Source of the DNA: an uncultured Flavobacteriaceae bacterium
Lineage (GTDB): Bacteria; Bacteroidota; Bacteroidia; Flavobacteriales; Flavobacteriaceae
Assembly: GCA_947494205.1 (NCBI GenBank)
Contig: CANLUH010000012.1
Location: 62,001 to 126,000 of the forward strand
DNA: 64,000 nucleotides
Direction of reading: 5' to 3'
Shown: piece after piece, positions 1-64,000 of the stretch
Position numbering within the stretch: the first letter of the stretch is position 1
Layout of the letters: each line of letters begins with the position of its first letter
Notes under the pieces: generated by a model
What the model was told of the DNA's origin: nothing
The model's database searches: none
What the model saw: only the letters and a program-made list of their open reading frames with translations
Made by a program: the position numbers and the translations under genes

Positions 1-354
1 ACCGATCAAATGGGTGTCGTTCATCATGCGAATTACGCATTATATCTAGAAATGGGACGTATTGAGTGGTTGCGAAAATTTGGACTGTCTTACAAGAAAA
101 TGGAAGAGGAAGGTGTTGGGCTTCCGGTAATTTCGTTACAATTAAATTTTAAAAAATCTGCGCTTTATGATGACGTAATACGTGTGCAAACCAAATTGAG
201 AAAAATGCCAAGAGCAACTATAGAATTTGATTATGAAATTGTTAATGAAGCTAACGAAATTATTGTTATCGCAAGTACAGTTTTGGCATTTATAGACTTA
301 AAAACAAAACGCCCAACACGACCACCAAAATATCTGCTAGATGTTTTAAGTTAA
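1..354 (+). CDS. Acyl-CoA thioesterase, YbgC/4HBT family (5'-truncated)
   Basis: The gene starts before the window; the frame is open from base 1 and the first visible residues are T-D-Q-M-G-V-V-H-H-A-N-Y. This matches the hot-dog-fold 4-hydroxybenzoyl-CoA thioesterase signature, in which the Asp of the (D)xDxxGHVNN-like motif lies at or just before the edge. The family hydrolyses short-chain or aromatic acyl-CoAs in the cytoplasm. About 118 residues are visible of a usual 130-140, so only a few N-terminal residues are missing. Its stop codon overlaps the stop of the convergent YigZ-family gene by four bases. The substrate cannot be told from sequence. Confidence 0.85.
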   Translation, partial: TDQMGVVHHANYALYLEMGRIEWLRKFGLSYKKMEEEGVGLPVISLQLNFKKSALYDDVIRVQTKLRKMPRATIEFDYEIVNEANEIIVIASTVLAFIDLKTKRPTRPPKYLLDVLS

Positions 355-971
355 TGTTCGATAGTTTTAATATCTACTTTATACAATGCTTTAAAAATAG
401 CTTCAATTTCTGAAGCCTTTTTTTTGCGAACAGAAATCGTAATCTGGCAATCTAATTCTAATTTCTGGGCAATAATATTTAAGTTCTTTTCTTTTATAAT
501 ACGCATTACTTTATTCATATTAGCGTAATCGAAAGTAATCAAGAAGTCTATGTTAATGGTACGTTCTACAATCTCGGAAGCTTCTAATGCTAATTGTGCG
601 CCAGTTCTATAAGCATTAATTAAACCGCCAACCCCAAGCTTTACACCACCAAAATAACGAACCACAACAATTAAAACGTTAGTAATGTCGTACGATTGTA
701 TTTGACCGTAAATTGGCATACCAGCACTGTTGCTAGGCTCTCCATCATCATTAGCTCTATATTTTAGTTTTGTTGGATCTGTGCCTATTTGGTAAGCATA
801 ACACCAGTGTCTTGCAGAATGGTGTTGTTTTTTTAAGGCTTCTATATTGGTTTTTACATCTTCTTCTGTTTTAATAGGAAATGCGTAACCAAAAAACTTA
901 CTGTTTTTATCTTTAAACAGCGTTTCTTCAGAAGGGTTTACAATGGTTTTATAAGTGTCTTTAATTTCCAA
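351..971 (-). CDS. YigZ/IMPACT family protein
   Basis: This 206-residue cytoplasmic protein matches the YigZ/IMPACT (UPF0029) family. The N-terminal half carries the family signature, including K-F-F-G-Y-A-F-P, the H-x-A-R-H-W-C-Y-A-Y stretch and N-D-D-G-E-P-S-N-S-A-G. The G-G-V-K-L-G-V-G-G-L segment follows, and the C-terminal ~70 residues form the usual ferredoxin-like domain. In eukaryotes IMPACT affects GCN2 signalling; the bacterial role is unknown, with nucleic-acid or ribosome binding suggested. It is the last gene of a leftward run with the EamA transporter, HAD phosphatase and ribD; the gap to the EamA gene is 2 bp, so co-transcription is likely. Confidence 0.9.
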   Translation of the reverse strand: MEIKDTYKTIVNPSEETLFKDKNSKFFGYAFPIKTEEDVKTNIEALKKQHHSARHWCYAYQIGTDPTKLKYRANDDGEPSNSAGMPIYGQIQSYDITNVLIVVVRYFGGVKLGVGGLINAYRTGAQLALEASEIVERTINIDFLITFDYANMNKVMRIIKEKNLNIIAQKLELDCQITISVRKKKASEIEAIFKALYKVDIKTIEH

Positions 972-973
972 AT

Positions 974-1834
974 TTAAGTGCTTGCTACTAATAGTATACT
1001 AATAATGGCTAAGATAATACCTAACCAGTTTTTTTTAATTAATCGTTCTTTAAATATTACAATGCCTAATATAGTGGATAACATTACAATAGCCACATTA
1101 TTAATAGTAAATACGGTAGAACTATTTAAATTTTCGTTTTGTAATGCCTTTAGTAAATATACAATAGAGAAATAATTAGGAACACCCAAAAGGATACCGC
1201 CGATAACACTTTTTAATTTTAAATTGAAATCCCTTTTAATAAGTAAGGTTATAAAACCTACAATTCCAGCAAAACTAAAAACAACAGCAGAAAAATAAGG
1301 CACTTCGTTTGTAGCAATATAGTTAGTTTCCATATACTTTATAAATGTATCTATAATACCCGAACCTATAAATAAGGCAATAGGGTAAATCAGTGTTTTT
1401 TTATCGAAAGGAACCGTGTTGCTTTTTTCTTTAACCGAAGTAAAATAGACAGCCAATAATGCGATGATAATACCGACGATTTTTAAAAGGCCTAATTGTT
1501 CTTTATAAACAAAAACAGCAAATAATATAGGTATAACTACAGACATTTTACCAGACACCGAAGCAACCGATAAGCCGTTTTTTTGAGATGTTAATGCCAT
1601 TAAGTTAAAAATGAAAATAAACATAATACCCAATGCAATGGCGCCTATAAACCACGATTGCTCTGGGATAGTGCTAAAATTTACTTCGCCGTCGTATAAT
1701 AGAAAACCACAAGTACCTGCAACTATGTAATTTACTATAATAGCATGTAATGTGTTCACTTCGTATTTCTCGAAGTATTTAAAGAACACATAAAGCGAAC
1801 TAGAAAAAAGAATGCTTAATATAAGATTAATCAA
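974..1834 (-). CDS. EamA/DMT-family inner-membrane transporter
   Basis: A 286-residue, very hydrophobic protein with about ten predicted membrane segments in two repeated halves, as in the drug/metabolite transporter (EamA) superfamily. A basic loop with E-K-S-N-T-V-P-F-D-K-K separates the halves. The C-terminal half has the typical G-I-V-I-F-K-E-R-L stretch seen near the end of EamA repeats, and the first half ends with the matching F-V-Y-K-E-Q-L. Substrate is unknown. It overlaps the HAD gene upstream by 4 bp (ATGA-type junction) and is 2 bp from the YigZ gene, so it is part of the ribD-to-YigZ run. Confidence 0.88.
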   Translation of the reverse strand: MINLILSILFSSSLYVFFKYFEKYEVNTLHAIIVNYIVAGTCGFLLYDGEVNFSTIPEQSWFIGAIALGIMFIFIFNLMALTSQKNGLSVASVSGKMSVVIPILFAVFVYKEQLGLLKIVGIIIALLAVYFTSVKEKSNTVPFDKKTLIYPIALFIGSGIIDTFIKYMETNYIATNEVPYFSAVVFSFAGIVGFITLLIKRDFNLKLKSVIGGILLGVPNYFSIVYLLKALQNENLNSSTVFTINNVAIVMLSTILGIVIFKERLIKKNWLGIILAIISILLVAST

Positions 1835-2442
1835 AACAAGTCGCTTTTAATAGTAAATAAATTAACAACATCTTCCGTTTTAGGGTTGTTGTTCCAAACG
1901 TTAATACCTAGGGAAGAAGCTGCGTCTGTATTCTCTTTAGTGTCGTCTATAAACAAGCACTCTTCAGGGTTTAAATTGTTAGTGTTTAAAACAAAATTAT
2001 AGATATCTGTATTTGGTTTTCTATAGCCTATTTCGTGAGATAAATAAAACACATCAAAACTATTTTTAAAATCGTCGTAAAAAGGGATGTGCTTTTTTAT
2101 ACTATCTATGTGCAATGCGTTAGTATTGCTTAATAATATCAATTTATAAGTGTTGTTTTTAGCTAATTGTTGTATAAACTCTAATCGATGTGGCGGGAAA
2201 TCACATAAAATATAGTTCCAAGCTTCTATAATATCATCTTTAGAAAGTTTTGGGAAATTATCGCAATAGAACTCCAAAAATTCGTTTGTGTCCATAAAAC
2301 CTTGTTCATATAATGCATTTACGGCAATCATATCTTCAGGGAATTCGTCCAGTTCAAATACTTCTAACGCATTAGTAATAGCACCTTCTTTATCAAGGTT
2401 AATAAAGACATCTCCAAAATCGAAAATTAGTGTTTTAATCAT
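1831..2442 (-). CDS. HAD-superfamily hydrolase, subfamily IA
   Basis: A 203-residue haloacid-dehalogenase-like phosphatase. Motif I is near the N-terminus (F-D-F-G-D-V-F-I-N-L-D, nucleophile Asp), motif II is S-N-T-N, motif III is the Lys in G-Y-R-K-P, and motif IV is F-I-D-D. A helical cap lies between motifs I and II (about residues 16-95). It sits 32 bp downstream of ribD in the same leftward run. Riboflavin synthesis needs a phosphatase for the pyrimidine phosphate intermediate, and HAD enzymes do this in other bacteria, so that role is possible here but is only inferred from position. Confidence 0.88.
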   Translation of the reverse strand: MIKTLIFDFGDVFINLDKEGAITNALEVFELDEFPEDMIAVNALYEQGFMDTNEFLEFYCDNFPKLSKDDIIEAWNYILCDFPPHRLEFIQQLAKNNTYKLILLSNTNALHIDSIKKHIPFYDDFKNSFDVFYLSHEIGYRKPNTDIYNFVLNTNNLNPEECLFIDDTKENTDAASSLGINVWNNNPKTEDVVNLFTIKSDLF

Positions 2443-2474
2443 ATTATATTGTTTCCGTAATTACGGAATAGTGT

Positions 2475-3518
2475 TTAATTTATGGTATTGTTGCTATAGA
2501 CTCTTAAGGTGTCGTTTAAAAGTTGTGTTTCAGAAAGTAATGCTCCAGAAAATTCAGGTGCTTTTACACCTTTTTTAAATTGAATAGTTCCAGTGAACAC
2601 ACGTGCTTCATCCCAAAGTCCTTCATTTATAAATGTTTGAAGCGTTTTAGAGCCGCCTTCAATAATAATAGAATTAATATCCCTATTATGTAAAACAGAG
2701 CAAATTTGTTGTGCTATAGTTTCAGAATGGCTAAAATCTATGGTTTTTACATTGTCTTTGTTTTCAGATTTCGAACTTATAATCAAAGTTTCGGCATCAG
2801 TATTAAAAACGGAAGCGTCATTATTCAATTTTAAATCCTTATCTATAACCACTCTAATTGGGTGTTTTCCTGTCCAATCTCTAACCGTTAAACTAGGATT
2901 GTCTTGTACAACAGTATTGGTGCCTACTAAAATAGCTTGCTCTTCTGCACGCCATTTATGAACTAATTGTCTCGATAAAGCATTAGTAATCCAAACAGGT
3001 TTGGTTTCCCTTTTAGATTCGGGAGCAATAAAACCGTCATGCGTTTCTGCCCACTTTAAAATAATATAAGGCCGTTGTTTATTATGAAATGTAAAAAAAC
3101 GTTTGTGGTGTAGTTTACACTCCTTTTCTAAAACACCAACGGTTACATTACAGCCGTTACTTTGTAATTTTATAATACCTTGCCCAGCAACCTTACTATG
3201 GGTGTCTACTGTACCGATAACAACATTAGGAATAGAGTTAGCAATAATTAAATCGCTACAAGGCGGTGTTTTACCATAATGAGAGCAAGGTTCTAGAGTT
3301 ACATAAAGTGTAGACGCTTTTAAAAGCGCTTTGTTGGTTACAGATTGTATTGCATTAACTTCTGCATGATTACCACCATAAGTACTTGTGTAACCTTCTC
3401 CAATTATTTTGTTATTATGTACTATAACGCTACCAACCATAGGGTTTGGTCTAGAACTCCCTAAAGCATTTTTAGCGATTTTAATACAGCGTTGTATATA
3501 AAATTCGTGAGTAGACAC
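2475..3518 (-). CDS. ribD: Bifunctional riboflavin biosynthesis deaminase/reductase
   Basis: RibD carries out two successive steps of riboflavin synthesis: zinc-dependent deamination of the GTP-derived diaminopyrimidine, then NADPH-dependent reduction of the ribosyl chain. The N-terminal deaminase domain (about residues 1-145) shows the zinc ligands in H-A-E-V-N-A and P-C-S-H-Y-G-K-T-P-P-C. The C-terminal reductase domain (about 150-347) has the F-I-A-P-E-S-K stretch, the V-G-T-N-T-V region and a late E-G-G-S-K motif. Length 347 is normal for the fusion. It lies between an LEA-type lipoprotein gene (3 bp upstream) and the HAD phosphatase, all leftward. Confidence 0.96.
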   Translation of the reverse strand: MSTHEFYIQRCIKIAKNALGSSRPNPMVGSVIVHNNKIIGEGYTSTYGGNHAEVNAIQSVTNKALLKASTLYVTLEPCSHYGKTPPCSDLIIANSIPNVVIGTVDTHSKVAGQGIIKLQSNGCNVTVGVLEKECKLHHKRFFTFHNKQRPYIILKWAETHDGFIAPESKRETKPVWITNALSRQLVHKWRAEEQAILVGTNTVVQDNPSLTVRDWTGKHPIRVVIDKDLKLNNDASVFNTDAETLIISSKSENKDNVKTIDFSHSETIAQQICSVLHNRDINSIIIEGGSKTLQTFINEGLWDEARVFTGTIQFKKGVKAPEFSGALLSETQLLNDTLRVYSNNTIN

Positions 3519-3521
3519 TAA

Positions 3522-3977
3522 TTATAGTTTTACTTTAATATACTCGGTTTTGTCAATAGTATATACATGAGAAAAACCTAACACTTTATACTTAATGTCT
3601 CCTGTATATTGCACCTTTACTTTTTTACTTAATAAGCTATTTAATAAACCGCCAATGTTATTGGTATTAAATATTTTTTCTGAAGGAATGTTCGTTTTTA
3701 ACGGAATAGAAAATTCTTTTTTTGCTGGTACATCGAAAGCTTCTGAAGAGACCGTTGCCATTTCTACGTCGTTTACAAGTACTTTTATGCCTTCAGACTG
3801 TAATTCGCCACCAATATCGTTAGGGTTTAGAAAAAAAGCATCAGCACTAAGTGTAACATATTCCGAAGTAGATTCTACAATCGCTATGTTTTCTACTTTT
3901 AAGAAAACAGGTTTTTCATTTACAGAGCAACTTAAAAAAGTTACTATAATTGTTGATAACATTATAAGTTTCTTCAT
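3522..3977 (-). CDS. LEA type 2 (WHy-like) lipoprotein
   Basis: About 151 residues. I chose the ATG at 3977 because it directly begins a lipoprotein signal (M-K-K-L-I-M-L-S-T-I-I-V-T-F-L-S-C-S); an ATG seven codons earlier at 3998 is possible. The rest resembles the WHy/LEA type 2 fold: a single beta-rich domain with an N-P-N-D-I-G-G turn and the closing K-T-E-Y-I-K-V-K-L strand. Such proteins are thought to be structural or stress-related in the envelope. It is the first gene of the leftward run ending in the YigZ gene, 3 bp ahead of ribD. Confidence 0.75.
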   Translation of the reverse strand: MKKLIMLSTIIVTFLSCSVNEKPVFLKVENIAIVESTSEYVTLSADAFFLNPNDIGGELQSEGIKVLVNDVEMATVSSEAFDVPAKKEFSIPLKTNIPSEKIFNTNNIGGLLNSLLSKKVKVQYTGDIKYKVLGFSHVYTIDKTEYIKVKL

Positions 3978-4031
3978 TCCACTTTTTTTAGAATTCATGT
4001 ATCTTCACGGGCGTAAAAATACTATATTAAA

Positions 4032-4523
4032 GTGAGTAAAAATAATATTGTTATTAGAGAAATCGAGGCTAAGGATAATGCGCAAATAGAACGTGTTATT
4101 AGAGATTGCTTTCCCGAATTTAATTTGCCTTTAGTAGGGACAGCTTACGAAGATGAAGAAACTCCTAAGATGTTTGAGTCGTACCAAAATAACAACGATG
4201 TGTATTATGTAGTTGAAGATAATGGAGACATTATTGGTGGTGGCGGTGTTAAACCATTGAAGGATTTTGAGGACAGTGTTTGCGAAATACAAAAAATGTA
4301 TTCAGCGCCAAAAATGAGAGGTAAAGGCTATGGTAAATTATTGTTTGAAAAATGCTTAGAATCTGCAAAAGCACTAGGTTATAAACAATGCTATTTAGAA
4401 TCGGCATCGCAATTAAAAGCAGCTATACATATTTACGAGAGTTACGGATTTAAACACTTAGATAAACCATTAGGTAACACAGGACATTATTCGTGTGGTG
4501 TTTGGATGATTAAGGAACTTTAA
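4032..4523 (+). CDS. GNAT-family N-acetyltransferase
   Basis: A 163-residue single-domain acetyltransferase of the GNAT superfamily, transferring acetyl from acetyl-CoA to an unknown amine. The acetyl-CoA pyrophosphate-binding loop is visible as R-G-K-G-Y-G-K (about residues 97-103), preceded by the beta-4 strand C-E-I-Q-K-M-Y and followed by the Y-E-S-Y-G-F-K motif near residue 140. The start is GTG at 4032 (GTG-AGT-AAA); no better ATG precedes the conserved I-R-E-I-E-A strand. It is divergent from the ribD run, about 54 bp from that run's likely first codon. Confidence 0.9.
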   Translation: MSKNNIVIREIEAKDNAQIERVIRDCFPEFNLPLVGTAYEDEETPKMFESYQNNNDVYYVVEDNGDIIGGGGVKPLKDFEDSVCEIQKMYSAPKMRGKGYGKLLFEKCLESAKALGYKQCYLESASQLKAAIHIYESYGFKHLDKPLGNTGHYSCGVWMIKEL

Positions 4524-4684
4524 GTAGTAGGTAGTGAGCAGTAAGAGGTAGGCTTTAGAGTGGAGAAGGAGGGAGGAAGAATAGAGAAAGTTAATGAGTA
4601 TAGAATATATTTTACATTATAAATAAACAGAATAATTTAATTTTTAAAAATTTACACAGCGAACAGCTAATAAAAGAATAACCA

Positions 4685-5563
4685 ATGAAATTAAAAGACT
4701 TAGAAAAAATATTTCATAAAGAACTAGACGCTATTTATGGACCAGAAGAAGTATTTAGCTTCTTTTTTATTTGTTTAGAATCATTTTATAATATTTCGCG
4801 TTTACAATTAGCAACAAATGTGGAATTATCGATAACAAAAGAAGAACAACCACCCATTTTTGAAGCCTTAGAACAGTTGAAGCAGCAAAAACCAATTCAA
4901 TATATAATAGGGCAAGCTCAATTTTACGGTTTACCATTTAAAGTGAATGCAAATACGCTAATACCACGCGCAGAAACTGAAGAAATAGTAGATGGACTTA
5001 TTAAAGAAACCATTAGAGATATCGGTTTAGGAGATTTAAAAGCACCTATAAAAATATTAGATATTGGTACAGGAAGCGGTTGTATAGCAGTAACACTAGC
5101 AAAACAATTGCCTGAAGCAGAAGTGTATGCGGTAGATGTCTCTAAAGAAGCTTTAAAAGTCGCTGAAGGTAACGCTAAACTAAATGATGTAATAGTTAAT
5201 TTTATTGAAGCTAATATTTTAGAAACAAAAAGTCTAGAAGAAGTAGATAAATTCGATATTATAGTATCTAATCCACCTTATGTTAGGGAAATGGAGAAAG
5301 AACACATGCGTGCCAATGTATTAGAAAACGAACCACATCTAGCACTGTTTGTAGAAAACGATAATCCTTTAATATTTTATAAAGCGATTACTGAGTTTGC
5401 GGAACAAAACTTAAAACCTAATGGTAAGTTGTGCTATGAAATTAATGAATATCTAGCTAACGAAATGATGGCTCTGGTATTAGGTTATGGTTTTATTGAA
5501 GTTTCAGTGCAAAAAGATATGTTTGGTAAATACAGATTGCTTAAGGCTACTAAAAGTAAATAG
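4685..5563 (+). CDS. prmC: Peptide chain release factor N5-glutamine methyltransferase
   Basis: PrmC uses S-adenosylmethionine to methylate the Gln of the GGQ motif in release factors RF1 and RF2. The 292-residue protein has the N-terminal helical domain that contacts the release factor (about 1-85), the P-R-A-E-T-E-E lead-in, SAM-binding motif I (L-D-I-G-T-G-S-G-C-I-A) and the diagnostic N-P-P-Y catalytic tetrapeptide at about 196-199. Length is normal. The neighbours ribD and prmC are commonly close in Flavobacteriaceae. The 160-bp gap upstream (4524-4684) holds purine-rich low-complexity sequence with no gene. Confidence 0.96.
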   Translation: MKLKDLEKIFHKELDAIYGPEEVFSFFFICLESFYNISRLQLATNVELSITKEEQPPIFEALEQLKQQKPIQYIIGQAQFYGLPFKVNANTLIPRAETEEIVDGLIKETIRDIGLGDLKAPIKILDIGTGSGCIAVTLAKQLPEAEVYAVDVSKEALKVAEGNAKLNDVIVNFIEANILETKSLEEVDKFDIIVSNPPYVREMEKEHMRANVLENEPHLALFVENDNPLIFYKAITEFAEQNLKPNGKLCYEINEYLANEMMALVLGYGFIEVSVQKDMFGKYRLLKATKSK

Positions 5564-5597
5564 AATCCTAATTTTAGGAATAAGAGATAAATAATTT

Positions 5598-5668
5598 GAT
5601 TCTCAATTTTATGAGGATTATGTGAATAATAATGAGATTCCCATTTTCATGGGAATGAAAATAAAAAT
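5598..5668 (+). repeat. Dispersed double-hairpin intergenic repeat, copy A
   Basis: Two adjacent small inverted repeats: ATTCTCA/TGAGGAT around 5599-5618 and the perfect 8-bp stem ATTCCCAT-TTTC-ATGGGAAT at 5637-5656, followed by GA(T)AAAAAT-like sequence. The same pair of hairpins, in the same order and with the same tail, is found in the opposite orientation at 56114-56173. This is a REP-like extragenic element. Confidence 0.75.
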
Positions 5669-5672
5669 TTTC

Positions 5673-8260
<2,588 letters not shown>

Positions 8261-8380
8261 AGGTTCAAATTTATTTTAAAGTAAATTATAGATTGTAAAC
8301 TAGGCTAGCCTTAAAGAATTTTTGGTTGGAGTACTTAGTTTAAAAACAATTTTTATAAATTGGGCTAAATAATAGCTCCT

Positions 8381-9112
8381 ATGGAAAAAGTACTATCTAC
8401 TAAAGAACGTTTTGTTTTAGTTTTAATTCTATTATTTTCTATAGTTTTTGCGCTTAGTACATTATTAAATTTTGGTATGAGTTACTATGTGTCAAAATTA
8501 CTAATAATAGCTATGTTTTTTGTCTTATATCTATTTTCTAATAAAGCAGAAAACTTTTTTTTAGGATTATTTTTATTGGCAATAACTATTTCTGAAACGT
8601 CATATTTTATTAATTTTTTTTATAAGAATACGATTCTCTTTCATACAGGAAGTATTACTAATACAATAGCATATATCTGTTTATTTAATCATGTAATAGT
8701 TGATCTTAAATTATCTGTATTACTTAAAAAATACATGCTACATTTAATAGCGTCTATAGCTGTAGGTGTTTATGGGTTTGTTTTGTTAAATGATATGCTT
8801 GGATACCATAATAATGCTTTTAAAGATTTCATATATCTTATGGATTTATCCTATAATATATTTATAGTTTTAGTGTTTATATTCTCATTTTTAAATTATG
8901 TGTATAAAGGAAATAAGAAGGCATTAGTTTTGTTTTTAGCATGTTTATGTATTGTGGTTTCAGAATTTCTATGGGTTTTTTCTCTATTTTCTTCAGAAAG
9001 GACATTATTTAATATAACAATTATGCTAATAAAGCTTACAGGGTTTTATTGTGTTTACAATTATTTAATGTTTAAATCTGAGAAAAATAACCTAAATGAA
9101 ATTGATATATAG
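8381..9112 (+). CDS. Multi-pass membrane protein, first of three tandem paralogues
   Basis: A 243-residue protein with about eight hydrophobic segments and a short polar C-terminus. I do not recognise a specific function. It aligns by eye with the next two genes, most clearly in the C-terminal third (an F-S-F/L-S-L-L-N/Y-Y stretch, then A-C-L-C-I-V-V-S-E-F and a final aromatic helix). Size and topology recall the YhhN/TMEM86 (lysoplasmalogenase) family, but the family's key motifs are weak, so this is only a suggestion. It follows ligA after 120 bp of plain AT-rich DNA. Confidence 0.7.
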   Translation: MEKVLSTKERFVLVLILLFSIVFALSTLLNFGMSYYVSKLLIIAMFFVLYLFSNKAENFFLGLFLLAITISETSYFINFFYKNTILFHTGSITNTIAYICLFNHVIVDLKLSVLLKKYMLHLIASIAVGVYGFVLLNDMLGYHNNAFKDFIYLMDLSYNIFIVLVFIFSFLNYVYKGNKKALVLFLACLCIVVSEFLWVFSLFSSERTLFNITIMLIKLTGFYCVYNYLMFKSEKNNLNEIDI

Positions 9113-9167
9113 GCTTCAATAATTTATAAGTTATTGATTTAAAGCTTCAAGGTTTAATATATTTTCT

Positions 9168-9175
9168 TACTTTTG
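9168..9175 (+). promoter_or_regulatory. TAnnTTTG -7 box
   Basis: TACTTTTG matches the Bacteroidota -7 consensus and lies 20 bp upstream of the ATG at 9196 of the second membrane-protein paralogue. Confidence 0.5.
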
Positions 9176-9195
9176 ATGTCCCTAAATTATTGATA

Positions 9196-9972
9196 ATGAA
9201 AGAGCAACAATTAAAACGAATTAACGGTATCGCTATCCTACTAGCAGTTGTATTTGTTTTAGGTCTCATTGCCAATTGGCAAAAGTTTCTAGTTGACAAT
9301 ATTTTTGGAATTACTATAAATTGGGAAGGGTTTTTAGTAGCTGTCAAAGCTATTATAATGCTTTTCTTCCTGTATCTATGCGTACAATGTAAAAATAAAA
9401 AGAGAAGTGTTTATCTAGAGCTTTCTCTTGGTGCATTTACTCTAACTTTTATGATGGTTGTTATGCAATATATTAAGTTTTCTAGATGGGCATATTATAT
9501 ATACACAGTAGTTAATATTCTAGGTTACGTATTTTTAATAATTTATATTTTAAGACAGTTTAATTTTAAAAAGTTAATATTAAATTTCTATCCCTACATT
9601 ATAGTGTTAACGGTGTTAAATGTTTATATATTATATACATTAAACTCTATGTTAGAGGTCGATAAAGTAAAGAATATGACACTCTTGGCTGTTATTTTTG
9701 AATCTGTATACAACGTCGTTGTTTTAACAATACTAACATTATCGTTGCTAAATTATCTTTATAAGGAGTATTCTAAAGAAGCATTTTATTTACTATTGGC
9801 CTGTTTAGGGATTTCTTTTTCAGATATCGTTCAATTATTTTATTTATACACAGACGCTATCTCTGCTATTTTTGTAGCGCATTCTGTGTTAGAATTAGTG
9901 GCCTATTTCTTCTTGTTTAAATATATTCTTTTAAATAGAGGTTGTTATTTTCCTAAATTAATAGAAGAATAA
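9196..9972 (+). CDS. Multi-pass membrane protein, second paralogue
   Basis: The ATG at 9196 (M-K-E-Q-Q-L-K-R) gives 258 residues; a TTG two codons earlier is less likely. About eight membrane helices. It shares with the third paralogue the segment T-L-N-S-M followed by an acidic loop, then an L-S-L-L-N/Y-Y-L-Y helix, a [CS]-[LA]-[GC]-I-x-F-S-[DE]-x-V-Q segment and a final hydrophobic helix. Function unknown; a distant YhhN/TMEM86-like fold is possible. Each of the last two copies has its own -7 box, so the three genes may be separately transcribed rather than one operon. Confidence 0.7.
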   Translation: MKEQQLKRINGIAILLAVVFVLGLIANWQKFLVDNIFGITINWEGFLVAVKAIIMLFFLYLCVQCKNKKRSVYLELSLGAFTLTFMMVVMQYIKFSRWAYYIYTVVNILGYVFLIIYILRQFNFKKLILNFYPYIIVLTVLNVYILYTLNSMLEVDKVKNMTLLAVIFESVYNVVVLTILTLSLLNYLYKEYSKEAFYLLLACLGISFSDIVQLFYLYTDAISAIFVAHSVLELVAYFFLFKYILLNRGCYFPKLIEE

Positions 9973-10192
9973 GCACTTTATTTCTTTTTTTTAGAATAAA
10001 ATACTCTTTTTTAATTCGTTAAAGTGTTAAAAGTAAGTAGTTTGTGTTGTTTGAAGCATGTGTTTTTGTTTAAAATAATTGCGAAATCTTTATTTGTGTT
10101 CTTGTATGAGTTATCATATTGACAATCAATATGCTAAAAACAATGAATATCGTTAAAAAGTGTCTTATTATCGATAAACTGTAATTTATTCG

Positions 10193-10200
10193 TATATTTG
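10193..10200 (+). promoter_or_regulatory. TAnnTTTG -7 box
   Basis: TATATTTG, 20 bp upstream of the ATG at 10221 of the third membrane-protein paralogue. Confidence 0.6.
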
Positions 10201-10220
10201 CAGCCCCTAAATCGTGCAGA

Positions 10221-10940
10221 ATGAATGTTGATAGATTCAAAATAGTTAGGGTGGCTATACTATGTTTAGCTGCTTTATTTATTGTTGGTGTTGTGTTGGG
10301 TAATACTCTAATATCTAGTATTGCCAAAGCTTTTATATTTCCTATATACTTATATTTATACTTGGTGGAGTCTGAGCGTAAAAGTAAATCTTTTACGGGA
10401 TTTTTATTTATTTTTTCTGTTGCTGGCTTATATGCAGTAGTTGTAGCGTTTAGATCTAATATATACTCACATATTGGTAGTTTACCTTATATAGCTGCTT
10501 ATATGTGTTTGTTGATTTACATGATAAGAAGTATGAATTTTAAAACGCTTATTAAACGCTTTAAGTATTATTTAATAGTCTTAATGTTATTTAGTGGTTA
10601 TATTATCTTCACACTAAATAGTATGGTTTTAGAGGACGAGTCTCTAAAGGTAAATACGTTAGAGTTTGTATTTGAGGGGCTTTATAATTTCTGCATCTTA
10701 CTAGTATTATCGTTTTCATTATTATATTACTTGTATCACGATTCTAGAAGAGGGTTTTTACTGTTTTTAGCAAGTGCATGCATTGTGTTTTCCGAAATGG
10801 TACAAGTAGCTTACATTTTTATTGCAGCAGATTACGTGTTGAATGTAATATACTCGCTACTGTTAATTGTAGGGTTTTATTTTATATACATGCACATAGA
10901 ATCTAAAATCTATAGTGAAAATTATAAAGCATTACGATAG
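10221..10940 (+). CDS. Multi-pass membrane protein, third paralogue
   Basis: A 239-residue protein with about eight membrane segments, paralogous to the two genes before it (shared T-L-N-S-M, Y-N-F/V helix, F-S-E-M-V-Q and closing helix). The A-K-A-F-I-F-P-I-Y-L-Y stretch in its second helix is reminiscent of the YhhN K-P-L-x-M-P-x-x-x-L-Y motif, the best hint for that family. Its last ~69 codons plus the start of the doxX fragment beyond are duplicated at 25839-26165, so this gene marks the left junction of the island. It is intact. Confidence 0.75.
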   Translation: MNVDRFKIVRVAILCLAALFIVGVVLGNTLISSIAKAFIFPIYLYLYLVESERKSKSFTGFLFIFSVAGLYAVVVAFRSNIYSHIGSLPYIAAYMCLLIYMIRSMNFKTLIKRFKYYLIVLMLFSGYIIFTLNSMVLEDESLKVNTLEFVFEGLYNFCILLVLSFSLLYYLYHDSRRGFLLFLASACIVFSEMVQVAYIFIAADYVLNVIYSLLLIVGFYFIYMHIESKIYSENYKALR

Positions 10941-11060
10941 TTTTAAAAACGGAATATCCTTTTTGTAGAAAAATAGAATTATAGTAGACAATGTAAAAGT
11001 TACTACAGCTGTAGCGAATAATACACCACCATCATTATTAACATCTATACCTAATTGGGT
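10734..11060 (+). repeat. Left 327-bp direct repeat flanking the island
   Basis: Matches 25839-26165 at a constant offset of 15105 bases without gaps; by eye about 19 differences, roughly 94% identity. It spans the 3' end of the third membrane-protein gene and the 3' end of doxX. Identity is lost abruptly at 11060/11061, where the decayed IS110-like sequence begins. Confidence 0.92.
10932..11060 (-). pseudogene. 3' fragment of doxX (duplicated, truncated)
   Basis: Contains the last ~43 codons of the DoxX-family gene found intact at 26037-26417, in the same orientation, ending ...D-I-P-F-L-K-L-S-stop. It has no 5' part because the island starts at 11061. Its end overlaps the end of the third membrane-protein gene by 9 bp, just as the intact doxX overlaps the gene fragment at 25839-26045. 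Confidence 0.9.
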
Positions 11061-11689
11061 ATAAGCAATAAAACCAATCTGTTAAAAAGCATTCAAGTGC
11101 TCAGTGTCGAAATAAAACATCGGGTAAAACAAAGGAAAGAGTTGAAAACGAAATTAACAGACTATAAGTTAGTAAATCAAAAGAACTTATTAAGTTTCTT
11201 GATTAATCAAAGCAATAATTTAATCGAAGAGTTAACTAATCAGGTTAAACAAATAGAAAACAAATCAATCTTTTAATTAAACAACAACTGGATTTAAAAT
11301 AGAAATATAACCAACCTGTTTCAGTTCTTAGAGAGTTAGTAAGATTTTAGTATGGAATCTGGTTGGTAAAAATAAATGTTTTTAAAGATATTAATGGCGC
11401 AAGAAAATTAGCCTGTTTCCCTGATGTTACTCCTTTTGAAAATCGTTCTAGAGCATCAATCTTTGGAAAATATAGAGTTTCTTTATTTGCAGATAAAGAG
11501 CTTATTACATATGGCTAGTATTAGTGTTATTAAAAGTAAAATGAAATACAAAAATACTATTTAAGAAAGTTAGAGTAAGGCGAAAATAAAATGAGTGTAT
11601 TAAATGCGGTAAGAAATAAAAGCATACATATTATTTACGCTTTAATTAAAAATCAAACTTTTTATCAAAATAAATTGGAATTATCATAG
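11061..11689 (+). pseudogene. Decayed IS110-family transposase
   Basis: Several frames give pieces in the right order for an IS110-family DEDD transposase: an N-terminal/middle coiled piece (11055-11276, K-H-R-V-K-Q-R-K-E-L-K), then after stops a V-F-K-D-I-N-G-A-R-K-L-A-C-F segment followed by P-F-E-N-R-S and G-K-Y-R-V-S-L (around 11370-11517), and a C-terminal K-M-S-V-L-N-A-V-R-N-K piece ending at 11689. At least two in-frame stops and missing parts make it non-functional. It starts exactly where the left direct repeat ends. The family call is from memory of typical Bacteroidota IS110 proteins. Confidence 0.7.
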
Positions 11690-11700
11690 AAATCAGGTTA

Positions 11701-12345
11701 TTATAAAATATATCTTGTATGCTTTCCAATAGTATATTCTTTTCCATTCTTAACAAATTTCTTTGACAAAATTTCTTTTCTAGAGACGAAAGCGTAATTA
11801 GATTGATTTCTTTTGAATATTCTTTTTAAATCGTCTAATTGTATTTCATTTGGAATTAACTCTACTATATCAAATATTTTTATCTCATAGCAATTATAAT
11901 AATTATTCCATTTTAAAAGTTCATATTCTCTTTTTATAAATTTGCAAGCAAATGACGAAAATATTTTAAAATTAAGAATATTATTATCTAACAATTCTTC
12001 TTTAAACTCTCTAAAAACATTTATTTCTCTTTCTTTCTTTTTTTTAAACCAATTAATAACATCATAACAATGTCTTCCCTCAACATAGAACCTTAAATCG
12101 TTAAATTTGTTAGTATTTTCTTCTTTCCTTTTTGAATATCTAACACCCCATGAATGAAACAATTTATCATCTCCATATTTTTTATAAGCTCCTCCTACTG
12201 GCTGAAGTTGTTTTGTGTTTTTAGTATTATAAACAAGTAAATAATTACCGTTTAAATAAATTCGGTATAAATAACTTATAGAAAAACGTATTTCATTTCT
12301 CTTATATTTCAATAAAAATTTACTCTTTAAATATAAACGTAGCAT
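11701..12345 (-). CDS. Nudix-like protein, resembling SMODS-associated NUDIX
   Basis: A 214-residue basic protein. I see a strand Y-L-L-V-Y-N-T-K, then Q-L-Q-P-V-G-G-A-Y, and about 70 residues later R-E-F-K-E-E-L, which together look like a split Nudix box (G-G ... R-E-x-x-E-E). The long insert between the two halves and the P-V-G-G-x-Y start recall the SMODS-associated NUDIX domain found near nucleotide-signalling defence systems; no such synthase is present here. It is 11 bp downstream of nadB on the same strand, so an NAD-related or ADP-ribose-related substrate is also possible. Catalytic competence is uncertain. Confidence 0.5.
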   Translation of the reverse strand: MLRLYLKSKFLLKYKRNEIRFSISYLYRIYLNGNYLLVYNTKNTKQLQPVGGAYKKYGDDKLFHSWGVRYSKRKEENTNKFNDLRFYVEGRHCYDVINWFKKKKEREINVFREFKEELLDNNILNFKIFSSFACKFIKREYELLKWNNYYNCYEIKIFDIVELIPNEIQLDDLKRIFKRNQSNYAFVSRKEILSKKFVKNGKEYTIGKHTRYIL

Positions 12346-12356
12346 AGAATATTACT

Positions 12357-13946
12357 TTAAACTATTTTCTTTTCTATTAAATCTACGTTAAAAAAGCCTC
12401 CTTTATTTTCTTTTCTTGAAATTGAAAACTGAGTAATGAGATATCCAATAGTAATAAGGTTTCTTAACTCACATAAATCTCTAGAAACTTTTGATTCTTC
12501 ATACATTTTTAATGTTTCATTATATAAGATTTCTAATCTATTATTAGCTCTTAACAAGCGTTTGTTAGATCTTATTATTCCTATATAATCATTCATTATA
12601 TTATTAAGATCCATTCTTTCATGTGTTATTAAAATGTTTTCAGCATAGGGTTTTTGATATTTGTCGTTCCAGGTTGGGATGCTTTCTGGGATGCTTTTTA
12701 AAGAATCAAAAGTAGCTTTCAAGTACATAAAACTCTTATGTGAATATACTATTGCCTCTAACAAAGAATTAGATGCTAATCTATTGGCTCCATGCAATCC
12801 TGTTGATGCACATTCTCCTGATGCGAATAAGTTTTCTATAGATGTTTTTCCATTGACATTCACTTTAATACCTCCACACAAATAATGAGCAACAGGTGCT
12901 ACAGGAATCATATCTTTCTTTATATCCAAACCTATTGAAATACATTTCTCAAGTATGTTTGGGAATTTTTCTTTGAATTTTTGAAAATCAAGATGAGTAC
13001 AATCAAGAAAAACATATTCATCTCCTCTAACCTTAAGTTCATTATCTATTGCTCTTGCAACGATATCTCTTGAAGCTAACTCCATGCGACTATCATATTT
13101 ATTCATAAACCTTTCTCCATGAATATTTCTAAGATATGCCCCAAAACCTCTCACAGCTTCAGAGATTAAAAAACAAGATGATTCTAATGATAGTTTATCA
13201 TATAAACCTGTAGGGTGAAATTGAATAAATTCCATGTTTTCAATTTCTGCCTTAGCTCTATATGCCATAGCAATTCCATCTCCAGTTGCTATTTTAGGGT
13301 TAGTTGTAGTTTTATAGACTTGACCAATACCTCCTGTAGCTAACATTGTTATTTTGGATGTTATTCTTTTCACTTTATTAAATTTAGTGTCTAAAACATA
13401 AGCCCCATAGCAAGAGATATTAGAATCTCTATCCACTTGCTGGCCAACATGGTGCTGAGTAATCAATTCTAAAGCAAAATGATGTTCAAAAACTTCTATA
13501 TTAGATTTCAAAGACACTTTTTTAAGTAAAGCCCTAATTATTTCAAACCCAGTAATGTCTTTATGATGTAAAATTCTATTTTGAGAATGCCCTCCTTCTT
13601 TACCTAAAGAAAATTCTCCATTACTAGATTTATCAAAGTTAACTCCCCATTCTAAAAGCTCTTCCAACCGTATAGGAGCTTCCTCAACTACCATTTTAAC
13701 AACTTCTTCATTACATAATCCATCGCCAGCGAGAATCGTATCTTTAAAGTGTTGAGCAAAAGAATCATTTTTTACTTCATTAAGAACAGTAGCGATGCCT
13801 CCTTGCGCATATTTAGTGTTAGATTCTAACTTATCATCCTTGGTAATAATAGTAACCTTTAAATCACTAAAATTGTCTGCTACTTTTAAAGCAAATGTTA
13901 GTGCAGCAATACCCGATCCTATAACAAGGAAATCTGTTTTATACAT
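12357..13946 (-). CDS. nadB: L-aspartate oxidase
   Basis: NadB oxidises L-aspartate to iminoaspartate, the first step of de novo NAD synthesis, and passes it to NadA. The 529-residue flavoprotein has the N-terminal FAD dinucleotide motif (G-S-G-I-A-A-L-T), the K-Y-A-Q-G-G-I region, the family signature F-I-Q-F-H-P-T-G-L-Y, the G-E-C-A-S-T-G-L-H-G-A-N-R-L-A motif, and a helical C-terminal domain. Length is normal. It lies 16 bp downstream of nadA, both leftward, and is followed by the Nudix-like gene. It is inside the island, so a second copy may exist elsewhere in the chromosome. Confidence 0.96.
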   Translation of the reverse strand: MYKTDFLVIGSGIAALTFALKVADNFSDLKVTIITKDDKLESNTKYAQGGIATVLNEVKNDSFAQHFKDTILAGDGLCNEEVVKMVVEEAPIRLEELLEWGVNFDKSSNGEFSLGKEGGHSQNRILHHKDITGFEIIRALLKKVSLKSNIEVFEHHFALELITQHHVGQQVDRDSNISCYGAYVLDTKFNKVKRITSKITMLATGGIGQVYKTTTNPKIATGDGIAMAYRAKAEIENMEFIQFHPTGLYDKLSLESSCFLISEAVRGFGAYLRNIHGERFMNKYDSRMELASRDIVARAIDNELKVRGDEYVFLDCTHLDFQKFKEKFPNILEKCISIGLDIKKDMIPVAPVAHYLCGGIKVNVNGKTSIENLFASGECASTGLHGANRLASNSLLEAIVYSHKSFMYLKATFDSLKSIPESIPTWNDKYQKPYAENILITHERMDLNNIMNDYIGIIRSNKRLLRANNRLEILYNETLKMYEESKVSRDLCELRNLITIGYLITQFSISRKENKGGFFNVDLIEKKIV

Positions 13947-13962
13947 ACTAGATTTTAAAATT

Positions 13963-14958
13963 TTATGACAATTCTAACATTCTCTCAATTGGCAATAATG
14001 CTTTCTCACTTAATTTAGAATCAACTTCAATTTCAGGTAATTCATGTTTTAGGCATAAATATAGCTTTTTCATTGTATTTAATTTCATATAAAAACATTC
14101 ACTACAAGCACAAGTATTATCTTCTAAAGCTGGTGCTGCAATTAGTATTTTATTTGGAGATTCTTTTTTCATTTGATGTAAAATACCTACTTCTGTAGCT
14201 ACTATAAACTTTTTTTGATGACTTTCTCTAACATATTTTAATAACCCAGATGTAGAACCAATATAGGCAGCTGCCTTTAGTATATAATGTGGAGATTCTG
14301 GATGAGCAATTATTTGAGAATCTGGATGTTCTTTAAATAAATTTATCATTTTCTCCATAGAAAAGGCTTCATGAACCATACATGCTCCATCCCAAAGTAG
14401 CATATCCCTTCCAGACTGTTCATTCAAATAGTCTCCTAAATGTTTATCGGGAGCAAAAATTATTTTTTGTTCTTTTGGAAAAGAATTAATGATTTTTACC
14501 GCATTAGATGAAGTGCAAACAATATCACTTAGAGCTTTTATCTCAGCAGAACAGTTGATATATGTAACAACTTTATGATTTGGATTGTTTTTAACAAAAT
14601 CTTCAAACTTTTCAGGAGGACATGAATCAGCTAAAGAGCAACCAGCTTTTAAATCTGGAAGAAGAACTTTTTTAGTTGGATTTAAAATTTTTGCAGTTTC
14701 TGCCATAAAATGAACTCCAGCAAAAACTATAATATCTGCATCTGTCTCAGCTGCTTTCTGAGCAAGAGCTAAACTATCTCCTACAAAATCAGCTATGTCT
14801 TGTATTTCACTTTCTTGATAATAGTGAGCTAAAATAATTGCGTTTTTTTGTTTCTTTAAAAATATAATTTCTTCTTTATAATTTATGTCTGGATTAACTT
14901 TTATATCTAAAAACCCTCTATCCAAAACTGCCTTTTTTATTTCCTTAGTTATTTCCAT
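13963..14958 (-). CDS. nadA: Quinolinate synthase A
   Basis: NadA condenses iminoaspartate with dihydroxyacetone phosphate to quinolinate using a [4Fe-4S] cluster. I chose the ATG at 14958 (M-E-I-T-K-E-I, 331 residues, normal for the family); the frame is open 36 codons further up but that stretch reads as a non-conserved hydrophobic leader and contains the promoter box. Three cluster cysteines are visible: in [15 protein letters not shown], and C-A-C-S-E-C-F. The I-L-A-H-Y-Y-Q substrate motif is near the N-terminus. First gene of the nadA-nadB-Nudix run, divergent from the beta-barrel operon. Confidence 0.96.
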
Positions 14959-14975
14959 ATAAAATGTTTTAAAAA

Positions 14976-14983
14976 CAAATATA
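14976..14983 (-). promoter_or_regulatory. TAnnTTTG -7 box for nadA
   Basis: On the minus strand this reads TATATTTG, 17 bp upstream of the nadA ATG at 14958. It supports the shorter nadA start. Confidence 0.6.
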
Positions 14984-15089
14984 ATACAAATAACTAAGGA
15001 TTTTAAAAATGTATTTAATTCACTAAATAATAATAAGAAATTCGTATTATTGTATATGATTTTCATAAAAAATCAATTAAAGCATATAT

Positions 15090-17495
15090 ATGTACCTTAG
15101 GCATAAAAATTATTTATTAACTCTATCTTTTATACTCTTTTTTATTACATCCCTCTTTTCTCAAGATAGTTTTAAATATCAAATAAAGGGTAATGTATAT
15201 GATGAAGAAAATCGCTCTTTAGAGTTTGTAAATATTATACTCCTTAATAAAATAGACTCATCGTTTGTAAAAGGAACTACAACTAATATCAAAGGAAACT
15301 ATTCTATAGAAAACATTACGCCTAATAATTATATACTTCAATTTTCCCACGTAAGTTATAAAACAATTGAACAAGAAATTAATTTAAAAAAAAGAGAAGA
15401 TTTAATATTAAATCAAGTTCTAGAATCTAACTCGTTAGATGAAGTTGTAATAACATCAAACAAACAAGCAATAAAAATTGATGCGGATAAAATTATTTTT
15501 GATATGAAAAATAGTACTGCTTCTGAAGGTAGCACGGCTATAGAATTATTAAGAGATATCCCCACTGTTATTATTGACAATGATGGTAACATTAGCTTAG
15601 CTGGTAAAAATAAGATTAGCCTGGTTATTAATGGTAAATTAATTAATCTTTCTAATGAAGATATAGAAAGAACATTGAATAGTATTTCAGGAGGAGATAT
15701 AGAAAAAATAGAAGTTATAAACAACCCTTCATCTAAATACGATGCGGTTAGTGGATCTGGACTTATAAACATAAAGACTAAAAAAAATAAAGGTGATGGC
15801 TTTAATTTAAATGTGAATTCTAATTGGTCATATGGAAGGAGGCCTAAGCTTAATTCGGGAACACGAGCGAGTTATAGTTCGAATAAGTTTTCTGTATGGG
15901 GAGGATATATTTATTCAGATAATAAGTTTTCAGAAGACTTAGAATTAAACCGTTTTATTATAGATGAGGATGAATCTTGGAGTTTTATCCAGAGAGTAAA
16001 TCAAAACCAGGAGTTTAAAACAAACTCTTTAAATACAGGTATAGAATATAAAATAAATAAAAATCAAGGTGTAGAATTAAATTATGATTTTAAGGATAGT
16101 AAAGACAAATATAACCCTAGTGGAAATACTGTTATTTTAATAGATAATATTTTTGATTCAACATTTAATTCTGGTAATAATCAAGATGTAAATTGGGAAC
16201 AACACCTTGGTTCTTTGATATATAAAATAAACATGAAAAATAACAGTTCTTTAAGTTCTACTTTTAGCTACCTAAACAACAAAGAACTATCTTATGCGTT
16301 AACCAATCAAGATATAAATCAAAACATAATAACTGAAAATGAAATCACTTCAGCTATAAAAATTAGCACAGCAAAAATAGACTATTTTTTGCCTATAAAA
16401 GAAGATTTAAATTTTGAAACCGGAATAAAATTATCAGGTGTTGATACTTCATTATTGACTACAACAGAAACGATTTCTGGGAATGATAATTTTTTTGATA
16501 GATTTAGTGATTTCGACTATAAAGAAAATGTTTTAGGTTTATATGTTAATACCAGTTTTAATATAAACAAAATGAAAGCAAGAATAGGTCTTCGTTTTGA
16601 GCATACTAACTTAAAAAACAGTCTAAATACATTGAGTCAAAATACAGTGGTAAATAATGATTATTCAGATTTTTTCCCTAATATTTCTTTAAATTATCTG
16701 AAAGGGAATCACTCTATAAATTTTGATTTTTCTAGAAGTATAATCCGTCCAAACTATGCAAATTTAAACCCTTTTGAATTTTATTTAGATAGATTTACAA
16801 AAATCTCTGGAAATCCTCAATTATCTCCTCAGTATACTTATAATTATAGTATAAGTGACACTTATAAAAAAATTAATTTTTCAATTAATTATATTAACGA
16901 CAAAAACATGCTAAATAGGTTAGCAAAACAAAATATAATATCTAAAGAAGAAAATTATAAATACGAAAATATAGATTTATCAAAAAGAATAAGTTTAAAT
17001 ATCTCTTTCCCTTTTAAAATCAATAATTGGTGGAATTCTATAAATACTTTTTCTACTTATTATGACGACTATCAAATATCTTTATTAGATTTTCCAACGA
17101 GTATTAGTGGTTATGGATTATATTCACAAACCCAGCATACTTTTAAAATTGCGGATGGTTTTTCATCTAACTTTGCTTTAAAATATTTATCTCCACAAAT
17201 ATCTAGAGGAGGTCTTTATAATTTAGATTATCGTTTTTCTACTAGAATAGGTTTTAGTAAGAAAATGTTTAATAATCTAGCTGTTGTAAAAGTAAATTTC
17301 ACAGATGTCTTTAATACTGATAAATTTTCAGGACTAGTAGGCCCAGTGAACAACAGAGTTCAAATATATAGTAAATGGGAAACACAACAAATTCAATTAA
17401 GTTTTTCTTATCAAATTTCAGGAAATAAAGACAAGGTAAAATATAATAATAAAAATGAGGGTATAAAGGAAGAACTTAAACGAATTGACAATTAA
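15090..17495 (+). CDS. Outer-membrane beta-barrel (TonB-receptor-like) protein
   Basis: An 801-residue protein with an N-terminal signal peptide ending near F-S-Q-D, a carboxypeptidase-regulatory-like beta-sandwich (about 28-110, I-K-G-N-V-Y-D-E), a plug-like region (S-L-A-G-K-N-K-I-S-L-V-I-N-G-K and I-E-V-I-N-N-P-S-S-K-Y-D-A), and a long beta-barrel ending in an aromatic strand region followed by a polar tail. This is the Bacteroidota outer membrane beta-barrel family 3 type, related to TonB-dependent receptors. Substrate unknown; it might import a ligand or be an exit channel. First gene of the six-gene rightward operon; the aminotransferase ATG follows its stop after one base. Confidence 0.88.
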   Translation: MYLRHKNYLLTLSFILFFITSLFSQDSFKYQIKGNVYDEENRSLEFVNIILLNKIDSSFVKGTTTNIKGNYSIENITPNNYILQFSHVSYKTIEQEINLKKREDLILNQVLESNSLDEVVITSNKQAIKIDADKIIFDMKNSTASEGSTAIELLRDIPTVIIDNDGNISLAGKNKISLVINGKLINLSNEDIERTLNSISGGDIEKIEVINNPSSKYDAVSGSGLINIKTKKNKGDGFNLNVNSNWSYGRRPKLNSGTRASYSSNKFSVWGGYIYSDNKFSEDLELNRFIIDEDESWSFIQRVNQNQEFKTNSLNTGIEYKINKNQGVELNYDFKDSKDKYNPSGNTVILIDNIFDSTFNSGNNQDVNWEQHLGSLIYKINMKNNSSLSSTFSYLNNKELSYALTNQDINQNIITENEITSAIKISTAKIDYFLPIKEDLNFETGIKLSGVDTSLLTTTETISGNDNFFDRFSDFDYKENVLGLYVNTSFNINKMKARIGLRFEHTNLKNSLNTLSQNTVVNNDYSDFFPNISLNYLKGNHSINFDFSRSIIRPNYANLNPFEFYLDRFTKISGNPQLSPQYTYNYSISDTYKKINFSINYINDKNMLNRLAKQNIISKEENYKYENIDLSKRISLNISFPFKINNWWNSINTFSTYYDDYQISLLDFPTSISGYGLYSQTQHTFKIADGFSSNFALKYLSPQISRGGLYNLDYRFSTRIGFSKKMFNNLAVVKVNFTDVFNTDKFSGLVGPVNNRVQIYSKWETQQIQLSFSYQISGNKDKVKYNNKNEGIKEELKRIDN

Positions 17496-17496
17496 A

Positions 17497-18744
17497 ATGA
17501 ATAACAGTATAAAACACGAAGTAGTAAAAAGACGAGTTATCAGGTACTTTAATTCTAATCAAGAAGAAGTGACTTTCTCTCATGGAAAAGGCGCTTATGT
17601 TTTTGATAATTTTGGGAATAAATATTTAGATTGTGTCTTAGGTTATGGCCCAGTAGTTTTAGGGCATTCTAATAATATTTTTAACACTAAAATATCTAAT
17701 TTTTTATCTAATGGAATACATATGCCTGGTTTTACAGATTTGCATGATAAATATTTAGAGCATTTACTATCCAAGCATGAAAACCTAACGTCTAGTATTC
17801 TATCCGTATTTATGAAAACGTCTTCCGAATCTGTTACAGGAGCAATTAGAATAGCATCTATAGAAACTAATAGAAAAGGGGTCTTAAGATGTGGTTTCAG
17901 TGGTTGGCATGATTCACAACATGCTTATTCCCCTTCTTGGCATATGCCTCCAAAACACAGAGGAAAACTAAGAAATATCGATGGATTAAGGGGAGTTAGT
18001 AACGATGAAAAAGTATTTAATTGGCAATCGTTAGATTTAAACGATTTAAGTAGTCTTTTAAAGAAAAACGGATCAAAAATAGCTTGTTTTATTTTTGATG
18101 CCTTTCAATTATCTTTTATAGATATTAATATTCTTAATGAAGCCATTAATTTATGTAAATCCTATGGTATAGTAATTGTTATTGATGAGACTAAAACTGC
18201 TGGAAGGGTTTCACCTTTTGGGGCTATCGCTACCGATAGTTCGCTGTGGGATATGGTTGTTTTGGGAAAAGCTATTGGTAATGGGACACCTTTAAGTATG
18301 TTACTTGTTAAAGAAGAATATGGAAGTTCTGTAAAAGACGCAAGAATTGGAGGAACACATTCAAAAGAACTCCTTTCTGTTCAATGTGCTCTTTCTACAT
18401 TAGAAATAATGGACAAATCCAATGGATACGAAAAAATAGGTAAAGCAGGCACAAATTTGTCTACTCTATTTAATAATATAGCTTTAGAAATTGGAATTGC
18501 TAATTTAATAGAATCAAAACCTCTTTTTGGAGGAGGTCTTTTAGATATTGTTTTTAATGATAAAATGTATAAAAACTCCAATTATGTACGTATTTTACAA
18601 AATATATTTTTAGATAATAAGATTTTACATTTAGTAGGCCACCCTTCATTTGTTTCATTAGCTCATTATGAGATTGATGAGGAATTAATAAAAGCAGATT
18701 TTTATAAATCACTTTTAAGTTGGAGTAATAAAATTCATAAATAA
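17497..18744 (+). CDS. Class III PLP-dependent aminotransferase (GSA-aminomutase-like)
   Basis: A 416-residue fold-type I PLP enzyme. An in-frame TTG four codons up (17485) exists, but ATG 17497 lies one base after the previous stop and fits best. Features: the N-terminal Y-V-F-D-N-F-G-N-K-Y-L-D motif, a G-F-S-G-W-H-D motif, the PLP-ring Asp in I-V-I-D-E-T-K-T-A-G-R, and the Schiff-base Lys in V-V-L-G-K-A-I-G-N-G. It looks closest to glutamate-1-semialdehyde aminomutase-type members, but context rules out a simple haem role. It may make or tailor an amino compound exported by the ABC genes downstream (inference). Confidence 0.85.
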   Translation: MNNSIKHEVVKRRVIRYFNSNQEEVTFSHGKGAYVFDNFGNKYLDCVLGYGPVVLGHSNNIFNTKISNFLSNGIHMPGFTDLHDKYLEHLLSKHENLTSSILSVFMKTSSESVTGAIRIASIETNRKGVLRCGFSGWHDSQHAYSPSWHMPPKHRGKLRNIDGLRGVSNDEKVFNWQSLDLNDLSSLLKKNGSKIACFIFDAFQLSFIDINILNEAINLCKSYGIVIVIDETKTAGRVSPFGAIATDSSLWDMVVLGKAIGNGTPLSMLLVKEEYGSSVKDARIGGTHSKELLSVQCALSTLEIMDKSNGYEKIGKAGTNLSTLFNNIALEIGIANLIESKPLFGGGLLDIVFNDKMYKNSNYVRILQNIFLDNKILHLVGHPSFVSLAHYEIDEELIKADFYKSLLSWSNKIHK

Positions 18745-18766
18745 TTAAAATTAACATAACCATATC

Positions 18767-19441
18767 ATGGAAGAAATCAAAAAAATCATTAAAGCAATAA
18801 ACTATAAAAATTGGGTACTAGAATTTAAAAATAAAGAAGAAATAATATACGCTTCTATTATTCCTAAAAACGAATCTAATGCTGAAATAGATCAAATTTC
18901 AAATTTTGAATCAAAATGGTTTTTACAAGAAGAAATGTCATTCTATGAAGTAATAAACCAATGTTTTTTGGGAATTTCGACAATAGAAAGAAATATTCTT
19001 AAACATGACTTTTTTTATAAGGATATTAATGTTTTTTTAAACAGAGAAAAGGATAATTCTTCTGTTGAAAATGAAACAGTTTATGCACATGAACATAAAC
19101 CTATTTCCTCTTTAGAAAATATAAAAGAGGTTATAGGTGATGTAAAATATAAAGATTGGGAGTTTAGAGTTACAGAAAAAGGAAATTTAACGATTTTACA
19201 ATTATGGTTTTACGAAAAAGACACCGATACAGGTGAATTAATCGAACAATACTCTAGACAATGGATACTAAATATAAATATGGGTATTACCGAAATAGTT
19301 AATACTTGCTTTTTAGCTGTTTCTACTGCCATAAGACATGAGATTAGAGAGAATTTCTTTTATGAAAATAAGCGTGTTTCTAATCCTCATAGAGATATAG
19401 AAAAAATTGTTCATTATAGAAAAGGATATGCCGTTAATTAA
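18767..19441 (+). CDS. Two-copy unknown-domain protein
   Basis: A 224-residue soluble protein made of two copies of a ~95-residue domain (about 1-95 and 110-215). Each copy has I-K-x-[IV]-I, then Y-K-[ND]-W-x-[LF], a pair of strands, [KR]-Q-W or S-K-W-F-L, an [EN]-x-M-x-x-x-E-[VI]-[IV]-N segment, C-F-L-[GA]-[IV]-S-T, and [DN]-F-F-Y. Copy 2 keeps H-E-I-R-E-N-F-F-Y and P-H-R-D, while copy 1 has lost the acidic H-E-x-R-E. I do not know the function. Copy 2 resembles, from memory, small domains in some phage and actinobacterial proteins. Its end overlaps the ABC ATPase gene by 14 bp. Confidence 0.75.
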   Translation: MEEIKKIIKAINYKNWVLEFKNKEEIIYASIIPKNESNAEIDQISNFESKWFLQEEMSFYEVINQCFLGISTIERNILKHDFFYKDINVFLNREKDNSSVENETVYAHEHKPISSLENIKEVIGDVKYKDWEFRVTEKGNLTILQLWFYEKDTDTGELIEQYSRQWILNINMGITEIVNTCFLAVSTAIRHEIRENFFYENKRVSNPHRDIEKIVHYRKGYAVN

Positions 19442-20438
19442 AATAAACAACTTACATAAAAAATTTAGAGTACATAAAAAAGAAGAAGGATTCCTTGGGT
19501 CATTAAAAGCATTATTTAAACGTCAATATATAGATAAAGAAGCTGTAGTAGATGTTTCTTTTTCTGTTGGAAAAGGTGAAATAATAGGCTTGTTAGGGGC
19601 AAATGGAGCAGGAAAAACTACCCTATTAAAAATGTTAACGGGTATTATCCACCCAACCAAAGGAAATGTAGAAATACTAGGTTACAATCCTTGGGACAGA
19701 AAAAATGAATTTCTTAAAGAAATCTCATTAATAATGGGGCAGAAAGCTCAATTATGGTGGGATTTACCAGCAGCGGATTGTTTTTTATTGTTGAAAGAGA
19801 TTTATGTAATTCCTGAAAAGCAATATAGAGAAACTATAGAGGAACTTAGTATTAAATTAAATGTCAAACATCTTTTAAACATTCAAATTCGTCGTTTAAG
19901 TCTAGGTGAGCGCATGAAAATGGAGTTAATAGCCTCTTTATTACACAGGCCAAAAGTCCTCTTTCTTGATGAACCAACGATTGGTTTAGATGTTAAGTCA
20001 CAAAGAGTAATTAGAGAATTCATATTAGATTATATTAAAAAATATAGCCCTGCTGTTATTTTAACAAGTCACTATATGGACGATATTCAATACTTGTGCG
20101 AAAGGGTTTTAATAATACGATCAGGGAAAATCGTTTATGATGGTTTATTAACAGATTTAGCTCAAAAATATTCTCCTAATAAGATAATTAAAGCTCATTT
20201 TAAAGAAAAGCAAGAAAGTTTAAATATATTACTTGACTTGCAAAAATACGGTGAAATCTTACACAATGAAAAAGAGCAAATCCACTTAATGGTAAATAGA
20301 GAAAATATTTCAAATACCACAAATTACTTATTAGAACATTATGAAATTATAGACTTATCTATAGAAGAAGTAGATATTTCTATAACTATCGAGTCAATAT
20401 TAGACAATAAAAAATTAGATTCAATCAATGACTACTAA
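19428..20438 (+). CDS. ABC-2 type exporter ATPase (COG4586-like)
   Basis: The ATP-hydrolysing subunit of an exporter. ATG 19428 (M-P-L-I-K-I-N-N-L) gives 336 residues; AAAGGA just upstream (19421) is an unusually clear ribosome-binding-like site for this genome. Walker A is G-A-N-G-A-G-K-T-T, the ABC signature is L-S-L-G-E-R, and Walker B is V-L-F-L-D-E-P-T, followed by the switch His in L-T-S-H-Y. A C-terminal extension (about 230-336) is typical of the COG4586 group. It overlaps the upstream gene by 14 bp and the next permease by 11 bp, suggesting translational coupling. Confidence 0.92.
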   Translation: MPLIKINNLHKKFRVHKKEEGFLGSLKALFKRQYIDKEAVVDVSFSVGKGEIIGLLGANGAGKTTLLKMLTGIIHPTKGNVEILGYNPWDRKNEFLKEISLIMGQKAQLWWDLPAADCFLLLKEIYVIPEKQYRETIEELSIKLNVKHLLNIQIRRLSLGERMKMELIASLLHRPKVLFLDEPTIGLDVKSQRVIREFILDYIKKYSPAVILTSHYMDDIQYLCERVLIIRSGKIVYDGLLTDLAQKYSPNKIIKAHFKEKQESLNILLDLQKYGEILHNEKEQIHLMVNRENISNTTNYLLEHYEIIDLSIEEVDISITIESILDNKKLDSINDY

Positions 20439-21240
20439 ATTATTTTTTAAGACTCTTAATCTAGAAGCTAGAACCACGATGTCTTATCGTTTCGACTTTT
20501 GGATAAGCGCAGTTATTGGTTTTATAGCCGAGTTTGGAGCCGTTTGGTTTTTATGGAATGCTGTATTTAAAGAATCTAATTCTGATGTTATAGGAGGGTA
20601 TAGTTTATCGAGTATGTATATTTATTATTTAACTGTAATATTAATTAGTAAAATTGTTAGAGGAAGTAGATCAAAAAATGATATCGCATCAGATATTTAC
20701 CAAGGTAATCTTAATAAATATCTATTGTTTCCCGTAAATTATATTTTATATAAGTATGCTCAACATTTAGGTGTAATGTTTCCTTCATTCATTCAGTTTT
20801 TTTTATTTGGGGTTGTTGTTATTCTAGTTATAGATTTACCAAACGACATTAATTTATCTTTTACATCAATTTTCATGGCTTTAATCACAATTTTTATAGC
20901 TAATATTCTTTATTTTCTTATGAATTACATGTTAAAACTTACTGCTTTTTGGATTGACAATGTGTGGAGTTTAGATGCTTTTAAATGGTTTATTGTTTCT
21001 CTTTTAGGTGGATATATGTTACCAATTAGTGTTTTCCCTAAAAATTTACAAATAGTTTTAAATTATTTACCTTTTAAATTTTTGTTTGACTTTCCTGTCA
21101 ATACTCTTTTTGGTAAAATTGGGGTAGAAATATGGGTTAAAGAGATTGCAATCTCTTTAATTTGGTGTCTATTTTTTTTAATAGTCTGCAGGTTAGTTTG
21201 GAAAAAGGGTAGATTACAATATACTGGAGTAGGAATTTAA
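20428..21240 (+). CDS. ABC-2 type permease (COG4587-like)
   Basis: A 270-residue inner-membrane protein with about six hydrophobic segments. It has the amphipathic N-terminal Y-R-F-D-F-W start of the first membrane segment and a conserved D-I-Y-Q-G-N-L-N-K-Y-L-L-F-P-V turn, which is the cytoplasmic coupling region of this permease group (typically R/G-x-L-x-x-x-L-x-x-P). It starts inside the ATPase gene (11-bp overlap). With the next gene it should form the heterodimeric membrane pore. Cargo unknown. Confidence 0.88.
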   Translation: MTTKLFFKTLNLEARTTMSYRFDFWISAVIGFIAEFGAVWFLWNAVFKESNSDVIGGYSLSSMYIYYLTVILISKIVRGSRSKNDIASDIYQGNLNKYLLFPVNYILYKYAQHLGVMFPSFIQFFLFGVVVILVIDLPNDINLSFTSIFMALITIFIANILYFLMNYMLKLTAFWIDNVWSLDAFKWFIVSLLGGYMLPISVFPKNLQIVLNYLPFKFLFDFPVNTLFGKIGVEIWVKEIAISLIWCLFFLIVCRLVWKKGRLQYTGVGI

Positions 21241-21251
21241 CAATAAAAAAA

Positions 21252-22040
21252 ATGAAAAAATACTTAAGATTATACGCCTATTTTTTAAGGTTTTCATTTA
21301 GCAAGTCTATGGAATTTAGATTCGATTTCTTTTTTCGAATACTTATGGATTTTGCATGGTATGGTACACAAATTGCCTTTTTTTCAATTTTATATAAACA
21401 TACTAATCTTTTAGGTGGTTGGAATTTTGATCAAGTATTAATTTTTATGGGAAGTATCTTTGTTGTGGATGCTGTTAATATGACGGTATTTTCAAATAAT
21501 TTTTGGTGGCTACCTACTTATGTTAATAGAGGGGAACTAGATTATTATCTAATGAGACCCGTATCTTCATTATTTTTTCTTTCTTTAAGAGATTTTGCTG
21601 CTAATTCTTTTATGAACTTATTTTTCGCAATTGGATTTTTAGTCTGGACTATTTTACGTTACCCTGAATCTTTTAGTATTGATAAAATAATGTTATTTAT
21701 TTTTTTATTAATATGCGGTATATTATTATTTGCTATGATGGGAATGATTTTTATTATCCCAGTTTTTTGGCTTCATTCTCAAAAAGGATTAAAAGATATT
21801 TTCTCTTCATTTCAGCGATTTGGAAACCAACCGCATAGAATATATTCTGGATGGATTAAACATGTTTTAACTTCTATACTTCCTTTTGCCTTTGTTGCAT
21901 CTTATCCTGTGTCAATATTATTTGAAAATTCACCCTTAAAAGCAGTCATGCATAGTTTCATTTTAGTGATTTCTCTTTTTTTGTTTATGAGATATTTTTG
22001 GAAAAAAGGGCTTAGAGCATATTCTTCGGCTTCTAGTTAA
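21252..22040 (+). CDS. ABC-2 type permease (COG3694-like)
   Basis: A 262-residue partner permease with about six membrane segments. It shows the same layout as the gene before it: E-F-R-F-D-F-F before the first helices and N-R-G-E-L-D-Y-Y-L-M-R-P-V as the coupling turn. The aromatic-rich C-terminal end (R-Y-F-W-K-K-G-L-R-A-Y-S) is typical. Last gene of the six-gene operon; its stop is one base from the stop of the convergent NAD kinase, leaving no room for a terminator between them. Confidence 0.88.
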   Translation: MKKYLRLYAYFLRFSFSKSMEFRFDFFFRILMDFAWYGTQIAFFSILYKHTNLLGGWNFDQVLIFMGSIFVVDAVNMTVFSNNFWWLPTYVNRGELDYYLMRPVSSLFFLSLRDFAANSFMNLFFAIGFLVWTILRYPESFSIDKIMLFIFLLICGILLFAMMGMIFIIPVFWLHSQKGLKDIFSSFQRFGNQPHRIYSGWIKHVLTSILPFAFVASYPVSILFENSPLKAVMHSFILVISLFLFMRYFWKKGLRAYSSASS

Positions 22041-22041
22041 T

Positions 22042-22923
22042 TTATGACATATTATTTTCTCCCCAGAGTAACTTTTCTCTTAATCTATTAAAAAAACTGT
22101 CTTTATCAATCATAACTAATTTTGCTACAAATGGAGTTTTCTTTATTATTACTCTAGTTTTTATAGGAGCCGCTAATATTCTAGAATCCAAAGATATTAA
22201 AAACTCATCTTCTCTACTTTTAACAGTTAAATCGACTTGAGTTTTATCAGATATAACCAAGGGTCTAGAATTAAGATTATGGGGAGCTATAGGAGTTAAA
22301 ACTAAATTAGAACAACTAGTATCAATTATTGGCCCTCCACAACTTAAAGAATACCCAGTACTTCCTGTAGGTGTTGAAATAATTAATCCATCAACCCAAT
22401 AATTTGTTAGTTTTTCACTATTTAAGCTCACGTTTACAGAAATCATTGATGTTGTCTGTTTTCTGCTAATTACGACTTCATTAAGAGCAAAATTTATTTG
22501 TTTCTTTTTCTTTAATACATCTGGAAATGTTGTAATAGAAACAAGTGATCTTTCAGAAATTGAATAGTTTTCTTTTATTATCTGGTCAATAGATTTTTCA
22601 ATATTCTCTTTTTTTATTGACGTTAAAAATCCCAAGCGACCTGTATTTATACCAATAATTGGAATCTCAAGTTCTTTGATAAATATTATAGACTTTAATA
22701 TTGTACCATCCCCTCCAATACTTATTAAGAAATCATAAGAACTATCTAGTTTTTCAAAACAATTAAGGTTTGAACTTATTTCAAGTTTTTCATTCTTTAA
22801 ATAGAGAAAACATTCTTTCTCAATATGGACCTTTATTTCTTTTAATATCAAATAATTTAAAATAATCTGAATATAACTTAAAGACTGGTAATGTTTAACT
22901 TGGCTAAAAATGGCTATTTTCAA
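22042..22923 (-). CDS. nadK: NAD kinase
   Basis: NadK phosphorylates NAD+ to NADP+ using ATP. The 293-residue protein shows the diagnostic G-G-D-G motif in L-I-S-I-G-G-D-G-T-I-L (about residues 70-80), the N-T-G-R-L-G-F-L-T motif, and the T-P-T-G-S-T-G-Y-S-L-S NAD-binding loop. Length and order are normal. It is convergent with the ABC permease and lies inside the island with nadA and nadB. Because nadK is normally an essential core gene, a second copy elsewhere in the chromosome is to be expected, though this window cannot show it. Confidence 0.95.
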   Translation of the reverse strand: MKIAIFSQVKHYQSLSYIQIILNYLILKEIKVHIEKECFLYLKNEKLEISSNLNCFEKLDSSYDFLISIGGDGTILKSIIFIKELEIPIIGINTGRLGFLTSIKKENIEKSIDQIIKENYSISERSLVSITTFPDVLKKKKQINFALNEVVISRKQTTSMISVNVSLNSEKLTNYWVDGLIISTPTGSTGYSLSCGGPIIDTSCSNLVLTPIAPHNLNSRPLVISDKTQVDLTVKSREDEFLISLDSRILAAPIKTRVIIKKTPFVAKLVMIDKDSFFNRLREKLLWGENNMS

Positions 22924-23337
22924 TACTATTTATAATTTTACTATTACAAAAACGAATATACTCAATTATTTAAGTTTTTTGAGTCAATTATTTAGTTACC
23001 GTTAATTATAACTCTAAAAGAATATTTTTTTAGTCTTCATAACTATTCTATCTTGTATATTAATTATTTTTTTTACTTAAAAGAGTTAAAGCCTTTTGAG
23101 TTCTGTGAGAATTTTTAATTTGGATAACAGTTTCATGAATAATCTCTTATTCATTATATATTAATTTCATAGATATAGAAAAAGTGTTATTGTTTATAAA
23201 AAATAATTTATTTTTATAAAATTTATTTATGCAATGTTATACATTAAGATTCAATGAATTATTATTTTCTAATTATGCATTTTATGTAAACTTTATTAAA
23301 CAATAATATTATATCCAACTATTTAAATTCATTAATT
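22924..23337. other. 414-bp AT-rich region, no gene
   Basis: Very AT-rich with no convincing reading frame. It should hold the nadK promoter (leftward) and, at its right end, a TAnnTTTG box for the phytase-like gene. No repeat or terminator-like hairpin of note was found. Confidence 0.6.
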
Positions 23338-23340
23338 TTG
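23333..23340 (+). promoter_or_regulatory. TAnnTTTG -7 box overlapping a TTG start
   Basis: TAATTTTG is a perfect -7 consensus, yet its last three bases are the TTG that best begins the phytase-like lipoprotein at 23338. Both cannot act together as written, unless initiation is at a non-standard codon just downstream. Confidence 0.4.
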
Positions 23341-24480
23341 TCAAATAAAATACTAAAATATGAGGCGCTACTGATTTTGGTTTTGTTAATTTATTCTTGT
23401 GGAATAAAAAAAAACACTGCTAGACTGTATTCTCAAATGAATTATATCGGGATGTATGAAATCCCATTTGATGAAACATTCTTAAATACAAAAATTGGAG
23501 GCTTGTCCGGTATTGATTATAATTTAGAAAAAGATGTTTATTATTTAATTAGTGATGATCCTTCTACTAATAGTCCGTCTAGATATTATACTGTAAAAAT
23601 TCATTCAAATAATAAAATGATTGATAGTATTACATTTTTAGATGTTAACTTCTTAAAAAACAAGAATGGGAATAATTTTATAAATCCTAAACAGTCGCCT
23701 TTAAAATCAATTGACCCAGAGGACCTTAGGTATAATCCAAAGGATAAATATATATATTGGAGTAATGAAGGGGAGCGACTCGTACAAGGCTCAAAAAGTA
23801 TTCTTCAAAACCCATCGATTAATATTATGGATTTGAAAGGTAATTTTATTGGAGAGTTTTTAATCCCTTCAAATTTAGTTATGCAAGAATTAGATAAAGG
23901 TCCTCGTAAAAACGGAGCTTTAGAAGGAGTGGCGTTTTCTAAAGATTATAACTATTTGTATACAAGCTTAGAAGTACCTTTATTTGAAGATGGAGAACCT
24001 TCAACCTTTAAAGAAGGAGGTAAGGTAAGAATTTATAAGTTTAAAACTAAAACTAAAAAAGCAATATATCAATACGGATACACGTTAGACCCTGTTGCAT
24101 TTAAAGCCATTCCTAAAGGAACATTTCAAATTAATGGTATCTCTGCAATTATTGAATTTAAAAAAGATAAGTTATTAGTGGTAGAACGATCCTATTCAAA
24201 TGGGAGAAAATCTTCTACGATAAAAATATTTATAGCGGACTTAAGTGAAGCTAACGATGTTTCTTCTTTTATTTCATTGAATCGAAAACAAAACTATCGG
24301 AAAGTTTCTAAAGATTTACTTTTAAACCTAGACACCTTGGGTATTCATATCGATAATATTGAAGGAATTACATTCGGTCCAAATTTACCTAATGGCAATA
24401 AAACTTTGTTATTAGTAGCGGATAATAATTTTTCTAAAAATCAAAAGAGTCAAATACTTTTTTTTGAATTGATAGAATAA
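23338..24480 (+). CDS. Esterase-like activity of phytase family lipoprotein
   Basis: A 380-residue protein matching the phytase-like esterase domain (a beta-propeller type fold): G-G-L-S-G-I-D-Y near the N-terminus, S-I-D-P-E-D-L-R-Y, N-E-G-E-R, N-G-A-L-E-G-V-A-F-S and a late D-N-I-E-G-I-T-F-G. A lipoprotein-like signal (L-L-I-L-V-L-L-I-Y-S-C-G) is present only if translation begins at the TTG at 23338 or a nearby non-ATG codon; the first in-frame ATG is after the signal. Probably exported and possibly surface-exposed. The true substrate of this family is unclear. It is a single gene flanked by AT-rich gaps within the island. Confidence 0.8.
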   Translation: MSNKILKYEALLILVLLIYSCGIKKNTARLYSQMNYIGMYEIPFDETFLNTKIGGLSGIDYNLEKDVYYLISDDPSTNSPSRYYTVKIHSNNKMIDSITFLDVNFLKNKNGNNFINPKQSPLKSIDPEDLRYNPKDKYIYWSNEGERLVQGSKSILQNPSINIMDLKGNFIGEFLIPSNLVMQELDKGPRKNGALEGVAFSKDYNYLYTSLEVPLFEDGEPSTFKEGGKVRIYKFKTKTKKAIYQYGYTLDPVAFKAIPKGTFQINGISAIIEFKKDKLLVVERSYSNGRKSSTIKIFIADLSEANDVSSFISLNRKQNYRKVSKDLLLNLDTLGIHIDNIEGITFGPNLPNGNKTLLLVADNNFSKNQKSQILFFELIE

Positions 24481-24827
24481 ATCAAAAAAGCTATATTCGT
24501 ATTATAAAAAACTATTTTATACCTGTAAGTAATTTTTGCTTTGTTTTCATTTGAATCAACAAATAAAAGTTTTTCTATTTGGGGAAGAATTGTTGACTAC
24601 AAGTTTGGCCCTATCGAATCTTTTTCTATTAAGGTCTTTGAATACAATTCGAAGAAAAATATAAAGAAATTAATTTAAGAATTTCATGATAACGATGAAT
24701 TCTTAATAAAGAAACTTATCTCATAGAGAGTACAGTTGAAAACTATACTCGATATAGTATTATTAAATCAATTAAAGGTAAAAACGAATCAGTTGGAGAA
24801 ATCTTTTACAAAATTTTTGGTAGAATT
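24481..24827 (+). other. 347-bp gap with decayed coding sequence
   Basis: One frame reads I-V-D-Y-K-F-G-P-I-E-S-F-S-I-K-V-F-E-Y-N (about 24590-24650) before a stop, and another, open from about 24710, reads L-I-E-S-T-V-E-N-Y-T-R-Y-S-I and runs in frame into the nuclease ATG at 24828. These look like remnants of one interrupted protein, perhaps a YD-repeat-like secreted protein. I cannot name it. Confidence 0.35.
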
Positions 24828-25595
24828 ATGAAAAACAAACTTATTTTATTCTTATTATGTATTCATATTAATGTTGTTCAGGCATGGGGAACAACAGGAC
24901 ATAGAGTTGTTGGGGAAATAGCTTCACAGCATATTTCTAATAAAACCAAAAGAAAAATAGCTAAATTACTTGAAGGAGAAAGTTTAGCCTCTGTCTCAAC
25001 TTTTGCAGACGAAATAAAATCAGATCCGAGATATAGAAATTTTTATTCTTGGCACTATGTGAATTTTGATTTCGGAGAAAAATACGATTCTAGGAAAAGA
25101 GACCCTAAAGGCGATATTATATTTGGAATTCAAGAATGCATTAAAGTAATAAAAGATGAAAAAAGTAGTAAAGAGAATAAAGCTTTTTATCTTAAGTTAT
25201 TAATCCATCTTGTTGGTGATTTGCACCAGCCTTTACATACAGGTAGGACAGAAGATAGAGGGGGAAACGATATTAATGTAAATTGGTTTAAAGATAAATC
25301 TAATTTACATAAGGTGTGGGATGAAGACATGATTAATTATCATAATATGAGTTATACTGAGTTAGCCTCTAATTTACCAAGAACAGATAAAAAAAGTATA
25401 AGAAGTATACAAAAAGGAACTATTTTAGATTGGACTTATGAATCTCAAAAATTAGCACAAAAAATTTATGCTTCAGCAGAAACAGGAGATTCACTAGGCT
25501 ATAAATATAATTACAATCATTTCTCTATAGTTGAAACACAATTACAAAAAGGAGGAATAAGATTAGCTAGATTATTAGATGACATATTTAAATAA
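24828..25595 (+). CDS. S1/P1 family nuclease
   Basis: A secreted zinc-dependent nuclease that degrades single-stranded DNA/RNA and removes 3' phosphates. The 255-residue protein has a signal peptide ending at V-Q-A, after which the mature chain starts W-G-T-T-G-H-R; the N-terminal Trp and His are zinc ligands in this family. Further ligands lie in F-A-D-E-I, S-W-H-Y, L-I-H-L-V-G-D-L-H-Q-P-L-H and G-G-N-D-I. Length and motif order are normal, so it should be active. It is the last gene of the island and may scavenge nucleotides or phosphate together with the phytase-like gene (inference). Confidence 0.94.
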   Translation: MKNKLILFLLCIHINVVQAWGTTGHRVVGEIASQHISNKTKRKIAKLLEGESLASVSTFADEIKSDPRYRNFYSWHYVNFDFGEKYDSRKRDPKGDIIFGIQECIKVIKDEKSSKENKAFYLKLLIHLVGDLHQPLHTGRTEDRGGNDINVNWFKDKSNLHKVWDEDMINYHNMSYTELASNLPRTDKKSIRSIQKGTILDWTYESQKLAQKIYASAETGDSLGYKYNYNHFSIVETQLQKGGIRLARLLDDIFK

Positions 25596-25838
25596 AGAAG
25601 TTAGTACTGTAGTTAGTAAAAATACTCATTACTGTTTTTATGCGTTCTTAGATCTATTGAAAAAATAGAAAACCTGCTAGAAACTTTAAAATAAGAATTC
25701 TTCAAATCGTTGTTTATCAAAATAGGGTGTGAAAAATATGTATTGAATCATATTTAAGAATTTATTTTTTAGGATAGTAATTATAAATTTAAAATTCTTA
25801 ATAAAAATAAATATTCATTGAAAATACTGTGTTAAATA

Positions 25839-26045
25839 TACCACGACTCCCGAAAAGGCTTTTTACTGTTTTTAGCAAGTGCATGCATTGTGTTTTCCGA
25901 AATGGTACAAGTAGCTTACATTTTTATTGCAGCAGATTACGTGTTGAATGTAATATACTCACTACTATTAATTATAGGCTTTTATTTTATTTATATGCAT
26001 ATAGAATCTAAAATCTATAGCGAAAACTATAAAGTGTTACGATAG
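25839..26045 (+). pseudogene. 3' fragment of the third membrane-protein gene
   Basis: Encodes the last ~69 codons of the gene at 10221-10940, beginning Y-H-D-S-R-K-G and ending K-V-L-R-stop. Most differences from the intact copy are third-position and silent (only R/K, V/I and A/V changes), which suggests that it diverged as part of an intact gene before being truncated here. Confidence 0.9.
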
Positions 26046-26165
26046 TTTTAAAAACGGAATATCCTTTTTGTAGAAAAATAGAATTATAGCAGACAATGTA
26101 AAAGTTACTATAGCTGTAGCGAATAATACACCACCATCATTATTAACATCTATACCTAATTGGGT
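25839..26165 (+). repeat. Right 327-bp direct repeat flanking the island
   Basis: Partner of 10734-11060 (constant offset 15105). It runs from inside the truncated membrane-protein gene into the 3' third of the intact doxX. Identity starts abruptly at about 25839. Confidence 0.92.
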
Positions 26166-26417
26166 TAAATGCATAAAAATAGCACCACCAATTACACCTA
26201 ATGTTAATACAGCACCTGCCCAAACTGTTTTAGGAATAAGTAATAAGATACCGGCAATTAATTCTAAAACGCCAATGCCAATTCTACCAATAGGTTCTAG
26301 TCCAACTTGTTCAAAAATATAAACACTATCTGGGTGTGCAGTAAATTTAAAACGTAAGGTTTGTATTAATATAATAGCTACAATTAAACGTAGAGCAAAT
26401 AATAATTTGGTTTTCAT
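26037..26417 (-). CDS. DoxX-family membrane protein
   Basis: A 126-residue protein with four hydrophobic helices, typical of the DoxX/DoxX-like family (R-L-I-V-A at the first helix, G-I-G-V-L-E-L-I-A-G in the second, G-G-A-I-F-M-H in the third). DoxX relatives are linked to quinone or redox functions, but this member's role is unknown. Its last third lies in the right direct repeat, so the island inserted at its 3' junction and left the gene intact. Confidence 0.88.
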   Translation of the reverse strand: MKTKLLFALRLIVAIILIQTLRFKFTAHPDSVYIFEQVGLEPIGRIGIGVLELIAGILLLIPKTVWAGAVLTLGVIGGAIFMHLTQLGIDVNNDGGVLFATAIVTFTLSAIILFFYKKDIPFLKLS

Positions 26418-26474
26418 TAGAAATGGTTTTAAGTTGATTATTTACTCTAACTAGTAGTTGTTTTTATAGATACC

Positions 26475-27392
26475 TTACACTATTATAGAAGTGCCATCTG
26501 CAGATTTGTTCTTTTCAGCATCAAAATAAAAGTCAATTCTTCCTAGATTAATTCCGTAACATCCTACCTGATTTACTAATACGTTTTTACCTTCGCTATT
26601 CTGTGCTACTGTAGGTTTTGGAAGAAACGTATGGGTGTGTCCGCCAATAATTAAATCGATATCTTTTGTAGATTTTGCTAAAGTAAGATCACAAATTTTG
26701 TCTGGATTCTTTTTATAATAATAGCCTAAGTGCGATAAACAAATAATAAGGTCGCAACCTTCATCTTTTTTTAGAATACGTGTCATTTCCTGAGCGCTTT
26801 CAATAGGATCTAAATACTCAGTTTCTTTGTACATTTTTTTATCTACTAAACCATTCAGTTTAATACCTAAGCCAAAAACGCCAATTTTAAGACCATCTTT
26901 TATAAAGACTTGATACGGTTTTACATGCGTATCCATTACGGTATTCTTAAAGTTATAATTAGCAGAAAGAAATTGAAACTTAGCATGTGGTAATTGTGCA
27001 TACAAGCCATCTATACCATTATCGAAATCGTGATTTCCAATAGTAGCAGCATCGTATTTCATTTTAGACATTAGCTTAAATTCCAGTTCACCACCATAAT
27101 AATTAAAATAGGGTGTGCCTTGAAAAATATCACCAGCATCTAATAATAATGTATTAGGATTTTCATTGCGTATAGACTCCACTAAACTTGCGCGTCTAGC
27201 AACACCACCTTGATTTGCGTTGCGTGCGGCATCTGCAGCAAAAGGATCTATATGACTATGCACATCGTTAGTATGTAAAATAGTAATTTTCTTAGCTCTA
27301 GGAACAGCATTAAAAGATTGTAACCCAAAACCACCAATAGTTACTAAAGCTGTTGCGGCTGTCGATTGTTGTATAAATGTTCTACGTTTCAT
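26475..27392 (-). CDS. Metallophosphatase (5'-nucleotidase N-terminal domain)
   Basis: A 305-residue calcineurin-like phosphoesterase corresponding to the N-terminal catalytic half of bifunctional UDP-sugar hydrolase/5'-nucleotidases. An N-terminal Tat-like signal (M-K-R-R-T-F-I-Q-Q-S) suggests folded export. Metal-binding motifs: L-H-T-N-D-V-H-S-H, L-D-A-G-D-I-F-Q-G, G-N-H-D-F-D, and later G-G-H-T-H-T-F. The C-terminal nucleotidase domain is encoded separately by the gene just upstream (9-bp gap), so the two proteins probably work as a pair in the periplasm. Confidence 0.92.
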   Translation of the reverse strand: MKRRTFIQQSTAATALVTIGGFGLQSFNAVPRAKKITILHTNDVHSHIDPFAADAARNANQGGVARRASLVESIRNENPNTLLLDAGDIFQGTPYFNYYGGELEFKLMSKMKYDAATIGNHDFDNGIDGLYAQLPHAKFQFLSANYNFKNTVMDTHVKPYQVFIKDGLKIGVFGLGIKLNGLVDKKMYKETEYLDPIESAQEMTRILKKDEGCDLIICLSHLGYYYKKNPDKICDLTLAKSTKDIDLIIGGHTHTFLPKPTVAQNSEGKNVLVNQVGCYGINLGRIDFYFDAEKNKSADGTSIIV

Positions 27393-27401
27393 GGGTGTCT
27401 A

Positions 27402-28160
27402 TTATTTGGTTTGAGTAAATCTATCGTCTATAACGGGTTTAATGGTGTCTACTCTTTTAAAGTAATCTATCATCGCATTACGAATTTTATAATCTAAAAC
27501 ATATAAACTATCATTAGGTTTAAAAAAGTGCATTCTACCACTACTGTTATATAAATAATCGTTTGTTGCTAAATAATACGTTTGTTTAGCATCAATAGGT
27601 TTATTCTGCACTAAGGATTCAGTAATACCAAAATCTTTATCCAAGGTTAATTGTATACCACTTACTGGGTGTGCACGCTTGGCATGACTTAAATAGCCCA
27701 TCATGCTATCCATTTGTTGCCCTTTTAAAGCAACAACAACAATGCTGTTTTCAAAAGGCATCACCTCGAAAGCTGTTCTAGTAGTAATATTACCTTTAGA
27801 AATAACCGAACGAATACCACCATGATTTAATATTACAGCATCAATATTCTTTCCCGTACGTTTATTAAATACAAAATTTCCTTGTTGGTAAACAACATCG
27901 GCCATTAAATTACCAATAGCCGTATTTAAGTGTCCGTTGCTTTTAGAGTAGATTTCGGGAGCATAAGAAAGGACTGCGTTCATATCCTTATTAACCTTAT
28001 CGCGATAAGGTTTTATAATAGCCTCAAAACCTTGGTCAATTTTAAGCGTATCTGTAATAGGAATTTGTTTCCCCTCAATCTTGGTAAGTACTTGTGCATC
28101 TTCTTTACAGGCAAAAAAACTAAAAGCTATAAAGAGTGCTAAAAAGGTTTTATGTGTCAT
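27402..28160 (-). CDS. 5'-nucleotidase C-terminal domain lipoprotein
   Basis: A 252-residue protein with a lipoprotein signal (F-I-A-F-S-F-F-A-C) and the substrate-specificity domain of 5'-nucleotidases: G-N-L-M-A-D near residue 85, L-N-H-G-G-I-R, P-F-E-N-S-I-V, and the base-stacking region with Y-L-A-T-N-D-Y-L. It lacks the metal-binding half, which is encoded by the next gene in the same leftward pair. Split 5'-nucleotidases of this sort are common in Flavobacteriaceae as far as I recall. Confidence 0.9.
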   Translation of the reverse strand: MTHKTFLALFIAFSFFACKEDAQVLTKIEGKQIPITDTLKIDQGFEAIIKPYRDKVNKDMNAVLSYAPEIYSKSNGHLNTAIGNLMADVVYQQGNFVFNKRTGKNIDAVILNHGGIRSVISKGNITTRTAFEVMPFENSIVVVALKGQQMDSMMGYLSHAKRAHPVSGIQLTLDKDFGITESLVQNKPIDAKQTYYLATNDYLYNSSGRMHFFKPNDSLYVLDYKIRNAMIDYFKRVDTIKPVIDDRFTQTK

Positions 28161-28297
28161 TGATTTTCGTTTTGTACGTTGTTGGTTTTTGTGTCATTCG
28201 TTACAATAAATATGTCTTAAAAAAGAGCTTTATAATACAGTCTATTTTAGAATATTAAACTTATTGTAATAAGGTGAAATTTTTAACCGTCTTTTGC

Positions 28298-28305
28298 TAT
28301 TTTTG
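28298..28305 (+). promoter_or_regulatory. TAnnTTTG -7 box
   Basis: TATTTTTG, 20 bp upstream of the ATG at 28326, ahead of the DUF6913-dapA-channel run. Confidence 0.6.
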
Positions 28306-28325
28306 TAGCAAAGCAATAAATATAA

Positions 28326-28847
28326 ATGATTTTAAAAGGATTTAAAGAAAAATCTAATAAAAAGTATATTAATAAAATAGTAAACGAGAGAGTCGTTGTT
28401 ACTACTAAAGAGAAGGTTAAACGTGTTGGTATACTCGTAAATAATAACGAATCAGTAGATTATAATTGGTTTAAGACTTTAAAAGAGGTGTTAAATGTTA
28501 CAACTAGAGCTATTGAAATTGTCGCTTTTACTAACGATAAAAAGAAAGACGAGAATAACGAACTTATTGTTACTTACGATGGAACAGATTTAGGATGGAA
28601 TGGTACTATTAAGAATCCTAATTTAAAAACATTTATAAATACAGATTTCGACCTTTTAATTAGTTATTATACAGAGGATAATATTTTACTGAAATTATTA
28701 ACAACTGCCTCTAAAGCAAAATTTAAAGTAGGCATATTGCAAGAAGATGAGCGTATTAACGACTTGATTATAAAAACAGAATTAAACGATTTTAAAACGT
28801 TTAAAGTTGAATTAGAAAAATATCTTAAAATTTTAAATAAATTATAA
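28326..28847 (+). CDS. DUF6913-type protein
   Basis: A 173-residue, lysine-rich cytoplasmic protein of a flavobacterial family usually found just upstream of dapA; I recall it as DUF6913. It has a Rossmann-like pattern: a strand R-V-G-I-L-V near residue 36, the D-Y-N-W-F-K motif, then F-D-L-L-I-S-Y-Y and a late F-K-V-G-I-L strand. No catalytic motif or function is known to me. It ends 2 bp before dapA, so it is co-transcribed with it. Confidence 0.7.
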
Positions 28848-28849
28848 TA

Positions 28850-29728
28850 ATGAACAATCCTTTTGTAGGTACAGGAATAGCGATAGTAACGCCATTTAAA
28901 AAAGATTTAAGTGTAGATCACGAAGCACTAGAAAACATTGTAGAACATAACATTAAAAACGGTGTAGATTATATTGTAATTAGTGGAACTACAGGAGAAA
29001 GCGTAACCGTTACCAAGACCGAAAAACAGGAGATTATAAAAACTATTAGTAAAGTTAATAATGGGCGTGTACCTTTAGTTTTAGGTATTGGAGGAAATAA
29101 TACAGCTGCAGTTATAGAAGAAATTAAAACAACAGATTTATCTGGTTTTGAAGGTATATTATCTGTTTCTCCTTACTATAGTAAACCAACACAAGAAGGC
29201 ATATATCAGCATTTTAAAGCTATTGCAGAAGCTTGTCCCGTTTCTATTATTTTATATAATGTGCCAGGACGTACAGCTTCGAATATGTTGCCAGAAACCA
29301 TTTTTAGATTAGCAAATGATTTCGATAATATTGTAGCGGTAAAAGAAGCCGGAAATAATGTTGGACAATATTTGCAATTAATAAAAGGAAAACCAGAAGG
29401 CTTCGGAATAATCTCTGGAGACGACGACTTAGTATTAGGTGTAACATTAGCAGGTGGAGCAGGAGTAATCTCTGTAATAGCACAAGCTTTACCAGCAGAT
29501 TTCTCTAAAATGATTCAATTAGGATTAGAAGGCAAAGCAAAAGAAGCTTATGCCATTCATTATAAACTAATGGATGTAACAAGCCTTATTTTTTCTGAAA
29601 ACAATCCAGCAGGAATTAAAGCCGTTTTTGAAGCTTTAAATCTATGTGACGCAACTGTAAGATTACCGTTAGTACAAGCAACTAGTGATTTAAAAAGCAA
29701 AATTAAAGCCGCTTTAGAAAAATTATAA
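28850..29728 (+). CDS. dapA: 4-hydroxy-tetrahydrodipicolinate synthase
   Basis: DapA condenses pyruvate with aspartate semialdehyde, the first step of the lysine/diaminopimelate branch needed for peptidoglycan. The 292-residue TIM-barrel shows G-T-T-G-E-S (about 45-50), the Y-N-V-P-G-R-T motif with the catalytic Tyr, and the Schiff-base Lys in A-V-K-E-A at about 165. G-I-I-S-G-D-D-D follows. Length is normal. Flanked without gaps by DUF6913 upstream and the channel gene downstream. Confidence 0.97.
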
Positions 29729-29729
29729 T

Positions 29730-30647
29730 TTGGGAGAAAAAATAAAAGATCCAGGATTTGGAACCTATTCCAATAAAAGCGCTAAACGTATGGTTAATAG
29801 CGACGGGTCCTTTAATATAAAACGAGTAAACAAGCCAAAACGCTTATTAGAAACCTATCACTATCTAATAAATGTGTCTTGGCTTAAATTGTTTTTGTTA
29901 GCAGCTTTAGCATTTCTTATTGTTAATCTTTTATTTGCTGTACTCTATTTAATTATTGGTATAGAACAAATAACAGAACCCACAGGAGATTTAGTGCAAG
30001 ATTTTATGAATGCCTTTTTCTTCTCCTCTCAAACACTAACAACTTTGGGGTATGGAGCAATGTCTCCTAACGGAGTAATAAGTGGAGTTGTTTCATCATT
30101 TGAAGCTTTTTTCGGGTTGTCTATGTTTTCTTTTTTAACAGGACTTATCTATGGACGTTTCTCTAAACCTAAATCGTCTATTCGATTTAGTGAACACATA
30201 GTGCTTCGCGATTTTGATTTAACCAAAGCTATTATGTTTAGGTTAGTTAATAATCGCTCTACAGTAATGATAAACCCGAAAGTAGCAGTAACATTATCGT
30301 TAACAAAGCTTAATAACGTAGGCGATTATGTGCGTTCTTTTTACGCATTAGAGTTAGAAAGAGATACTATAACATATTTACCAACAACTTGGACAATAGT
30401 ACACGAAATAAATGAAGACAGTCCATTATATGGTTTGTCTAATAAAGATTTTGTTAAAAATAACGGAGAACTATTGGTAATGATTAGTTATTTCGATGAA
30501 TCCTTTGATCAAGAAGTCTATCAAATGCATTCTTATATGCTAAAAGAGCTTAAAATTAATTATAAATTCTCTCAAGCTTATTATTATAATAAGGAAGGAG
30601 AAATGGTTTTAGATTATGATCTTTTTGATGAAATAGAACCTGCTTAA
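29730..30647 (+). CDS. Inward-rectifier-type (Kir-like) K+ channel
   Basis: A 305-residue protein with two membrane helices (about 50-75 and 120-145), a pore helix and the selectivity filter T-L-G-Y-G, then a cytoplasmic immunoglobulin-like Kir domain (about 160-300). The N-terminal G-F-G-T ... D-G-S-F-N motif is characteristic of bacterial Kir channels. Start is TTG at 29730, one base after the dapA stop; this keeps the conserved N-terminus and no ATG does. It should pass K+ across the inner membrane. Confidence 0.92.
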   Translation: MGEKIKDPGFGTYSNKSAKRMVNSDGSFNIKRVNKPKRLLETYHYLINVSWLKLFLLAALAFLIVNLLFAVLYLIIGIEQITEPTGDLVQDFMNAFFFSSQTLTTLGYGAMSPNGVISGVVSSFEAFFGLSMFSFLTGLIYGRFSKPKSSIRFSEHIVLRDFDLTKAIMFRLVNNRSTVMINPKVAVTLSLTKLNNVGDYVRSFYALELERDTITYLPTTWTIVHEINEDSPLYGLSNKDFVKNNGELLVMISYFDESFDQEVYQMHSYMLKELKINYKFSQAYYYNKEGEMVLDYDLFDEIEPA

Positions 30648-30768
30648 CCCTACATATAACTATGCTTTTTTAGATAAAAAGTTAAATTATACTTAATCTC
30701 AATTTAAAACCCTTTGCAAATAGTATTTTAGCCAATAAATTATATTTTTAAATTACATATAAATAGCG

Positions 30769-30776
30769 TAATTTTG
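30769..30776 (+). promoter_or_regulatory. TAnnTTTG -7 box for bamD
   Basis: TAATTTTG, 17 bp upstream of the bamD ATG at 30794. Confidence 0.6.
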
Positions 30777-30793
30777 CGTCTTGTTAAAAAATT

Positions 30794-31594
30794 ATGAAAA
30801 ACAGTTTTTACATCTTATTATTAGTTTTACTATTTAGCTCATGTAGCGAATATCAGAAGATATTAAAGTCTGAAGATTTAGGAGAGAAGTTTAAATATGG
30901 AGAACAACTTTACAATGAAGGTAAATATGGTAAAGCCAATAAGTTATTCGAACAGATTATACCAAAGTATAGAGGGAAGCCACAAGCAGAAAAACTAACA
31001 TTTTTAAATGCTAATTCCTCATACGAAATGGAACAGTATTACATATCTGGTTACCACTTTGAGCGTTTTGTGTCTGCATACCCAAACAGTGACAAGTTAG
31101 AAGAAGCGATGTTTAAAAGTGCTAAAAGTTATTACCAATTGTCTCCTAGATTTTCAAAAGATCAAGAAGATACCGTTACAGCTTTAGAAAAACTACAAAC
31201 GTTTGTTAATGTATATCCAGAATCTAAATATCTAGCAGAAGCTAATAAATTAGTAAAAGAATTAGAATATAAGTTAGAGAAAAAAGCATATAGTATTGCT
31301 AAACAATACAATACTATTTTAGACTATAAAGCGTCTATAGCTTCATTCGATAATTTTATTATAGACTTCCCAGGCACGTCATTTAGAGAAAAAGCCTTAT
31401 TTTACAGATTCGATTCTGCATATCAATTAGCAACAAAGAGTGTAGAATACAGAAAACAAGCGCGTTTAATTACAGCGAAAACATATTATAATGCATTTAA
31501 AAAATCGTATTCAAATTCAGAGTTTCTTGAAGACGCAAACAAAATGTATGAAGATATTGAAGAGCAATTAGAACAGTATAATACAAAAAGTTAA
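30794..31594 (+). CDS. bamD: Outer-membrane assembly lipoprotein BamD
   Basis: BamD is a periplasm-facing lipoprotein of the BAM complex, which inserts beta-barrel proteins into the outer membrane. The 266-residue protein has a lipoprotein signal (L-V-L-L-F-S-S-C-S-E-Y), followed by five TPR-like helical hairpins (for example L-Y-N-E-G-K-Y-G-K-A-N-K-L-F-E-Q and F-V-S-A-Y-P-N-S). Length fits. It heads a rightward run with rpoZ, coaBC, DUF4835 and recN, a typical flavobacterial order. Confidence 0.94.
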   Translation: MKNSFYILLLVLLFSSCSEYQKILKSEDLGEKFKYGEQLYNEGKYGKANKLFEQIIPKYRGKPQAEKLTFLNANSSYEMEQYYISGYHFERFVSAYPNSDKLEEAMFKSAKSYYQLSPRFSKDQEDTVTALEKLQTFVNVYPESKYLAEANKLVKELEYKLEKKAYSIAKQYNTILDYKASIASFDNFIIDFPGTSFREKALFYRFDSAYQLATKSVEYRKQARLITAKTYYNAFKKSYSNSEFLEDANKMYEDIEEQLEQYNTKS

Positions 31595-31606
31595 TATAAC
31601 TATATT

Positions 31607-31930
31607 ATGGATTTAAAACAGATTGATGCACCTTTAAGTACTACAACGTACAACAGAAATGAAGTTGATGCTCCTACAGAGAATATCTACGAAGCAATTT
31701 CAATTATTTCTAGAAGAGCAGAACAAATCAATTCAGAAATCAAAAAAGAACTTATCGAGAAGTTAGAAGAATTTGCTACTTATAACGATAGTTTAGAAGA
31801 GATTTTTGAAAACAAAGAGCAAATAGAAGTCTCTAAATTCTATGAAAAGTTACCAAAGCCACACGCTTTAGCAGTTCAAGAATGGTTAGACGATAAAATT
31901 TATCACAGAAATACTGAAGCAGACAACTAA
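31607..31930 (+). CDS. rpoZ: RNA polymerase omega (Rpb6-like) subunit
   Basis: A 107-residue Bacteroidota-type omega subunit, which helps RNA polymerase assembly. The conserved core is N-I-Y-E-A-I-S-I-I-S-R-R-A (about 27-39), the omega helix that clamps beta-prime, followed by an acidic linker and the K-P-H-A-L-A-V-Q-E-W-L-D tail characteristic of this phylum. It lies 12 bp after bamD and 15 bp before coaBC. Confidence 0.93.
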   Translation: MDLKQIDAPLSTTTYNRNEVDAPTENIYEAISIISRRAEQINSEIKKELIEKLEEFATYNDSLEEIFENKEQIEVSKFYEKLPKPHALAVQEWLDDKIYHRNTEADN

Positions 31931-31945
31931 TACTAAAACTAAAGT

Positions 31946-33157
31946 ATGTCTATATTAAGTGGCAAAAACATATTACTGGGCATTAGTGCCGGTATCGCTG
32001 CTTATAAAACAGCTTCATTAGTAAGAGGATTTATAAAAGCAGGTGCAAACGTAAAAGTTGTAATGACGCCTGCTTCTAAAGATTTTGTAACACCTCTTAC
32101 ATTATCCACACTCTCTAAAAACCCTGTAAGTTCTACCTTTTATAATGAGGAAGACGAAAATGCAGTATGGAATAATCACGTAGAATTAGGCCTTTGGGCA
32201 GATTATTTTATAGTAGCACCAGCAACAGCTAATACTTTATCTAAAATGGCTAATGGGGTTTGCGACAATCTATTACTAGCAACATATCTTTCAGCAAAAT
32301 GTCCTGTATATTTTGCACCAGCTATGGATTTAGATATGTACAAACATCCATCAACATTAAATACTTTTAAAACACTAGAAAGTTTTGGGAATATTATGAT
32401 TCCTGCAACCTCTGGAGAGTTAGCGAGTGGATTAGTTGGACAAGGACGTTTAGCAGAACCAGAAGATATTGTTACCTTTATAGAAAATAATATATTAGGT
32501 AAATTACCATTACGAGGAAAAAAAATACTAATAACTGCAGGGCCAACATACGAAGCTATAGATCCTGTACGTTTTATAGGAAATCATTCTAGCGGTAAAA
32601 TGGGGTTCGAAATAGCAAAAGCAGCAGCAAACCTAGGCGGAGAAGTTGTTTTAGTAACAGGCCCAACCTATCAAAAAGTATCGCACAGCCTAATACAGGT
32701 GCAACCTGTAACTAGTGCACAAGATATGTATGAGGCAGCTCATGAGCATTATAATACTGTAGATGTAGCCATCCTTTCGGCAGCAGTTGCAGATTATAGA
32801 CCAAAAGAAGTTGCCGATAAGAAAATAAAAAAGAAGGAAACAACGTTAACATTAGAGTTAGAAAAAACAAAAGATATTTTAGCCTCTTTAGGAGCTATTA
32901 AAACAAAGCAATTATTAGTAGGATTTGCCTTAGAAACCAATAATGAATTGGAATTTGCAAAAGGAAAACTAAAAAAGAAGAATTTAGATTTAATTGTATT
33001 AAATTCGTTACAAGATAAAGGCGCTGGTTTTAAAGGAAACACTAATAAAGTGACTATTATAGATAATAAAGATAATGTAACCGCGTATACATTAAAGTCT
33101 AAAGCAGAAGTTGCTGTAGATATAATGAACGAAATAATAACAAAATTAGATGCGTAA
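31946..33157 (+). CDS. coaBC: Bifunctional phosphopantothenoylcysteine decarboxylase/synthetase
   Basis: CoaBC carries out two steps of coenzyme A synthesis. The N-terminal CoaC half (about 1-180) is an FMN flavoprotein with G-I-S-A-G-I-A-A-Y-K and the active-site His in N-N-H-V-E-L, and P-A-M-D-L-D-M. The C-terminal CoaB half (about 190-403) has I-T-A-G-P-T-Y-E-A-I-D-P-V-R and N-H-S-S-G-K-M-G. Length 403 is normal. Its end overlaps the DUF4835 gene by 8 bp, so they are translationally linked. Confidence 0.97.
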   Translation: MSILSGKNILLGISAGIAAYKTASLVRGFIKAGANVKVVMTPASKDFVTPLTLSTLSKNPVSSTFYNEEDENAVWNNHVELGLWADYFIVAPATANTLSKMANGVCDNLLLATYLSAKCPVYFAPAMDLDMYKHPSTLNTFKTLESFGNIMIPATSGELASGLVGQGRLAEPEDIVTFIENNILGKLPLRGKKILITAGPTYEAIDPVRFIGNHSSGKMGFEIAKAAANLGGEVVLVTGPTYQKVSHSLIQVQPVTSAQDMYEAAHEHYNTVDVAILSAAVADYRPKEVADKKIKKKETTLTLELEKTKDILASLGAIKTKQLLVGFALETNNELEFAKGKLKKKNLDLIVLNSLQDKGAGFKGNTNKVTIIDNKDNVTAYTLKSKAEVAVDIMNEIITKLDA

Positions 33158-34037
33158 TATTTTAATCCTTTTATTGTTGTGTGTTGTCTCACTTGGTAGT
33201 GCGCAAGAGTTAAACTGTAAGGTTGTAGTAAATGCACAATTAACAGGAAACGAAAACTTACAGTTATACAAAACGCTAGAAAACCAACTAACAGAGTTTG
33301 TAAACAAACGAAAGTGGACTAAAAAAACAGTAGGTTTACAAGAAAGAATAGACTGTAACATTGTTATAAATGTAACAGAAAACTCTGGAGAGAACTTTAA
33401 GGCAGGAATACAAGTGCAATCATCGAGACCAGTATTTGGATCTAGTTATAGTACACCTGTTTATAACATAAATGATAAGGATTTTAATTTTAGGTATGTA
33501 GAGTTTCAGAATTTAATCTATAACGAAAACCAATACGAATCTAATTTAATGTCGGTACTAACATTTCATATCTATATGATTTTAGGAATGGATGCCGATA
33601 CCTTTTCTCTAAAAGGAGGAACAGAATATTTTACACAAGCACAACGTATTACAAATTATTCGCAACAAGAAAACTTTAAAGGTTGGAAGCTAGAAGACGG
33701 ATTACAAAGTAGATTTGCTTTAATAGATAATATTATGTCACCTACCTACAGAGAGTTTAGAGAGGTTATGTATAATTACCACAGAAGAGGCTTAGATGTT
33801 ATGAGTACTAATATAAAAGATGGTAAAAGCGAGATTGCTATAGCATTAACTGCATTTAAAAAGATGAATAACAGACGTCCAAATTCTTATTTAGCCAGAG
33901 TGTTCTTCGATGCAAAGTCCGATGAAATAGCTAGTATTTACTCAGGAGGGCCAAATGTAGATATTGCCAATTTAATAGATGTATTAAATAGAGTCGCACC
34001 TACATACTCTAGCAAGTGGAGAAATATAAAATACTAA
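33150..34037 (+). CDS. DUF4835 family secreted protein
   Basis: A 295-residue protein with a signal peptide ending near G-S-A-Q (M-R-N-I-L-I-L-L-L-L start). The rest fits the Bacteroidota DUF4835 family: E-L-N-C-K-V near the mature start, W-T-x-K region, R-P-V-F-G-S-S-Y, F-H-I-Y-M-I-L-G-M-D-A-D and Y-H-R-x-G-L-D near residue 210. It is almost always found between coaBC and recN in this group. Its function is unknown to me; export to the periplasm or outer membrane is likely. Confidence 0.9.
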   Translation: MRNILILLLLCVVSLGSAQELNCKVVVNAQLTGNENLQLYKTLENQLTEFVNKRKWTKKTVGLQERIDCNIVINVTENSGENFKAGIQVQSSRPVFGSSYSTPVYNINDKDFNFRYVEFQNLIYNENQYESNLMSVLTFHIYMILGMDADTFSLKGGTEYFTQAQRITNYSQQENFKGWKLEDGLQSRFALIDNIMSPTYREFREVMYNYHRRGLDVMSTNIKDGKSEIAIALTAFKKMNNRRPNSYLARVFFDAKSDEIASIYSGGPNVDIANLIDVLNRVAPTYSSKWRNIKY

Positions 34038-34100
34038 AAGTATTTCCTCATAAAGGTATAACCAAAAAGCAATACGTATAATTTTATACAGTACTTAAAT

Positions 34101-35753
34101 ATGTTAACCTCACTAACCATAAAAAACTATGCTCTAATAGAGCATTTACAAGTAGATTTTAATACTGGTTTTACTATTATTACAGGAGAAACAGGCGCAG
34201 GGAAATCTATTTTATTAGGAGGCTTATCTTTAATTTTAGGAAAACGTGCAGACTTAAGTAGTCTACGAGATAAAGACAGTAAATGTATTATAGAAGCTGT
34301 ATTCGACGTTACTAACTACAATTTAGAAACCTTATATAAAACTAACGATTTAGATTTCGAGCCGCATACCATTATAAGGAGAGAAATATTACCATCTGGT
34401 AAATCTAGAGCCTTTGTTAACGATTCTCCAGTAAATTTAAATAGCTTACAAACACTAGGAGTTCGTTTAATAGACATTCATTCGCAACACGAAACACTTC
34501 AGTTAGTAGATGATAGTTTTCAATTTCAAGTGATAGATGCTTTAGCAGATAATACAAAAGTATTAGAACAATACAACGTAAAGTTATCAGTCTTTAAAAC
34601 ATTAAAAAAGGAATTAGAATCACTTATAGCATTTCAAACTGAAGCGATTAAAGAGCATGATTATAATGCTTTTTTATTAAAAGAATTAGTAGAGGCTAAT
34701 TTAAAAGCAGATGAATTAGAAGGGTTAGAAGAAGAGTACGAAGTATTAAATAATGTAGAAGTACTCCAAGAAAAACTTACAGAAGCGAATCAACTATTAA
34801 GTGAAGAGCAAATAGGTGTTTTAAACACGTTAACAGCACTTAAGAATACATTACAAAACGCTTCTACACTGTCTAATAAATATACGGACATTTACAATCG
34901 TGTAAACAGTACCTTAATAGAATTAGATGATGTTTTTGGAGCCTTAGAAGGCTTTCAAGAAGAATTAGATGTAGATCCGCAACGTCTTACAGAAGTAAGT
35001 GCCAAGCTAACAATGCTTAATAATTTAATGCAGAAACATGTAGTTAATACAGTTTCAGAATTAATAGAAATACGAGAAACATTATCTCAAAAAGTATCGG
35101 ATACAGAAAATATAGACGCAACAATTCAAAGTAAAGAAAACGAAATTGCAACTATTAAAATTGCATTAGATACTCTAGCAGGAAAAATACATAAAAAACG
35201 TTCAGACGCTATTCCGAAGCTAAAGAAAAAGCTAGAAACTATTTTATTTAGCCTAGGTATGCCAAATGCACAGTTTAATATTAGCTTAGAGCAAAACGAT
35301 ACATATTATAATAATGGTAAGGATGTATTGTACTTTTTGTTTTCTGCAAATAAAGGAGGGCATTTTAATCCATTAAAAAAGGCAGCTTCAGGTGGAGAGT
35401 TATCTCGAATAATGTTAGCTATAAAATCCATTTTAACCCAATATATAAATCTACCAACCATTATGTTCGATGAGATAGATACTGGAGTTTCTGGAGAAAT
35501 ATCTAATAAAATGGGGGATATTATGGCGCAAATGAGCACAACAATGCAAGTATTTAGTATTACACATTTACCACAAATTGCAGCTAAAGGACATACACAT
35601 TTTAAAGTGTATAAAGAAGATGTTAATAATATTACTGCGACTAACTTGGTACAATTAAACCATGACGAACGTGTTGTAGAAATAGCACAGATGCTTGGCG
35701 GTGCAGATGTATCGAATTCTGCATTAGCACATGCGAAAGAATTATTAAACTAA
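34101..35753 (+). CDS. recN: DNA repair protein RecN
   Basis: RecN is an SMC-like ATPase acting in double-strand break repair by recombination. The 550-residue protein has Walker A in G-E-T-G-A-G-K-S (about 30-37), the D-I-H-S-Q-H-E region near 130, two coiled-coil arms (about 150-360), and the C-terminal ABC signature A-S-G-G-E-L-S-R with Walker B M-F-D-E-I-D-T-G. Length is normal. It follows the DUF4835 gene by 63 bp. Confidence 0.96.
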   Translation: MLTSLTIKNYALIEHLQVDFNTGFTIITGETGAGKSILLGGLSLILGKRADLSSLRDKDSKCIIEAVFDVTNYNLETLYKTNDLDFEPHTIIRREILPSGKSRAFVNDSPVNLNSLQTLGVRLIDIHSQHETLQLVDDSFQFQVIDALADNTKVLEQYNVKLSVFKTLKKELESLIAFQTEAIKEHDYNAFLLKELVEANLKADELEGLEEEYEVLNNVEVLQEKLTEANQLLSEEQIGVLNTLTALKNTLQNASTLSNKYTDIYNRVNSTLIELDDVFGALEGFQEELDVDPQRLTEVSAKLTMLNNLMQKHVVNTVSELIEIRETLSQKVSDTENIDATIQSKENEIATIKIALDTLAGKIHKKRSDAIPKLKKKLETILFSLGMPNAQFNISLEQNDTYYNNGKDVLYFLFSANKGGHFNPLKKAASGGELSRIMLAIKSILTQYINLPTIMFDEIDTGVSGEISNKMGDIMAQMSTTMQVFSITHLPQIAAKGHTHFKVYKEDVNNITATNLVQLNHDERVVEIAQMLGGADVSNSALAHAKELLN

Positions 35754-35791
35754 AAAAGGAAAAGATTGAAGTATAAACGTTTAAAGTTTTA

Positions 35792-35799
35792 TAACTTTG
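35792..35799 (+). promoter_or_regulatory. TAnnTTTG -7 box for fabI
   Basis: TAACTTTG, with a TTG at 35766-35768 about 23 bp before it, which fits the -33/-7 promoter form known from Flavobacterium. The fabI ATG is at 35854, leaving a leader of about 50 bases. Confidence 0.55.
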
Positions 35800-35853
35800 A
35801 TCTACAAATATTAAGAAATTAATTAGATACATATCAACTAAACATAAAATACT

Positions 35854-36675
35854 ATGTCTTATAATTTACTAAAAGGTAAAAAGGGAATTATTTTTGGAGC
35901 ATTAGATGCCAATTCTATAGCATGGAAAACTGCAGAGCGAGTGCATGAAGAAGGCGGAGAGTTTGTATTAACAAACGCACCAATTGCTATGCGAATGGGA
36001 CAGATTAAAGAATTAGCAGAAAAAACTGGGTCTCAAATTATCCCTGCCGATGCTACTTCTGAAGAAGATTTACAAAACCTTGTAGAAAAATCTATGGAGA
36101 TTTTAGGAGGTAAAATCGATTTCGTATTACACTCTATAGGAATGTCTATAAATGTGCGTAAAGGAAGAGCATATACTGATCAAAAATACGATTGGACACA
36201 AAAAGGAACAGATGTTTCAGCAATGTCTTTTCATAAAGTAATGCAAACACTTTACAAAGCAGATGCTATGAACGAGTGGGGGAGTGTTGTCGCTTTAACT
36301 TATATGGCTGCACAACGTGTGTTTCCAGATTATAATGATATGGCAGATAATAAAGCCTATTTAGAAAGTATTGCACGTAGTTTTGGGTATTTCTTTGGAA
36401 GAGATAAAAAAGTAAGAGTAAATACAATATCGCAATCACCAACACCAACAACAGCTGGACAAGGTGTTAAAGGGTTTGATGGATTTATAGCTTATGCAGA
36501 TAAAATGTCTCCATTAGGAAACGCTACTGCTTTAGACTGTGCAAACTATACAGTAACATTATTTAGTGATTTAACAAAACGTGTTACATTACAAAACCTT
36601 TATAATGATGGAGGTTTTAGTAATATGGGCGTTAGTGATGCTGTAATGGATGCTTTTGTTGAAGCAGAAGAATAA
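35854..36675 (+). CDS. fabI: Enoyl-[acyl-carrier-protein] reductase (NADH)
   Basis: FabI reduces the trans-2-enoyl-ACP in each round of type II fatty acid elongation. A 273-residue SDR-like protein with the FabI-type N-terminal nucleotide motif (I-I-F-G-A-L-D-A-N-S-I-A-W), the S-I-G-M-S strand and the catalytic Y-x6-K (Y-N-D-M-A-D-N-K). The S-P-T-P-T-T-A-G-Q region corresponds to the substrate-binding loop. Length is normal for the Bacteroidota form. It stands alone with its own promoter box and a strong terminator. Confidence 0.95.
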   Translation: MSYNLLKGKKGIIFGALDANSIAWKTAERVHEEGGEFVLTNAPIAMRMGQIKELAEKTGSQIIPADATSEEDLQNLVEKSMEILGGKIDFVLHSIGMSINVRKGRAYTDQKYDWTQKGTDVSAMSFHKVMQTLYKADAMNEWGSVVALTYMAAQRVFPDYNDMADNKAYLESIARSFGYFFGRDKKVRVNTISQSPTPTTAGQGVKGFDGFIAYADKMSPLGNATALDCANYTVTLFSDLTKRVTLQNLYNDGGFSNMGVSDAVMDAFVEAEE

Positions 36676-36691
36676 AACAGATAAAATAAAT

Positions 36692-36730
36692 AAAAGAGCC
36701 CAAAAACTAAAATAGTTTTTGGGCTCTTTT
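36692..36730 (+). terminator. Rho-independent terminator after fabI
   Basis: A near-perfect 17-bp stem (AAAAGAGCCCAAAAACTA and its complement) with a very short AT loop, ending in CTCTTTT. It starts 16 bp after the fabI stop. Confidence 0.9.
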
Positions 36731-36838
36731 ATTATATAACTTATTTGAATTTTTTAAATAAAAAAGTTGTACTCCTAAAAAAAAGCATTAAATTGAAAAA
36801 TATATTACTTTATTGAATTAGAGTATATTAAGAATTGT

Positions 36839-36846
36839 CCCCCCCC
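36839..36846 (+). repeat. C8 homopolymer tract
   Basis: Eight consecutive C in otherwise AT-rich intergenic DNA, 117 bp upstream of the T9SS surface-protein ATG. It lies between a TTG (36835-36837) and TCATTTTG (36853-36860), a near -7 box. Confidence 0.7.
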
Positions 36847-36963
36847 ATTTCTTCATTTTGAGCCACCTTATTTCTGTTATAAAATAATGTGCTAGCTGTT
36901 TATATATCGTTAATACGATTTATCCCCTTTAAAAAAAACATACTAACCAAAACTTTTTTTAAA

Positions 36964-39768
36964 ATGAAGAAAATTACTTTATTTCTTTTTTGCTGCATTA
37001 TTATGTACTGCACGCAAATTAATGCCCAGTGTGACCCATCGAGCACTAATACAAACACAACTACTTTTATTGATGGTTTTACAACAACTAATGGAGCTGT
37101 AAATATATCTAATATGGCCTCTGGGCTTTCAGCAGGACATTATGCAAATAATTTTGCAACAATGGCAGTATCTGGTTACGCAACAAGTACTTTCGATTTT
37201 AGTGTAACTATTCAAGGTGGTACTGTTGGATGTGCTATTTGGGTAGACTGGAACGGAGATTTAACGTTTGATTCGCCTGGAGAAGTAGTCTATAATACCA
37301 CAAGTTATGGTAATGGACCATTTACAGGTACTATAACTGTTCCGCCAGGAACAGCAGATGGAGATTATTATATGAGAGTTATGATAGATTGGAATGATTC
37401 TAATCCAGATGATGATGCGTGTGCTCTTAACTTTGGTAGAGGAGAAGTAGAAGATTACAAAGTAACTGTAGATGCTTCTTTAGAGCCAGCTTGTTTATCA
37501 CCAAACAGTTTAACAGCTACACCTACGAGCTTAACAGAAGCTACTTTAGGCTGGATGGAAGGCGGTACTGCAATGCTTTGGGATATCGAAATAGTTGATG
37601 TTACTGCTATGGGTACAGCAACAGGAATGGCAACAGCAACTGGAGTTTCTAACCCATATTTAGCCACAATGTTAACAGCAGGTAATGCATACGAGTTTTA
37701 TGTGCGTGCAGATTGTGGTATGGATGGAACTTCTACTTGGGCAGGTCCATTTGCGTGGACCCAACCAGCATTAGGCGATACATGCGCGTTACCAATAGCT
37801 ATTGCTGTAGAAACAGATTGTAGTACGGCTACGCCTTATACTATAGATTATGCAACAGCTGCAGATATTGGGGCTGCAGGTAGCTGTGATGGAACAACAG
37901 GAAATACAGGAGCATGGTTTGAGTTTACTGCTCCAGCTAGTGGAATAGTAAATGTAAATACTTCCGGCTCTAACGAGATAGCAATATTTGATGCTTGTGG
38001 AGGTACAGAAATTATTTGTAATTCTACAATAGCGACTTCACATTTAGTACAAGGGCTTACTGCATCTTCTGTTTATAAATTAGCAGTTTGGAGAGACAGT
38101 GCTTCAACAGGTACTACAGATGTTTGTATAGAAGAAGTTACTTGTCTTGCTACAACAGCATTAACAGTTACTACATCAAGTTTAACAGAAGCTAGTTTAG
38201 GATGGATGGAAAATGGTATGTCAACTAGCTGGGATATCGAAATAGTAGATGTTACAGCTATGGGTACAGCAACAGGAACACCAACAGCAACAGGAGTTTC
38301 TAACCCATATTTAGCAACAATGTTAACTTCTGGAAATGAATACGAATTTTACGTGCGTGCAGATTGTGGTATGGATGGAACCTCTAGTTGGGCAGGTCCA
38401 TTTGCTTGGACTCAACCAGCATTAGGTGACACATGCGCATTACCAATAGCTATTGCTGTGGAAACAGATTGTAGTACGGCTACGCCTTATACTGTAGATT
38501 ATGCAACAGCTGCAGATATTGGGGCTGCAGGTAGCTGTGATACAACAACAGGAAACACAGGAGCATGGTTTGAATTTACAGCACCGGCTAGTGGATCAAT
38601 CACAGTAAATACTTCCGGCTCTAACGAAATAGCAATATTTGACGCCTGTGGAGGTACAGAAATTGTTTGTAATTCTGCAACAACGACATCTCAGGTAGTA
38701 GTGGGGCTTACAGCCTCAGCTGTTTATAAATTAGCAGTTTGGAGAGATAATGTTTCAACTGGTACCACAGATGTTTGTATAGAAGAACTTACTTGCCCAG
38801 ATCCATCTGCATTAACAGTGACAAATATAATGGAAACTTCTGCAAGTTTAGGTTGGACAGAAAACGGAACTGCTGGAGCTTGGAATATTGAATGGGGAAC
38901 TGAAGGGTTTACACAAGGTATGGGAACAGTTATTTCTGGAACAACAACTAATCCTTATAATTTATCTTCTGGTTTAACAGCTAATATGTCTTACGATTTC
39001 TATGTGCAATCTGCATGTGGTGGCAGCACTAGTAACTGGGTTGGACCATTTAACTTTTTTACGGGGTATTGTGTACCTTCTGGCACAAATAGTTCTACTT
39101 ATATAGATAATTTTAGCACGACTAACGGGGCGGTTAATATATCTAATTTAGCTTCTGGTTTTACGGCTGGTAATTATCAAGATAACTATTCGGCAATGAC
39201 AGTTAGTGGGATTCAAAATGGAACATTCGATTTTAATGTAGAAATTGTTAGTGGTACTGTAGGTTGTGCAATTTGGATTGATTGGAATAATGATTTCATT
39301 TTTGATGTTTCTGAAGCTGTTTTTTCCACTACATCATACGGAAATGGACCTTTTACAGGTACAGTTACAATTCCATCAGGAGCAGCAAATGGAGATTATA
39401 GAATGAGAGTTATGATAGATTGGAATGATAGTAACCCGGGTAATGATACTGACTGCTCTTTACAATCGGGTAGAGGGGAAGTCGAAGATTATAAAGTTAC
39501 AGTTGATGATTCATTATCTACCGTAGAGTTTAATCAAGAATCTCTATTTACTTATTATCCAAATCCTGTTAATTCTATTTTAACATTAAATGCTCAACAA
39601 AAAATCACAGGTATTTCTGTATACAATATGTTAGGGCAAGAAGTTATTCAGCAAAGACCAAACGCTTCATCTAAAGAGCTAGATATGTCTAGATTAGAAA
39701 CTGGAGCCTATTTTGTAAAAGTAATTGTAGGAGAAGCTACAGAGACAATAAAAATAATTAAAAACTAA
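36964..39768 (+). CDS. T9SS-secreted GEVED and fibronectin-like repeat protein
   Basis: I chose ATG 36964, which starts the signal peptide (M-K-K-I-T-L-F-L-F ... I-N-A-Q); the open frame begins 25 codons earlier. 934 residues. In order: a GEVED domain (about 30-165, with W-V-D-W-N-G-D and G-E-V-E-D-Y), two copies of a 217-residue unit (fibronectin type III-like domain plus a Cys-containing T-C-A-L-P-I-A domain), a third Fn3-like domain (about 610-690), a second GEVED domain (about 700-850), and a T9SS type A sorting tail (Y-Y-P-N-P-V ... G-A-Y-F-V-K-V). Likely a surface-bound or secreted adhesin-like protein; function not certain. Confidence 0.9.
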   Translation: MKKITLFLFCCIIMYCTQINAQCDPSSTNTNTTTFIDGFTTTNGAVNISNMASGLSAGHYANNFATMAVSGYATSTFDFSVTIQGGTVGCAIWVDWNGDLTFDSPGEVVYNTTSYGNGPFTGTITVPPGTADGDYYMRVMIDWNDSNPDDDACALNFGRGEVEDYKVTVDASLEPACLSPNSLTATPTSLTEATLGWMEGGTAMLWDIEIVDVTAMGTATGMATATGVSNPYLATMLTAGNAYEFYVRADCGMDGTSTWAGPFAWTQPALGDTCALPIAIAVETDCSTATPYTIDYATAADIGAAGSCDGTTGNTGAWFEFTAPASGIVNVNTSGSNEIAIFDACGGTEIICNSTIATSHLVQGLTASSVYKLAVWRDSASTGTTDVCIEEVTCLATTALTVTTSSLTEASLGWMENGMSTSWDIEIVDVTAMGTATGTPTATGVSNPYLATMLTSGNEYEFYVRADCGMDGTSSWAGPFAWTQPALGDTCALPIAIAVETDCSTATPYTVDYATAADIGAAGSCDTTTGNTGAWFEFTAPASGSITVNTSGSNEIAIFDACGGTEIVCNSATTTSQVVVGLTASAVYKLAVWRDNVSTGTTDVCIEELTCPDPSALTVTNIMETSASLGWTENGTAGAWNIEWGTEGFTQGMGTVISGTTTNPYNLSSGLTANMSYDFYVQSACGGSTSNWVGPFNFFTGYCVPSGTNSSTYIDNFSTTNGAVNISNLASGFTAGNYQDNYSAMTVSGIQNGTFDFNVEIVSGTVGCAIWIDWNNDFIFDVSEAVFSTTSYGNGPFTGTVTIPSGAANGDYRMRVMIDWNDSNPGNDTDCSLQSGRGEVEDYKVTVDDSLSTVEFNQESLFTYYPNPVNSILTLNAQQKITGISVYNMLGQEVIQQRPNASSKELDMSRLETGAYFVKVIVGEATETIKIIKN
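37492..38793 (+). repeat. Two tandem 651-bp units inside the T9SS gene
   Basis: 37492-38142 and 38143-38793 match with a constant offset of 651 bases (217 codons). Each encodes an Fn3-like domain and a following Cys-rich domain. Similarity is high at DNA level, for example around the A-A-D-I-G-A-A-G-S-C-D stretch, so the duplication looks recent or is kept alike by recombination. Confidence 0.88.
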
Positions 39769-39805
39769 ATTAAATAGTTTTAATTAGCAATAATCTAAAC
39801 CATCT

Positions 39806-39840
39806 AAGTCTCAAATCGTTTAACGATTTGAGACTTTTTT
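39806..39840 (+). terminator. Rho-independent terminator
   Basis: Perfect inverted repeat AAGTCTCAAATCGTT / AACGATTTGAGACTT followed by a T run, 37 bp after the stop of the GEVED protein gene. Confidence 0.92.
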
Positions 39841-39928
39841 ATTTATTTCCTATAGAAATACTAGACTTTTTTTAGGTTTTAGAAAAATAATAGTATATTT
39901 AGCTAACAACCAACTAAATAAACTAAAA

Positions 39929-41656
39929 ATGATAAGGAAAAGCATATTGCTTTTGCTAACCTTAGTGTATACTATTAGTATAAAAGCTCAAATTAATTTT
40001 ATAGATGAAGCTACGTCTTTAGGAATGGCAGAAACCTGTGGAGATACTCCAATAGGAAATGGAATTACCTTTTTCGATTATAATAATGATGGCTGGGACG
40101 ATATTACATTGCCATCTGAAGCTGGACAGTCGTTACGATTTTTTAAAAATGTAAATGGCAGTTTTGTTGAAGACAATATAAATATACCCAGTAACACTTC
40201 ACAGCACAAACAAGTAAATTGGGTAGATTTTGATAATGATGGAGATAAAGACTTATACGTTACAAGTAATGCCAGTAGTAATAAACTCTACAGTAATGAT
40301 GGTAGTTTAAACTTTACAGATATTACTGTTGCTTCTCAATTACCTACAACAACTATTTTTACTTACGGTGCAGCTTGGGGAGATTATAATAACGACGGAT
40401 TTTTAGATGTCTTTTTAAGTAATAGAGATGTCAATGAGGTTGTTCCAAATTATTTATATAAAAATAATGGAGATGGTACTTTTACTAATGTTAGTGTTAC
40501 AGCTGGAATTTTAAATGTAAGCGACTTAACATTCTGTGCTGCTTTTTTAGACTTTAATAATGATGGTTGGCAAGATATTTATGTGTCTAATGATAGAATA
40601 GAAAACCCTAATGTGTTATATAAAAACAATGGAGATGGTACGTTTTCAGATGTAAGTGTATCTTCAAATACTAATTTAATGATAGGGGCTATGTCTGTAA
40701 CAGTAGAAGATTATAATAATGATGGCTGGTTAGATATTTATGTTACAAATACTTCCGAAGGTAATGTGTTTTTAAAAAATAACGGAGATGAAACTTTTAC
40801 AAATGTTGCTATAAATAATGGGACTACTTTTAATAGTATAGCTTGGGGAGCAGTTTTTCTAGATGCAGATAATGATATGGATTTAGATCTTTATGTTAGC
40901 GGATTGCTAGATGGCTCCAATCCTAGTTATTTATCTGCAGCCTTTTATGAGAACGATGGAACAGGACAATTCTCTATTCCTAATACTGGCTTTACTAATG
41001 ATTATAGAGAAAGTTATTCTAATGCTATTGGAGACGTAGATAATGATGGTTTACCAGAAATTATAGTAAGTAATACAAATGATGAAAATATATTTATTTG
41101 GAAAAATGAAACAGTAACTACAAACAACTGGTTAAAAGTTAACTTAGAAGGTGTACAAAGTAATAGAGATGGTATAGGTTCTTTTATTGAGATTTCTATA
41201 AATGGTGATAAACAATATAGATATACCTTATGTGGAGAAGGGTATTTAGGACAAAACTCAGGAACCGAAACCTTTGGTTTAGGCACCAATACAACAATAG
41301 ATTATGTAAAGGTAAATTGGTTAAGTGGTAACGAAGACATTCTTTATAATGTATCTGCTAATCAAACACTAAACATACTAGAAGGAAGTGGAACATTAAG
41401 CACTTACGAGTACAATTTAGAAAACACTATTTCTATGTATCCAAATCCGGCATTTAATACATTAACTATTAAAAGTGAAGATGCTATAAATGATATTATA
41501 GTTTACGGTGTTTTAGGAGAGCAAGTATTGCATGAAACATTTACTGGCGTAAAAACCAAAACGATAAATGTATCTCAGTTTAAAACTGGTATTTATTTTA
41601 TAAAGCTACTACGTGATAATGGAAAGAGTAAAACTCTTCGTTTTATAAAAAAATAA
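39929..41656 (+). CDS. T9SS-secreted FG-GAP/VCBS repeat protein with ASPIC/UnbV-like domain
   Basis: A 575-residue secreted protein with a signal peptide ending near I-K-A-Q. It has at least six FG-GAP/VCBS-like repeats with Ca2+-binding patterns such as D-Y-N-N-D-G-W, D-F-D-N-D-G-D-K-D and D-V-D-N-D-G-L-P (about 40-375), predicted to form a beta-propeller. Then comes an ASPIC/UnbV-like domain (W-L-K-V-N-L-E-G ... G-I-G-S-F-I, about 395-485) and a T9SS type A sorting tail (M-Y-P-N-P-A-F-N-T-L ... T-G-I-Y-F-I-K). Role unknown; such proteins are surface or secreted. Confidence 0.9.
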   Translation: MIRKSILLLLTLVYTISIKAQINFIDEATSLGMAETCGDTPIGNGITFFDYNNDGWDDITLPSEAGQSLRFFKNVNGSFVEDNINIPSNTSQHKQVNWVDFDNDGDKDLYVTSNASSNKLYSNDGSLNFTDITVASQLPTTTIFTYGAAWGDYNNDGFLDVFLSNRDVNEVVPNYLYKNNGDGTFTNVSVTAGILNVSDLTFCAAFLDFNNDGWQDIYVSNDRIENPNVLYKNNGDGTFSDVSVSSNTNLMIGAMSVTVEDYNNDGWLDIYVTNTSEGNVFLKNNGDETFTNVAINNGTTFNSIAWGAVFLDADNDMDLDLYVSGLLDGSNPSYLSAAFYENDGTGQFSIPNTGFTNDYRESYSNAIGDVDNDGLPEIIVSNTNDENIFIWKNETVTTNNWLKVNLEGVQSNRDGIGSFIEISINGDKQYRYTLCGEGYLGQNSGTETFGLGTNTTIDYVKVNWLSGNEDILYNVSANQTLNILEGSGTLSTYEYNLENTISMYPNPAFNTLTIKSEDAINDIIVYGVLGEQVLHETFTGVKTKTINVSQFKTGIYFIKLLRDNGKSKTLRFIKK

Positions 41657-41692
41657 ATCAATGCTACTTTTACATTTTAAAAGTGATTAGAT

Positions 41693-41700
41693 TACATTTG
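41693..41700 (+). promoter_or_regulatory. TAnnTTTG -7 box abutting an ATG
   Basis: TACATTTG, only 4 bp before the glycosyltransferase ATG at 41705; the predicted transcript start would be at or next to the ATG. Confidence 0.5.
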
Positions 41701-41704
41701 CAGC

Positions 41705-42712
41705 ATGCAATTACAGTTTTCTTTTATTATTCCAGTATATAATCGTCCAGACGAAATAGAGGAGCTTTTACAAAGTTTTAAAGCTTTAGAAACCACGGTA
41801 GATTACGAGATTGTTATTGTAGAAGATGGATCTTCAATAACTTGTAAAACGGTTATAGAAGCGTTTAGTTCTATACTTAATATTTCATACTACAATAAGC
41901 CCAATTCAGGACCTGGAGATTCTAGAAATTATGGTATGCGAATAGCCAAAGGAAACTATTTTATAATACTAGATAGCGATTGTATTTTACCTAAACATTA
42001 CCTTACAGAAGTTATAAAAAGTTTAGAAGCCGATTATGTAGATTGTTTTGGTGGGCCAGATGCAGCACATAAATCGTTTACTAACTTACAAAAGGCGATT
42101 AATTTTAGTATGACGTCTTTTATAACAACAGGTGGTATAAGAGGTAATAAAAATAGCGTTGGTAAGTTTCAACCTAGAAGTTTTAATATGGGGATTTCTA
42201 AAAAAGCCTTTGAAGCAACTAATGGTTTCGGGCGCATACACCCAGGAGAAGATCCAGATTTATCTATACGCTTATGGAATGCTGGATTTAAAACAAAACT
42301 TATTCCTGAGGTGCATGTTTATCATAAGCGACGTATTTCTTGGTCTAAGTTTTACACCCAAGTTAATAAATTTGGTATGGTAAGACCTATATTAAATACA
42401 TGGCATCCAGAAACTAAAAAATTAACCTATTGGTTTCCTACATTTTTTTGTATTGGTGTAGTTGCGGCAATACTTTTAGCAGTTTTTAATGTTTTTTTGC
42501 CATTACTATTACTATTAGGATATTATTTATTAGCTTTAGTTTTAGCATTAGTACAAACAAAAAGTATAATAATAGCATTACAAGCTTTAATTGCTATAAG
42601 TATTCAATTTTATGGTTATGGAACAGGATTTTTTAAAGTAACAACAGCAATTAAACTATTTAACAAAAACCCAGAAGAGGCGTTTCCTAAGCTGTTTTTT
42701 AAAACTAAATAA
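41705..42712 (+). CDS. Family 2 glycosyltransferase
   Basis: A 335-residue GT-A-fold glycosyltransferase, probably transferring a sugar from a nucleotide-sugar on the cytoplasmic face of the membrane. It begins with F-S-F-I-I-P-V-Y-N-R-P, has V-E-D-G-S-S (about 38-43), the metal-binding D-S-D-C (D-x-D) near 95, and the H-P-G-E-D-P-D-L-S-I-R acceptor motif (E-D-x-x-x-x-x-R, about 180). Two or three membrane helices follow (about 250-300). Its stop shares a base with the YbbR gene start (TAATG), so the two are translated together. Confidence 0.93.
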   Translation: MQLQFSFIIPVYNRPDEIEELLQSFKALETTVDYEIVIVEDGSSITCKTVIEAFSSILNISYYNKPNSGPGDSRNYGMRIAKGNYFIILDSDCILPKHYLTEVIKSLEADYVDCFGGPDAAHKSFTNLQKAINFSMTSFITTGGIRGNKNSVGKFQPRSFNMGISKKAFEATNGFGRIHPGEDPDLSIRLWNAGFKTKLIPEVHVYHKRRISWSKFYTQVNKFGMVRPILNTWHPETKKLTYWFPTFFCIGVVAAILLAVFNVFLPLLLLLGYYLLALVLALVQTKSIIIALQALIAISIQFYGYGTGFFKVTTAIKLFNKNPEEAFPKLFFKTK

Positions 42713-43674
42713 TGACTGTATTACAATCTAAATTTGGGAAAGTAATTAGAAGTAAAAAGATAAATGTTTTTATTCTTTTTTTTCTACTGGCATTTATCAT
42801 TTTGGTATTAACAAAACTTTCAAAAGAATATACTAATACTATTGTATTTAATATAACTCCCGAAAATACACCAGAGGAAGTTATTGTTTTAAATGATTCA
42901 ACCCACCAATTAAAAGTTACATTAACCACCTATGGTTTTAAGTGGCTAAGTTATTATTTAAAAAAGCCAGACTTATCCTTAAATTTTAAAGAAGACCTCA
43001 ATAAAACAGACGATTATTTTATATGGAGTAAATCTAAAGGGTTTTCAGGAGTTAACGAACAGTTTGATAAAAATACGACTATTAAAAGCATAACACCAGA
43101 CACACTTCGTTTTAAGTACGATACAAATGCGATTAAGTATATTCCCGTAAAAATAAATACAGACATCACTTACAGTCCTGGTTATGATGTTTTAAAATCA
43201 ATTAAGATTACACCAGATTCTATAAAAGTCATTGGCCCAAAAACAATGTTAGCTAGACTAGAATATATAGAAACGGAGACTTTAACATTAAAAAATGTAA
43301 AGACACCAATACAAGAAACTTTAAACTTAAAAGTTAACGATATAGACGAAAAAATTAAACTAGACCATACAGCAGTAAACTTAGAAGTCTCTGTTGAACG
43401 ATTTACTGAGGGAACAATAAACATTCCTGTATTAATTGTTAATGTACCTAGAGGTATTAAGTTAAAACACTTTCCTAAACGTGTAAACATATCTTATTAT
43501 ACTAGCTTAAATGTTTTTAATACTATAGACGAAACTAGTTTTAAAGTGGTTTGCGATTATAAGGATATTAAAGATAATGCGTCATACTTAACACCTAAAC
43601 TAATAGAGCAACCAGAGCAAGTAAAAAGCACCAGATTGCATCAAAAAAAGATAGAATTTATTATTACAGAATAA
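42712..43674 (+). CDS. YbbR-like domain protein
   Basis: A 320-residue protein with an N-terminal membrane anchor (about 15-37, F-I-L-F-F-L-L-A-F-I-I-L) and a periplasmic part of repeated YbbR-like beta domains; the V-K-V-I-G-P-K strand-turn near residue 165 is typical (x-[VI]-x-V-x-G-P). In Firmicutes, YbbR/CdaR proteins regulate a diadenylate cyclase, but in Bacteroidota the gene is mostly next to coaE, as here. Its role is unknown. One-base overlap with the glycosyltransferase; 5 bp before coaE. Confidence 0.85.
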   Translation: MTVLQSKFGKVIRSKKINVFILFFLLAFIILVLTKLSKEYTNTIVFNITPENTPEEVIVLNDSTHQLKVTLTTYGFKWLSYYLKKPDLSLNFKEDLNKTDDYFIWSKSKGFSGVNEQFDKNTTIKSITPDTLRFKYDTNAIKYIPVKINTDITYSPGYDVLKSIKITPDSIKVIGPKTMLARLEYIETETLTLKNVKTPIQETLNLKVNDIDEKIKLDHTAVNLEVSVERFTEGTINIPVLIVNVPRGIKLKHFPKRVNISYYTSLNVFNTIDETSFKVVCDYKDIKDNASYLTPKLIEQPEQVKSTRLHQKKIEFIITE

Positions 43675-43679
43675 TAGTT

Positions 43680-44273
43680 ATGATTACAGTTGGATTAACA
43701 GGAGGAATAGGAAGCGGGAAAACTACAGTAGCGAAAGCTTTTGAAGCCTTAGGAATCCCCATTTACATCGCAGATGAACAGGCCAAGGCACTTATGGTAA
43801 AATCTAAAGTAATTAAACGAAAACTAATCGCATTATTTGGAGAAGAGGCCTACATAAATAATCAATTAAATAAACCATTTCTTTCTAAAGCTATATTTAA
43901 CAATAAATCTTTGCTAGAACAGATGAATGCTATTGTGCACCCTAGAGTAGGGAGGCATTTCGAGAAATGGGTAGCTAAACAAAGTGCTCCTTATGTAATA
44001 AAAGAAGCTGCAATTTTATTTGAAAACGGAAGCTATAAGCACTACGACTATATTATAACAGTAACTGCTTCAAAATCGGTAAGAATAGAGCGCGTTATGC
44101 AACGCGATAATACTACAAAAGAGAAAGTGTTATCTATTATGAAGAATCAATGGGAAGACGTTGAGAAAATAAAACACTCCCATTTTGTAATAGAAAACAA
44201 TAATTTAGAAACTACAAAAAAACAAGTGTTATCAATACATAAAGCACTCATTTCAACTAAAAAGGAAGTTTAA
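43680..44273 (+). CDS. coaE: Dephospho-CoA kinase
   Basis: CoaE phosphorylates dephospho-CoA in the last step of coenzyme A synthesis. The 197-residue P-loop kinase has Walker A in G-G-I-G-S-G-K-T-T (about 7-15), the A-D-E-Q-A-K motif (catalytic Asp), the H-P-R-V motif and the K-E-A-A-I-L-F-E-N strand, followed by R-x-x-x-V-M-x-R-D lid arginines. Length is normal. Second CoA gene in the window after coaBC, but not linked to it. Confidence 0.96.
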   Translation: MITVGLTGGIGSGKTTVAKAFEALGIPIYIADEQAKALMVKSKVIKRKLIALFGEEAYINNQLNKPFLSKAIFNNKSLLEQMNAIVHPRVGRHFEKWVAKQSAPYVIKEAAILFENGSYKHYDYIITVTASKSVRIERVMQRDNTTKEKVLSIMKNQWEDVEKIKHSHFVIENNNLETTKKQVLSIHKALISTKKEV

Positions 44274-44331
44274 ATTTTAACATTTTTGTTAATGTAAGGT
44301 TAAATGGCCTTATTGCTAAATGTTAAAATAT

Positions 44332-44339
44332 TAATTTTG
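44332..44339 (+). promoter_or_regulatory. TAnnTTTG -7 box abutting an ATG
   Basis: TAATTTTG, one base before the ATGATG start of the histidine kinase at 44341; the predicted transcript would start within the start codons. Confidence 0.5.
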
Positions 44340-44340
44340 A

Positions 44341-45906
44341 ATGATGAGTAAAAAAATATTTCTGGTTTTAGTCATCTTAATGAGTTTATCTCTAATGGGT
44401 ATTATTTTTGTTCAAGCCTATTATATTACTAACTCTGTAAGAAATGAAGAAGACCAATTTGAGTTTAAAGTAAAAAAAGCTTTAAGTGATGTTTCAAAAG
44501 AAATTGGAGACAGAGAATATGAAGATTATGTATTTATATTATCTAAACTAATGCATGATGGTGTTGTTATAGATACAACAGCAATTTTAAATATTTACAT
44601 AAAGCAAGATAACGAAGACACAAATGAAACTTTAATATACAGAAACGGTATTTTAGAAGAAAGCTATAAATTATCATCAAAGCTCTTTGACATAGGTTCA
44701 GACAGTACGACCATAAAACGTATTATTAATAACAAAGAAACGAGAATTATTAAGACTAACGTTTTGGATAAGCTTAATATTACTAATGCAATGTTAACGC
44801 AGTTTGGTAATATAACACAAGCACAAGACATTATGTATAGAACGCACTACGAAAGTAATGCGCATAGAAAACCAATACATAAACGTGTAAACAAAGAAGA
44901 AATAAAAGAACTTTTAGGTACCAAGTTAAAGGAGAGTAATATAGATATAGATTATGAGTTTGCTATTTACAGTAACGCATTAGCAACTAAAGTAAAAACA
45001 GAAAATTTTGATAGGGAACAAGCTTATATTAGTGTTCCTTTTTTTAATGGAGCAAAAAACCCTAGGAATTATAAATTATTAGTAGAGTTTCCAGAACGAA
45101 AAAAATTCATTCTATCGTCTATAATGACTATGTTAATATTATCTATAGTATTTACCTCTATCATTATTTTAGCATATTCTAGTGCATTATTTCAATTAAT
45201 AAAACAACGTCAGATTTCTGAAATTAAAACAGATTTCATTAATAATATGACGCATGAATTTAAAACACCAATTGCAACAATAAACTTAGCTTTAGATGCT
45301 ATTAGGAATCCTAAAATTATAGACGATAAGGAGAAAGTGAAACGTTATTTAACTATGATTAAAGAGGAAAATAAACGTATGCATGCACAGGTAGAAAATG
45401 TACTTCGTATTTCTAAACTTGAAAAGAATGAATTAAATATAAGTAAGGAACAAGTAGATACTCACGACTTAGTAGAAGATGCTATTACTCATGTAGAGTT
45501 AATTATAGAAGATAGAGGAGGGACTATCGCAACAGATTTTAAAGCCGAAAAGACTTCGGTATTGGCAAACGAGACACATTTTACTAACGTATTAGTAAAT
45601 ATCTTAGATAATGCCATAAAGTATTCTGTAGAAGCCCCTGTAATAGATGTAAGCACACAGAATGTTGGAAACAGTATTCTTATTAAAATAAAAGATCAAG
45701 GAAGCGGAATGAGTAAAGCCGCACAAAAAAGAGTGTTCGAAAAATTTTATAGAGAACACACAGGAAACATACATAACGTAAAAGGTCATGGACTGGGCTT
45801 AGCCTACGTTAAAAGAATTATAGATGACCATCAAGGTTATATAACAGTAGAAAGTGAAAAAGAAAAAGGGAGCACATTTACAATAAAGCTGCCATTAATA
45901 TCGTAA
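44341..45906 (+). CDS. Sensor histidine kinase, RprX-like
   Basis: A 521-residue inner-membrane kinase: first helix about 5-28, periplasmic sensor about 30-255, second helix about 258-285, then HisKA with the phosphorylated His in N-M-T-H-E-F-K-T-P (about 303), and the ATPase domain with N box (N-I-L-D-N-A-I-K-Y), G1 (K-D-Q-G-S-G-M) and G2 (G-H-G-L-G-L). No clear HAMP domain. It resembles RprX of Bacteroides. Start may be ATG 44341 or the next ATG at 44344. The response regulator follows after 5 bp. Confidence 0.93.
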   Translation: MMSKKIFLVLVILMSLSLMGIIFVQAYYITNSVRNEEDQFEFKVKKALSDVSKEIGDREYEDYVFILSKLMHDGVVIDTTAILNIYIKQDNEDTNETLIYRNGILEESYKLSSKLFDIGSDSTTIKRIINNKETRIIKTNVLDKLNITNAMLTQFGNITQAQDIMYRTHYESNAHRKPIHKRVNKEEIKELLGTKLKESNIDIDYEFAIYSNALATKVKTENFDREQAYISVPFFNGAKNPRNYKLLVEFPERKKFILSSIMTMLILSIVFTSIIILAYSSALFQLIKQRQISEIKTDFINNMTHEFKTPIATINLALDAIRNPKIIDDKEKVKRYLTMIKEENKRMHAQVENVLRISKLEKNELNISKEQVDTHDLVEDAITHVELIIEDRGGTIATDFKAEKTSVLANETHFTNVLVNILDNAIKYSVEAPVIDVSTQNVGNSILIKIKDQGSGMSKAAQKRVFEKFYREHTGNIHNVKGHGLGLAYVKRIIDDHQGYITVESEKEKGSTFTIKLPLIS

Positions 45907-45911
45907 TTACT

Positions 45912-46619
45912 ATGGAAGAACAACAAAAGAAAATACTATTAGTTGAAGATGATCCAAATTTTGGAACAGTCTTAAAGGATTATTTAATGATGAATGACTA
46001 CGAAGTTACACATGCTAAAAATGGTATGGAAGGTTTCGAAAAATTCAAAAAGGATGACTTCGATTTATGTATCCTAGATGTTATGATGCCCTACAAAGAT
46101 GGTTTTACTCTAGCTAAAGAGATTAGAGAAAAAAACACAGATGTGCCTATCGTTTTCTTAACAGCAAAAGCAATGAAGGAAGATGTATTAAAAGGATATA
46201 AAGTAGGAGCAGACGACTACTTAAATAAACCTTTTGATAGTGAAGTGCTTTTAATGAAAATTAAAGCAATCATGCAACGTAAAGCTACAGAAACCATTGC
46301 AGATAGTAAGCAATTTGAATTTAAAATTGGTGATTTCGATTTAAACTCTAAATTACGTTTTCTTAAATTCCAAGGGGGAGAACCAACAAAGTTGTCGCCT
46401 AAAGAAAATGAATTATTACGTTTATTAGCATTACATGAAAATGATTTAATGCCAAGAGAGTTAGCGTTAACAAAAATATGGAGAGACGATAACTATTTTA
46501 CATCTAGAAGTATGGACGTATATATTGCTAAGTTGCGTAAGTACTTAAAAGTAGATGATAAAGTAGAAATATTAAACATTCACGGAGAAGGATTTAGATT
46601 AGTCGTTAATAACGAATAA
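45912..46619 (+). CDS. OmpR-family response regulator, RprY-like
   Basis: A 235-residue transcription factor. The receiver domain (1-120) has the acidic pair E-D-D, the phospho-acceptor Asp in C-I-L-D-V-M-M-P (about 56), and the conserved T-A-K and K-P-F. The C-terminal winged-helix domain (about 140-230) ends with the Y-I-A-K-L-R-K-Y recognition helix and a G-E-G-F-R wing. It is the partner of the histidine kinase upstream. Its targets are not visible here. A hairpin terminator follows. Confidence 0.95.
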   Translation: MEEQQKKILLVEDDPNFGTVLKDYLMMNDYEVTHAKNGMEGFEKFKKDDFDLCILDVMMPYKDGFTLAKEIREKNTDVPIVFLTAKAMKEDVLKGYKVGADDYLNKPFDSEVLLMKIKAIMQRKATETIADSKQFEFKIGDFDLNSKLRFLKFQGGEPTKLSPKENELLRLLALHENDLMPRELALTKIWRDDNYFTSRSMDVYIAKLRKYLKVDDKVEILNIHGEGFRLVVNNE

Positions 46620-46641
46620 CAAATCTTTTTTACGATATAAA

Positions 46642-46673
46642 AAAACCTAAATAACTTATGTTGTTTAGGTTTT
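46642..46673. terminator. Hairpin terminator, probably bidirectional
   Basis: AAAACCTAAAtAAC/GTTgTTTAGGTTTT-like stem with a short loop, flanked by A-rich and T-rich runs, between the convergent response-regulator gene and the gene at 46700-47323. Confidence 0.8.
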
Positions 46674-46699
46674 CTGTTTTTATAAAAAACTAATACTAT

Positions 46700-47323
46700 C
46701 TAGTAATAATTCTTTTTGGGTAACACAATATAATTACTCAGCTTAACTTTAAGTTCCCAAAAAACAATATCATTTTGGCTTAAAGTGTTGAAATCCAATG
46801 TGGTTTCAATATTTTCTCCTTTAATAATAAATTTGTTTCCTTTAGATTCGATATAATTGATTTCTCCATATGTTTCATGGGAAATCTCTTCTACCTTACA
46901 AGAAGCGCAAAAATCTCTAGAAACATCAAAGGCTCCCCAAGAAAAATGTAAGCCATTATTATCATAAAAATAATGATTATTAGTAATGCCTTTTTGTAGA
47001 ATTTGTTTGTCTTTAAATAGATCTGGCTTCCATAAAGCTGTAGTTTTAATTTTTAAACCAGAAGAGGTATCGATACATAGTCTTTTATCAGAACTTTCAC
47101 CAGGAACCCAGCCCTCTTTTTCTGCTTTAGAAATTATTTGTTGTATAATACTAGGAGAGATAACAAGTTCTCTTTTATATTCAAAATAACCAGTTAATTG
47201 GTAATCTTGATGCATAACACTTTCAATAATAAAAGATTTATAGTATAAATCTTCATCTGCTAATACTCTCCAAAGATACTCCCTGTTGTTAACAGTTATT
47301 TTCCTCGACCCTTTTTTGGGCAT
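46700..47323 (-). CDS. Protein of unknown function
   Basis: 207 residues from the ATG at 47323 (M-P-K-K-G-S-R-K-I); an ATG two codons earlier is also possible. No signal peptide or membrane helix. It opens with a short strand-rich motif (I-T-V-N-N-R-E-Y-L-W-R-V), has a helix I-I-Q-Q-I-I-S-K-A-E-K-E-G-W-V-P near residue 80, and is otherwise beta-rich with two Cys near residue 143 (F-C-A-S-C). I recall similar small proteins of unknown role with a M-P-K-K-x-S-R-K-I start. It lies downstream of miaA, 17 bp away, on the same strand. Confidence 0.7.
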   Translation of the reverse strand: MPKKGSRKITVNNREYLWRVLADEDLYYKSFIIESVMHQDYQLTGYFEYKRELVISPSIIQQIISKAEKEGWVPGESSDKRLCIDTSSGLKIKTTALWKPDLFKDKQILQKGITNNHYFYDNNGLHFSWGAFDVSRDFCASCKVEEISHETYGEINYIESKGNKFIIKGENIETTLDFNTLSQNDIVFWELKVKLSNYIVLPKKNYY

Positions 47324-47340
47324 TGCCATAAATAAATCTA

Positions 47341-48267
47341 TTAATTGTTTTTAATAACTCTGTCTATACATGTAATAAGTACATCAAAATTATAATTATA
47401 ATCAAACCAAAGAGTCTCCTTGTTTCTTTTAAACCAAGTGAGTTGACGTTTGGCAAAACGACGGGAATTCTTTTTAATTTCTGAAACAGCAAATTCTAAA
47501 GTCCATTCATTATTAAAATAATTGAATAATTCTTTATACCCAACAGTATTTAGTGCATTTAATTCTTGATGTTTAAATAACCCTTTAGCTTCTTCTAATT
47601 GACCTTGCTCTAACATAATATCCACACGTCTATTAATACGGTCGTATATAATAGAACGATCTGCAGTTAACCCTATAGTAATGGTTTTAAAAGGACGTTT
47701 TCCTTTACCCTTATTTAAAAATGAAGAATATGGTTGCCCAGAACCAATACAAATTTCTAAAGCGCGAATAACACGTTGTGGATTATCTATAGCAATAGTA
47801 TTATATGCAGTAGTATCTAATGTTTTAAGTTGAAGTTGTAAGGCTTCTAACCCTTCAGTTTCTAGTTGATTATTTAATGTTGTTCTAATATTTTTATCTA
47901 CATCTGGGAAATAATCTAAACCTTTAGTTACAGCATCGACATATAAACCAGAACCTCCAACCATAATAACTACGTTATGTAACTTAAAAAGAGATTCTAA
48001 GCGTTCTATTGCCTCTTTCTCGAAAGCACCAACATTGTAATCTTCTGTTATAGATTTATGATGTATAAAATGATGTTTAGCTTCTGCTAATTCCTCTTTG
48101 TTAGGAGCAGCAGTTCCAATTTGCATTTCTTTAAAAAATTGACGAGAATCTGCCGAGATAATTTCAGTATTAAAATACTTTGCCAATTTTATACTTAAGC
48201 TTGTCTTTCCAATGGCTGTTGGGCCAACTATAGAAAGTAAAACTTTATTTGAAGATGTTGAATTGAT
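47341..48267 (-). CDS. miaA: tRNA dimethylallyltransferase, apparent non-canonical start
   Basis: MiaA adds an isopentenyl group to A37 of tRNAs that read codons beginning with U. The frame includes the essential P-loop (G-P-T-A-I-G-K-T), the A-D-S-R-Q-F-F-K motif and the late R-Q-L-T-W-F-K-R-N motif. The first ATG/GTG/TTG in frame is TTG 48186, which would remove the P-loop. Between the upstream stop and the P-loop the only plausible initiator is ATC at 48267, giving 308 residues, the normal length. The call is therefore of an intact gene with a non-canonical start. It is leftward, after the K+ channel gene. Confidence 0.85.
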   Translation of the reverse strand: MNSTSSNKVLLSIVGPTAIGKTSLSIKLAKYFNTEIISADSRQFFKEMQIGTAAPNKEELAEAKHHFIHHKSITEDYNVGAFEKEAIERLESLFKLHNVVIMVGGSGLYVDAVTKGLDYFPDVDKNIRTTLNNQLETEGLEALQLQLKTLDTTAYNTIAIDNPQRVIRALEICIGSGQPYSSFLNKGKGKRPFKTITIGLTADRSIIYDRINRRVDIMLEQGQLEEAKGLFKHQELNALNTVGYKELFNYFNNEWTLEFAVSEIKKNSRRFAKRQLTWFKRNKETLWFDYNYNFDVLITCIDRVIKNN

Positions 48268-48289
48268 TTTGTTTAAAAATTAGAGGGCG

Positions 48290-49174
48290 TTAATCATTCA
48301 TTTTATGTCCGCATCCGTAGCAAAATTCTGCCTTATCTTTATGCCCTTCTATAGAGCAGTTAGGACAAGATTGTGTGTTTGTAGGAACTTGTTTATCTGA
48401 TGTCTTTGCTATTTCGGAAGTTACAATTCCTGTTGGTACAGCAATAATACCATAACCTAAAATCATTACTAACGAAGCTATAAATTGTCCTATTGGTGTT
48501 TGTGGAGCAATATCTCCATAACCTACAGTTGTTAAAGTAACAATACACCAATACACACTTTTTGGGATGTTTGTAAAACCGTTTTCTTCACCTTCTACCA
48601 TATACATAATTGTACCGAGTATAATAGATAAAATAATAACAGCGAATATAAACACAGAAATTTTTACACGGCTAGCTTTTAAAGCACGCACTAAATTATT
48701 AGAAGCACCTAAATAACGTGCTAGTTTTAATATTCTAAAAACACGTAATAAACGTAAAGCTCGTAAAGCAACTAAAGCATGTGTGCCAACAAAGATTAAA
48801 GATAGATATTTAGGTATTGTAGATAATAAATCTACAATACCATAAAAACTGGTAATGTATTTTAAAGGCTTTTTTACAGAGACTATTCTAGCAATATATT
48901 CTAATGAGAATAATATAGTAACTATCCATTCGCCTATATTAAGTAAGTTTTGGTATTGTAGTAAGTTTAAATATTGCTCTTTATCTTGGTGTTTAAGTAG
49001 CTCAAGAGATTTAATGTCTGGAGCAATAACACTTTCTAACATCACTAAAATAATACTCGCTAAAATAAAGATAAGTAAAACAACATCGAATAATTTACCA
49101 GCAGGAGTATCTGCTTCATAAATAATTTCATGAAGTTTAGATTTCCAATTTCTATGTGAGGTTTGTTTGCTCAT
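48290..49174 (-). CDS. Voltage-gated K+ channel-like ion transporter
   Basis: A 294-residue protein with six membrane segments. S4 carries regularly spaced arginines (A-L-R-A-L-R-L-L-R-V-F-R-I-L-K), and the pore filter is T-V-G-Y-G-D. The C-terminus has a small zinc-ribbon-like motif (C-P-N-C ... C-Y-G-C), an uncommon addition. It should act as a K+ channel in the inner membrane. Preceded by a TAnnTTTG box at 49193-49200. Its stop is 22 bp ahead of the ATC taken as the miaA start. Confidence 0.92.
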   Translation of the reverse strand: MSKQTSHRNWKSKLHEIIYEADTPAGKLFDVVLLIFILASIILVMLESVIAPDIKSLELLKHQDKEQYLNLLQYQNLLNIGEWIVTILFSLEYIARIVSVKKPLKYITSFYGIVDLLSTIPKYLSLIFVGTHALVALRALRLLRVFRILKLARYLGASNNLVRALKASRVKISVFIFAVIILSIILGTIMYMVEGEENGFTNIPKSVYWCIVTLTTVGYGDIAPQTPIGQFIASLVMILGYGIIAVPTGIVTSEIAKTSDKQVPTNTQSCPNCSIEGHKDKAEFCYGCGHKMND

Positions 49175-49192
49175 ATTAGTTTCAAAAGTACT

Positions 49193-49200
49193 AAAAAAGA
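49193..49200 (-). promoter_or_regulatory. TAnnTTTG -7 box
   Basis: On the minus strand reads TACTTTTG, 18 bp upstream of the ATG of the K+ channel gene at 49174. Confidence 0.5.
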
Positions 49201-49204
49201 TTAA

Positions 49205-51166
49205 TTACTTCTCTTTAAGCACAATTAATGAATTGGTTTGTGAATCTACAATGTTAGAGAAAAAAGTTTTTAAATTATTGTAATAGTTAGAAGTGTAAAT
49301 GGCTTCATTAAAGCTAAACTTTAAAAGAACCTTTACAGTATCTCCTTCTTGCTTTACATCTAATAATAGTGATCCTGTATTATTTGGTAATTTCATAGAT
49401 AAACTTCTCGGTAGCTCTATAACATCGTATTTACCATTTAAATCAATTTCAAAATTATATAAATACGCTTCTTTGTAGCCAAAATCGATAGGGTAGGTAC
49501 GTTCTTGTAGTTTAAAAGGATTCTCAGATATATATTTAAATAAAAATGGATTTATATATATGTTTTCTCCAATAAGTTCTGGTTCTACATTAACATGAAA
49601 CGTTTCTTCAAATGTTTTACTGCTTTTTTCTTTAGTACTAACCTCATGCTCTGTAATGTCTAAATTAGTATAAGCTTCTCTATAAGCTTTAAGGTAGTTA
49701 TCGTTATTACTATGATAAGCACGTTTGGATGAATGCGCATGGTACCCTGTTTTTTTAGAATCTATAGTACCTTCTATTACACCATCATCATTAAAAGTTA
49801 GATTTGTTTTTAAAACTTTAGTTGTCGTCTCATTAGCTTTATAAGGTAACCAATAACTTCCATCTTTAAAGTCTAAAAGACGCCCATATTGATTTAAACA
49901 TCTAAATGATACTTGACCAAAAGCTAAATAATTATCTACTGCATCTAATAAGTAAGTTTTACCATCTATGGTCGCTTGTACTATTAGATAATTAAAATCT
50001 GTTAAAACAGGATAAATTTTAGTAGCTAAGCCATTGGCTCTTGTAGATACTAATACTGCTTTAACATCAATGTTATTTGCGTATAGTAAATTATATAAGA
50101 GTATGTTAATTTCTGAAGCGCGACCAGATTTTGTTTTTACTAAATCTTTTAACGAGACTTCTTTAAATAAATTAAACTCTTTATTCCATGTATAGTTGTT
50201 TTGTACATATTTAAAGATACCTTCCGCCTTTTTTAAAGGATCTTTTTCTTTTGTTACTTCCGAAGATAATAACCCTTTAGCTATACTTTTCTTATTTAAT
50301 TGGCGTCCTATACTTTGTTCAGATTTTAAATCACTATCTGTAGATTTCCATGTTTTAGTATAGTTTTTTACACCACCATCGAAACCTCTATAGATTTTTA
50401 ATTCATAATCTACTTTAGATAAGTAATTATCTTTAGTAGTCATAAAATCCTCTTCTATAAAAGCAGGAACATTCTTCATAATATAAACAGAAGTAAAACA
50501 ATCTGCTTTGGCAGAACCAATAGCAATACAGTTCTTTTCCAATTTTGACTCATTAACATCAAGTTCTTGCTCTCCAACAAGTTTTATATTGTATTCGTAA
50601 TTCCCAGGAATACTTGCTCTGTATTCGCTATGAAGAGTAGGGATTTCATTTTGGAAAGCCCACCCTCTATATTTAAATAAAAAAGGCGTTTCTAATGTAT
50701 AACTATAAGATATTACAGAACCTTCTTTTATATTGGGAAGGGTAAACTTTACTAGTGTAATGTTATTATTATATTTTTCTTTGAAGATTTGATTTTTTTC
50801 CAGTTTAGTTCTAATAATATTACCTCCTTCTATATTACTTGTGGTCGCACTTATATTGGAAATTTTTTCTTTTGAATCTCCTCTGTCATTATTATAAAGT
50901 CCTACTTCAACATTGGCATGATTAAAACCTTCACGATTTAAAATTTTAACCTTACGCTTAATTTCTGTTATTAAATTAAAACTATTTTGGTCTATATAAG
51001 ATTTACCATATTCGTATATAACTAATGCATTCGCAGTTGAGTCTTTTCTAAAAACATTGGTTTGTACGTCGTCTTTAGATACAATATAATTTGCTGTGTT
51101 AAATTTAGTTTGGCTATAACCAATTAAAGATAATAGTAGTAGGGCAATGAGTAGATTATGTTTCAT
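49205..51166 (-). CDS. DUF3857 and transglutaminase-like domain protein
   Basis: A 653-residue secreted protein with a signal peptide ending near G-Y-S-Q. DUF3857 covers about 55-230 and a transglutaminase-like fold about 290-420. The usual catalytic Cys and His are missing: the Cys site reads K-S-G-R-A-S-E-I-N and the His site F-N-Y-L-I-V, while the Asp (Y-L-L-D-A-V-D) is kept, so this is probably a non-enzymatic member. A C-terminal beta-rich domain follows. Its ATG follows directly on the exonuclease stop (TAAATG), so the two are one operon. Confidence 0.85.
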   Translation of the reverse strand: MKHNLLIALLLLSLIGYSQTKFNTANYIVSKDDVQTNVFRKDSTANALVIYEYGKSYIDQNSFNLITEIKRKVKILNREGFNHANVEVGLYNNDRGDSKEKISNISATTSNIEGGNIIRTKLEKNQIFKEKYNNNITLVKFTLPNIKEGSVISYSYTLETPFLFKYRGWAFQNEIPTLHSEYRASIPGNYEYNIKLVGEQELDVNESKLEKNCIAIGSAKADCFTSVYIMKNVPAFIEEDFMTTKDNYLSKVDYELKIYRGFDGGVKNYTKTWKSTDSDLKSEQSIGRQLNKKSIAKGLLSSEVTKEKDPLKKAEGIFKYVQNNYTWNKEFNLFKEVSLKDLVKTKSGRASEINILLYNLLYANNIDVKAVLVSTRANGLATKIYPVLTDFNYLIVQATIDGKTYLLDAVDNYLAFGQVSFRCLNQYGRLLDFKDGSYWLPYKANETTTKVLKTNLTFNDDGVIEGTIDSKKTGYHAHSSKRAYHSNNDNYLKAYREAYTNLDITEHEVSTKEKSSKTFEETFHVNVEPELIGENIYINPFLFKYISENPFKLQERTYPIDFGYKEAYLYNFEIDLNGKYDVIELPRSLSMKLPNNTGSLLLDVKQEGDTVKVLLKFSFNEAIYTSNYYNNLKTFFSNIVDSQTNSLIVLKEK

Positions 51167-52528
51167 TTATAGCGTTATGATTTTTAATTTTTTATTACGT
51201 CTTAAATAGCTTTGTATAATATGTTTACTATCTCTATTGTCTTCCATAGGGGTTATAATAGATTCTAGTACTTTAATAGTATTTATTTGGTAGTTTAAAT
51301 TATAATAGCCGAGTCCTTTAAACACACCATCTTCTATTAAAATAGCACTACGTTCATCGACTTCGCGACCACGGTCTGTAATCACCATATTTTTATTGTC
51401 GTAACTATATTTTGTAATTAATTGTTGTACTCTGGTATTATAAGTTTCTTTAGATTCTTCTTGTATACAGGCGCCATCACAGTCATCTATACCGTAACTA
51501 AAACAATTAGTATTGGTTTTATACAAACCCGTTAATTTTTGACATAATCTAAATTTTTCTACAGCATTAAATAAAAAGGCTTTACCGCTTTGTCTATTAC
51601 TAAACGTTGTAATTGCTTTTTTACGACCATCGGCCTTATCTAGATATAAATTAATGTAACCATTATCATCTTTAAAACTATATAAAGCAGTATTAAACTT
51701 CCTTTTTCTTAAAGCGCGATTAAGTGGTGGCCTGTTGCGTTTAATTTCTTCACTTTCTTTTAAAAGTGCTACAAGTTCACTTCCTGTAGCTTCGTAGGTA
51801 ACAGCAGCAACTTGTTTTTGTATTTTTTTAGATTTTGGATTAGTACCAGTAAAGTGTTGATTTATTCTCTTTTTTAAGTTTTTACTCTTTCCTATATAAA
51901 TAATATCTCCATTAGCATTATGTATATAGTACACACCAGTTACAGAGGGAACACTTGCAATAATATCTATAAGCTTAGGCTCTAAATGTAATTTAGGTGT
52001 TTTTCGTATAGAATTTTGAATAATAGATTTCTCTACATCCTTAGCTAATAATAGTTTAAATAGTTTTACTGTAGCTAAAGCATCACCAGAGGCACGATGT
52101 CTGTCTGTAACAGGAATCCCTAAAGCACGAACCAATTTACCTAAACTGTAAGACGGTTGGTCTGGAATTAAATCTTTAGAAAGTTCTACTGTACAAAGCG
52201 TTTCACGTTCAAAATCGAAACCTAAGCGACTAAATTCGGTACGTAGTATACGGTAATCGAAATTAGCATTATGTGCTACTATAATACTATCCTGAGTAAT
52301 TTCTACAATACGTTTTGCTACTTCATAAAACTTAGGTGCATTACGTAACATTTTACTATTAATCCCCGTTAAATTGACAACAAAGGGCTGAATTTCTCGC
52401 TCTGGGTTAACTAGACTTATAAACTGATCTACTACTTCATGGCCATCATACCTATATATAGCTATTTCTGTTATGCCTTCTTCATTAAACTTCCCACCGG
52501 TAGTTTCTATGTCTACTATTGTATAAAT
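51167..52528 (-). CDS. DnaQ-like exonuclease with GIY-YIG domain, apparent ATT start
   Basis: Full length is about 453 residues. The N-terminal 3'-5' exonuclease domain shows D-I-E-T-T-G (Exo I), N-A-N-F-D-Y (Exo II) and H-R-A-S-G-D-A (Exo III). After a linker comes a GIY-YIG nuclease domain (V-Y-Y-I-H-N ... I-Y-I-G-K-S-K-N-L) as in UvrC/Cho-type proteins. The first ATG in frame (52351) would delete Exo I. The reading frame extends up to a stop, and the place where homologues start with M-Y is ATT at 52528. Probably acts in repair or as an exonuclease. Directly upstream of the DUF3857 gene. Confidence 0.85.
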   Translation of the reverse strand: MYTIVDIETTGGKFNEEGITEIAIYRYDGHEVVDQFISLVNPEREIQPFVVNLTGINSKMLRNAPKFYEVAKRIVEITQDSIIVAHNANFDYRILRTEFSRLGFDFERETLCTVELSKDLIPDQPSYSLGKLVRALGIPVTDRHRASGDALATVKLFKLLLAKDVEKSIIQNSIRKTPKLHLEPKLIDIIASVPSVTGVYYIHNANGDIIYIGKSKNLKKRINQHFTGTNPKSKKIQKQVAAVTYEATGSELVALLKESEEIKRNRPPLNRALRKRKFNTALYSFKDDNGYINLYLDKADGRKKAITTFSNRQSGKAFLFNAVEKFRLCQKLTGLYKTNTNCFSYGIDDCDGACIQEESKETYNTRVQQLITKYSYDNKNMVITDRGREVDERSAILIEDGVFKGLGYYNLNYQINTIKVLESIITPMEDNRDSKHIIQSYLRRNKKLKIITL

Positions 52529-52578
52529 ATGTATTGTTTTTTATTGTATTAGAGTTAGTCCATTTTTAATGAAAAAGA

Positions 52579-53241
52579 CTATATAGCATAATTTCTAGCA
52601 CCAAATATACTACTTCCTACGCGAACCATTGTACTACCAGATGCAATTGCTAATGGATAGTCTCCGCTCATCCCCATAGAAATGGTATGCAAGCCTTTAT
52701 TTAGAGACTTCAAAGCATCAAAAGTAGCTTTTAATAATTTAAATTCTTGTTGTACTTGATTTTGATTATCTGTAAAAGTTGCCATACCCATGACACCAAC
52801 AATATTTACATGTTTAAATTCTGAAAGTGTTTCCAATTGAAGGATACTTTTAGCGTCTTCTGGAGACATTCCGAATTTAGAATCTTCTGAAGCAATTTTT
52901 ATTTGTAATAAACAATCTATAATACGATTGTGTTTTTTAGCCTGTTTATTAATTTCTTTAAGCAGTTTTAAACTTTCTACCCCATGAATTAAATCTACAA
53001 ACGAAGCCATGTACTTTACTTTATTAGTTTGTACATGCCCAATCATGTGCCACTTGATGTCTTTTGGCATCGTCTCATGTTTTTCTGCCATTTCTTGGAT
53101 TTTATTCTCTCCAAAAATGCGTTGTCCTGCATTGTAAGCTTCCATTAAGTCGCTTACAGGTTTTGTTTTAGAAACCGCAACTAATGTAACGTGTTCTGGT
53201 AATGTAGATTTTATAGTGTTGAGGTTGTTTGCTATGCTCAT
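52579..53241 (-). CDS. YggS/PLPBP-family PLP-binding protein
   Basis: A 220-residue alanine-racemase-like barrel that binds PLP without known catalysis and keeps vitamin B6 and amino-acid pools in balance. The PLP Lys is in V-A-V-S-K-T-K-P-V (about residue 24-26), followed by G-E-N-K-I-Q-E, W-H-M-I-G-H-V-Q-T-N-K and the C-terminal S-M-G-M-S-G-D-Y motif. It lies 23 bp from the DUF1015 gene upstream, same direction. Confidence 0.93.
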   Translation of the reverse strand: MSIANNLNTIKSTLPEHVTLVAVSKTKPVSDLMEAYNAGQRIFGENKIQEMAEKHETMPKDIKWHMIGHVQTNKVKYMASFVDLIHGVESLKLLKEINKQAKKHNRIIDCLLQIKIASEDSKFGMSPEDAKSILQLETLSEFKHVNIVGVMGMATFTDNQNQVQQEFKLLKATFDALKSLNKGLHTISMGMSGDYPLAIASGSTMVRVGSSIFGARNYAI

Positions 53242-53264
53242 GTTATACTTTCTGCTCAGAGATT

Positions 53265-54503
53265 TTAAAATTCGTAAATAGTAACACCACTTCTTAATTT
53301 GGGTTGAATATAAGTGCTTTTTGGTGGCATTTTTAAACCATCGTTTGCAATCTGCTTTAAATCATCAATAGTTGCAGGAACCATACCAAAACCAACAATA
53401 AATTCGCCACTATCTATTTTGCTTTTTAAGTTTATAATGTCTTTTTTACCACTTAGATAATCAATACGCTCGTTATTTCTTAAATCTGAAATCCCTAAAA
53501 TAGGATCTAAAATAGTTTTATATAATAATTGTGCGTCTAGTTCGTCTAAAGACGTTTCAAACGTATAGTTAGCTTTTCTAAGATACAACGAGTAAAACTC
53601 ACCGTCTAAATACATACTAAAGTGATGCTTTTTTGAAGGTTTGTATGGGAAAATACCTCTATTTTCTATACGAAATGTGGCGTCTAACTTAATTAAGAAT
53701 TCCTCTTTACTTAAACCATTTAAATCTTTTACTAAACGATTAAATTCATGAATTCGTAATTCAGATTCAGGAATAAGATAACTCATAAAATAATTATAAG
53801 GTTCAGTTCCATTATGGTTTTCGTTATTTGTTTTTAAATCATGACACAATAATTGCGAAGAAGAAGATCTGTGATGCCCATCTGCAATATATAGCGTATC
53901 CATGGCTTTAAAGGCTTTAGAAATAGCATCTACATGGGCCAGGTCTTCTATTAACCATAAATAATGTGTATCTCTGTAGGTTGTTGTAAACTCAAATTCT
54001 GAACGTTGCTTTTGTGTTTGGTTTATTATTTCTGAGATTTCTGTATTATCTGGGTAAGTTAATAGTACTGGTTCTGCATTAAAACCTACCGTTTTTAAGT
54101 AATCTTTAAAAATAACCTCTTTACTTGCAATAGTGTCTTCGTGTTTTTTTATAACATCGTTTTCGTAATCTAGAACACTTGCAGCAGCAACAATACCATT
54201 AAAAACATCTTGCTCTCTGTTTACAATTTTATAGATATAAAATGCAGGTGTTTTGTCTTGTACAAAAACTGTATCTTCTTTAAATTCTAAATATCTGTTT
54301 CTTACGAGTTGGTAACGCTCTTCCCCAGAAATTTCTTTATCATATTTATACCCCGGGTTAACAATATGCAAAAATGAAAACGGATTATAGTCTAATCGTG
54401 CTTCACGTTCTGCTTGCGTATAACTTTGGTATGATCGCGAAGCGACTAAGCTAACTTTATCACGAGTTGGCCTTACTGCTTTAAACGGAAGTATTTTTGC
54501 CAT
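53265..54503 (-). CDS. DUF1015 family protein
   Basis: A 412-residue cytoplasmic protein of the widespread DUF1015 family. Seen are the N-terminal F-K-A-V-R-P-T-R, F-L-H-I-V-N-P, Y-Q-L-V-R-N-R-Y near 65, the central I-A-D-G-H-H-R motif (about 205-211) and a C-terminal D-P-I-L-G-I. The conserved His cluster and association with serine or hydroxyacid metabolism suggest an enzyme, but the reaction is unknown. Same strand as YggS. Confidence 0.9.
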   Translation of the reverse strand: MAKILPFKAVRPTRDKVSLVASRSYQSYTQAEREARLDYNPFSFLHIVNPGYKYDKEISGEERYQLVRNRYLEFKEDTVFVQDKTPAFYIYKIVNREQDVFNGIVAAASVLDYENDVIKKHEDTIASKEVIFKDYLKTVGFNAEPVLLTYPDNTEISEIINQTQKQRSEFEFTTTYRDTHYLWLIEDLAHVDAISKAFKAMDTLYIADGHHRSSSSQLLCHDLKTNNENHNGTEPYNYFMSYLIPESELRIHEFNRLVKDLNGLSKEEFLIKLDATFRIENRGIFPYKPSKKHHFSMYLDGEFYSLYLRKANYTFETSLDELDAQLLYKTILDPILGISDLRNNERIDYLSGKKDIINLKSKIDSGEFIVGFGMVPATIDDLKQIANDGLKMPPKSTYIQPKLRSGVTIYEF

Positions 54504-54540
54504 ATTTTTATTTTATTCAGTATTCGTATTTTTGACGCTT

Positions 54541-55194
54541 TTATTTTCTATTATTTTTAATAAATAATGTTGGGTCTAAATAACCCGCAGTATCACTAGA
54601 GTAACCACCTCCAATATCTAAATGTAAGGAATCTCTAATTTCTAAGTGCAAATGTGCATAATACGTGCCATTACAGTTCCCAATAGTAGCAATTTGTTCA
54701 CCTTTTTTCACAAAAGCACCTTCTTTAATAATAATACTATCGCAATGTGCGTATAATGATTTATAGAGTTTATTATTATGTAAATGTACTATTTGTAAGA
54801 CATTTCCCCAACCACCTTCATAATCTTTTACTTCACTTACATAACCATTAGCTATACTGTAGATTGGGTCTCTTAAATCGGAATTACCGCCGCCAACACC
54901 ATTCCAATCATCACCTAAATGATTGTTTTCTCCAAATTTTTGAGCATTGTAATAACCTCTAGCTTCTGGTTTGCCAACTGGGAAGTCAAACCCATCGGCT
55001 ATAAAGTTTGGGTTAGATTTAAATAAAGCCATATAATTTATGGCTTTAGGTACTGTATCTACTGTAGTAATAACCACAGGAGTTGTTTCACTTAAAACGA
55101 TACTATCTTCTTTAGGTTGTTTTGTTTCCGTTTTACAGGAGACAATAGTAGACATAAAAATAAAAGAGAGTATCGTTTTAATATGAAACTGCAT
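54541..55194 (-). CDS. M23-family peptidase lipoprotein
   Basis: A 217-residue lipoprotein (signal ... S-T-I-V-S-C-K) with an M23 (LytM-like) metallopeptidase domain that may cleave peptidoglycan cross-links. Metal ligands are visible in N-H-L-G-D-D-W (H-x-x-x-D) and H-L-H-L-E (H-x-H), with a supporting L-Y-A-H-C strand before it, so it should be active. It lies about 20 bp after the hydroxyacyl-CoA dehydrogenase gene on the same strand. Confidence 0.9.
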   Translation of the reverse strand: MQFHIKTILSFIFMSTIVSCKTETKQPKEDSIVLSETTPVVITTVDTVPKAINYMALFKSNPNFIADGFDFPVGKPEARGYYNAQKFGENNHLGDDWNGVGGGNSDLRDPIYSIANGYVSEVKDYEGGWGNVLQIVHLHNNKLYKSLYAHCDSIIIKEGAFVKKGEQIATIGNCNGTYYAHLHLEIRDSLHLDIGGGYSSDTAGYLDPTLFIKNNRK

Positions 55195-55214
55195 GTATTA
55201 CATTTTAATATATT

Positions 55215-56102
55215 TTAAGCAAATTGTTTTGAAACTTTTTCTGCTTTTCTACTTTCGCTATAATCGTAAAAACCTTCTCCAGATTTAACACCTAATTTAC
55301 CAGCGTTTACCATGTTTACTAATAATGGACATGGTGCATATTTAGGGTTTTTAAAGCCATCGTACATAACGTTTAATATAGATAAACATACGTCTAAACC
55401 AATAAAATCGGCTAATTGTAATGGTCCCATTGGGTGTGCCATTCCTAATTTCATTACAGTATCTATTTCGCTAACACCAGCAACACCATTATATAATGTC
55501 TCAATAGCCTCGTTAAGCATTGGCATTAAAATTCTGTTAGCAACAAACCCAGGATAATCGTTTACCTCTGTTGGTACTTTTCCTAGAGTTTTACTTAATT
55601 CCATTATAGTATTAGTAACATCATCGCTAGTATTATAACCACGAATAATTTCAACCAATTTCATAATTGGCACCGGATTCATAAAGTGCATACCAATTAC
55701 CATTTCTGGTCTAGAGGTTACAGCCGCAATCTGTGTAATAGAAATAGAAGAGGTATTAGTTGCAAGAATAGTGTCTTCTGGGCAAGCCTCGTCTAATTGC
55801 TTAAATATTTTAAGTTTTAAATCTAAGTTTTCTGTAGCAGCTTCTACAACTAAACTAGCGTATTCAACACCTTCGTTTATGCTAGTGTAAGTTGTTATGT
55901 TGTCTAGAGTGGCTGTTTTATCGGCTTCAGAGATACGCTCTTTAGCAACCATTCTATCTAAATTTTTAGTAATAGTAGCTAATCCTCTTTTTAAAGATTC
56001 TTCGCTAATGTCTATAAGTTGTACTTTAAATCCTGATTGTGCAAATGTGTGCGCAATACCATTACCCATTGTTCCTGCACCGATTACTGCTATGTTTTTC
56101 AT
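55215..56102 (-). CDS. 3-hydroxybutyryl/3-hydroxyacyl-CoA dehydrogenase
   Basis: A 295-residue NAD-dependent enzyme that oxidises or reduces 3-hydroxyacyl-CoA. The N-terminal Rossmann motif is G-A-G-T-M-G-N-G-I-A, followed by N-T-S-S-I-S, the catalytic M-H-F-M-N-P (His) and the C-terminal domain motif F-V-A-N-R-I-L-M-P (about 185-193). Matches the standalone 3-hydroxybutyryl-CoA dehydrogenase type. The upstream gap contains the dispersed hairpin repeat. Confidence 0.94.
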   Translation of the reverse strand: MKNIAVIGAGTMGNGIAHTFAQSGFKVQLIDISEESLKRGLATITKNLDRMVAKERISEADKTATLDNITTYTSINEGVEYASLVVEAATENLDLKLKIFKQLDEACPEDTILATNTSSISITQIAAVTSRPEMVIGMHFMNPVPIMKLVEIIRGYNTSDDVTNTIMELSKTLGKVPTEVNDYPGFVANRILMPMLNEAIETLYNGVAGVSEIDTVMKLGMAHPMGPLQLADFIGLDVCLSILNVMYDGFKNPKYAPCPLLVNMVNAGKLGVKSGEGFYDYSESRKAEKVSKQFA

Positions 56103-56113
56103 CTAAAAAGTAT

Positions 56114-56173
56114 TTTTATCATTCCCATGAAAATGGGAATCTTATTGTGTTTTGTCCTCACAAAATGAGAACG
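56114..56173 (-). repeat. Dispersed double-hairpin intergenic repeat, copy B
   Basis: Inverted copy of 5598-5668. It has the perfect palindrome with the 8-bp stem (56121-56140) and the CTCA/TGAG hairpin (about 56155-56172), in the same relative order when read on the minus strand. Confidence 0.75.
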
Positions 56174-56239
56174 TTATTAATTAGTGTTGTTTATATATAA
56201 GTTTTGTTCTTTAAATATGAGACTCTCTTACTAAGAGAA

Positions 56240-57199
56240 TTAGAACTGATTAATAATCATAGTTGCTACACGTAATGCTTCCGTCCCATCATGTAATGTA
56301 ACAATAGGTTTGGTGTTATTATTTATAGCATCTGCAAATGTTTCAAGCTCGTCTAAAATGGCATTGTTTGTAGATATTTCAGGATTATCGAAATAAATCT
56401 GTTTTTTTATACCTTCGGCATTCTGAAGAATCATATCAAAATCTCCAGGATTGGTTGGAGCGTCTTTCATTTTTACAACTTCACATTTCTTTTCTAAGAA
56501 GTCTACAGAAATGTAAGCGTCTTTTTGAAAGAAACGTGTTTTACGCATATTTTTTAACGAAATTCTACTAGCGGTTAAATTTGCAACACAACCATTTACA
56601 AATTCGATTCTGGCATTTGCAATATCTGGTGTATCACTTATTACCGAAACACCACTTGCCGAAACATGTTTTACTTTAGATTGTACAACGCTTAGTATAA
56701 CATCTATATCATGAATCATTAAATCTAAAACCACAGGAACATCTGTACCACGTGGATTAAATTCTGCCAAACGATGCGCTTCTATAAACATTGGCGAATC
56801 TAACTGGTCTTTTACAGCTATAAAAGCAGGGTTAAAACGTTCTACATGGCCTACTTGTCCTTTTACACCATGCTCGGCTACTAAAGCTCTTAGAGTTTCT
56901 GCTTCTTCAACAGTATTGGTAATAGGTTTTTCTATGAAAATATGTTTTCCTTTAGCAATGGCTTGTTTAGCACAATCGTAATGCGAAAGGGTAGGAGTTA
57001 CAATATCTACCATATCTACAGCTTCAATTAAAGCCTCAATAGTATTAAAGTATTTATAACCAAATTCCTCTACTACCTTTTTTGCATTGGCTTCGTCTGC
57101 ATCATAAAACCCAACAAGGTTATATTTTTCAGATTGATTTAGTAGTCTTAAATGAATTTTACCAAGGTGTCCAGCACCTAATACTCCAGCGTTTAGCAT
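56240..57199 (-). CDS. Gfo/Idh/MocA family oxidoreductase
   Basis: A 319-residue NAD(P)-dependent oxidoreductase. The N-terminal Rossmann motif is G-A-G-H-L-G-K-I-H, then V-D-I-V-T-P-T, the active-site E-K-P in F-I-E-K-P-I, and the C-terminal domain with M-I-H-D-I-D. Substrates in this family are mostly sugars or sugar-like compounds; nothing nearby points to one. It has its own promoter box. Confidence 0.92.
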   Translation of the reverse strand: MLNAGVLGAGHLGKIHLRLLNQSEKYNLVGFYDADEANAKKVVEEFGYKYFNTIEALIEAVDMVDIVTPTLSHYDCAKQAIAKGKHIFIEKPITNTVEEAETLRALVAEHGVKGQVGHVERFNPAFIAVKDQLDSPMFIEAHRLAEFNPRGTDVPVVLDLMIHDIDVILSVVQSKVKHVSASGVSVISDTPDIANARIEFVNGCVANLTASRISLKNMRKTRFFQKDAYISVDFLEKKCEVVKMKDAPTNPGDFDMILQNAEGIKKQIYFDNPEISTNNAILDELETFADAINNNTKPIVTLHDGTEALRVATMIINQF

Positions 57200-57217
57200 T
57201 CTATATTACGTTTTCAA

Positions 57218-57225
57218 CAAAACTA
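57218..57225 (-). promoter_or_regulatory. TAnnTTTG -7 box
   Basis: On the minus strand reads TAGTTTTG, 18 bp upstream of the oxidoreductase ATG at 57199. Confidence 0.5.
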
Positions 57226-57359
57226 AGTATTTTTCGGTATTTATTTATGCGAATATGCTAATAAAATGGACTTTAGTTATTGATATTATAAATTCTATAG
57301 AAATTAGTTTCGACTTTAAAATCTTTCATTAATTTTATGCCTACTAAACTTTCTAACTT

Positions 57360-58001
57360 TTGAACGATACTTTTAAACATCAAGGCTTACGATTACAATT
57401 GGTTTCTACACTGAAATCCAAAGGAATAACTAATGCAGGAGTTTTAAATGCCATTACTAAAATTCCAAGACATTTATTTATGGATTCTAGTTTTCTAGAC
57501 CACGCTTACCAAGATAAAGCGTTTCCTATAGCGGCAGATCAAACTATTTCGCAACCCTATACAGTAGCTTTTCAAAGTGAGTTATTACAAGTAAAGCGAG
57601 GAGATAAAGTACTAGAAATAGGTACGGGCAGTGGTTATCAAACTGCAGTGCTTTGCGAGTTGGGAGCTAAAGTTTATAGTATAGAGCGCCAACAAGAACT
57701 TTTTAAAAAAACGAGTAAGTTTTTACCAAAGTTAGGATACAGACCAAAAAAACTAATTTTTGGAGATGGTTATAAAGGTATGGTAGAAGAGGCTCCTTTT
57801 GCAAGTATTATTGTAACAGCTGGAGCACCTTTTGTTCCAAAACCTTTATTAGCACAATTAGCAATAGGTGGACGTTTGGTTATTCCTGTTGGTGATAAAG
57901 TACAAACCATGACGCTTTTTGTAAGAACAGGACCAAAAGCCTTTGAAAAAACCGAGTTAGGAGAATTTCGCTTTGTACCATTGTTAGAGAACAAGAATTA
58001 A
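57360..58001 (+). CDS. pcm: Protein-L-isoaspartate O-methyltransferase
   Basis: Pcm repairs aged proteins by methylating isoaspartyl residues with S-adenosylmethionine. 213 residues; start TTG at 57360 because it lines up with the usual M-x-D-T-F-K-H start and there is no ATG. The active-site loop A-D-Q-T-I-S-Q-P-Y and SAM motif L-E-I-G-T-G-S-G-Y are clear. A TAACTTTTG sequence, one base longer than the -7 consensus, overlaps the start. It is divergent from the Gfo/Idh/MocA gene. Confidence 0.95.
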   Translation: MNDTFKHQGLRLQLVSTLKSKGITNAGVLNAITKIPRHLFMDSSFLDHAYQDKAFPIAADQTISQPYTVAFQSELLQVKRGDKVLEIGTGSGYQTAVLCELGAKVYSIERQQELFKKTSKFLPKLGYRPKKLIFGDGYKGMVEEAPFASIIVTAGAPFVPKPLLAQLAIGGRLVIPVGDKVQTMTLFVRTGPKAFEKTELGEFRFVPLLENKN

Positions 58002-58083
58002 TATCACTTCTTAAGGTATCTCAATTAAATGATAAAAATGTAGTAAGAATAGTTGCCTTAATTTAGTAGCATTACTTGAAAGG

Positions 58084-59169
58084 CTATTCTTTTAATGTTT
58101 CACTAATTGAGGTTAAAAATACATCCTCATAGAGGACGTTAACAATAAAATCATTTAAACTTCCTGTGAGTTGTTGTGCTTCAATAGGTGTTAAGTCATT
58201 TAAAAATAAAGCAAATTCTGTTTTATTTCCTTTTTTATCTGTAGCGTAAAATGCTTTAGTTAATACAAAAGAGGTAGAACCTCCTTTTGTACCTGCGTGT
58301 TTTAAATTAGCCTGATTACCTGGACTTTGCATTAAGCTTTCCATTACCTCGTTTAAAAATTCTTGCACTTTAGGAGAAAAGTACGTTTTAGAATTAAACT
58401 TCTGCATAAGTTTAGCATATTCCTCTGTAGTTGATGCTGGTAAGTTATCTGACCATATTTTTTGAATAGGCATACTTAAATCTCCAAAGTCTTTTCTGTA
58501 TAATGTGTCTGATATTAATTTATCATGTATCATCTCTGTAGTTGCTATATAGTCTTTCACAGGCATACCTTTTAAAGCTATTTGTAAGCCTTGATTTTTA
58601 AATTCCGGAAACGCTTCTTTTCCTACAAATAAAGACGATACTAGATAATAAATTTCAGAATGATTTTTAATATCAAGCAATTCCACACGCTTGTTTATAT
58701 TGTCTAAGCCTAATTTGTGTTGTAGCCATTCTGTATTAGCATTAGAGCTAAATAAAATCATGCCTTTAGCAATGTTACGAATGCTTACTGTATTATCTAG
58801 AATATCTTGTTTTGCATAATTTAACCAAGCAGGATGAGCGCCTCCATCTGTATTGGGAACATAATACAGTTCTAATTCGTTTAAAGCAATGCGTTGGTCT
58901 GGATTTATAGTTCCATTTGCTGCTTGTTCTGCATATTCTATGGCTATAATTATTTTAACAGTACTAGCTAATGGCTGCAATCTTTGTGCATTTTTATTTG
59001 CAATAATTTTGTCATTCCTAATAAGCGTTAAGGCAGCCTTATCTGGATTTTCTTTTATAAAATTAACAATACGGTCTTTATTGGGAGAAAAATAACGTAC
59101 TCCAATAATTCCTATAGTTAAAGCAAGCCCTAAAAGCGCTGCACCGATAATTAAAATTGCTTTAGACAT
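58084..59169 (-). CDS. Class A beta-lactamase-like serine hydrolase
   Basis: I chose ATG 59169 (M-S-K-A-I-L-I-I-G-A), giving 361 residues with an N-terminal membrane anchor; the open frame extends 19 codons further. The active-site S-x-x-K is S-T-V-K in P-L-A-S-T-V-K-I, the second motif reads S-S-N-A-N, and the K-T-G-like motif reads K-G-G. This is the penicillin-binding/beta-lactamase fold; whether it hydrolyses beta-lactams is unknown. It is leftward with its own upstream region. Confidence 0.85.
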   Translation of the reverse strand: MSKAILIIGAALLGLALTIGIIGVRYFSPNKDRIVNFIKENPDKAALTLIRNDKIIANKNAQRLQPLASTVKIIIAIEYAEQAANGTINPDQRIALNELELYYVPNTDGGAHPAWLNYAKQDILDNTVSIRNIAKGMILFSSNANTEWLQHKLGLDNINKRVELLDIKNHSEIYYLVSSLFVGKEAFPEFKNQGLQIALKGMPVKDYIATTEMIHDKLISDTLYRKDFGDLSMPIQKIWSDNLPASTTEEYAKLMQKFNSKTYFSPKVQEFLNEVMESLMQSPGNQANLKHAGTKGGSTSFVLTKAFYATDKKGNKTEFALFLNDLTPIEAQQLTGSLNDFIVNVLYEDVFLTSISETLKE

Positions 59170-59836
59170 AAATTCGTATTTTAATATAAGTAGCGAAACA
59201 CGAATATTGTTACATTTTTTCTGCATTTAAAATTAATAATATTAATAGCGTTAATATTGTTTGTATTCAAAATTGAGGAAGTTGGTTGGTTGTACTATAC
59301 GTCTTAAAAATGTAAAGAAAGTTACCTCTCTTTACTATTATGTGTCAATTAAACATATTTATTACCCATTTTAGCTGTTTAAAATGTAAAAGTTTTGGGT
59401 AAATTAATACCATTTAAATGGAAATTATAACATTTGAATAGCATCAATATATTTAAACAATAAATTGATAGAAGTGGTAAGTTTCCGAAATTTTAATACT
59501 TACGATTAGTCTTTCAAATAAATTATTAAAAACGTTAGTATACAAGAATTATACTATTGTTTTTATAAAATGTCTAATCTAATAAAAGTGTTTAAATACA
59601 CGGTTTGTCGATGGCTATTTAAATATAAACAGTGTTTTATTACATATGTTAATGGTTTTAAATTAATAGCGTTTTAAAAGATGCATTAGGTATAGTAATA
59701 TTATCTATTTGGTAACTGTCAATAATATAACTATACCTAATGCAACATACTGTGTTTGTTATTTCAAATAAATTAATTCTTAATCAGTCTTTTTTGATAA
59801 CGTTAGTTTCCACGTTAAATTATATTCTTTTATAAA
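59170..59836. other. 667-bp AT-rich gene-free region with inverted repeats
   Basis: No convincing reading frame. At 59238-59258 there is AATATTAA-N5-TTAATATT, and at 59682-59744 a long inverted repeat (separate entry). It separates two leftward genes, the DUF5686 gene and the serine hydrolase, so it must hold the hydrolase promoter. Confidence 0.6.
59682..59744. repeat. Long inverted repeat (23-bp arms)
   Basis: Arms TGCATTAGGTATAGTAATAT... (59682-59704) and its complement (59722-59744) with one mismatch in 23 and a 17-bp loop. No T-run follows, so it is not an ordinary terminator. Confidence 0.85.
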
Positions 59837-62302
59837 TTAAAAGCTAAAGCCAAATAAAACAGCATCGTTTATAAAACCACTTTGGTAAGAGCGTACATAG
59901 TCTACACGTAAAAACCTGAATTTTCCAAAGCCTAAATTATCTATTCCTATAGAATATTCACTGTAAGGCTTATTGTCTTGTGTTATAGCTGCATTTGCGC
60001 CTACAATTAAGTTAAAGTTAAGCTTATTTAATAATGGTATCTTATTTAAAATAAAACCATTAAAGTTATGCTCTGCATGAATTTCTGCATAGGACTCATT
60101 GGTACTTAAACCGTAATATGGTAAGTTTTTAAAAGCATTAATATAAGCCCCATCTAACTTTACATTGGTTTGGTTACCATTAAAGTGGTGATAATCCATA
60201 AAAGCAATATTCTCTGCATTAGAAAATGTACCAGCACCAATATTATATCTAAAATCACCTTTGTTGCCTAAGGATACATATTGCCTTAAATTAAGCTTAA
60301 ACTGGTCGAAATTATAATTCTCGTTTGTTGCGCCTAATCCTTTTTCGTAACCAATAGTAAGAGAAGGATATTTATTATTACGCATATTGTATTTTCCATC
60401 TGGATAGCTTAAATAGTTTTGTGCAAAATTAATAGTAGCACTTGCATTAAATTTTACAATATTATGCGTGTTAAATGGTGCTATGTTATAAGCCAGTTCG
60501 TTAGTAGGGTTGTTACTTGTATAGCGGTCTCCATCTTCGTCAACTAATGTATAGTCCGAATTATTAAATAATGCTTTTCTACGCTCGTAACTTACAGAAG
60601 AGTTTAAGAAAAAGCCATTAAATAGTTCTTGCGAGAATGCTAGCCTTGTAAAACTTCTATCGTAAAGTTTCATATAGTTATCTTCAAAAAACAAGGTACT
60701 TACTGCGTTTTCTAATCTAGATATTGGTCTAGAGGCATTAAACTGTTCTGTTTTTATTCCTCCAGAAAGCGATAAGGAGCGTCTATTTTTATTATTAAAC
60801 TTATAGTAAATTGAAGCTGTACCACGTATACGATCATCTCCTTCTCCATAATTAATATTAGAGTTAACACTTAAAAATCGATTATAATCGTCGTAACGTT
60901 TTGTAAAGTTTAATCCCAAATTACCATTCCAACCTTGTACAGTATTAAAGCTAAGTCTTGCTATTGGAGAACTAACACTAAATCTATATTTTTTATGTGA
61001 GTTTTGGTAGCTATAACCACCTAATATATTTGTTATTTTAAAAGCATTATTTTTTTGATCTATAGAATCTAAATAAGGTTTAGACTCTTTTACAATTTGT
61101 ATACTATCTTTCTTTACGTAATCTGTAGATTCTGCAATAGTTAAAGGCACTGGGCGAATGGTATTCCAATAGGTAGAGTCTTTTTTGTTTGAGTTTTCTT
61201 CAAATGATAAGACTTCTCTATTAAATGTTCTAGCTTCAAATTCTGGAGAAAAATTGTAGTTACTGTATACCGATGTAAAACGACTGTCTCCTTTAATACC
61301 GAAAATACCGAATTTAAAATCGAAAGTTTGAGATATTAATGCCCAAACTCTATCTTTTTCAGAATAAGAAAACGTTTGTTGTAATGTAAATAAATCTACT
61401 GGCGTAGTATCAACTTGTGCACCTCTAATAGTAACATCTACAGCATATAAATTCCATTGATCTTCTACAATATATATATAGCCCGAAAATGCTTTATCGT
61501 TTTTTCGTTTAGGTGTGATTTTTATTTTATTTATAAGGTTGCCTTTATCGTCGTAAAAAACACCTTCTAATTTATAACGGTAATAGTTAAATGCCATATC
61601 CGAGATAGGAGAGACCACACGAGCTCCTAATTCGAATGTATTATTATAGAAGTTAAAATTAACATCACTAGCATTATTAAAGCTGAAACCATTGTCGTCG
61701 CCGCTTACTTTAGATGCTATAATTTTTTCTTTTAAAGGTTTTGGTCTTTGGTATTTTAATTTCGAAATTGTTTCCGAAAGGTAGATAATACCACTTCTGG
61801 TAGAATCTAATCCGCCACCTAAATCACCTAATTCTTGACCTAATATTTTTTCAGGTGCATTTTTAATTTGAATCACACCACGAGAGTAAAAATCTGAAGT
61901 ATATTCGCCCAATTTTTCAAGTACCTTTTTTCTATTATTAATAGTACTTCTAATAATTTTATTTGCCGGATTGTCTTCCGAATTAATAACAACTTCATTT
62001 AAAGAAATATCTTCTTCCTGTAAAACGGCATTTAAAGTAAAAGGAAAGCTTTTAATAGATACTTTTTTCTTCAGTGTTTTATAACCTAAATACTGGAACA
62101 CAATAGTATAATCACCAAGTTTAGTAACGTTAAGTTCGTACATACCTTCACTATTTGTAGTAGTACCAATGTAGGTGTTGTCTACAAAAATGTTAACAAC
62201 GGGTAGTGTTTCGTTTTTAGATGAGGTTACTGTTCCTGTAATTTGAGAGAATGATATGCTACAGCATAATAGTGCAGCAACTAATTGTAAGGATTTAAGC
62301 AT
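59837..62302 (-). CDS. DUF5686 family outer-membrane protein
   Basis: An 821-residue protein with a signal peptide ending near S-F-S-Q, a carboxypeptidase-regulatory-like domain (about 20-105, I-T-G-T-V-T-S-S), the DUF5686 region, and a C-terminal outer-membrane beta-barrel whose last residue is Phe (L-F-G-F-S-F), the usual signal for barrel insertion. It is not a TonB receptor: no plug is visible. Function unknown; similar proteins are common in Flavobacteriaceae. Confidence 0.9.
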   Translation of the reverse strand: MLKSLQLVAALLCCSISFSQITGTVTSSKNETLPVVNIFVDNTYIGTTTNSEGMYELNVTKLGDYTIVFQYLGYKTLKKKVSIKSFPFTLNAVLQEEDISLNEVVINSEDNPANKIIRSTINNRKKVLEKLGEYTSDFYSRGVIQIKNAPEKILGQELGDLGGGLDSTRSGIIYLSETISKLKYQRPKPLKEKIIASKVSGDDNGFSFNNASDVNFNFYNNTFELGARVVSPISDMAFNYYRYKLEGVFYDDKGNLINKIKITPKRKNDKAFSGYIYIVEDQWNLYAVDVTIRGAQVDTTPVDLFTLQQTFSYSEKDRVWALISQTFDFKFGIFGIKGDSRFTSVYSNYNFSPEFEARTFNREVLSFEENSNKKDSTYWNTIRPVPLTIAESTDYVKKDSIQIVKESKPYLDSIDQKNNAFKITNILGGYSYQNSHKKYRFSVSSPIARLSFNTVQGWNGNLGLNFTKRYDDYNRFLSVNSNINYGEGDDRIRGTASIYYKFNNKNRRSLSLSGGIKTEQFNASRPISRLENAVSTLFFEDNYMKLYDRSFTRLAFSQELFNGFFLNSSVSYERRKALFNNSDYTLVDEDGDRYTSNNPTNELAYNIAPFNTHNIVKFNASATINFAQNYLSYPDGKYNMRNNKYPSLTIGYEKGLGATNENYNFDQFKLNLRQYVSLGNKGDFRYNIGAGTFSNAENIAFMDYHHFNGNQTNVKLDGAYINAFKNLPYYGLSTNESYAEIHAEHNFNGFILNKIPLLNKLNFNLIVGANAAITQDNKPYSEYSIGIDNLGFGKFRFLRVDYVRSYQSGFINDAVLFGFSF

Positions 62303-62411
62303 GTGTTAGTTTGTTTCTTATTATTTGTTTCTATTAGTATAGACGTACTTTTTATTAATAAGGTTGCCTAAGACCAATTATTTTTTAAGAATATATTGGT
62401 TTAATAGAATT

Positions 62412-62419
62412 CAAACATA
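62412..62419 (-). promoter_or_regulatory. Possible TAnnTTTG -7 box
   Basis: On the minus strand reads TATGTTTG, 109 bp upstream of the DUF5686 gene start at 62302, between smpB and that gene. Confidence 0.35.
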
Positions 62420-62487
62420 GACATTAAACGTGCATACGGATGTTATAGAATTCCTAAAAAATGTGAAACTTATTTTAAAATTAAGAA

Positions 62488-62943
62488 TTAGAAGTTTTTC
62501 TTAATTCTGGCTAAATCACGTTTGTTGTCTCTGTCTTTCATAGTCTCTCTCTTATCGTATAACTTTTTACCTTTTGCTAAGGCAATAGACAACTTTGCAT
62601 AACCATTCTCGTTAATGAATAAGCGTAAAGGCACTATGGTAAGTCCTGTATTTTGCACCTCTTTATTAAGCTTCTTTAATTCTTTTTTGTTAAGTAATAG
62701 TTTACGTTCTGCTTTGGGAGCATGGTTGTAGTAATTACCATATATGTATTCCTGAATGGTCATGTTAATAACAAACAACTCACCAGCCTCATTAAATTCG
62801 CAAAACGCTTCTGCAATAGACGCTTTACTTTCTCTAATCGACTTTATTTCGGTACCAGTAAGTACAATTCCTGCGGTATATTTGTCTAATATCTCGTATT
62901 GAAATCGTGCTTTTTTGTTTTGTATGTTTATGTTTTTTTGCAT
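62488..62943 (-). CDS. smpB: SsrA-binding protein SmpB
   Basis: SmpB binds tmRNA and brings it to stalled ribosomes for trans-translation. 151 residues: N-terminal [10 protein letters not shown], the L-x-G-T-E-[IV]-K-S motif ([11 protein letters not shown]), and a basic C-terminal tail with K-L-Y-D-K-R-E-T that enters the ribosomal A site. Length is normal. tmRNA was not seen in this window. Confidence 0.97.
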
Positions 62944-62950
62944 GAGAGAA

Positions 62951-62958
62951 CAAAGCTA
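62951..62958 (-). promoter_or_regulatory. TAnnTTTG -7 box close to the smpB ATG
   Basis: On the minus strand reads TAGCTTTG, only 7 bp before the smpB ATG at 62943. Confidence 0.5.
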
Positions 62959-62979
62959 AACAATTTTGATAAAAAATGG

Positions 62980-63034
62980 TGAGTTATAAGTTCTAAATGA
63001 TGAGTTATAAGTTATGAGTAGTGAGTTATAAATT
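62980..63034 (+). repeat. Tandem 21-bp-period repeat
   Basis: TGAGTTATAAGTT occurs at 62980 and 63001, and TGAGTTATAAATT at 63022, a period of 21 bp. A second short tandem (GAAGTTGAAATT, 12-bp period) follows at about 63051-63074. Confidence 0.8.
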
Positions 63035-63078
63035 ACTTACTCAAGTAAAGAAGTTGAAATTGAAGTTGAAATGAAACT

Positions 63079-63190
63079 GTCATTACGAGGACAAAGGACG
63101 TGGCAATCTGTTAAAAAGTTTAATAATTAGCATCACTAAAATAGAAATTACCTTTAATTAGGTTTCTACTGCGCTCAACCAGACAGCATA
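63079..63190. repeat. REP-like intergenic element
   Basis: The left part reads GTCATTACGAGGACAAAGGA and runs on to G-G-C-A-A-T-C-T-G at 63110. It resembles the GTCATTGCGAGGA...GCAATCT repeats found in many bacterial chromosomes. The right part (63161-63190) has TTTCTACTGCGCTCAACC, like the inverted-complement end of a related flavobacterial repeat. Non-coding. Confidence 0.6.
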
Positions 63191-63212
63191 TAAGCGATTA
63201 ATTCAATAGTAA

Positions 63213-63749
63213 TTAAGACACCTGTTTAAATACTTCTTTTACCCAATCGTTAACTAAACAATCCATAATAAGATGCATTCTAGGCGCATTACTTCTATTA
63301 TGTACTTCGTGCGTAATATGGAAATTGCAATACCAAGTTTCTCCAGCACTCATCTGCACAGGAGCTTTATCGAGTAGTATTTCTACTTTATCATTGGTTA
63401 CAATAGGAATATGAATACGTATTTTACCATGCTCTAAACTATAGCCAATGTCTCTATGCGGTTTTATACTTGCGCCAGCGTCTAGTGTATGGATTCTAAA
63501 TGTTTCTTTATCGCATTTAAATGTTTCTAAAACAGATAGGAGGTAAGGGCATTGCTTTAAAGCATCATTAGGTAAAAATACAGGTAAACCATTTTCACCA
63601 ATTACAGGTTCTATAAAGTGTTTAGACCAAAGTGTTTCTAGGGTAACCGATGGATTGTATATATCGTAATAGTCTTTTTGCGTAAACTGAGAGAGTTCTT
63701 TTTTTATAGTTTCTGTATCGAAGACAAAAGGCAATTTTACGGCATTCAT
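63213..63749 (-). CDS. Aspartyl/asparaginyl beta-hydroxylase-like protein
   Basis: I chose ATG 63749 (M-N-A-V-K-L-P-F, 178 residues). A jelly-roll 2-oxoglutarate/Fe(II)-type domain: first metal ligand in I-K-P-H-R-D (H-x-D), the R-I-H-I-P-I motif, and the distal His in H-E-V-H-N-R with Arg following. Family members hydroxylate Asp/Asn residues; here the substrate is unknown. Confidence 0.88.
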   Translation of the reverse strand: MNAVKLPFVFDTETIKKELSQFTQKDYYDIYNPSVTLETLWSKHFIEPVIGENGLPVFLPNDALKQCPYLLSVLETFKCDKETFRIHTLDAGASIKPHRDIGYSLEHGKIRIHIPIVTNDKVEILLDKAPVQMSAGETWYCNFHITHEVHNRSNAPRMHLIMDCLVNDWVKEVFKQVS

Positions 63750-63834
63750 AGTTATATGTTGTAATAGCAATTAGTATATGAGGCAATTAAAATACAATTT
63801 TTAACGTAGAACTCATTTTAGACGCTTTATTTTT

Positions 63835-64000
63835 TTAATCATCTAGCACTTTTTCCATAATAACCATACCGCGTAAATGCTTATGTAATAGATTGAATTC
63901 TAATCGAGTAGTCCCTGTGACCTTAAAACCTTCCTTTTCGTAAAACCGAAGGGCTTGTGTTTGCGTATCCATTGCTTTTAACCAAAGTAAGGTGTTATTA
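63835..64000 (-). CDS. GNAT-family acetyltransferase (C-terminal part only)
   Basis: The last 54 residues of a protein running out of the window. They read L-W-L-K-A-M-D-T-Q-T-Q-A, then L-R-F-Y-E-K-E-G-F-K-V, matching motif B at the end of GNAT acetyltransferases, and end in M-V-I-M-E-K-V-L-D-D. The acetyl-CoA motif lies outside. It is the second GNAT in the window and is unrelated to the one at 4032. Confidence 0.75.
   Translation of the reverse strand, partial: NNTLLWLKAMDTQTQALRFYEKEGFKVTGTTRLEFNLLHKHLRGMVIMEKVLDD

Follow-up and report, generated by a model that had tools for sequence, protein, structure and literature searches.

A possible specialised-metabolite operon with a class III aminotransferase and an ABC-2 exporter on a low-GC insertion in a Flavobacteriaceae genome

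Do the six closely spaced genes at 15090-22040 of this window, the whole 64,000-nucleotide stretch analysed from an uncultured Flavobacteriaceae bacterium, act in one pathway, and what might they make and move? The first-pass annotation placed them in an island and proposed a synthesis/export system. The reading that we tentatively rank first is a horizontally acquired specialised-metabolite operon in which the aminotransferase product would be exported and NAD genes of the same insertion would play a supporting part.

The insertion and its six-gene core

The operon sits at the heart of an insertion, about 15 kb long and low in GC, with direct repeats at both borders. Its features are:

10734..11073, plus strand: left repeat copy, with the 3' end of a 7TM gene and the 3' end of a truncated DoxX copy
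11701..12345, minus strand: orphan Sa_NUDIX (SMODS-associated NUDIX) protein, PF18167 at 185.2 bits; follows nadA-nadB
12357..13946, minus strand: nadB, L-aspartate oxidase, TIGR00551 at 505.5 bits (cutoff 452.75)
13963..15066, minus strand: nadA, quinolinate synthase, TIGR00550 at 389.4 bits (cutoff 262.9)
15090..17495, plus strand: outer-membrane beta-barrel protein (OMP), OMP_b-brl_3 at 218.3 bits (cutoff 27), with CarbopepD_reg_2 and, by eye, a signal peptide
17497..18744, plus strand: class III PLP aminotransferase, Aminotran_3 (PF00202) at 84.2 bits (cutoff 30.5)
18767..19441, plus strand: two-copy protein, two tandem PHROG 1540 phage-type domains
19428..20438, plus strand: ABC ATPase, ABC_tran (PF00005) at 94.5 bits (cutoff 25), with Walker A, signature and Walker B by eye
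20428..21240, plus strand: ABC-2 permease 1, ABC2_membrane_6 (PF06182) at 93.4 bits (cutoff 22)
21252..22040, plus strand: ABC-2 permease 2, ABC2_membrane_6 (PF06182) at 136.3 bits (cutoff 22)
22042..22923, minus strand: second NAD kinase, NF002521 at 355.3 bits (cutoff 309); convergent with the operon, whose last stop codon is 1 bp away
23338..24480, plus strand: phytase-like esterase, PF13449 at 237.3 bits
24828..25595, plus strand: S1/P1 nuclease, PF02265 at 231.5 bits
25839..26178, plus strand: right repeat copy, with a truncated 7TM 3' end and the 3' end of an intact DoxX gene

The two repeat copies are identical in 318 of 341 aligned columns. In the congener G001, homologues of the left-flank 7TM gene and the right-flank DoxX gene lie about 0.8 kb apart, separated, as judged by eye, by a single additional 7TM-like gene, and the insertion is absent from the corresponding site in both G001 and a second relative, G003. 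GC content is 0.272 in the insertion and 0.313-0.315 in the flanks; the minimum among 47 right-flank windows matching the insertion in size is 0.2996. The name "island" is therefore well chosen. In two congeners the S1/P1 nuclease is unmatched at E <= 1e-20. On our best reading, the operon was horizontally acquired and put together locally.

All six operon genes lie on the plus strand in open frames, and a recount returned exactly the gaps first reported (1, 22, -14, -11 and 11 bp). The family assignments of the barrel, aminotransferase, ATPase and permeases also hold, each scoring above its Pfam cutoff. We took the aminotransferase to start at ATG 17497 and the ATPase at ATG 19428, where mechanical calling of open reading frames gave TTG 17485 and TTG 19407. 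Compared with TonB-dependent receptors, the OMP scores 18.6 bits for the plug (PF07715, cutoff 23.9) and 36.9 for the barrel (PF00593, cutoff 27). The spacing predicts co-transcription. Between 14950 and 15100, the Bacteroidetes promoter pattern TAnnTTTG occurs once, on the minus strand upstream of nadA; it has no plus-strand match for the operon and no -33 TTG partner at the tested spacing. Scans for sigma-70-type promoters (80 matches, 81.5 expected) and terminators (3 matches, 3.4 expected) are at chance level.

Aminotransferase, exporter and two-copy protein

The aminotransferase is a class III PLP enzyme: its PF00202 match lies above the gathering threshold, and the Schiff-base lysine (residue 258, counted from the ATG start) and aspartate 230 are invariant in 6/6 aligned members. 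Its best PDB sequence matches are chains named C-6' aminotransferase, presumably aminoglycoside enzymes, and GSAM. Identity as hemL (glutamate-1-semialdehyde aminomutase; TIGR00713, 97.3 bits, cutoff 527.3) or as the guanitoxin transaminase GntE (NF041362, 116.8 bits, cutoff 525) was rejected. The proposal that the enzyme makes or modifies an amino compound survives insofar as it is a plausible amine-installing enzyme of unassigned specificity: it scores far under the cutoff of every one of the best 25 of 72 matched NCBIfam models.

The family is rare, with relatives in five other lineages (6 loci). Searches found none in 98 other genomes of relatives (E 1e-50), 394 other genomes of the phylum (E 1e-45) or phages (E 1e-20), and confirmed none of 24 stretches in IMG/VR. 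Plasmids gave 52 records at E 1e-10; among the 15 matches listed, Agrobacterium pAt1 alone is near 40% identity, the other 14 standing at 23-28%. At 4/6 loci, from 3/5 lineages, the gene directly upstream of the aminotransferase is a NUDIX gene and a radical SAM-type gene is close by. The Agrobacterium and Chloroflexi MAG loci add orotidylate-decarboxylase-like, thymidylate-kinase-like and class V PLP genes; in a Gammaproteobacteria MAG a Gfo/Idh-like gene, matched at 21 bits where the cutoff is 27, lies just upstream. None of the Agrobacterium partners (radical SAM, class V PLP, pyrF, tmk, NUDIX) finds a match in the window at E <= 1e-5.

The ATPase and the two PF06182 permeases directly after it make up an ABC-2 exporter trio, named COG4586/COG4587/COG3694 in the first-pass annotation. 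The best NCBIfam match of the ATPase is TIGR01188 (drrA) at 200.3 bits; it misses the cutoff of 312.45, and identity as the DrrA daunorubicin-resistance ATPase was rejected. The ATPase has matches at E <= 1e-60 in ten plasmid records. At the plasmid loci inspected, two permease genes lie immediately 3' of the ATPase in every case (6/6), and the trio adjoins an NRPS gene on Bradyrhizobium pUSDA123-1, a 2-deoxy-scyllo-inosose synthase on Sodalis pHS1 and a polysaccharide pyruvyl transferase in a cyanobacterium; the other three loci have no clear biosynthetic neighbour. This recurrence of one gene order next to different cargo genes upholds the exporter-type assignment.

The protein between enzyme and transporter had been described as two copies of an unknown domain. 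The duplication is clear: its halves align with 31% identity (E 3e-13), and the PHROG 1540 profile (E 2.8e-23) covers two stretches. "Unknown" remains apt in that there is no Pfam family, but phage relatives exist and had been missed; 48 phage records match the domain. By eye, the C-copy retains the family residues H-E-x-x-E...H and the N-copy does not. The C-copy as modelled by AlphaFold (mean pLDDT 88.7) runs helix, three strands, helix, helix, an order that is dsRBD-like, a remark to which we give no functional weight. Foldseek against the PDB returned nothing at E <= 0.001 (best E 0.1), and VIA-align reached a maximum Z of 5.3, scattered over CapZ, porphobilinogen deaminase, lipoprotein, dsRBD and ribosome-hibernation rows. 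The model matches nine viral proteins in BFVD at E <= 0.001, seven named "uncharacterized" and two nameless. The two-copy protein has no match in 98 other genomes of relatives (E 1e-3) or in plasmids (E 0.01), and none of 10 pattern stretches in genomes of close relatives was confirmed. A comparison with the DUF6137 protein of the Sodalis cluster showed no kinship. Searches among solved structures brought up no usable relative for either permease, for the two-copy domain or for Sa_NUDIX. In our searches the domain turned up otherwise only in phages and viral contigs; here a bacterial operon uses it in tandem.

Co-occurrence of the aminotransferase, two-copy and ABC genes elsewhere had been set beforehand as the test of a conserved system, and the loci compared do not bear it out. 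Homologues of the ABC, permease or two-copy genes (E <= 1e-4) are found at 0/6 aminotransferase loci, two of them contigs of 4.3 and 10.7 kb; the aminotransferase or two-copy protein is found at 0/6 ABC loci and at 0/11 widened permease loci, from 15 found. A search of the open-licence literature with narrow terms gave no match to the gene set.

NAD(P) genes and Sa_NUDIX

The NAD(P) genes of the insertion were not in the gene list of the first-pass annotation. nadA, which probably starts near 14958 (the alignment with its nearest homologue, in G004, begins at residue 37), is present in one copy here and absent from two congeners. This genome alone, among six checked for both, combines nadA with 3-hydroxyanthranilate dioxygenase; it also has nadC. 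Among nine genomes searched, it alone has two NAD kinases, and the copy in the insertion is deeply diverged (52% identical to the native copy on another contig, C9). nadA and the second kinase look redundant here, hinting at spare copies for extra NAD(P) demand or at self-protection. The NAD genes could also be unrelated passengers.

Sa_NUDIX has NUDIX-box residues in common with two homologues; it lacks their N-terminal extension and shows no hydrophobic stretch by eye. It occurs in 3/395 phylum genomes including the source, and in the other two it adjoins a SMODS nucleotidyltransferase. It matches PADLOC models for 2TM CBASS effectors and RT-associated NUDIX proteins. A CBASS with this protein as effector was rejected, as Pfam finds no SMODS/CD-NTase among the 12 insert genes scanned and the N-terminal membrane part is missing.

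Possible roles and known systems

If the six genes form a specialised-metabolite operon, the class III enzyme would put an amino group on an intermediate with a carbonyl group, the likeliest candidate being an aldehyde or ketone that resembles a sugar or nucleoside. No obvious scaffold-building enzyme is present in the insertion, so primary metabolism or genes outside it would have to provide this predicted substrate. The two-copy protein may help as a small component that binds or that acts as an enzyme. The ATPase and permeases, with predicted outward transport, would move the product through the inner membrane, and the barrel would take it across the outer membrane or recover it there. nadA, nadB and the second NAD kinase, by a predicted link, might lift NAD(P) supply or protect it during pathway activity. 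The tight same-strand spacing and the discrete, repeat-bounded insertion support this reading, as do the enzyme's nearness to C-6' aminotransferase and GSAM, the neighbours at its other loci, and the ABC relatives near NRPS and 2-deoxy-scyllo-inosose synthase genes. The paired NAD kinases and the pairing of nadA with the dioxygenase add support. Counting against it, the set is seen at no other locus compared, the scaffold builder is missing, the Agrobacterium partners are unmatched in the window, half of the six ABC loci inspected lack a clear biosynthetic neighbour, and the NAD genes may be passengers. The operon looks like a small secreted-compound pathway, unmatched to a known one, with a putative product.

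Alternatively, the enzyme could aminate a nucleotide- or lipid-linked sugar and the exporter flip a glycan or lipid precursor for decoration of the cell surface, with no secretion. The second-best model of the aminotransferase, PRK06209 (103.5 of 486 bits), is GSAM-like and known from surface-polysaccharide loci; nucleotide-sugar and glycosyltransferase-like genes lie near the Clostridia and Phormidium aminotransferase loci by eye, and the cyanobacterial pyruvyl transferase fits as well. However, none of the 12 insert genes scanned with Pfam is recognised as a glycosyltransferase, nucleotide-sugar or lipid-carrier gene, and we consider surface decoration unlikely. Just as doubtful is an accreted island in which the OMP, aminotransferase, phage-type gene, exporter and NAD genes are chance neighbours without a common pathway. 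The failed co-occurrence and the differing nearest sources of the parts, among those found, are what such accretion would leave, yet reading frames overlap, gaps are at most 22 bp across six genes and every frame is open.

There is a slim chance that the insertion is a complete small-molecule unit drawing on pyridine nucleotides. nadA and nadB would make quinolinate from aspartate alongside the resident 3-hydroxyanthranilate route, the second kinase would provide or safeguard NADP, the NUDIX and PLP enzymes would convert a carbonyl compound derived from nicotinamide or quinolinate to an aminated product, and the pump and barrel would export it. Otherwise, the product might attack NAD(P) synthesis, the extra NAD genes being resistant copies.

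Least probable is a defence module in which a CBASS-derived Sa_NUDIX and the NAD-making genes restore NAD(P) after NADase attack, the operon being secondary: the phylum distribution and PADLOC matches of Sa_NUDIX favour it, as do the NAD-rebuilding phage genes known from NAD-depletion conflicts (PMC9503650), but Pfam finds no nucleotidyltransferase, HORMA, TIR or other sensor among the 12 insert genes, the N-terminal extension is missing, and the exporter and PLP enzyme have no evident place.

Several known systems resemble parts of the insertion. CBASS effectors of the membrane type, Cap16 (PMC10419184), share the Sa_NUDIX domain and box with the insert protein; the latter is without an N-terminal membrane extension, and Pfam finds no SMODS gene in the insertion. 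C-6' aminotransferases and GSAM are, like our enzyme, of class III, although it falls far under the curated hemL and GntE cutoffs. Sodalis pHS1 and Bradyrhizobium pUSDA123-1 have the same ATPase and two permeases in a row (40-41% identity for the ATPase, 22-26% for the permeases), while the other window genes tested are without match there. The radical SAM-NUDIX-aminotransferase cassettes of Agrobacterium, a Chloroflexi MAG and a Clostridia MAG share the enzyme at 38-41% identity, with PLP lysine and aspartate kept; they differ in having no homologue of the ABC trio, in place of which Agrobacterium has MFS genes. If the NAD genes do serve the operon, it would be an instance of a metabolite exported from a pathway that brings its own NAD(P) supply, or that protects itself against an attack on an NAD target. 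Regardless of the NAD link, the operon draws attention to a rare class III PLP family and to these cassettes. Altemicidin is a precedent for NAD as a building block. In its pathway, the PLP enzyme SbzP joins NAD and SAM (PMC11610977). The likeness is one of concept, a PLP enzyme at work in a pathway fed by NAD; for our aminotransferase, any action on NAD is putative.

Operon and insertion

Six plus-strand genes lie where the first-pass annotation had placed them, and their gaps of 1, 22, -14, -11 and 11 bp are reproduced with ATG starts at 17497 (aminotransferase) and 19428 (ABC ATPase). Every Pfam family named in the operon scores over its curated cutoff, and the third protein is indeed a tandem duplication, its halves 31% identical (E 3e-13).

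Features of the insert
10734-11073, direct repeat, left copy
11701-12345, minus strand, Sa_NUDIX protein
12357-15066, minus strand, nadA (TIGR00550) and nadB (TIGR00551), divergent, like Sa_NUDIX, from the operon
15090-22040, plus strand, operon, in gene order: outer-membrane protein (OMP_b-brl_3, CarbopepD_reg_2); class III PLP aminotransferase (Aminotran_3); two-copy protein (no Pfam family); ABC ATPase (ABC_tran); permeases 1 and 2 (each ABC2_membrane_6)
22042-22923, convergent with the operon and 1 bp off its final stop, NAD kinase (NF002521)
25839-26178, direct repeat, right copy

GC content is 0.272 within the insert and 0.313-0.315 outside. The flanking repeats (318/341 identities) are composed of the 3' ends of a 7TM and a DoxX gene: on the left the 7TM gene is intact and DoxX a fragment, on the right the reverse. 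These reciprocal truncations are compatible with single-crossover integration or tandem duplication; none of the 12 insert genes given a Pfam scan came out as an integrase.

The host genome (G000) comprises 5,055,892 bases in 86 contigs, and its gene families suggest a flavobacterial member of the Bacteroidota, the phylum meant below. In the congener G001, the 7TM protein at 10221-10940 has a homologue (69% identity), with DoxX ~0.8 kb further on and then counterparts of the window genes at 26475-28160; by eye, that gap holds one extra 7TM-like gene. In G003, which belongs to a different genus, ligA and the homologue of 26475-27392 are some 2.1 kb apart. The second congener, G002, is uninformative here, its contig stopping shortly past its 7TM gene. 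Window positions 8381-10940 encode three consecutive, related multi-helix membrane proteins of no Pfam family, whose homologues sit after ligA in both congeners.

Relatives of the operon proteins

The annotation's exporter-type trio was borne out. Ten plasmid records match the ABC ATPase at E <= 1e-60, and two permease genes stand beside the ATPase at all six of these loci that were viewed. From family knowledge, we take the window trio to be an exporter rather than an importer. The six contexts comprise one NRPS gene, one 2-deoxy-scyllo-inosose synthase, one polysaccharide pyruvyl transferase and three without clear context. On Sodalis praecaptivus plasmid pHS1 (L135:8010-22923), the trio is grouped with the synthase, presumably aminoglycoside-type from its gene name, and a DegT-type aminotransferase.

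Among 295 other Bacteroidota genomes, 15 hold relatives of permease 2 (E 1e-15). At 11 of these loci, widened, the aminotransferase and the two-copy domain were absent at E 1e-3, ATPase matches were weak and confined to two, and permease 1 matched at one. A related ATPase or permease 1 is mostly missing near these homologues (L057-L067), and at L062 the two permeases are divergent. Judged from such comparisons, the genes appear to have been put together locally and not to form a conserved system. The proposal of an undescribed synthesis and export system is therefore weakened by the measure its authors chose, recurrence of the set elsewhere; what stands is an intact, tight operon in a discrete insertion.

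The aminotransferase is a PLP enzyme without known specificity. Among solved structures, two C-6' aminotransferases match it best (top hit 1.9e-22), with GSAM third, and it scores far under cutoff for the best 25 NCBIfam models among those matched. Searches of 98 related genomes (E 1e-50) and of 394 phylum genomes (E 1e-45), two overlapping sets, found no relatives. A plasmid search yielded one, at 40%, on Agrobacterium pAt1, and an alignment-led scan of a species-genome collection yielded five at 35-41% (5 confirmed of 143 pattern stretches), from Gammaproteobacteria, Clostridia and Chloroflexi MAGs, Agrobacterium B6 and Phormidium. All six aligned sequences (window, pAt1 and four scan relatives; B6, a near-copy of pAt1, was omitted) have the PLP lysine and the aspartate.

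A NUDIX gene lies immediately upstream of the aminotransferase at four of six loci. The Agrobacterium and Chloroflexi loci have seven genes in common (tmk-like, radical SAM-type, class V PLP, two OMP-decarboxylase-like, NUDIX and the aminotransferase), three of which (radical SAM-type, NUDIX, class III aminotransferase) recur in the Clostridia MAG; the cassettes span L018:9717-19256, L023:4368-11254 and, in Clostridia, L022:4413-9151. The radical SAM label denotes a Pfam match under cutoff in Agrobacterium (19.1 of 29.5 bits) and homology in Chloroflexi and Clostridia, neither with a Pfam match. In Phormidium a different radical SAM gene, over cutoff, adjoins the aminotransferase; it does not match that of Agrobacterium, and the locus has no NUDIX match. 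The cassette resembles a nucleotide-derived product pathway, matched to no named one, and the window has no match to any of its partners. Directly upstream of the Clostridia NUDIX-aminotransferase pair, L022:5192-7357 encodes a fusion of a WD40-type protein with a CAP12/Pycsar TIR domain.

By sequence, the two-copy protein is of a phage-type domain: it matches PHROG 1540 (2.8e-23), 48 phage records match, and an IMG/VR search led by viral sequences confirmed 38 loci of 71 stretches. Window-led scans returned the identical 5 contigs on both occasions. The predicted C-copy model is confident (pLDDT 88.7), with no clear structural relative in structure searches. The C-copy retains a near-invariant H-E-x-x-E and later H, most of whose residues are, by eye, lost from the N-copy. 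A binding or chaperone-like role is our guess.

NAD genes in the insert

The NAD genes are the least expected feature of the insert. Across nine genomes, nadA matched in five (G000, G004, G005, G060, G061) and had no match in G001, G002, G003 or G062; nadC matched in eight, G000 among them. Across six, 3-hydroxyanthranilate dioxygenase (TIGR03037) matched in G000 to G003, with no match in G004 or G005, the latter 80% complete. Thus nadA and the dioxygenase coincide only in G000 among the six genomes checked for both. G000 also has two NAD kinases, where each of eight other genomes has one. Compared with five other copies, the island kinase shows 48-52% identity, whereas native copies share 82-94% within the genus and 53-61% across genera; a recent duplication is therefore not its origin. 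Beyond it in the insert lie a phytase-like protein and then an S1/P1 nuclease. In G004 and G005, nadA-nadB adjoin an aminotransferase-like gene (named by eye), and Sa_NUDIX is absent from the surrounding 16 kb.

Sa_NUDIX occurs in 3 of 395 phylum genomes, G000 included. The other two copies adjoin SMODS genes, in CBASS-like loci. The window protein, whose gene follows nadA-nadB, is without their N-terminal extension and keeps the NUDIX box; Pfam found no SMODS gene among the insert genes nearby.

Possible product of the operon

We tentatively favour a secreted aminated metabolite pathway, because the packed operon is intact within a discrete insertion, contains a PLP enzyme and includes an exporter with some relatives beside natural-product genes. 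The PLP enzyme would make the metabolite and the ABC trio would secrete it. These same features place it ahead of envelope decoration, which seems unlikely, and of chance neighbourhood of the operon genes, equally unlikely given their tight packing, even in a set that looks locally assembled. A defence role, with the CBASS-like setting of the other Sa_NUDIX genes on one side and the missing SMODS gene on the other, is less likely still.

Position and apparent redundancy alone suggest that the NAD genes may be linked to the operon. That the metabolite derives from, or targets, pyridine nucleotides is a further idea to which we give little credence. Altemicidin is a precedent, NAD serving there as a building block alongside a PLP enzyme (PMC11610977); any likeness of its pathway to the window operon would lie, by analogy, in a PLP enzyme within a pathway fed by NAD.
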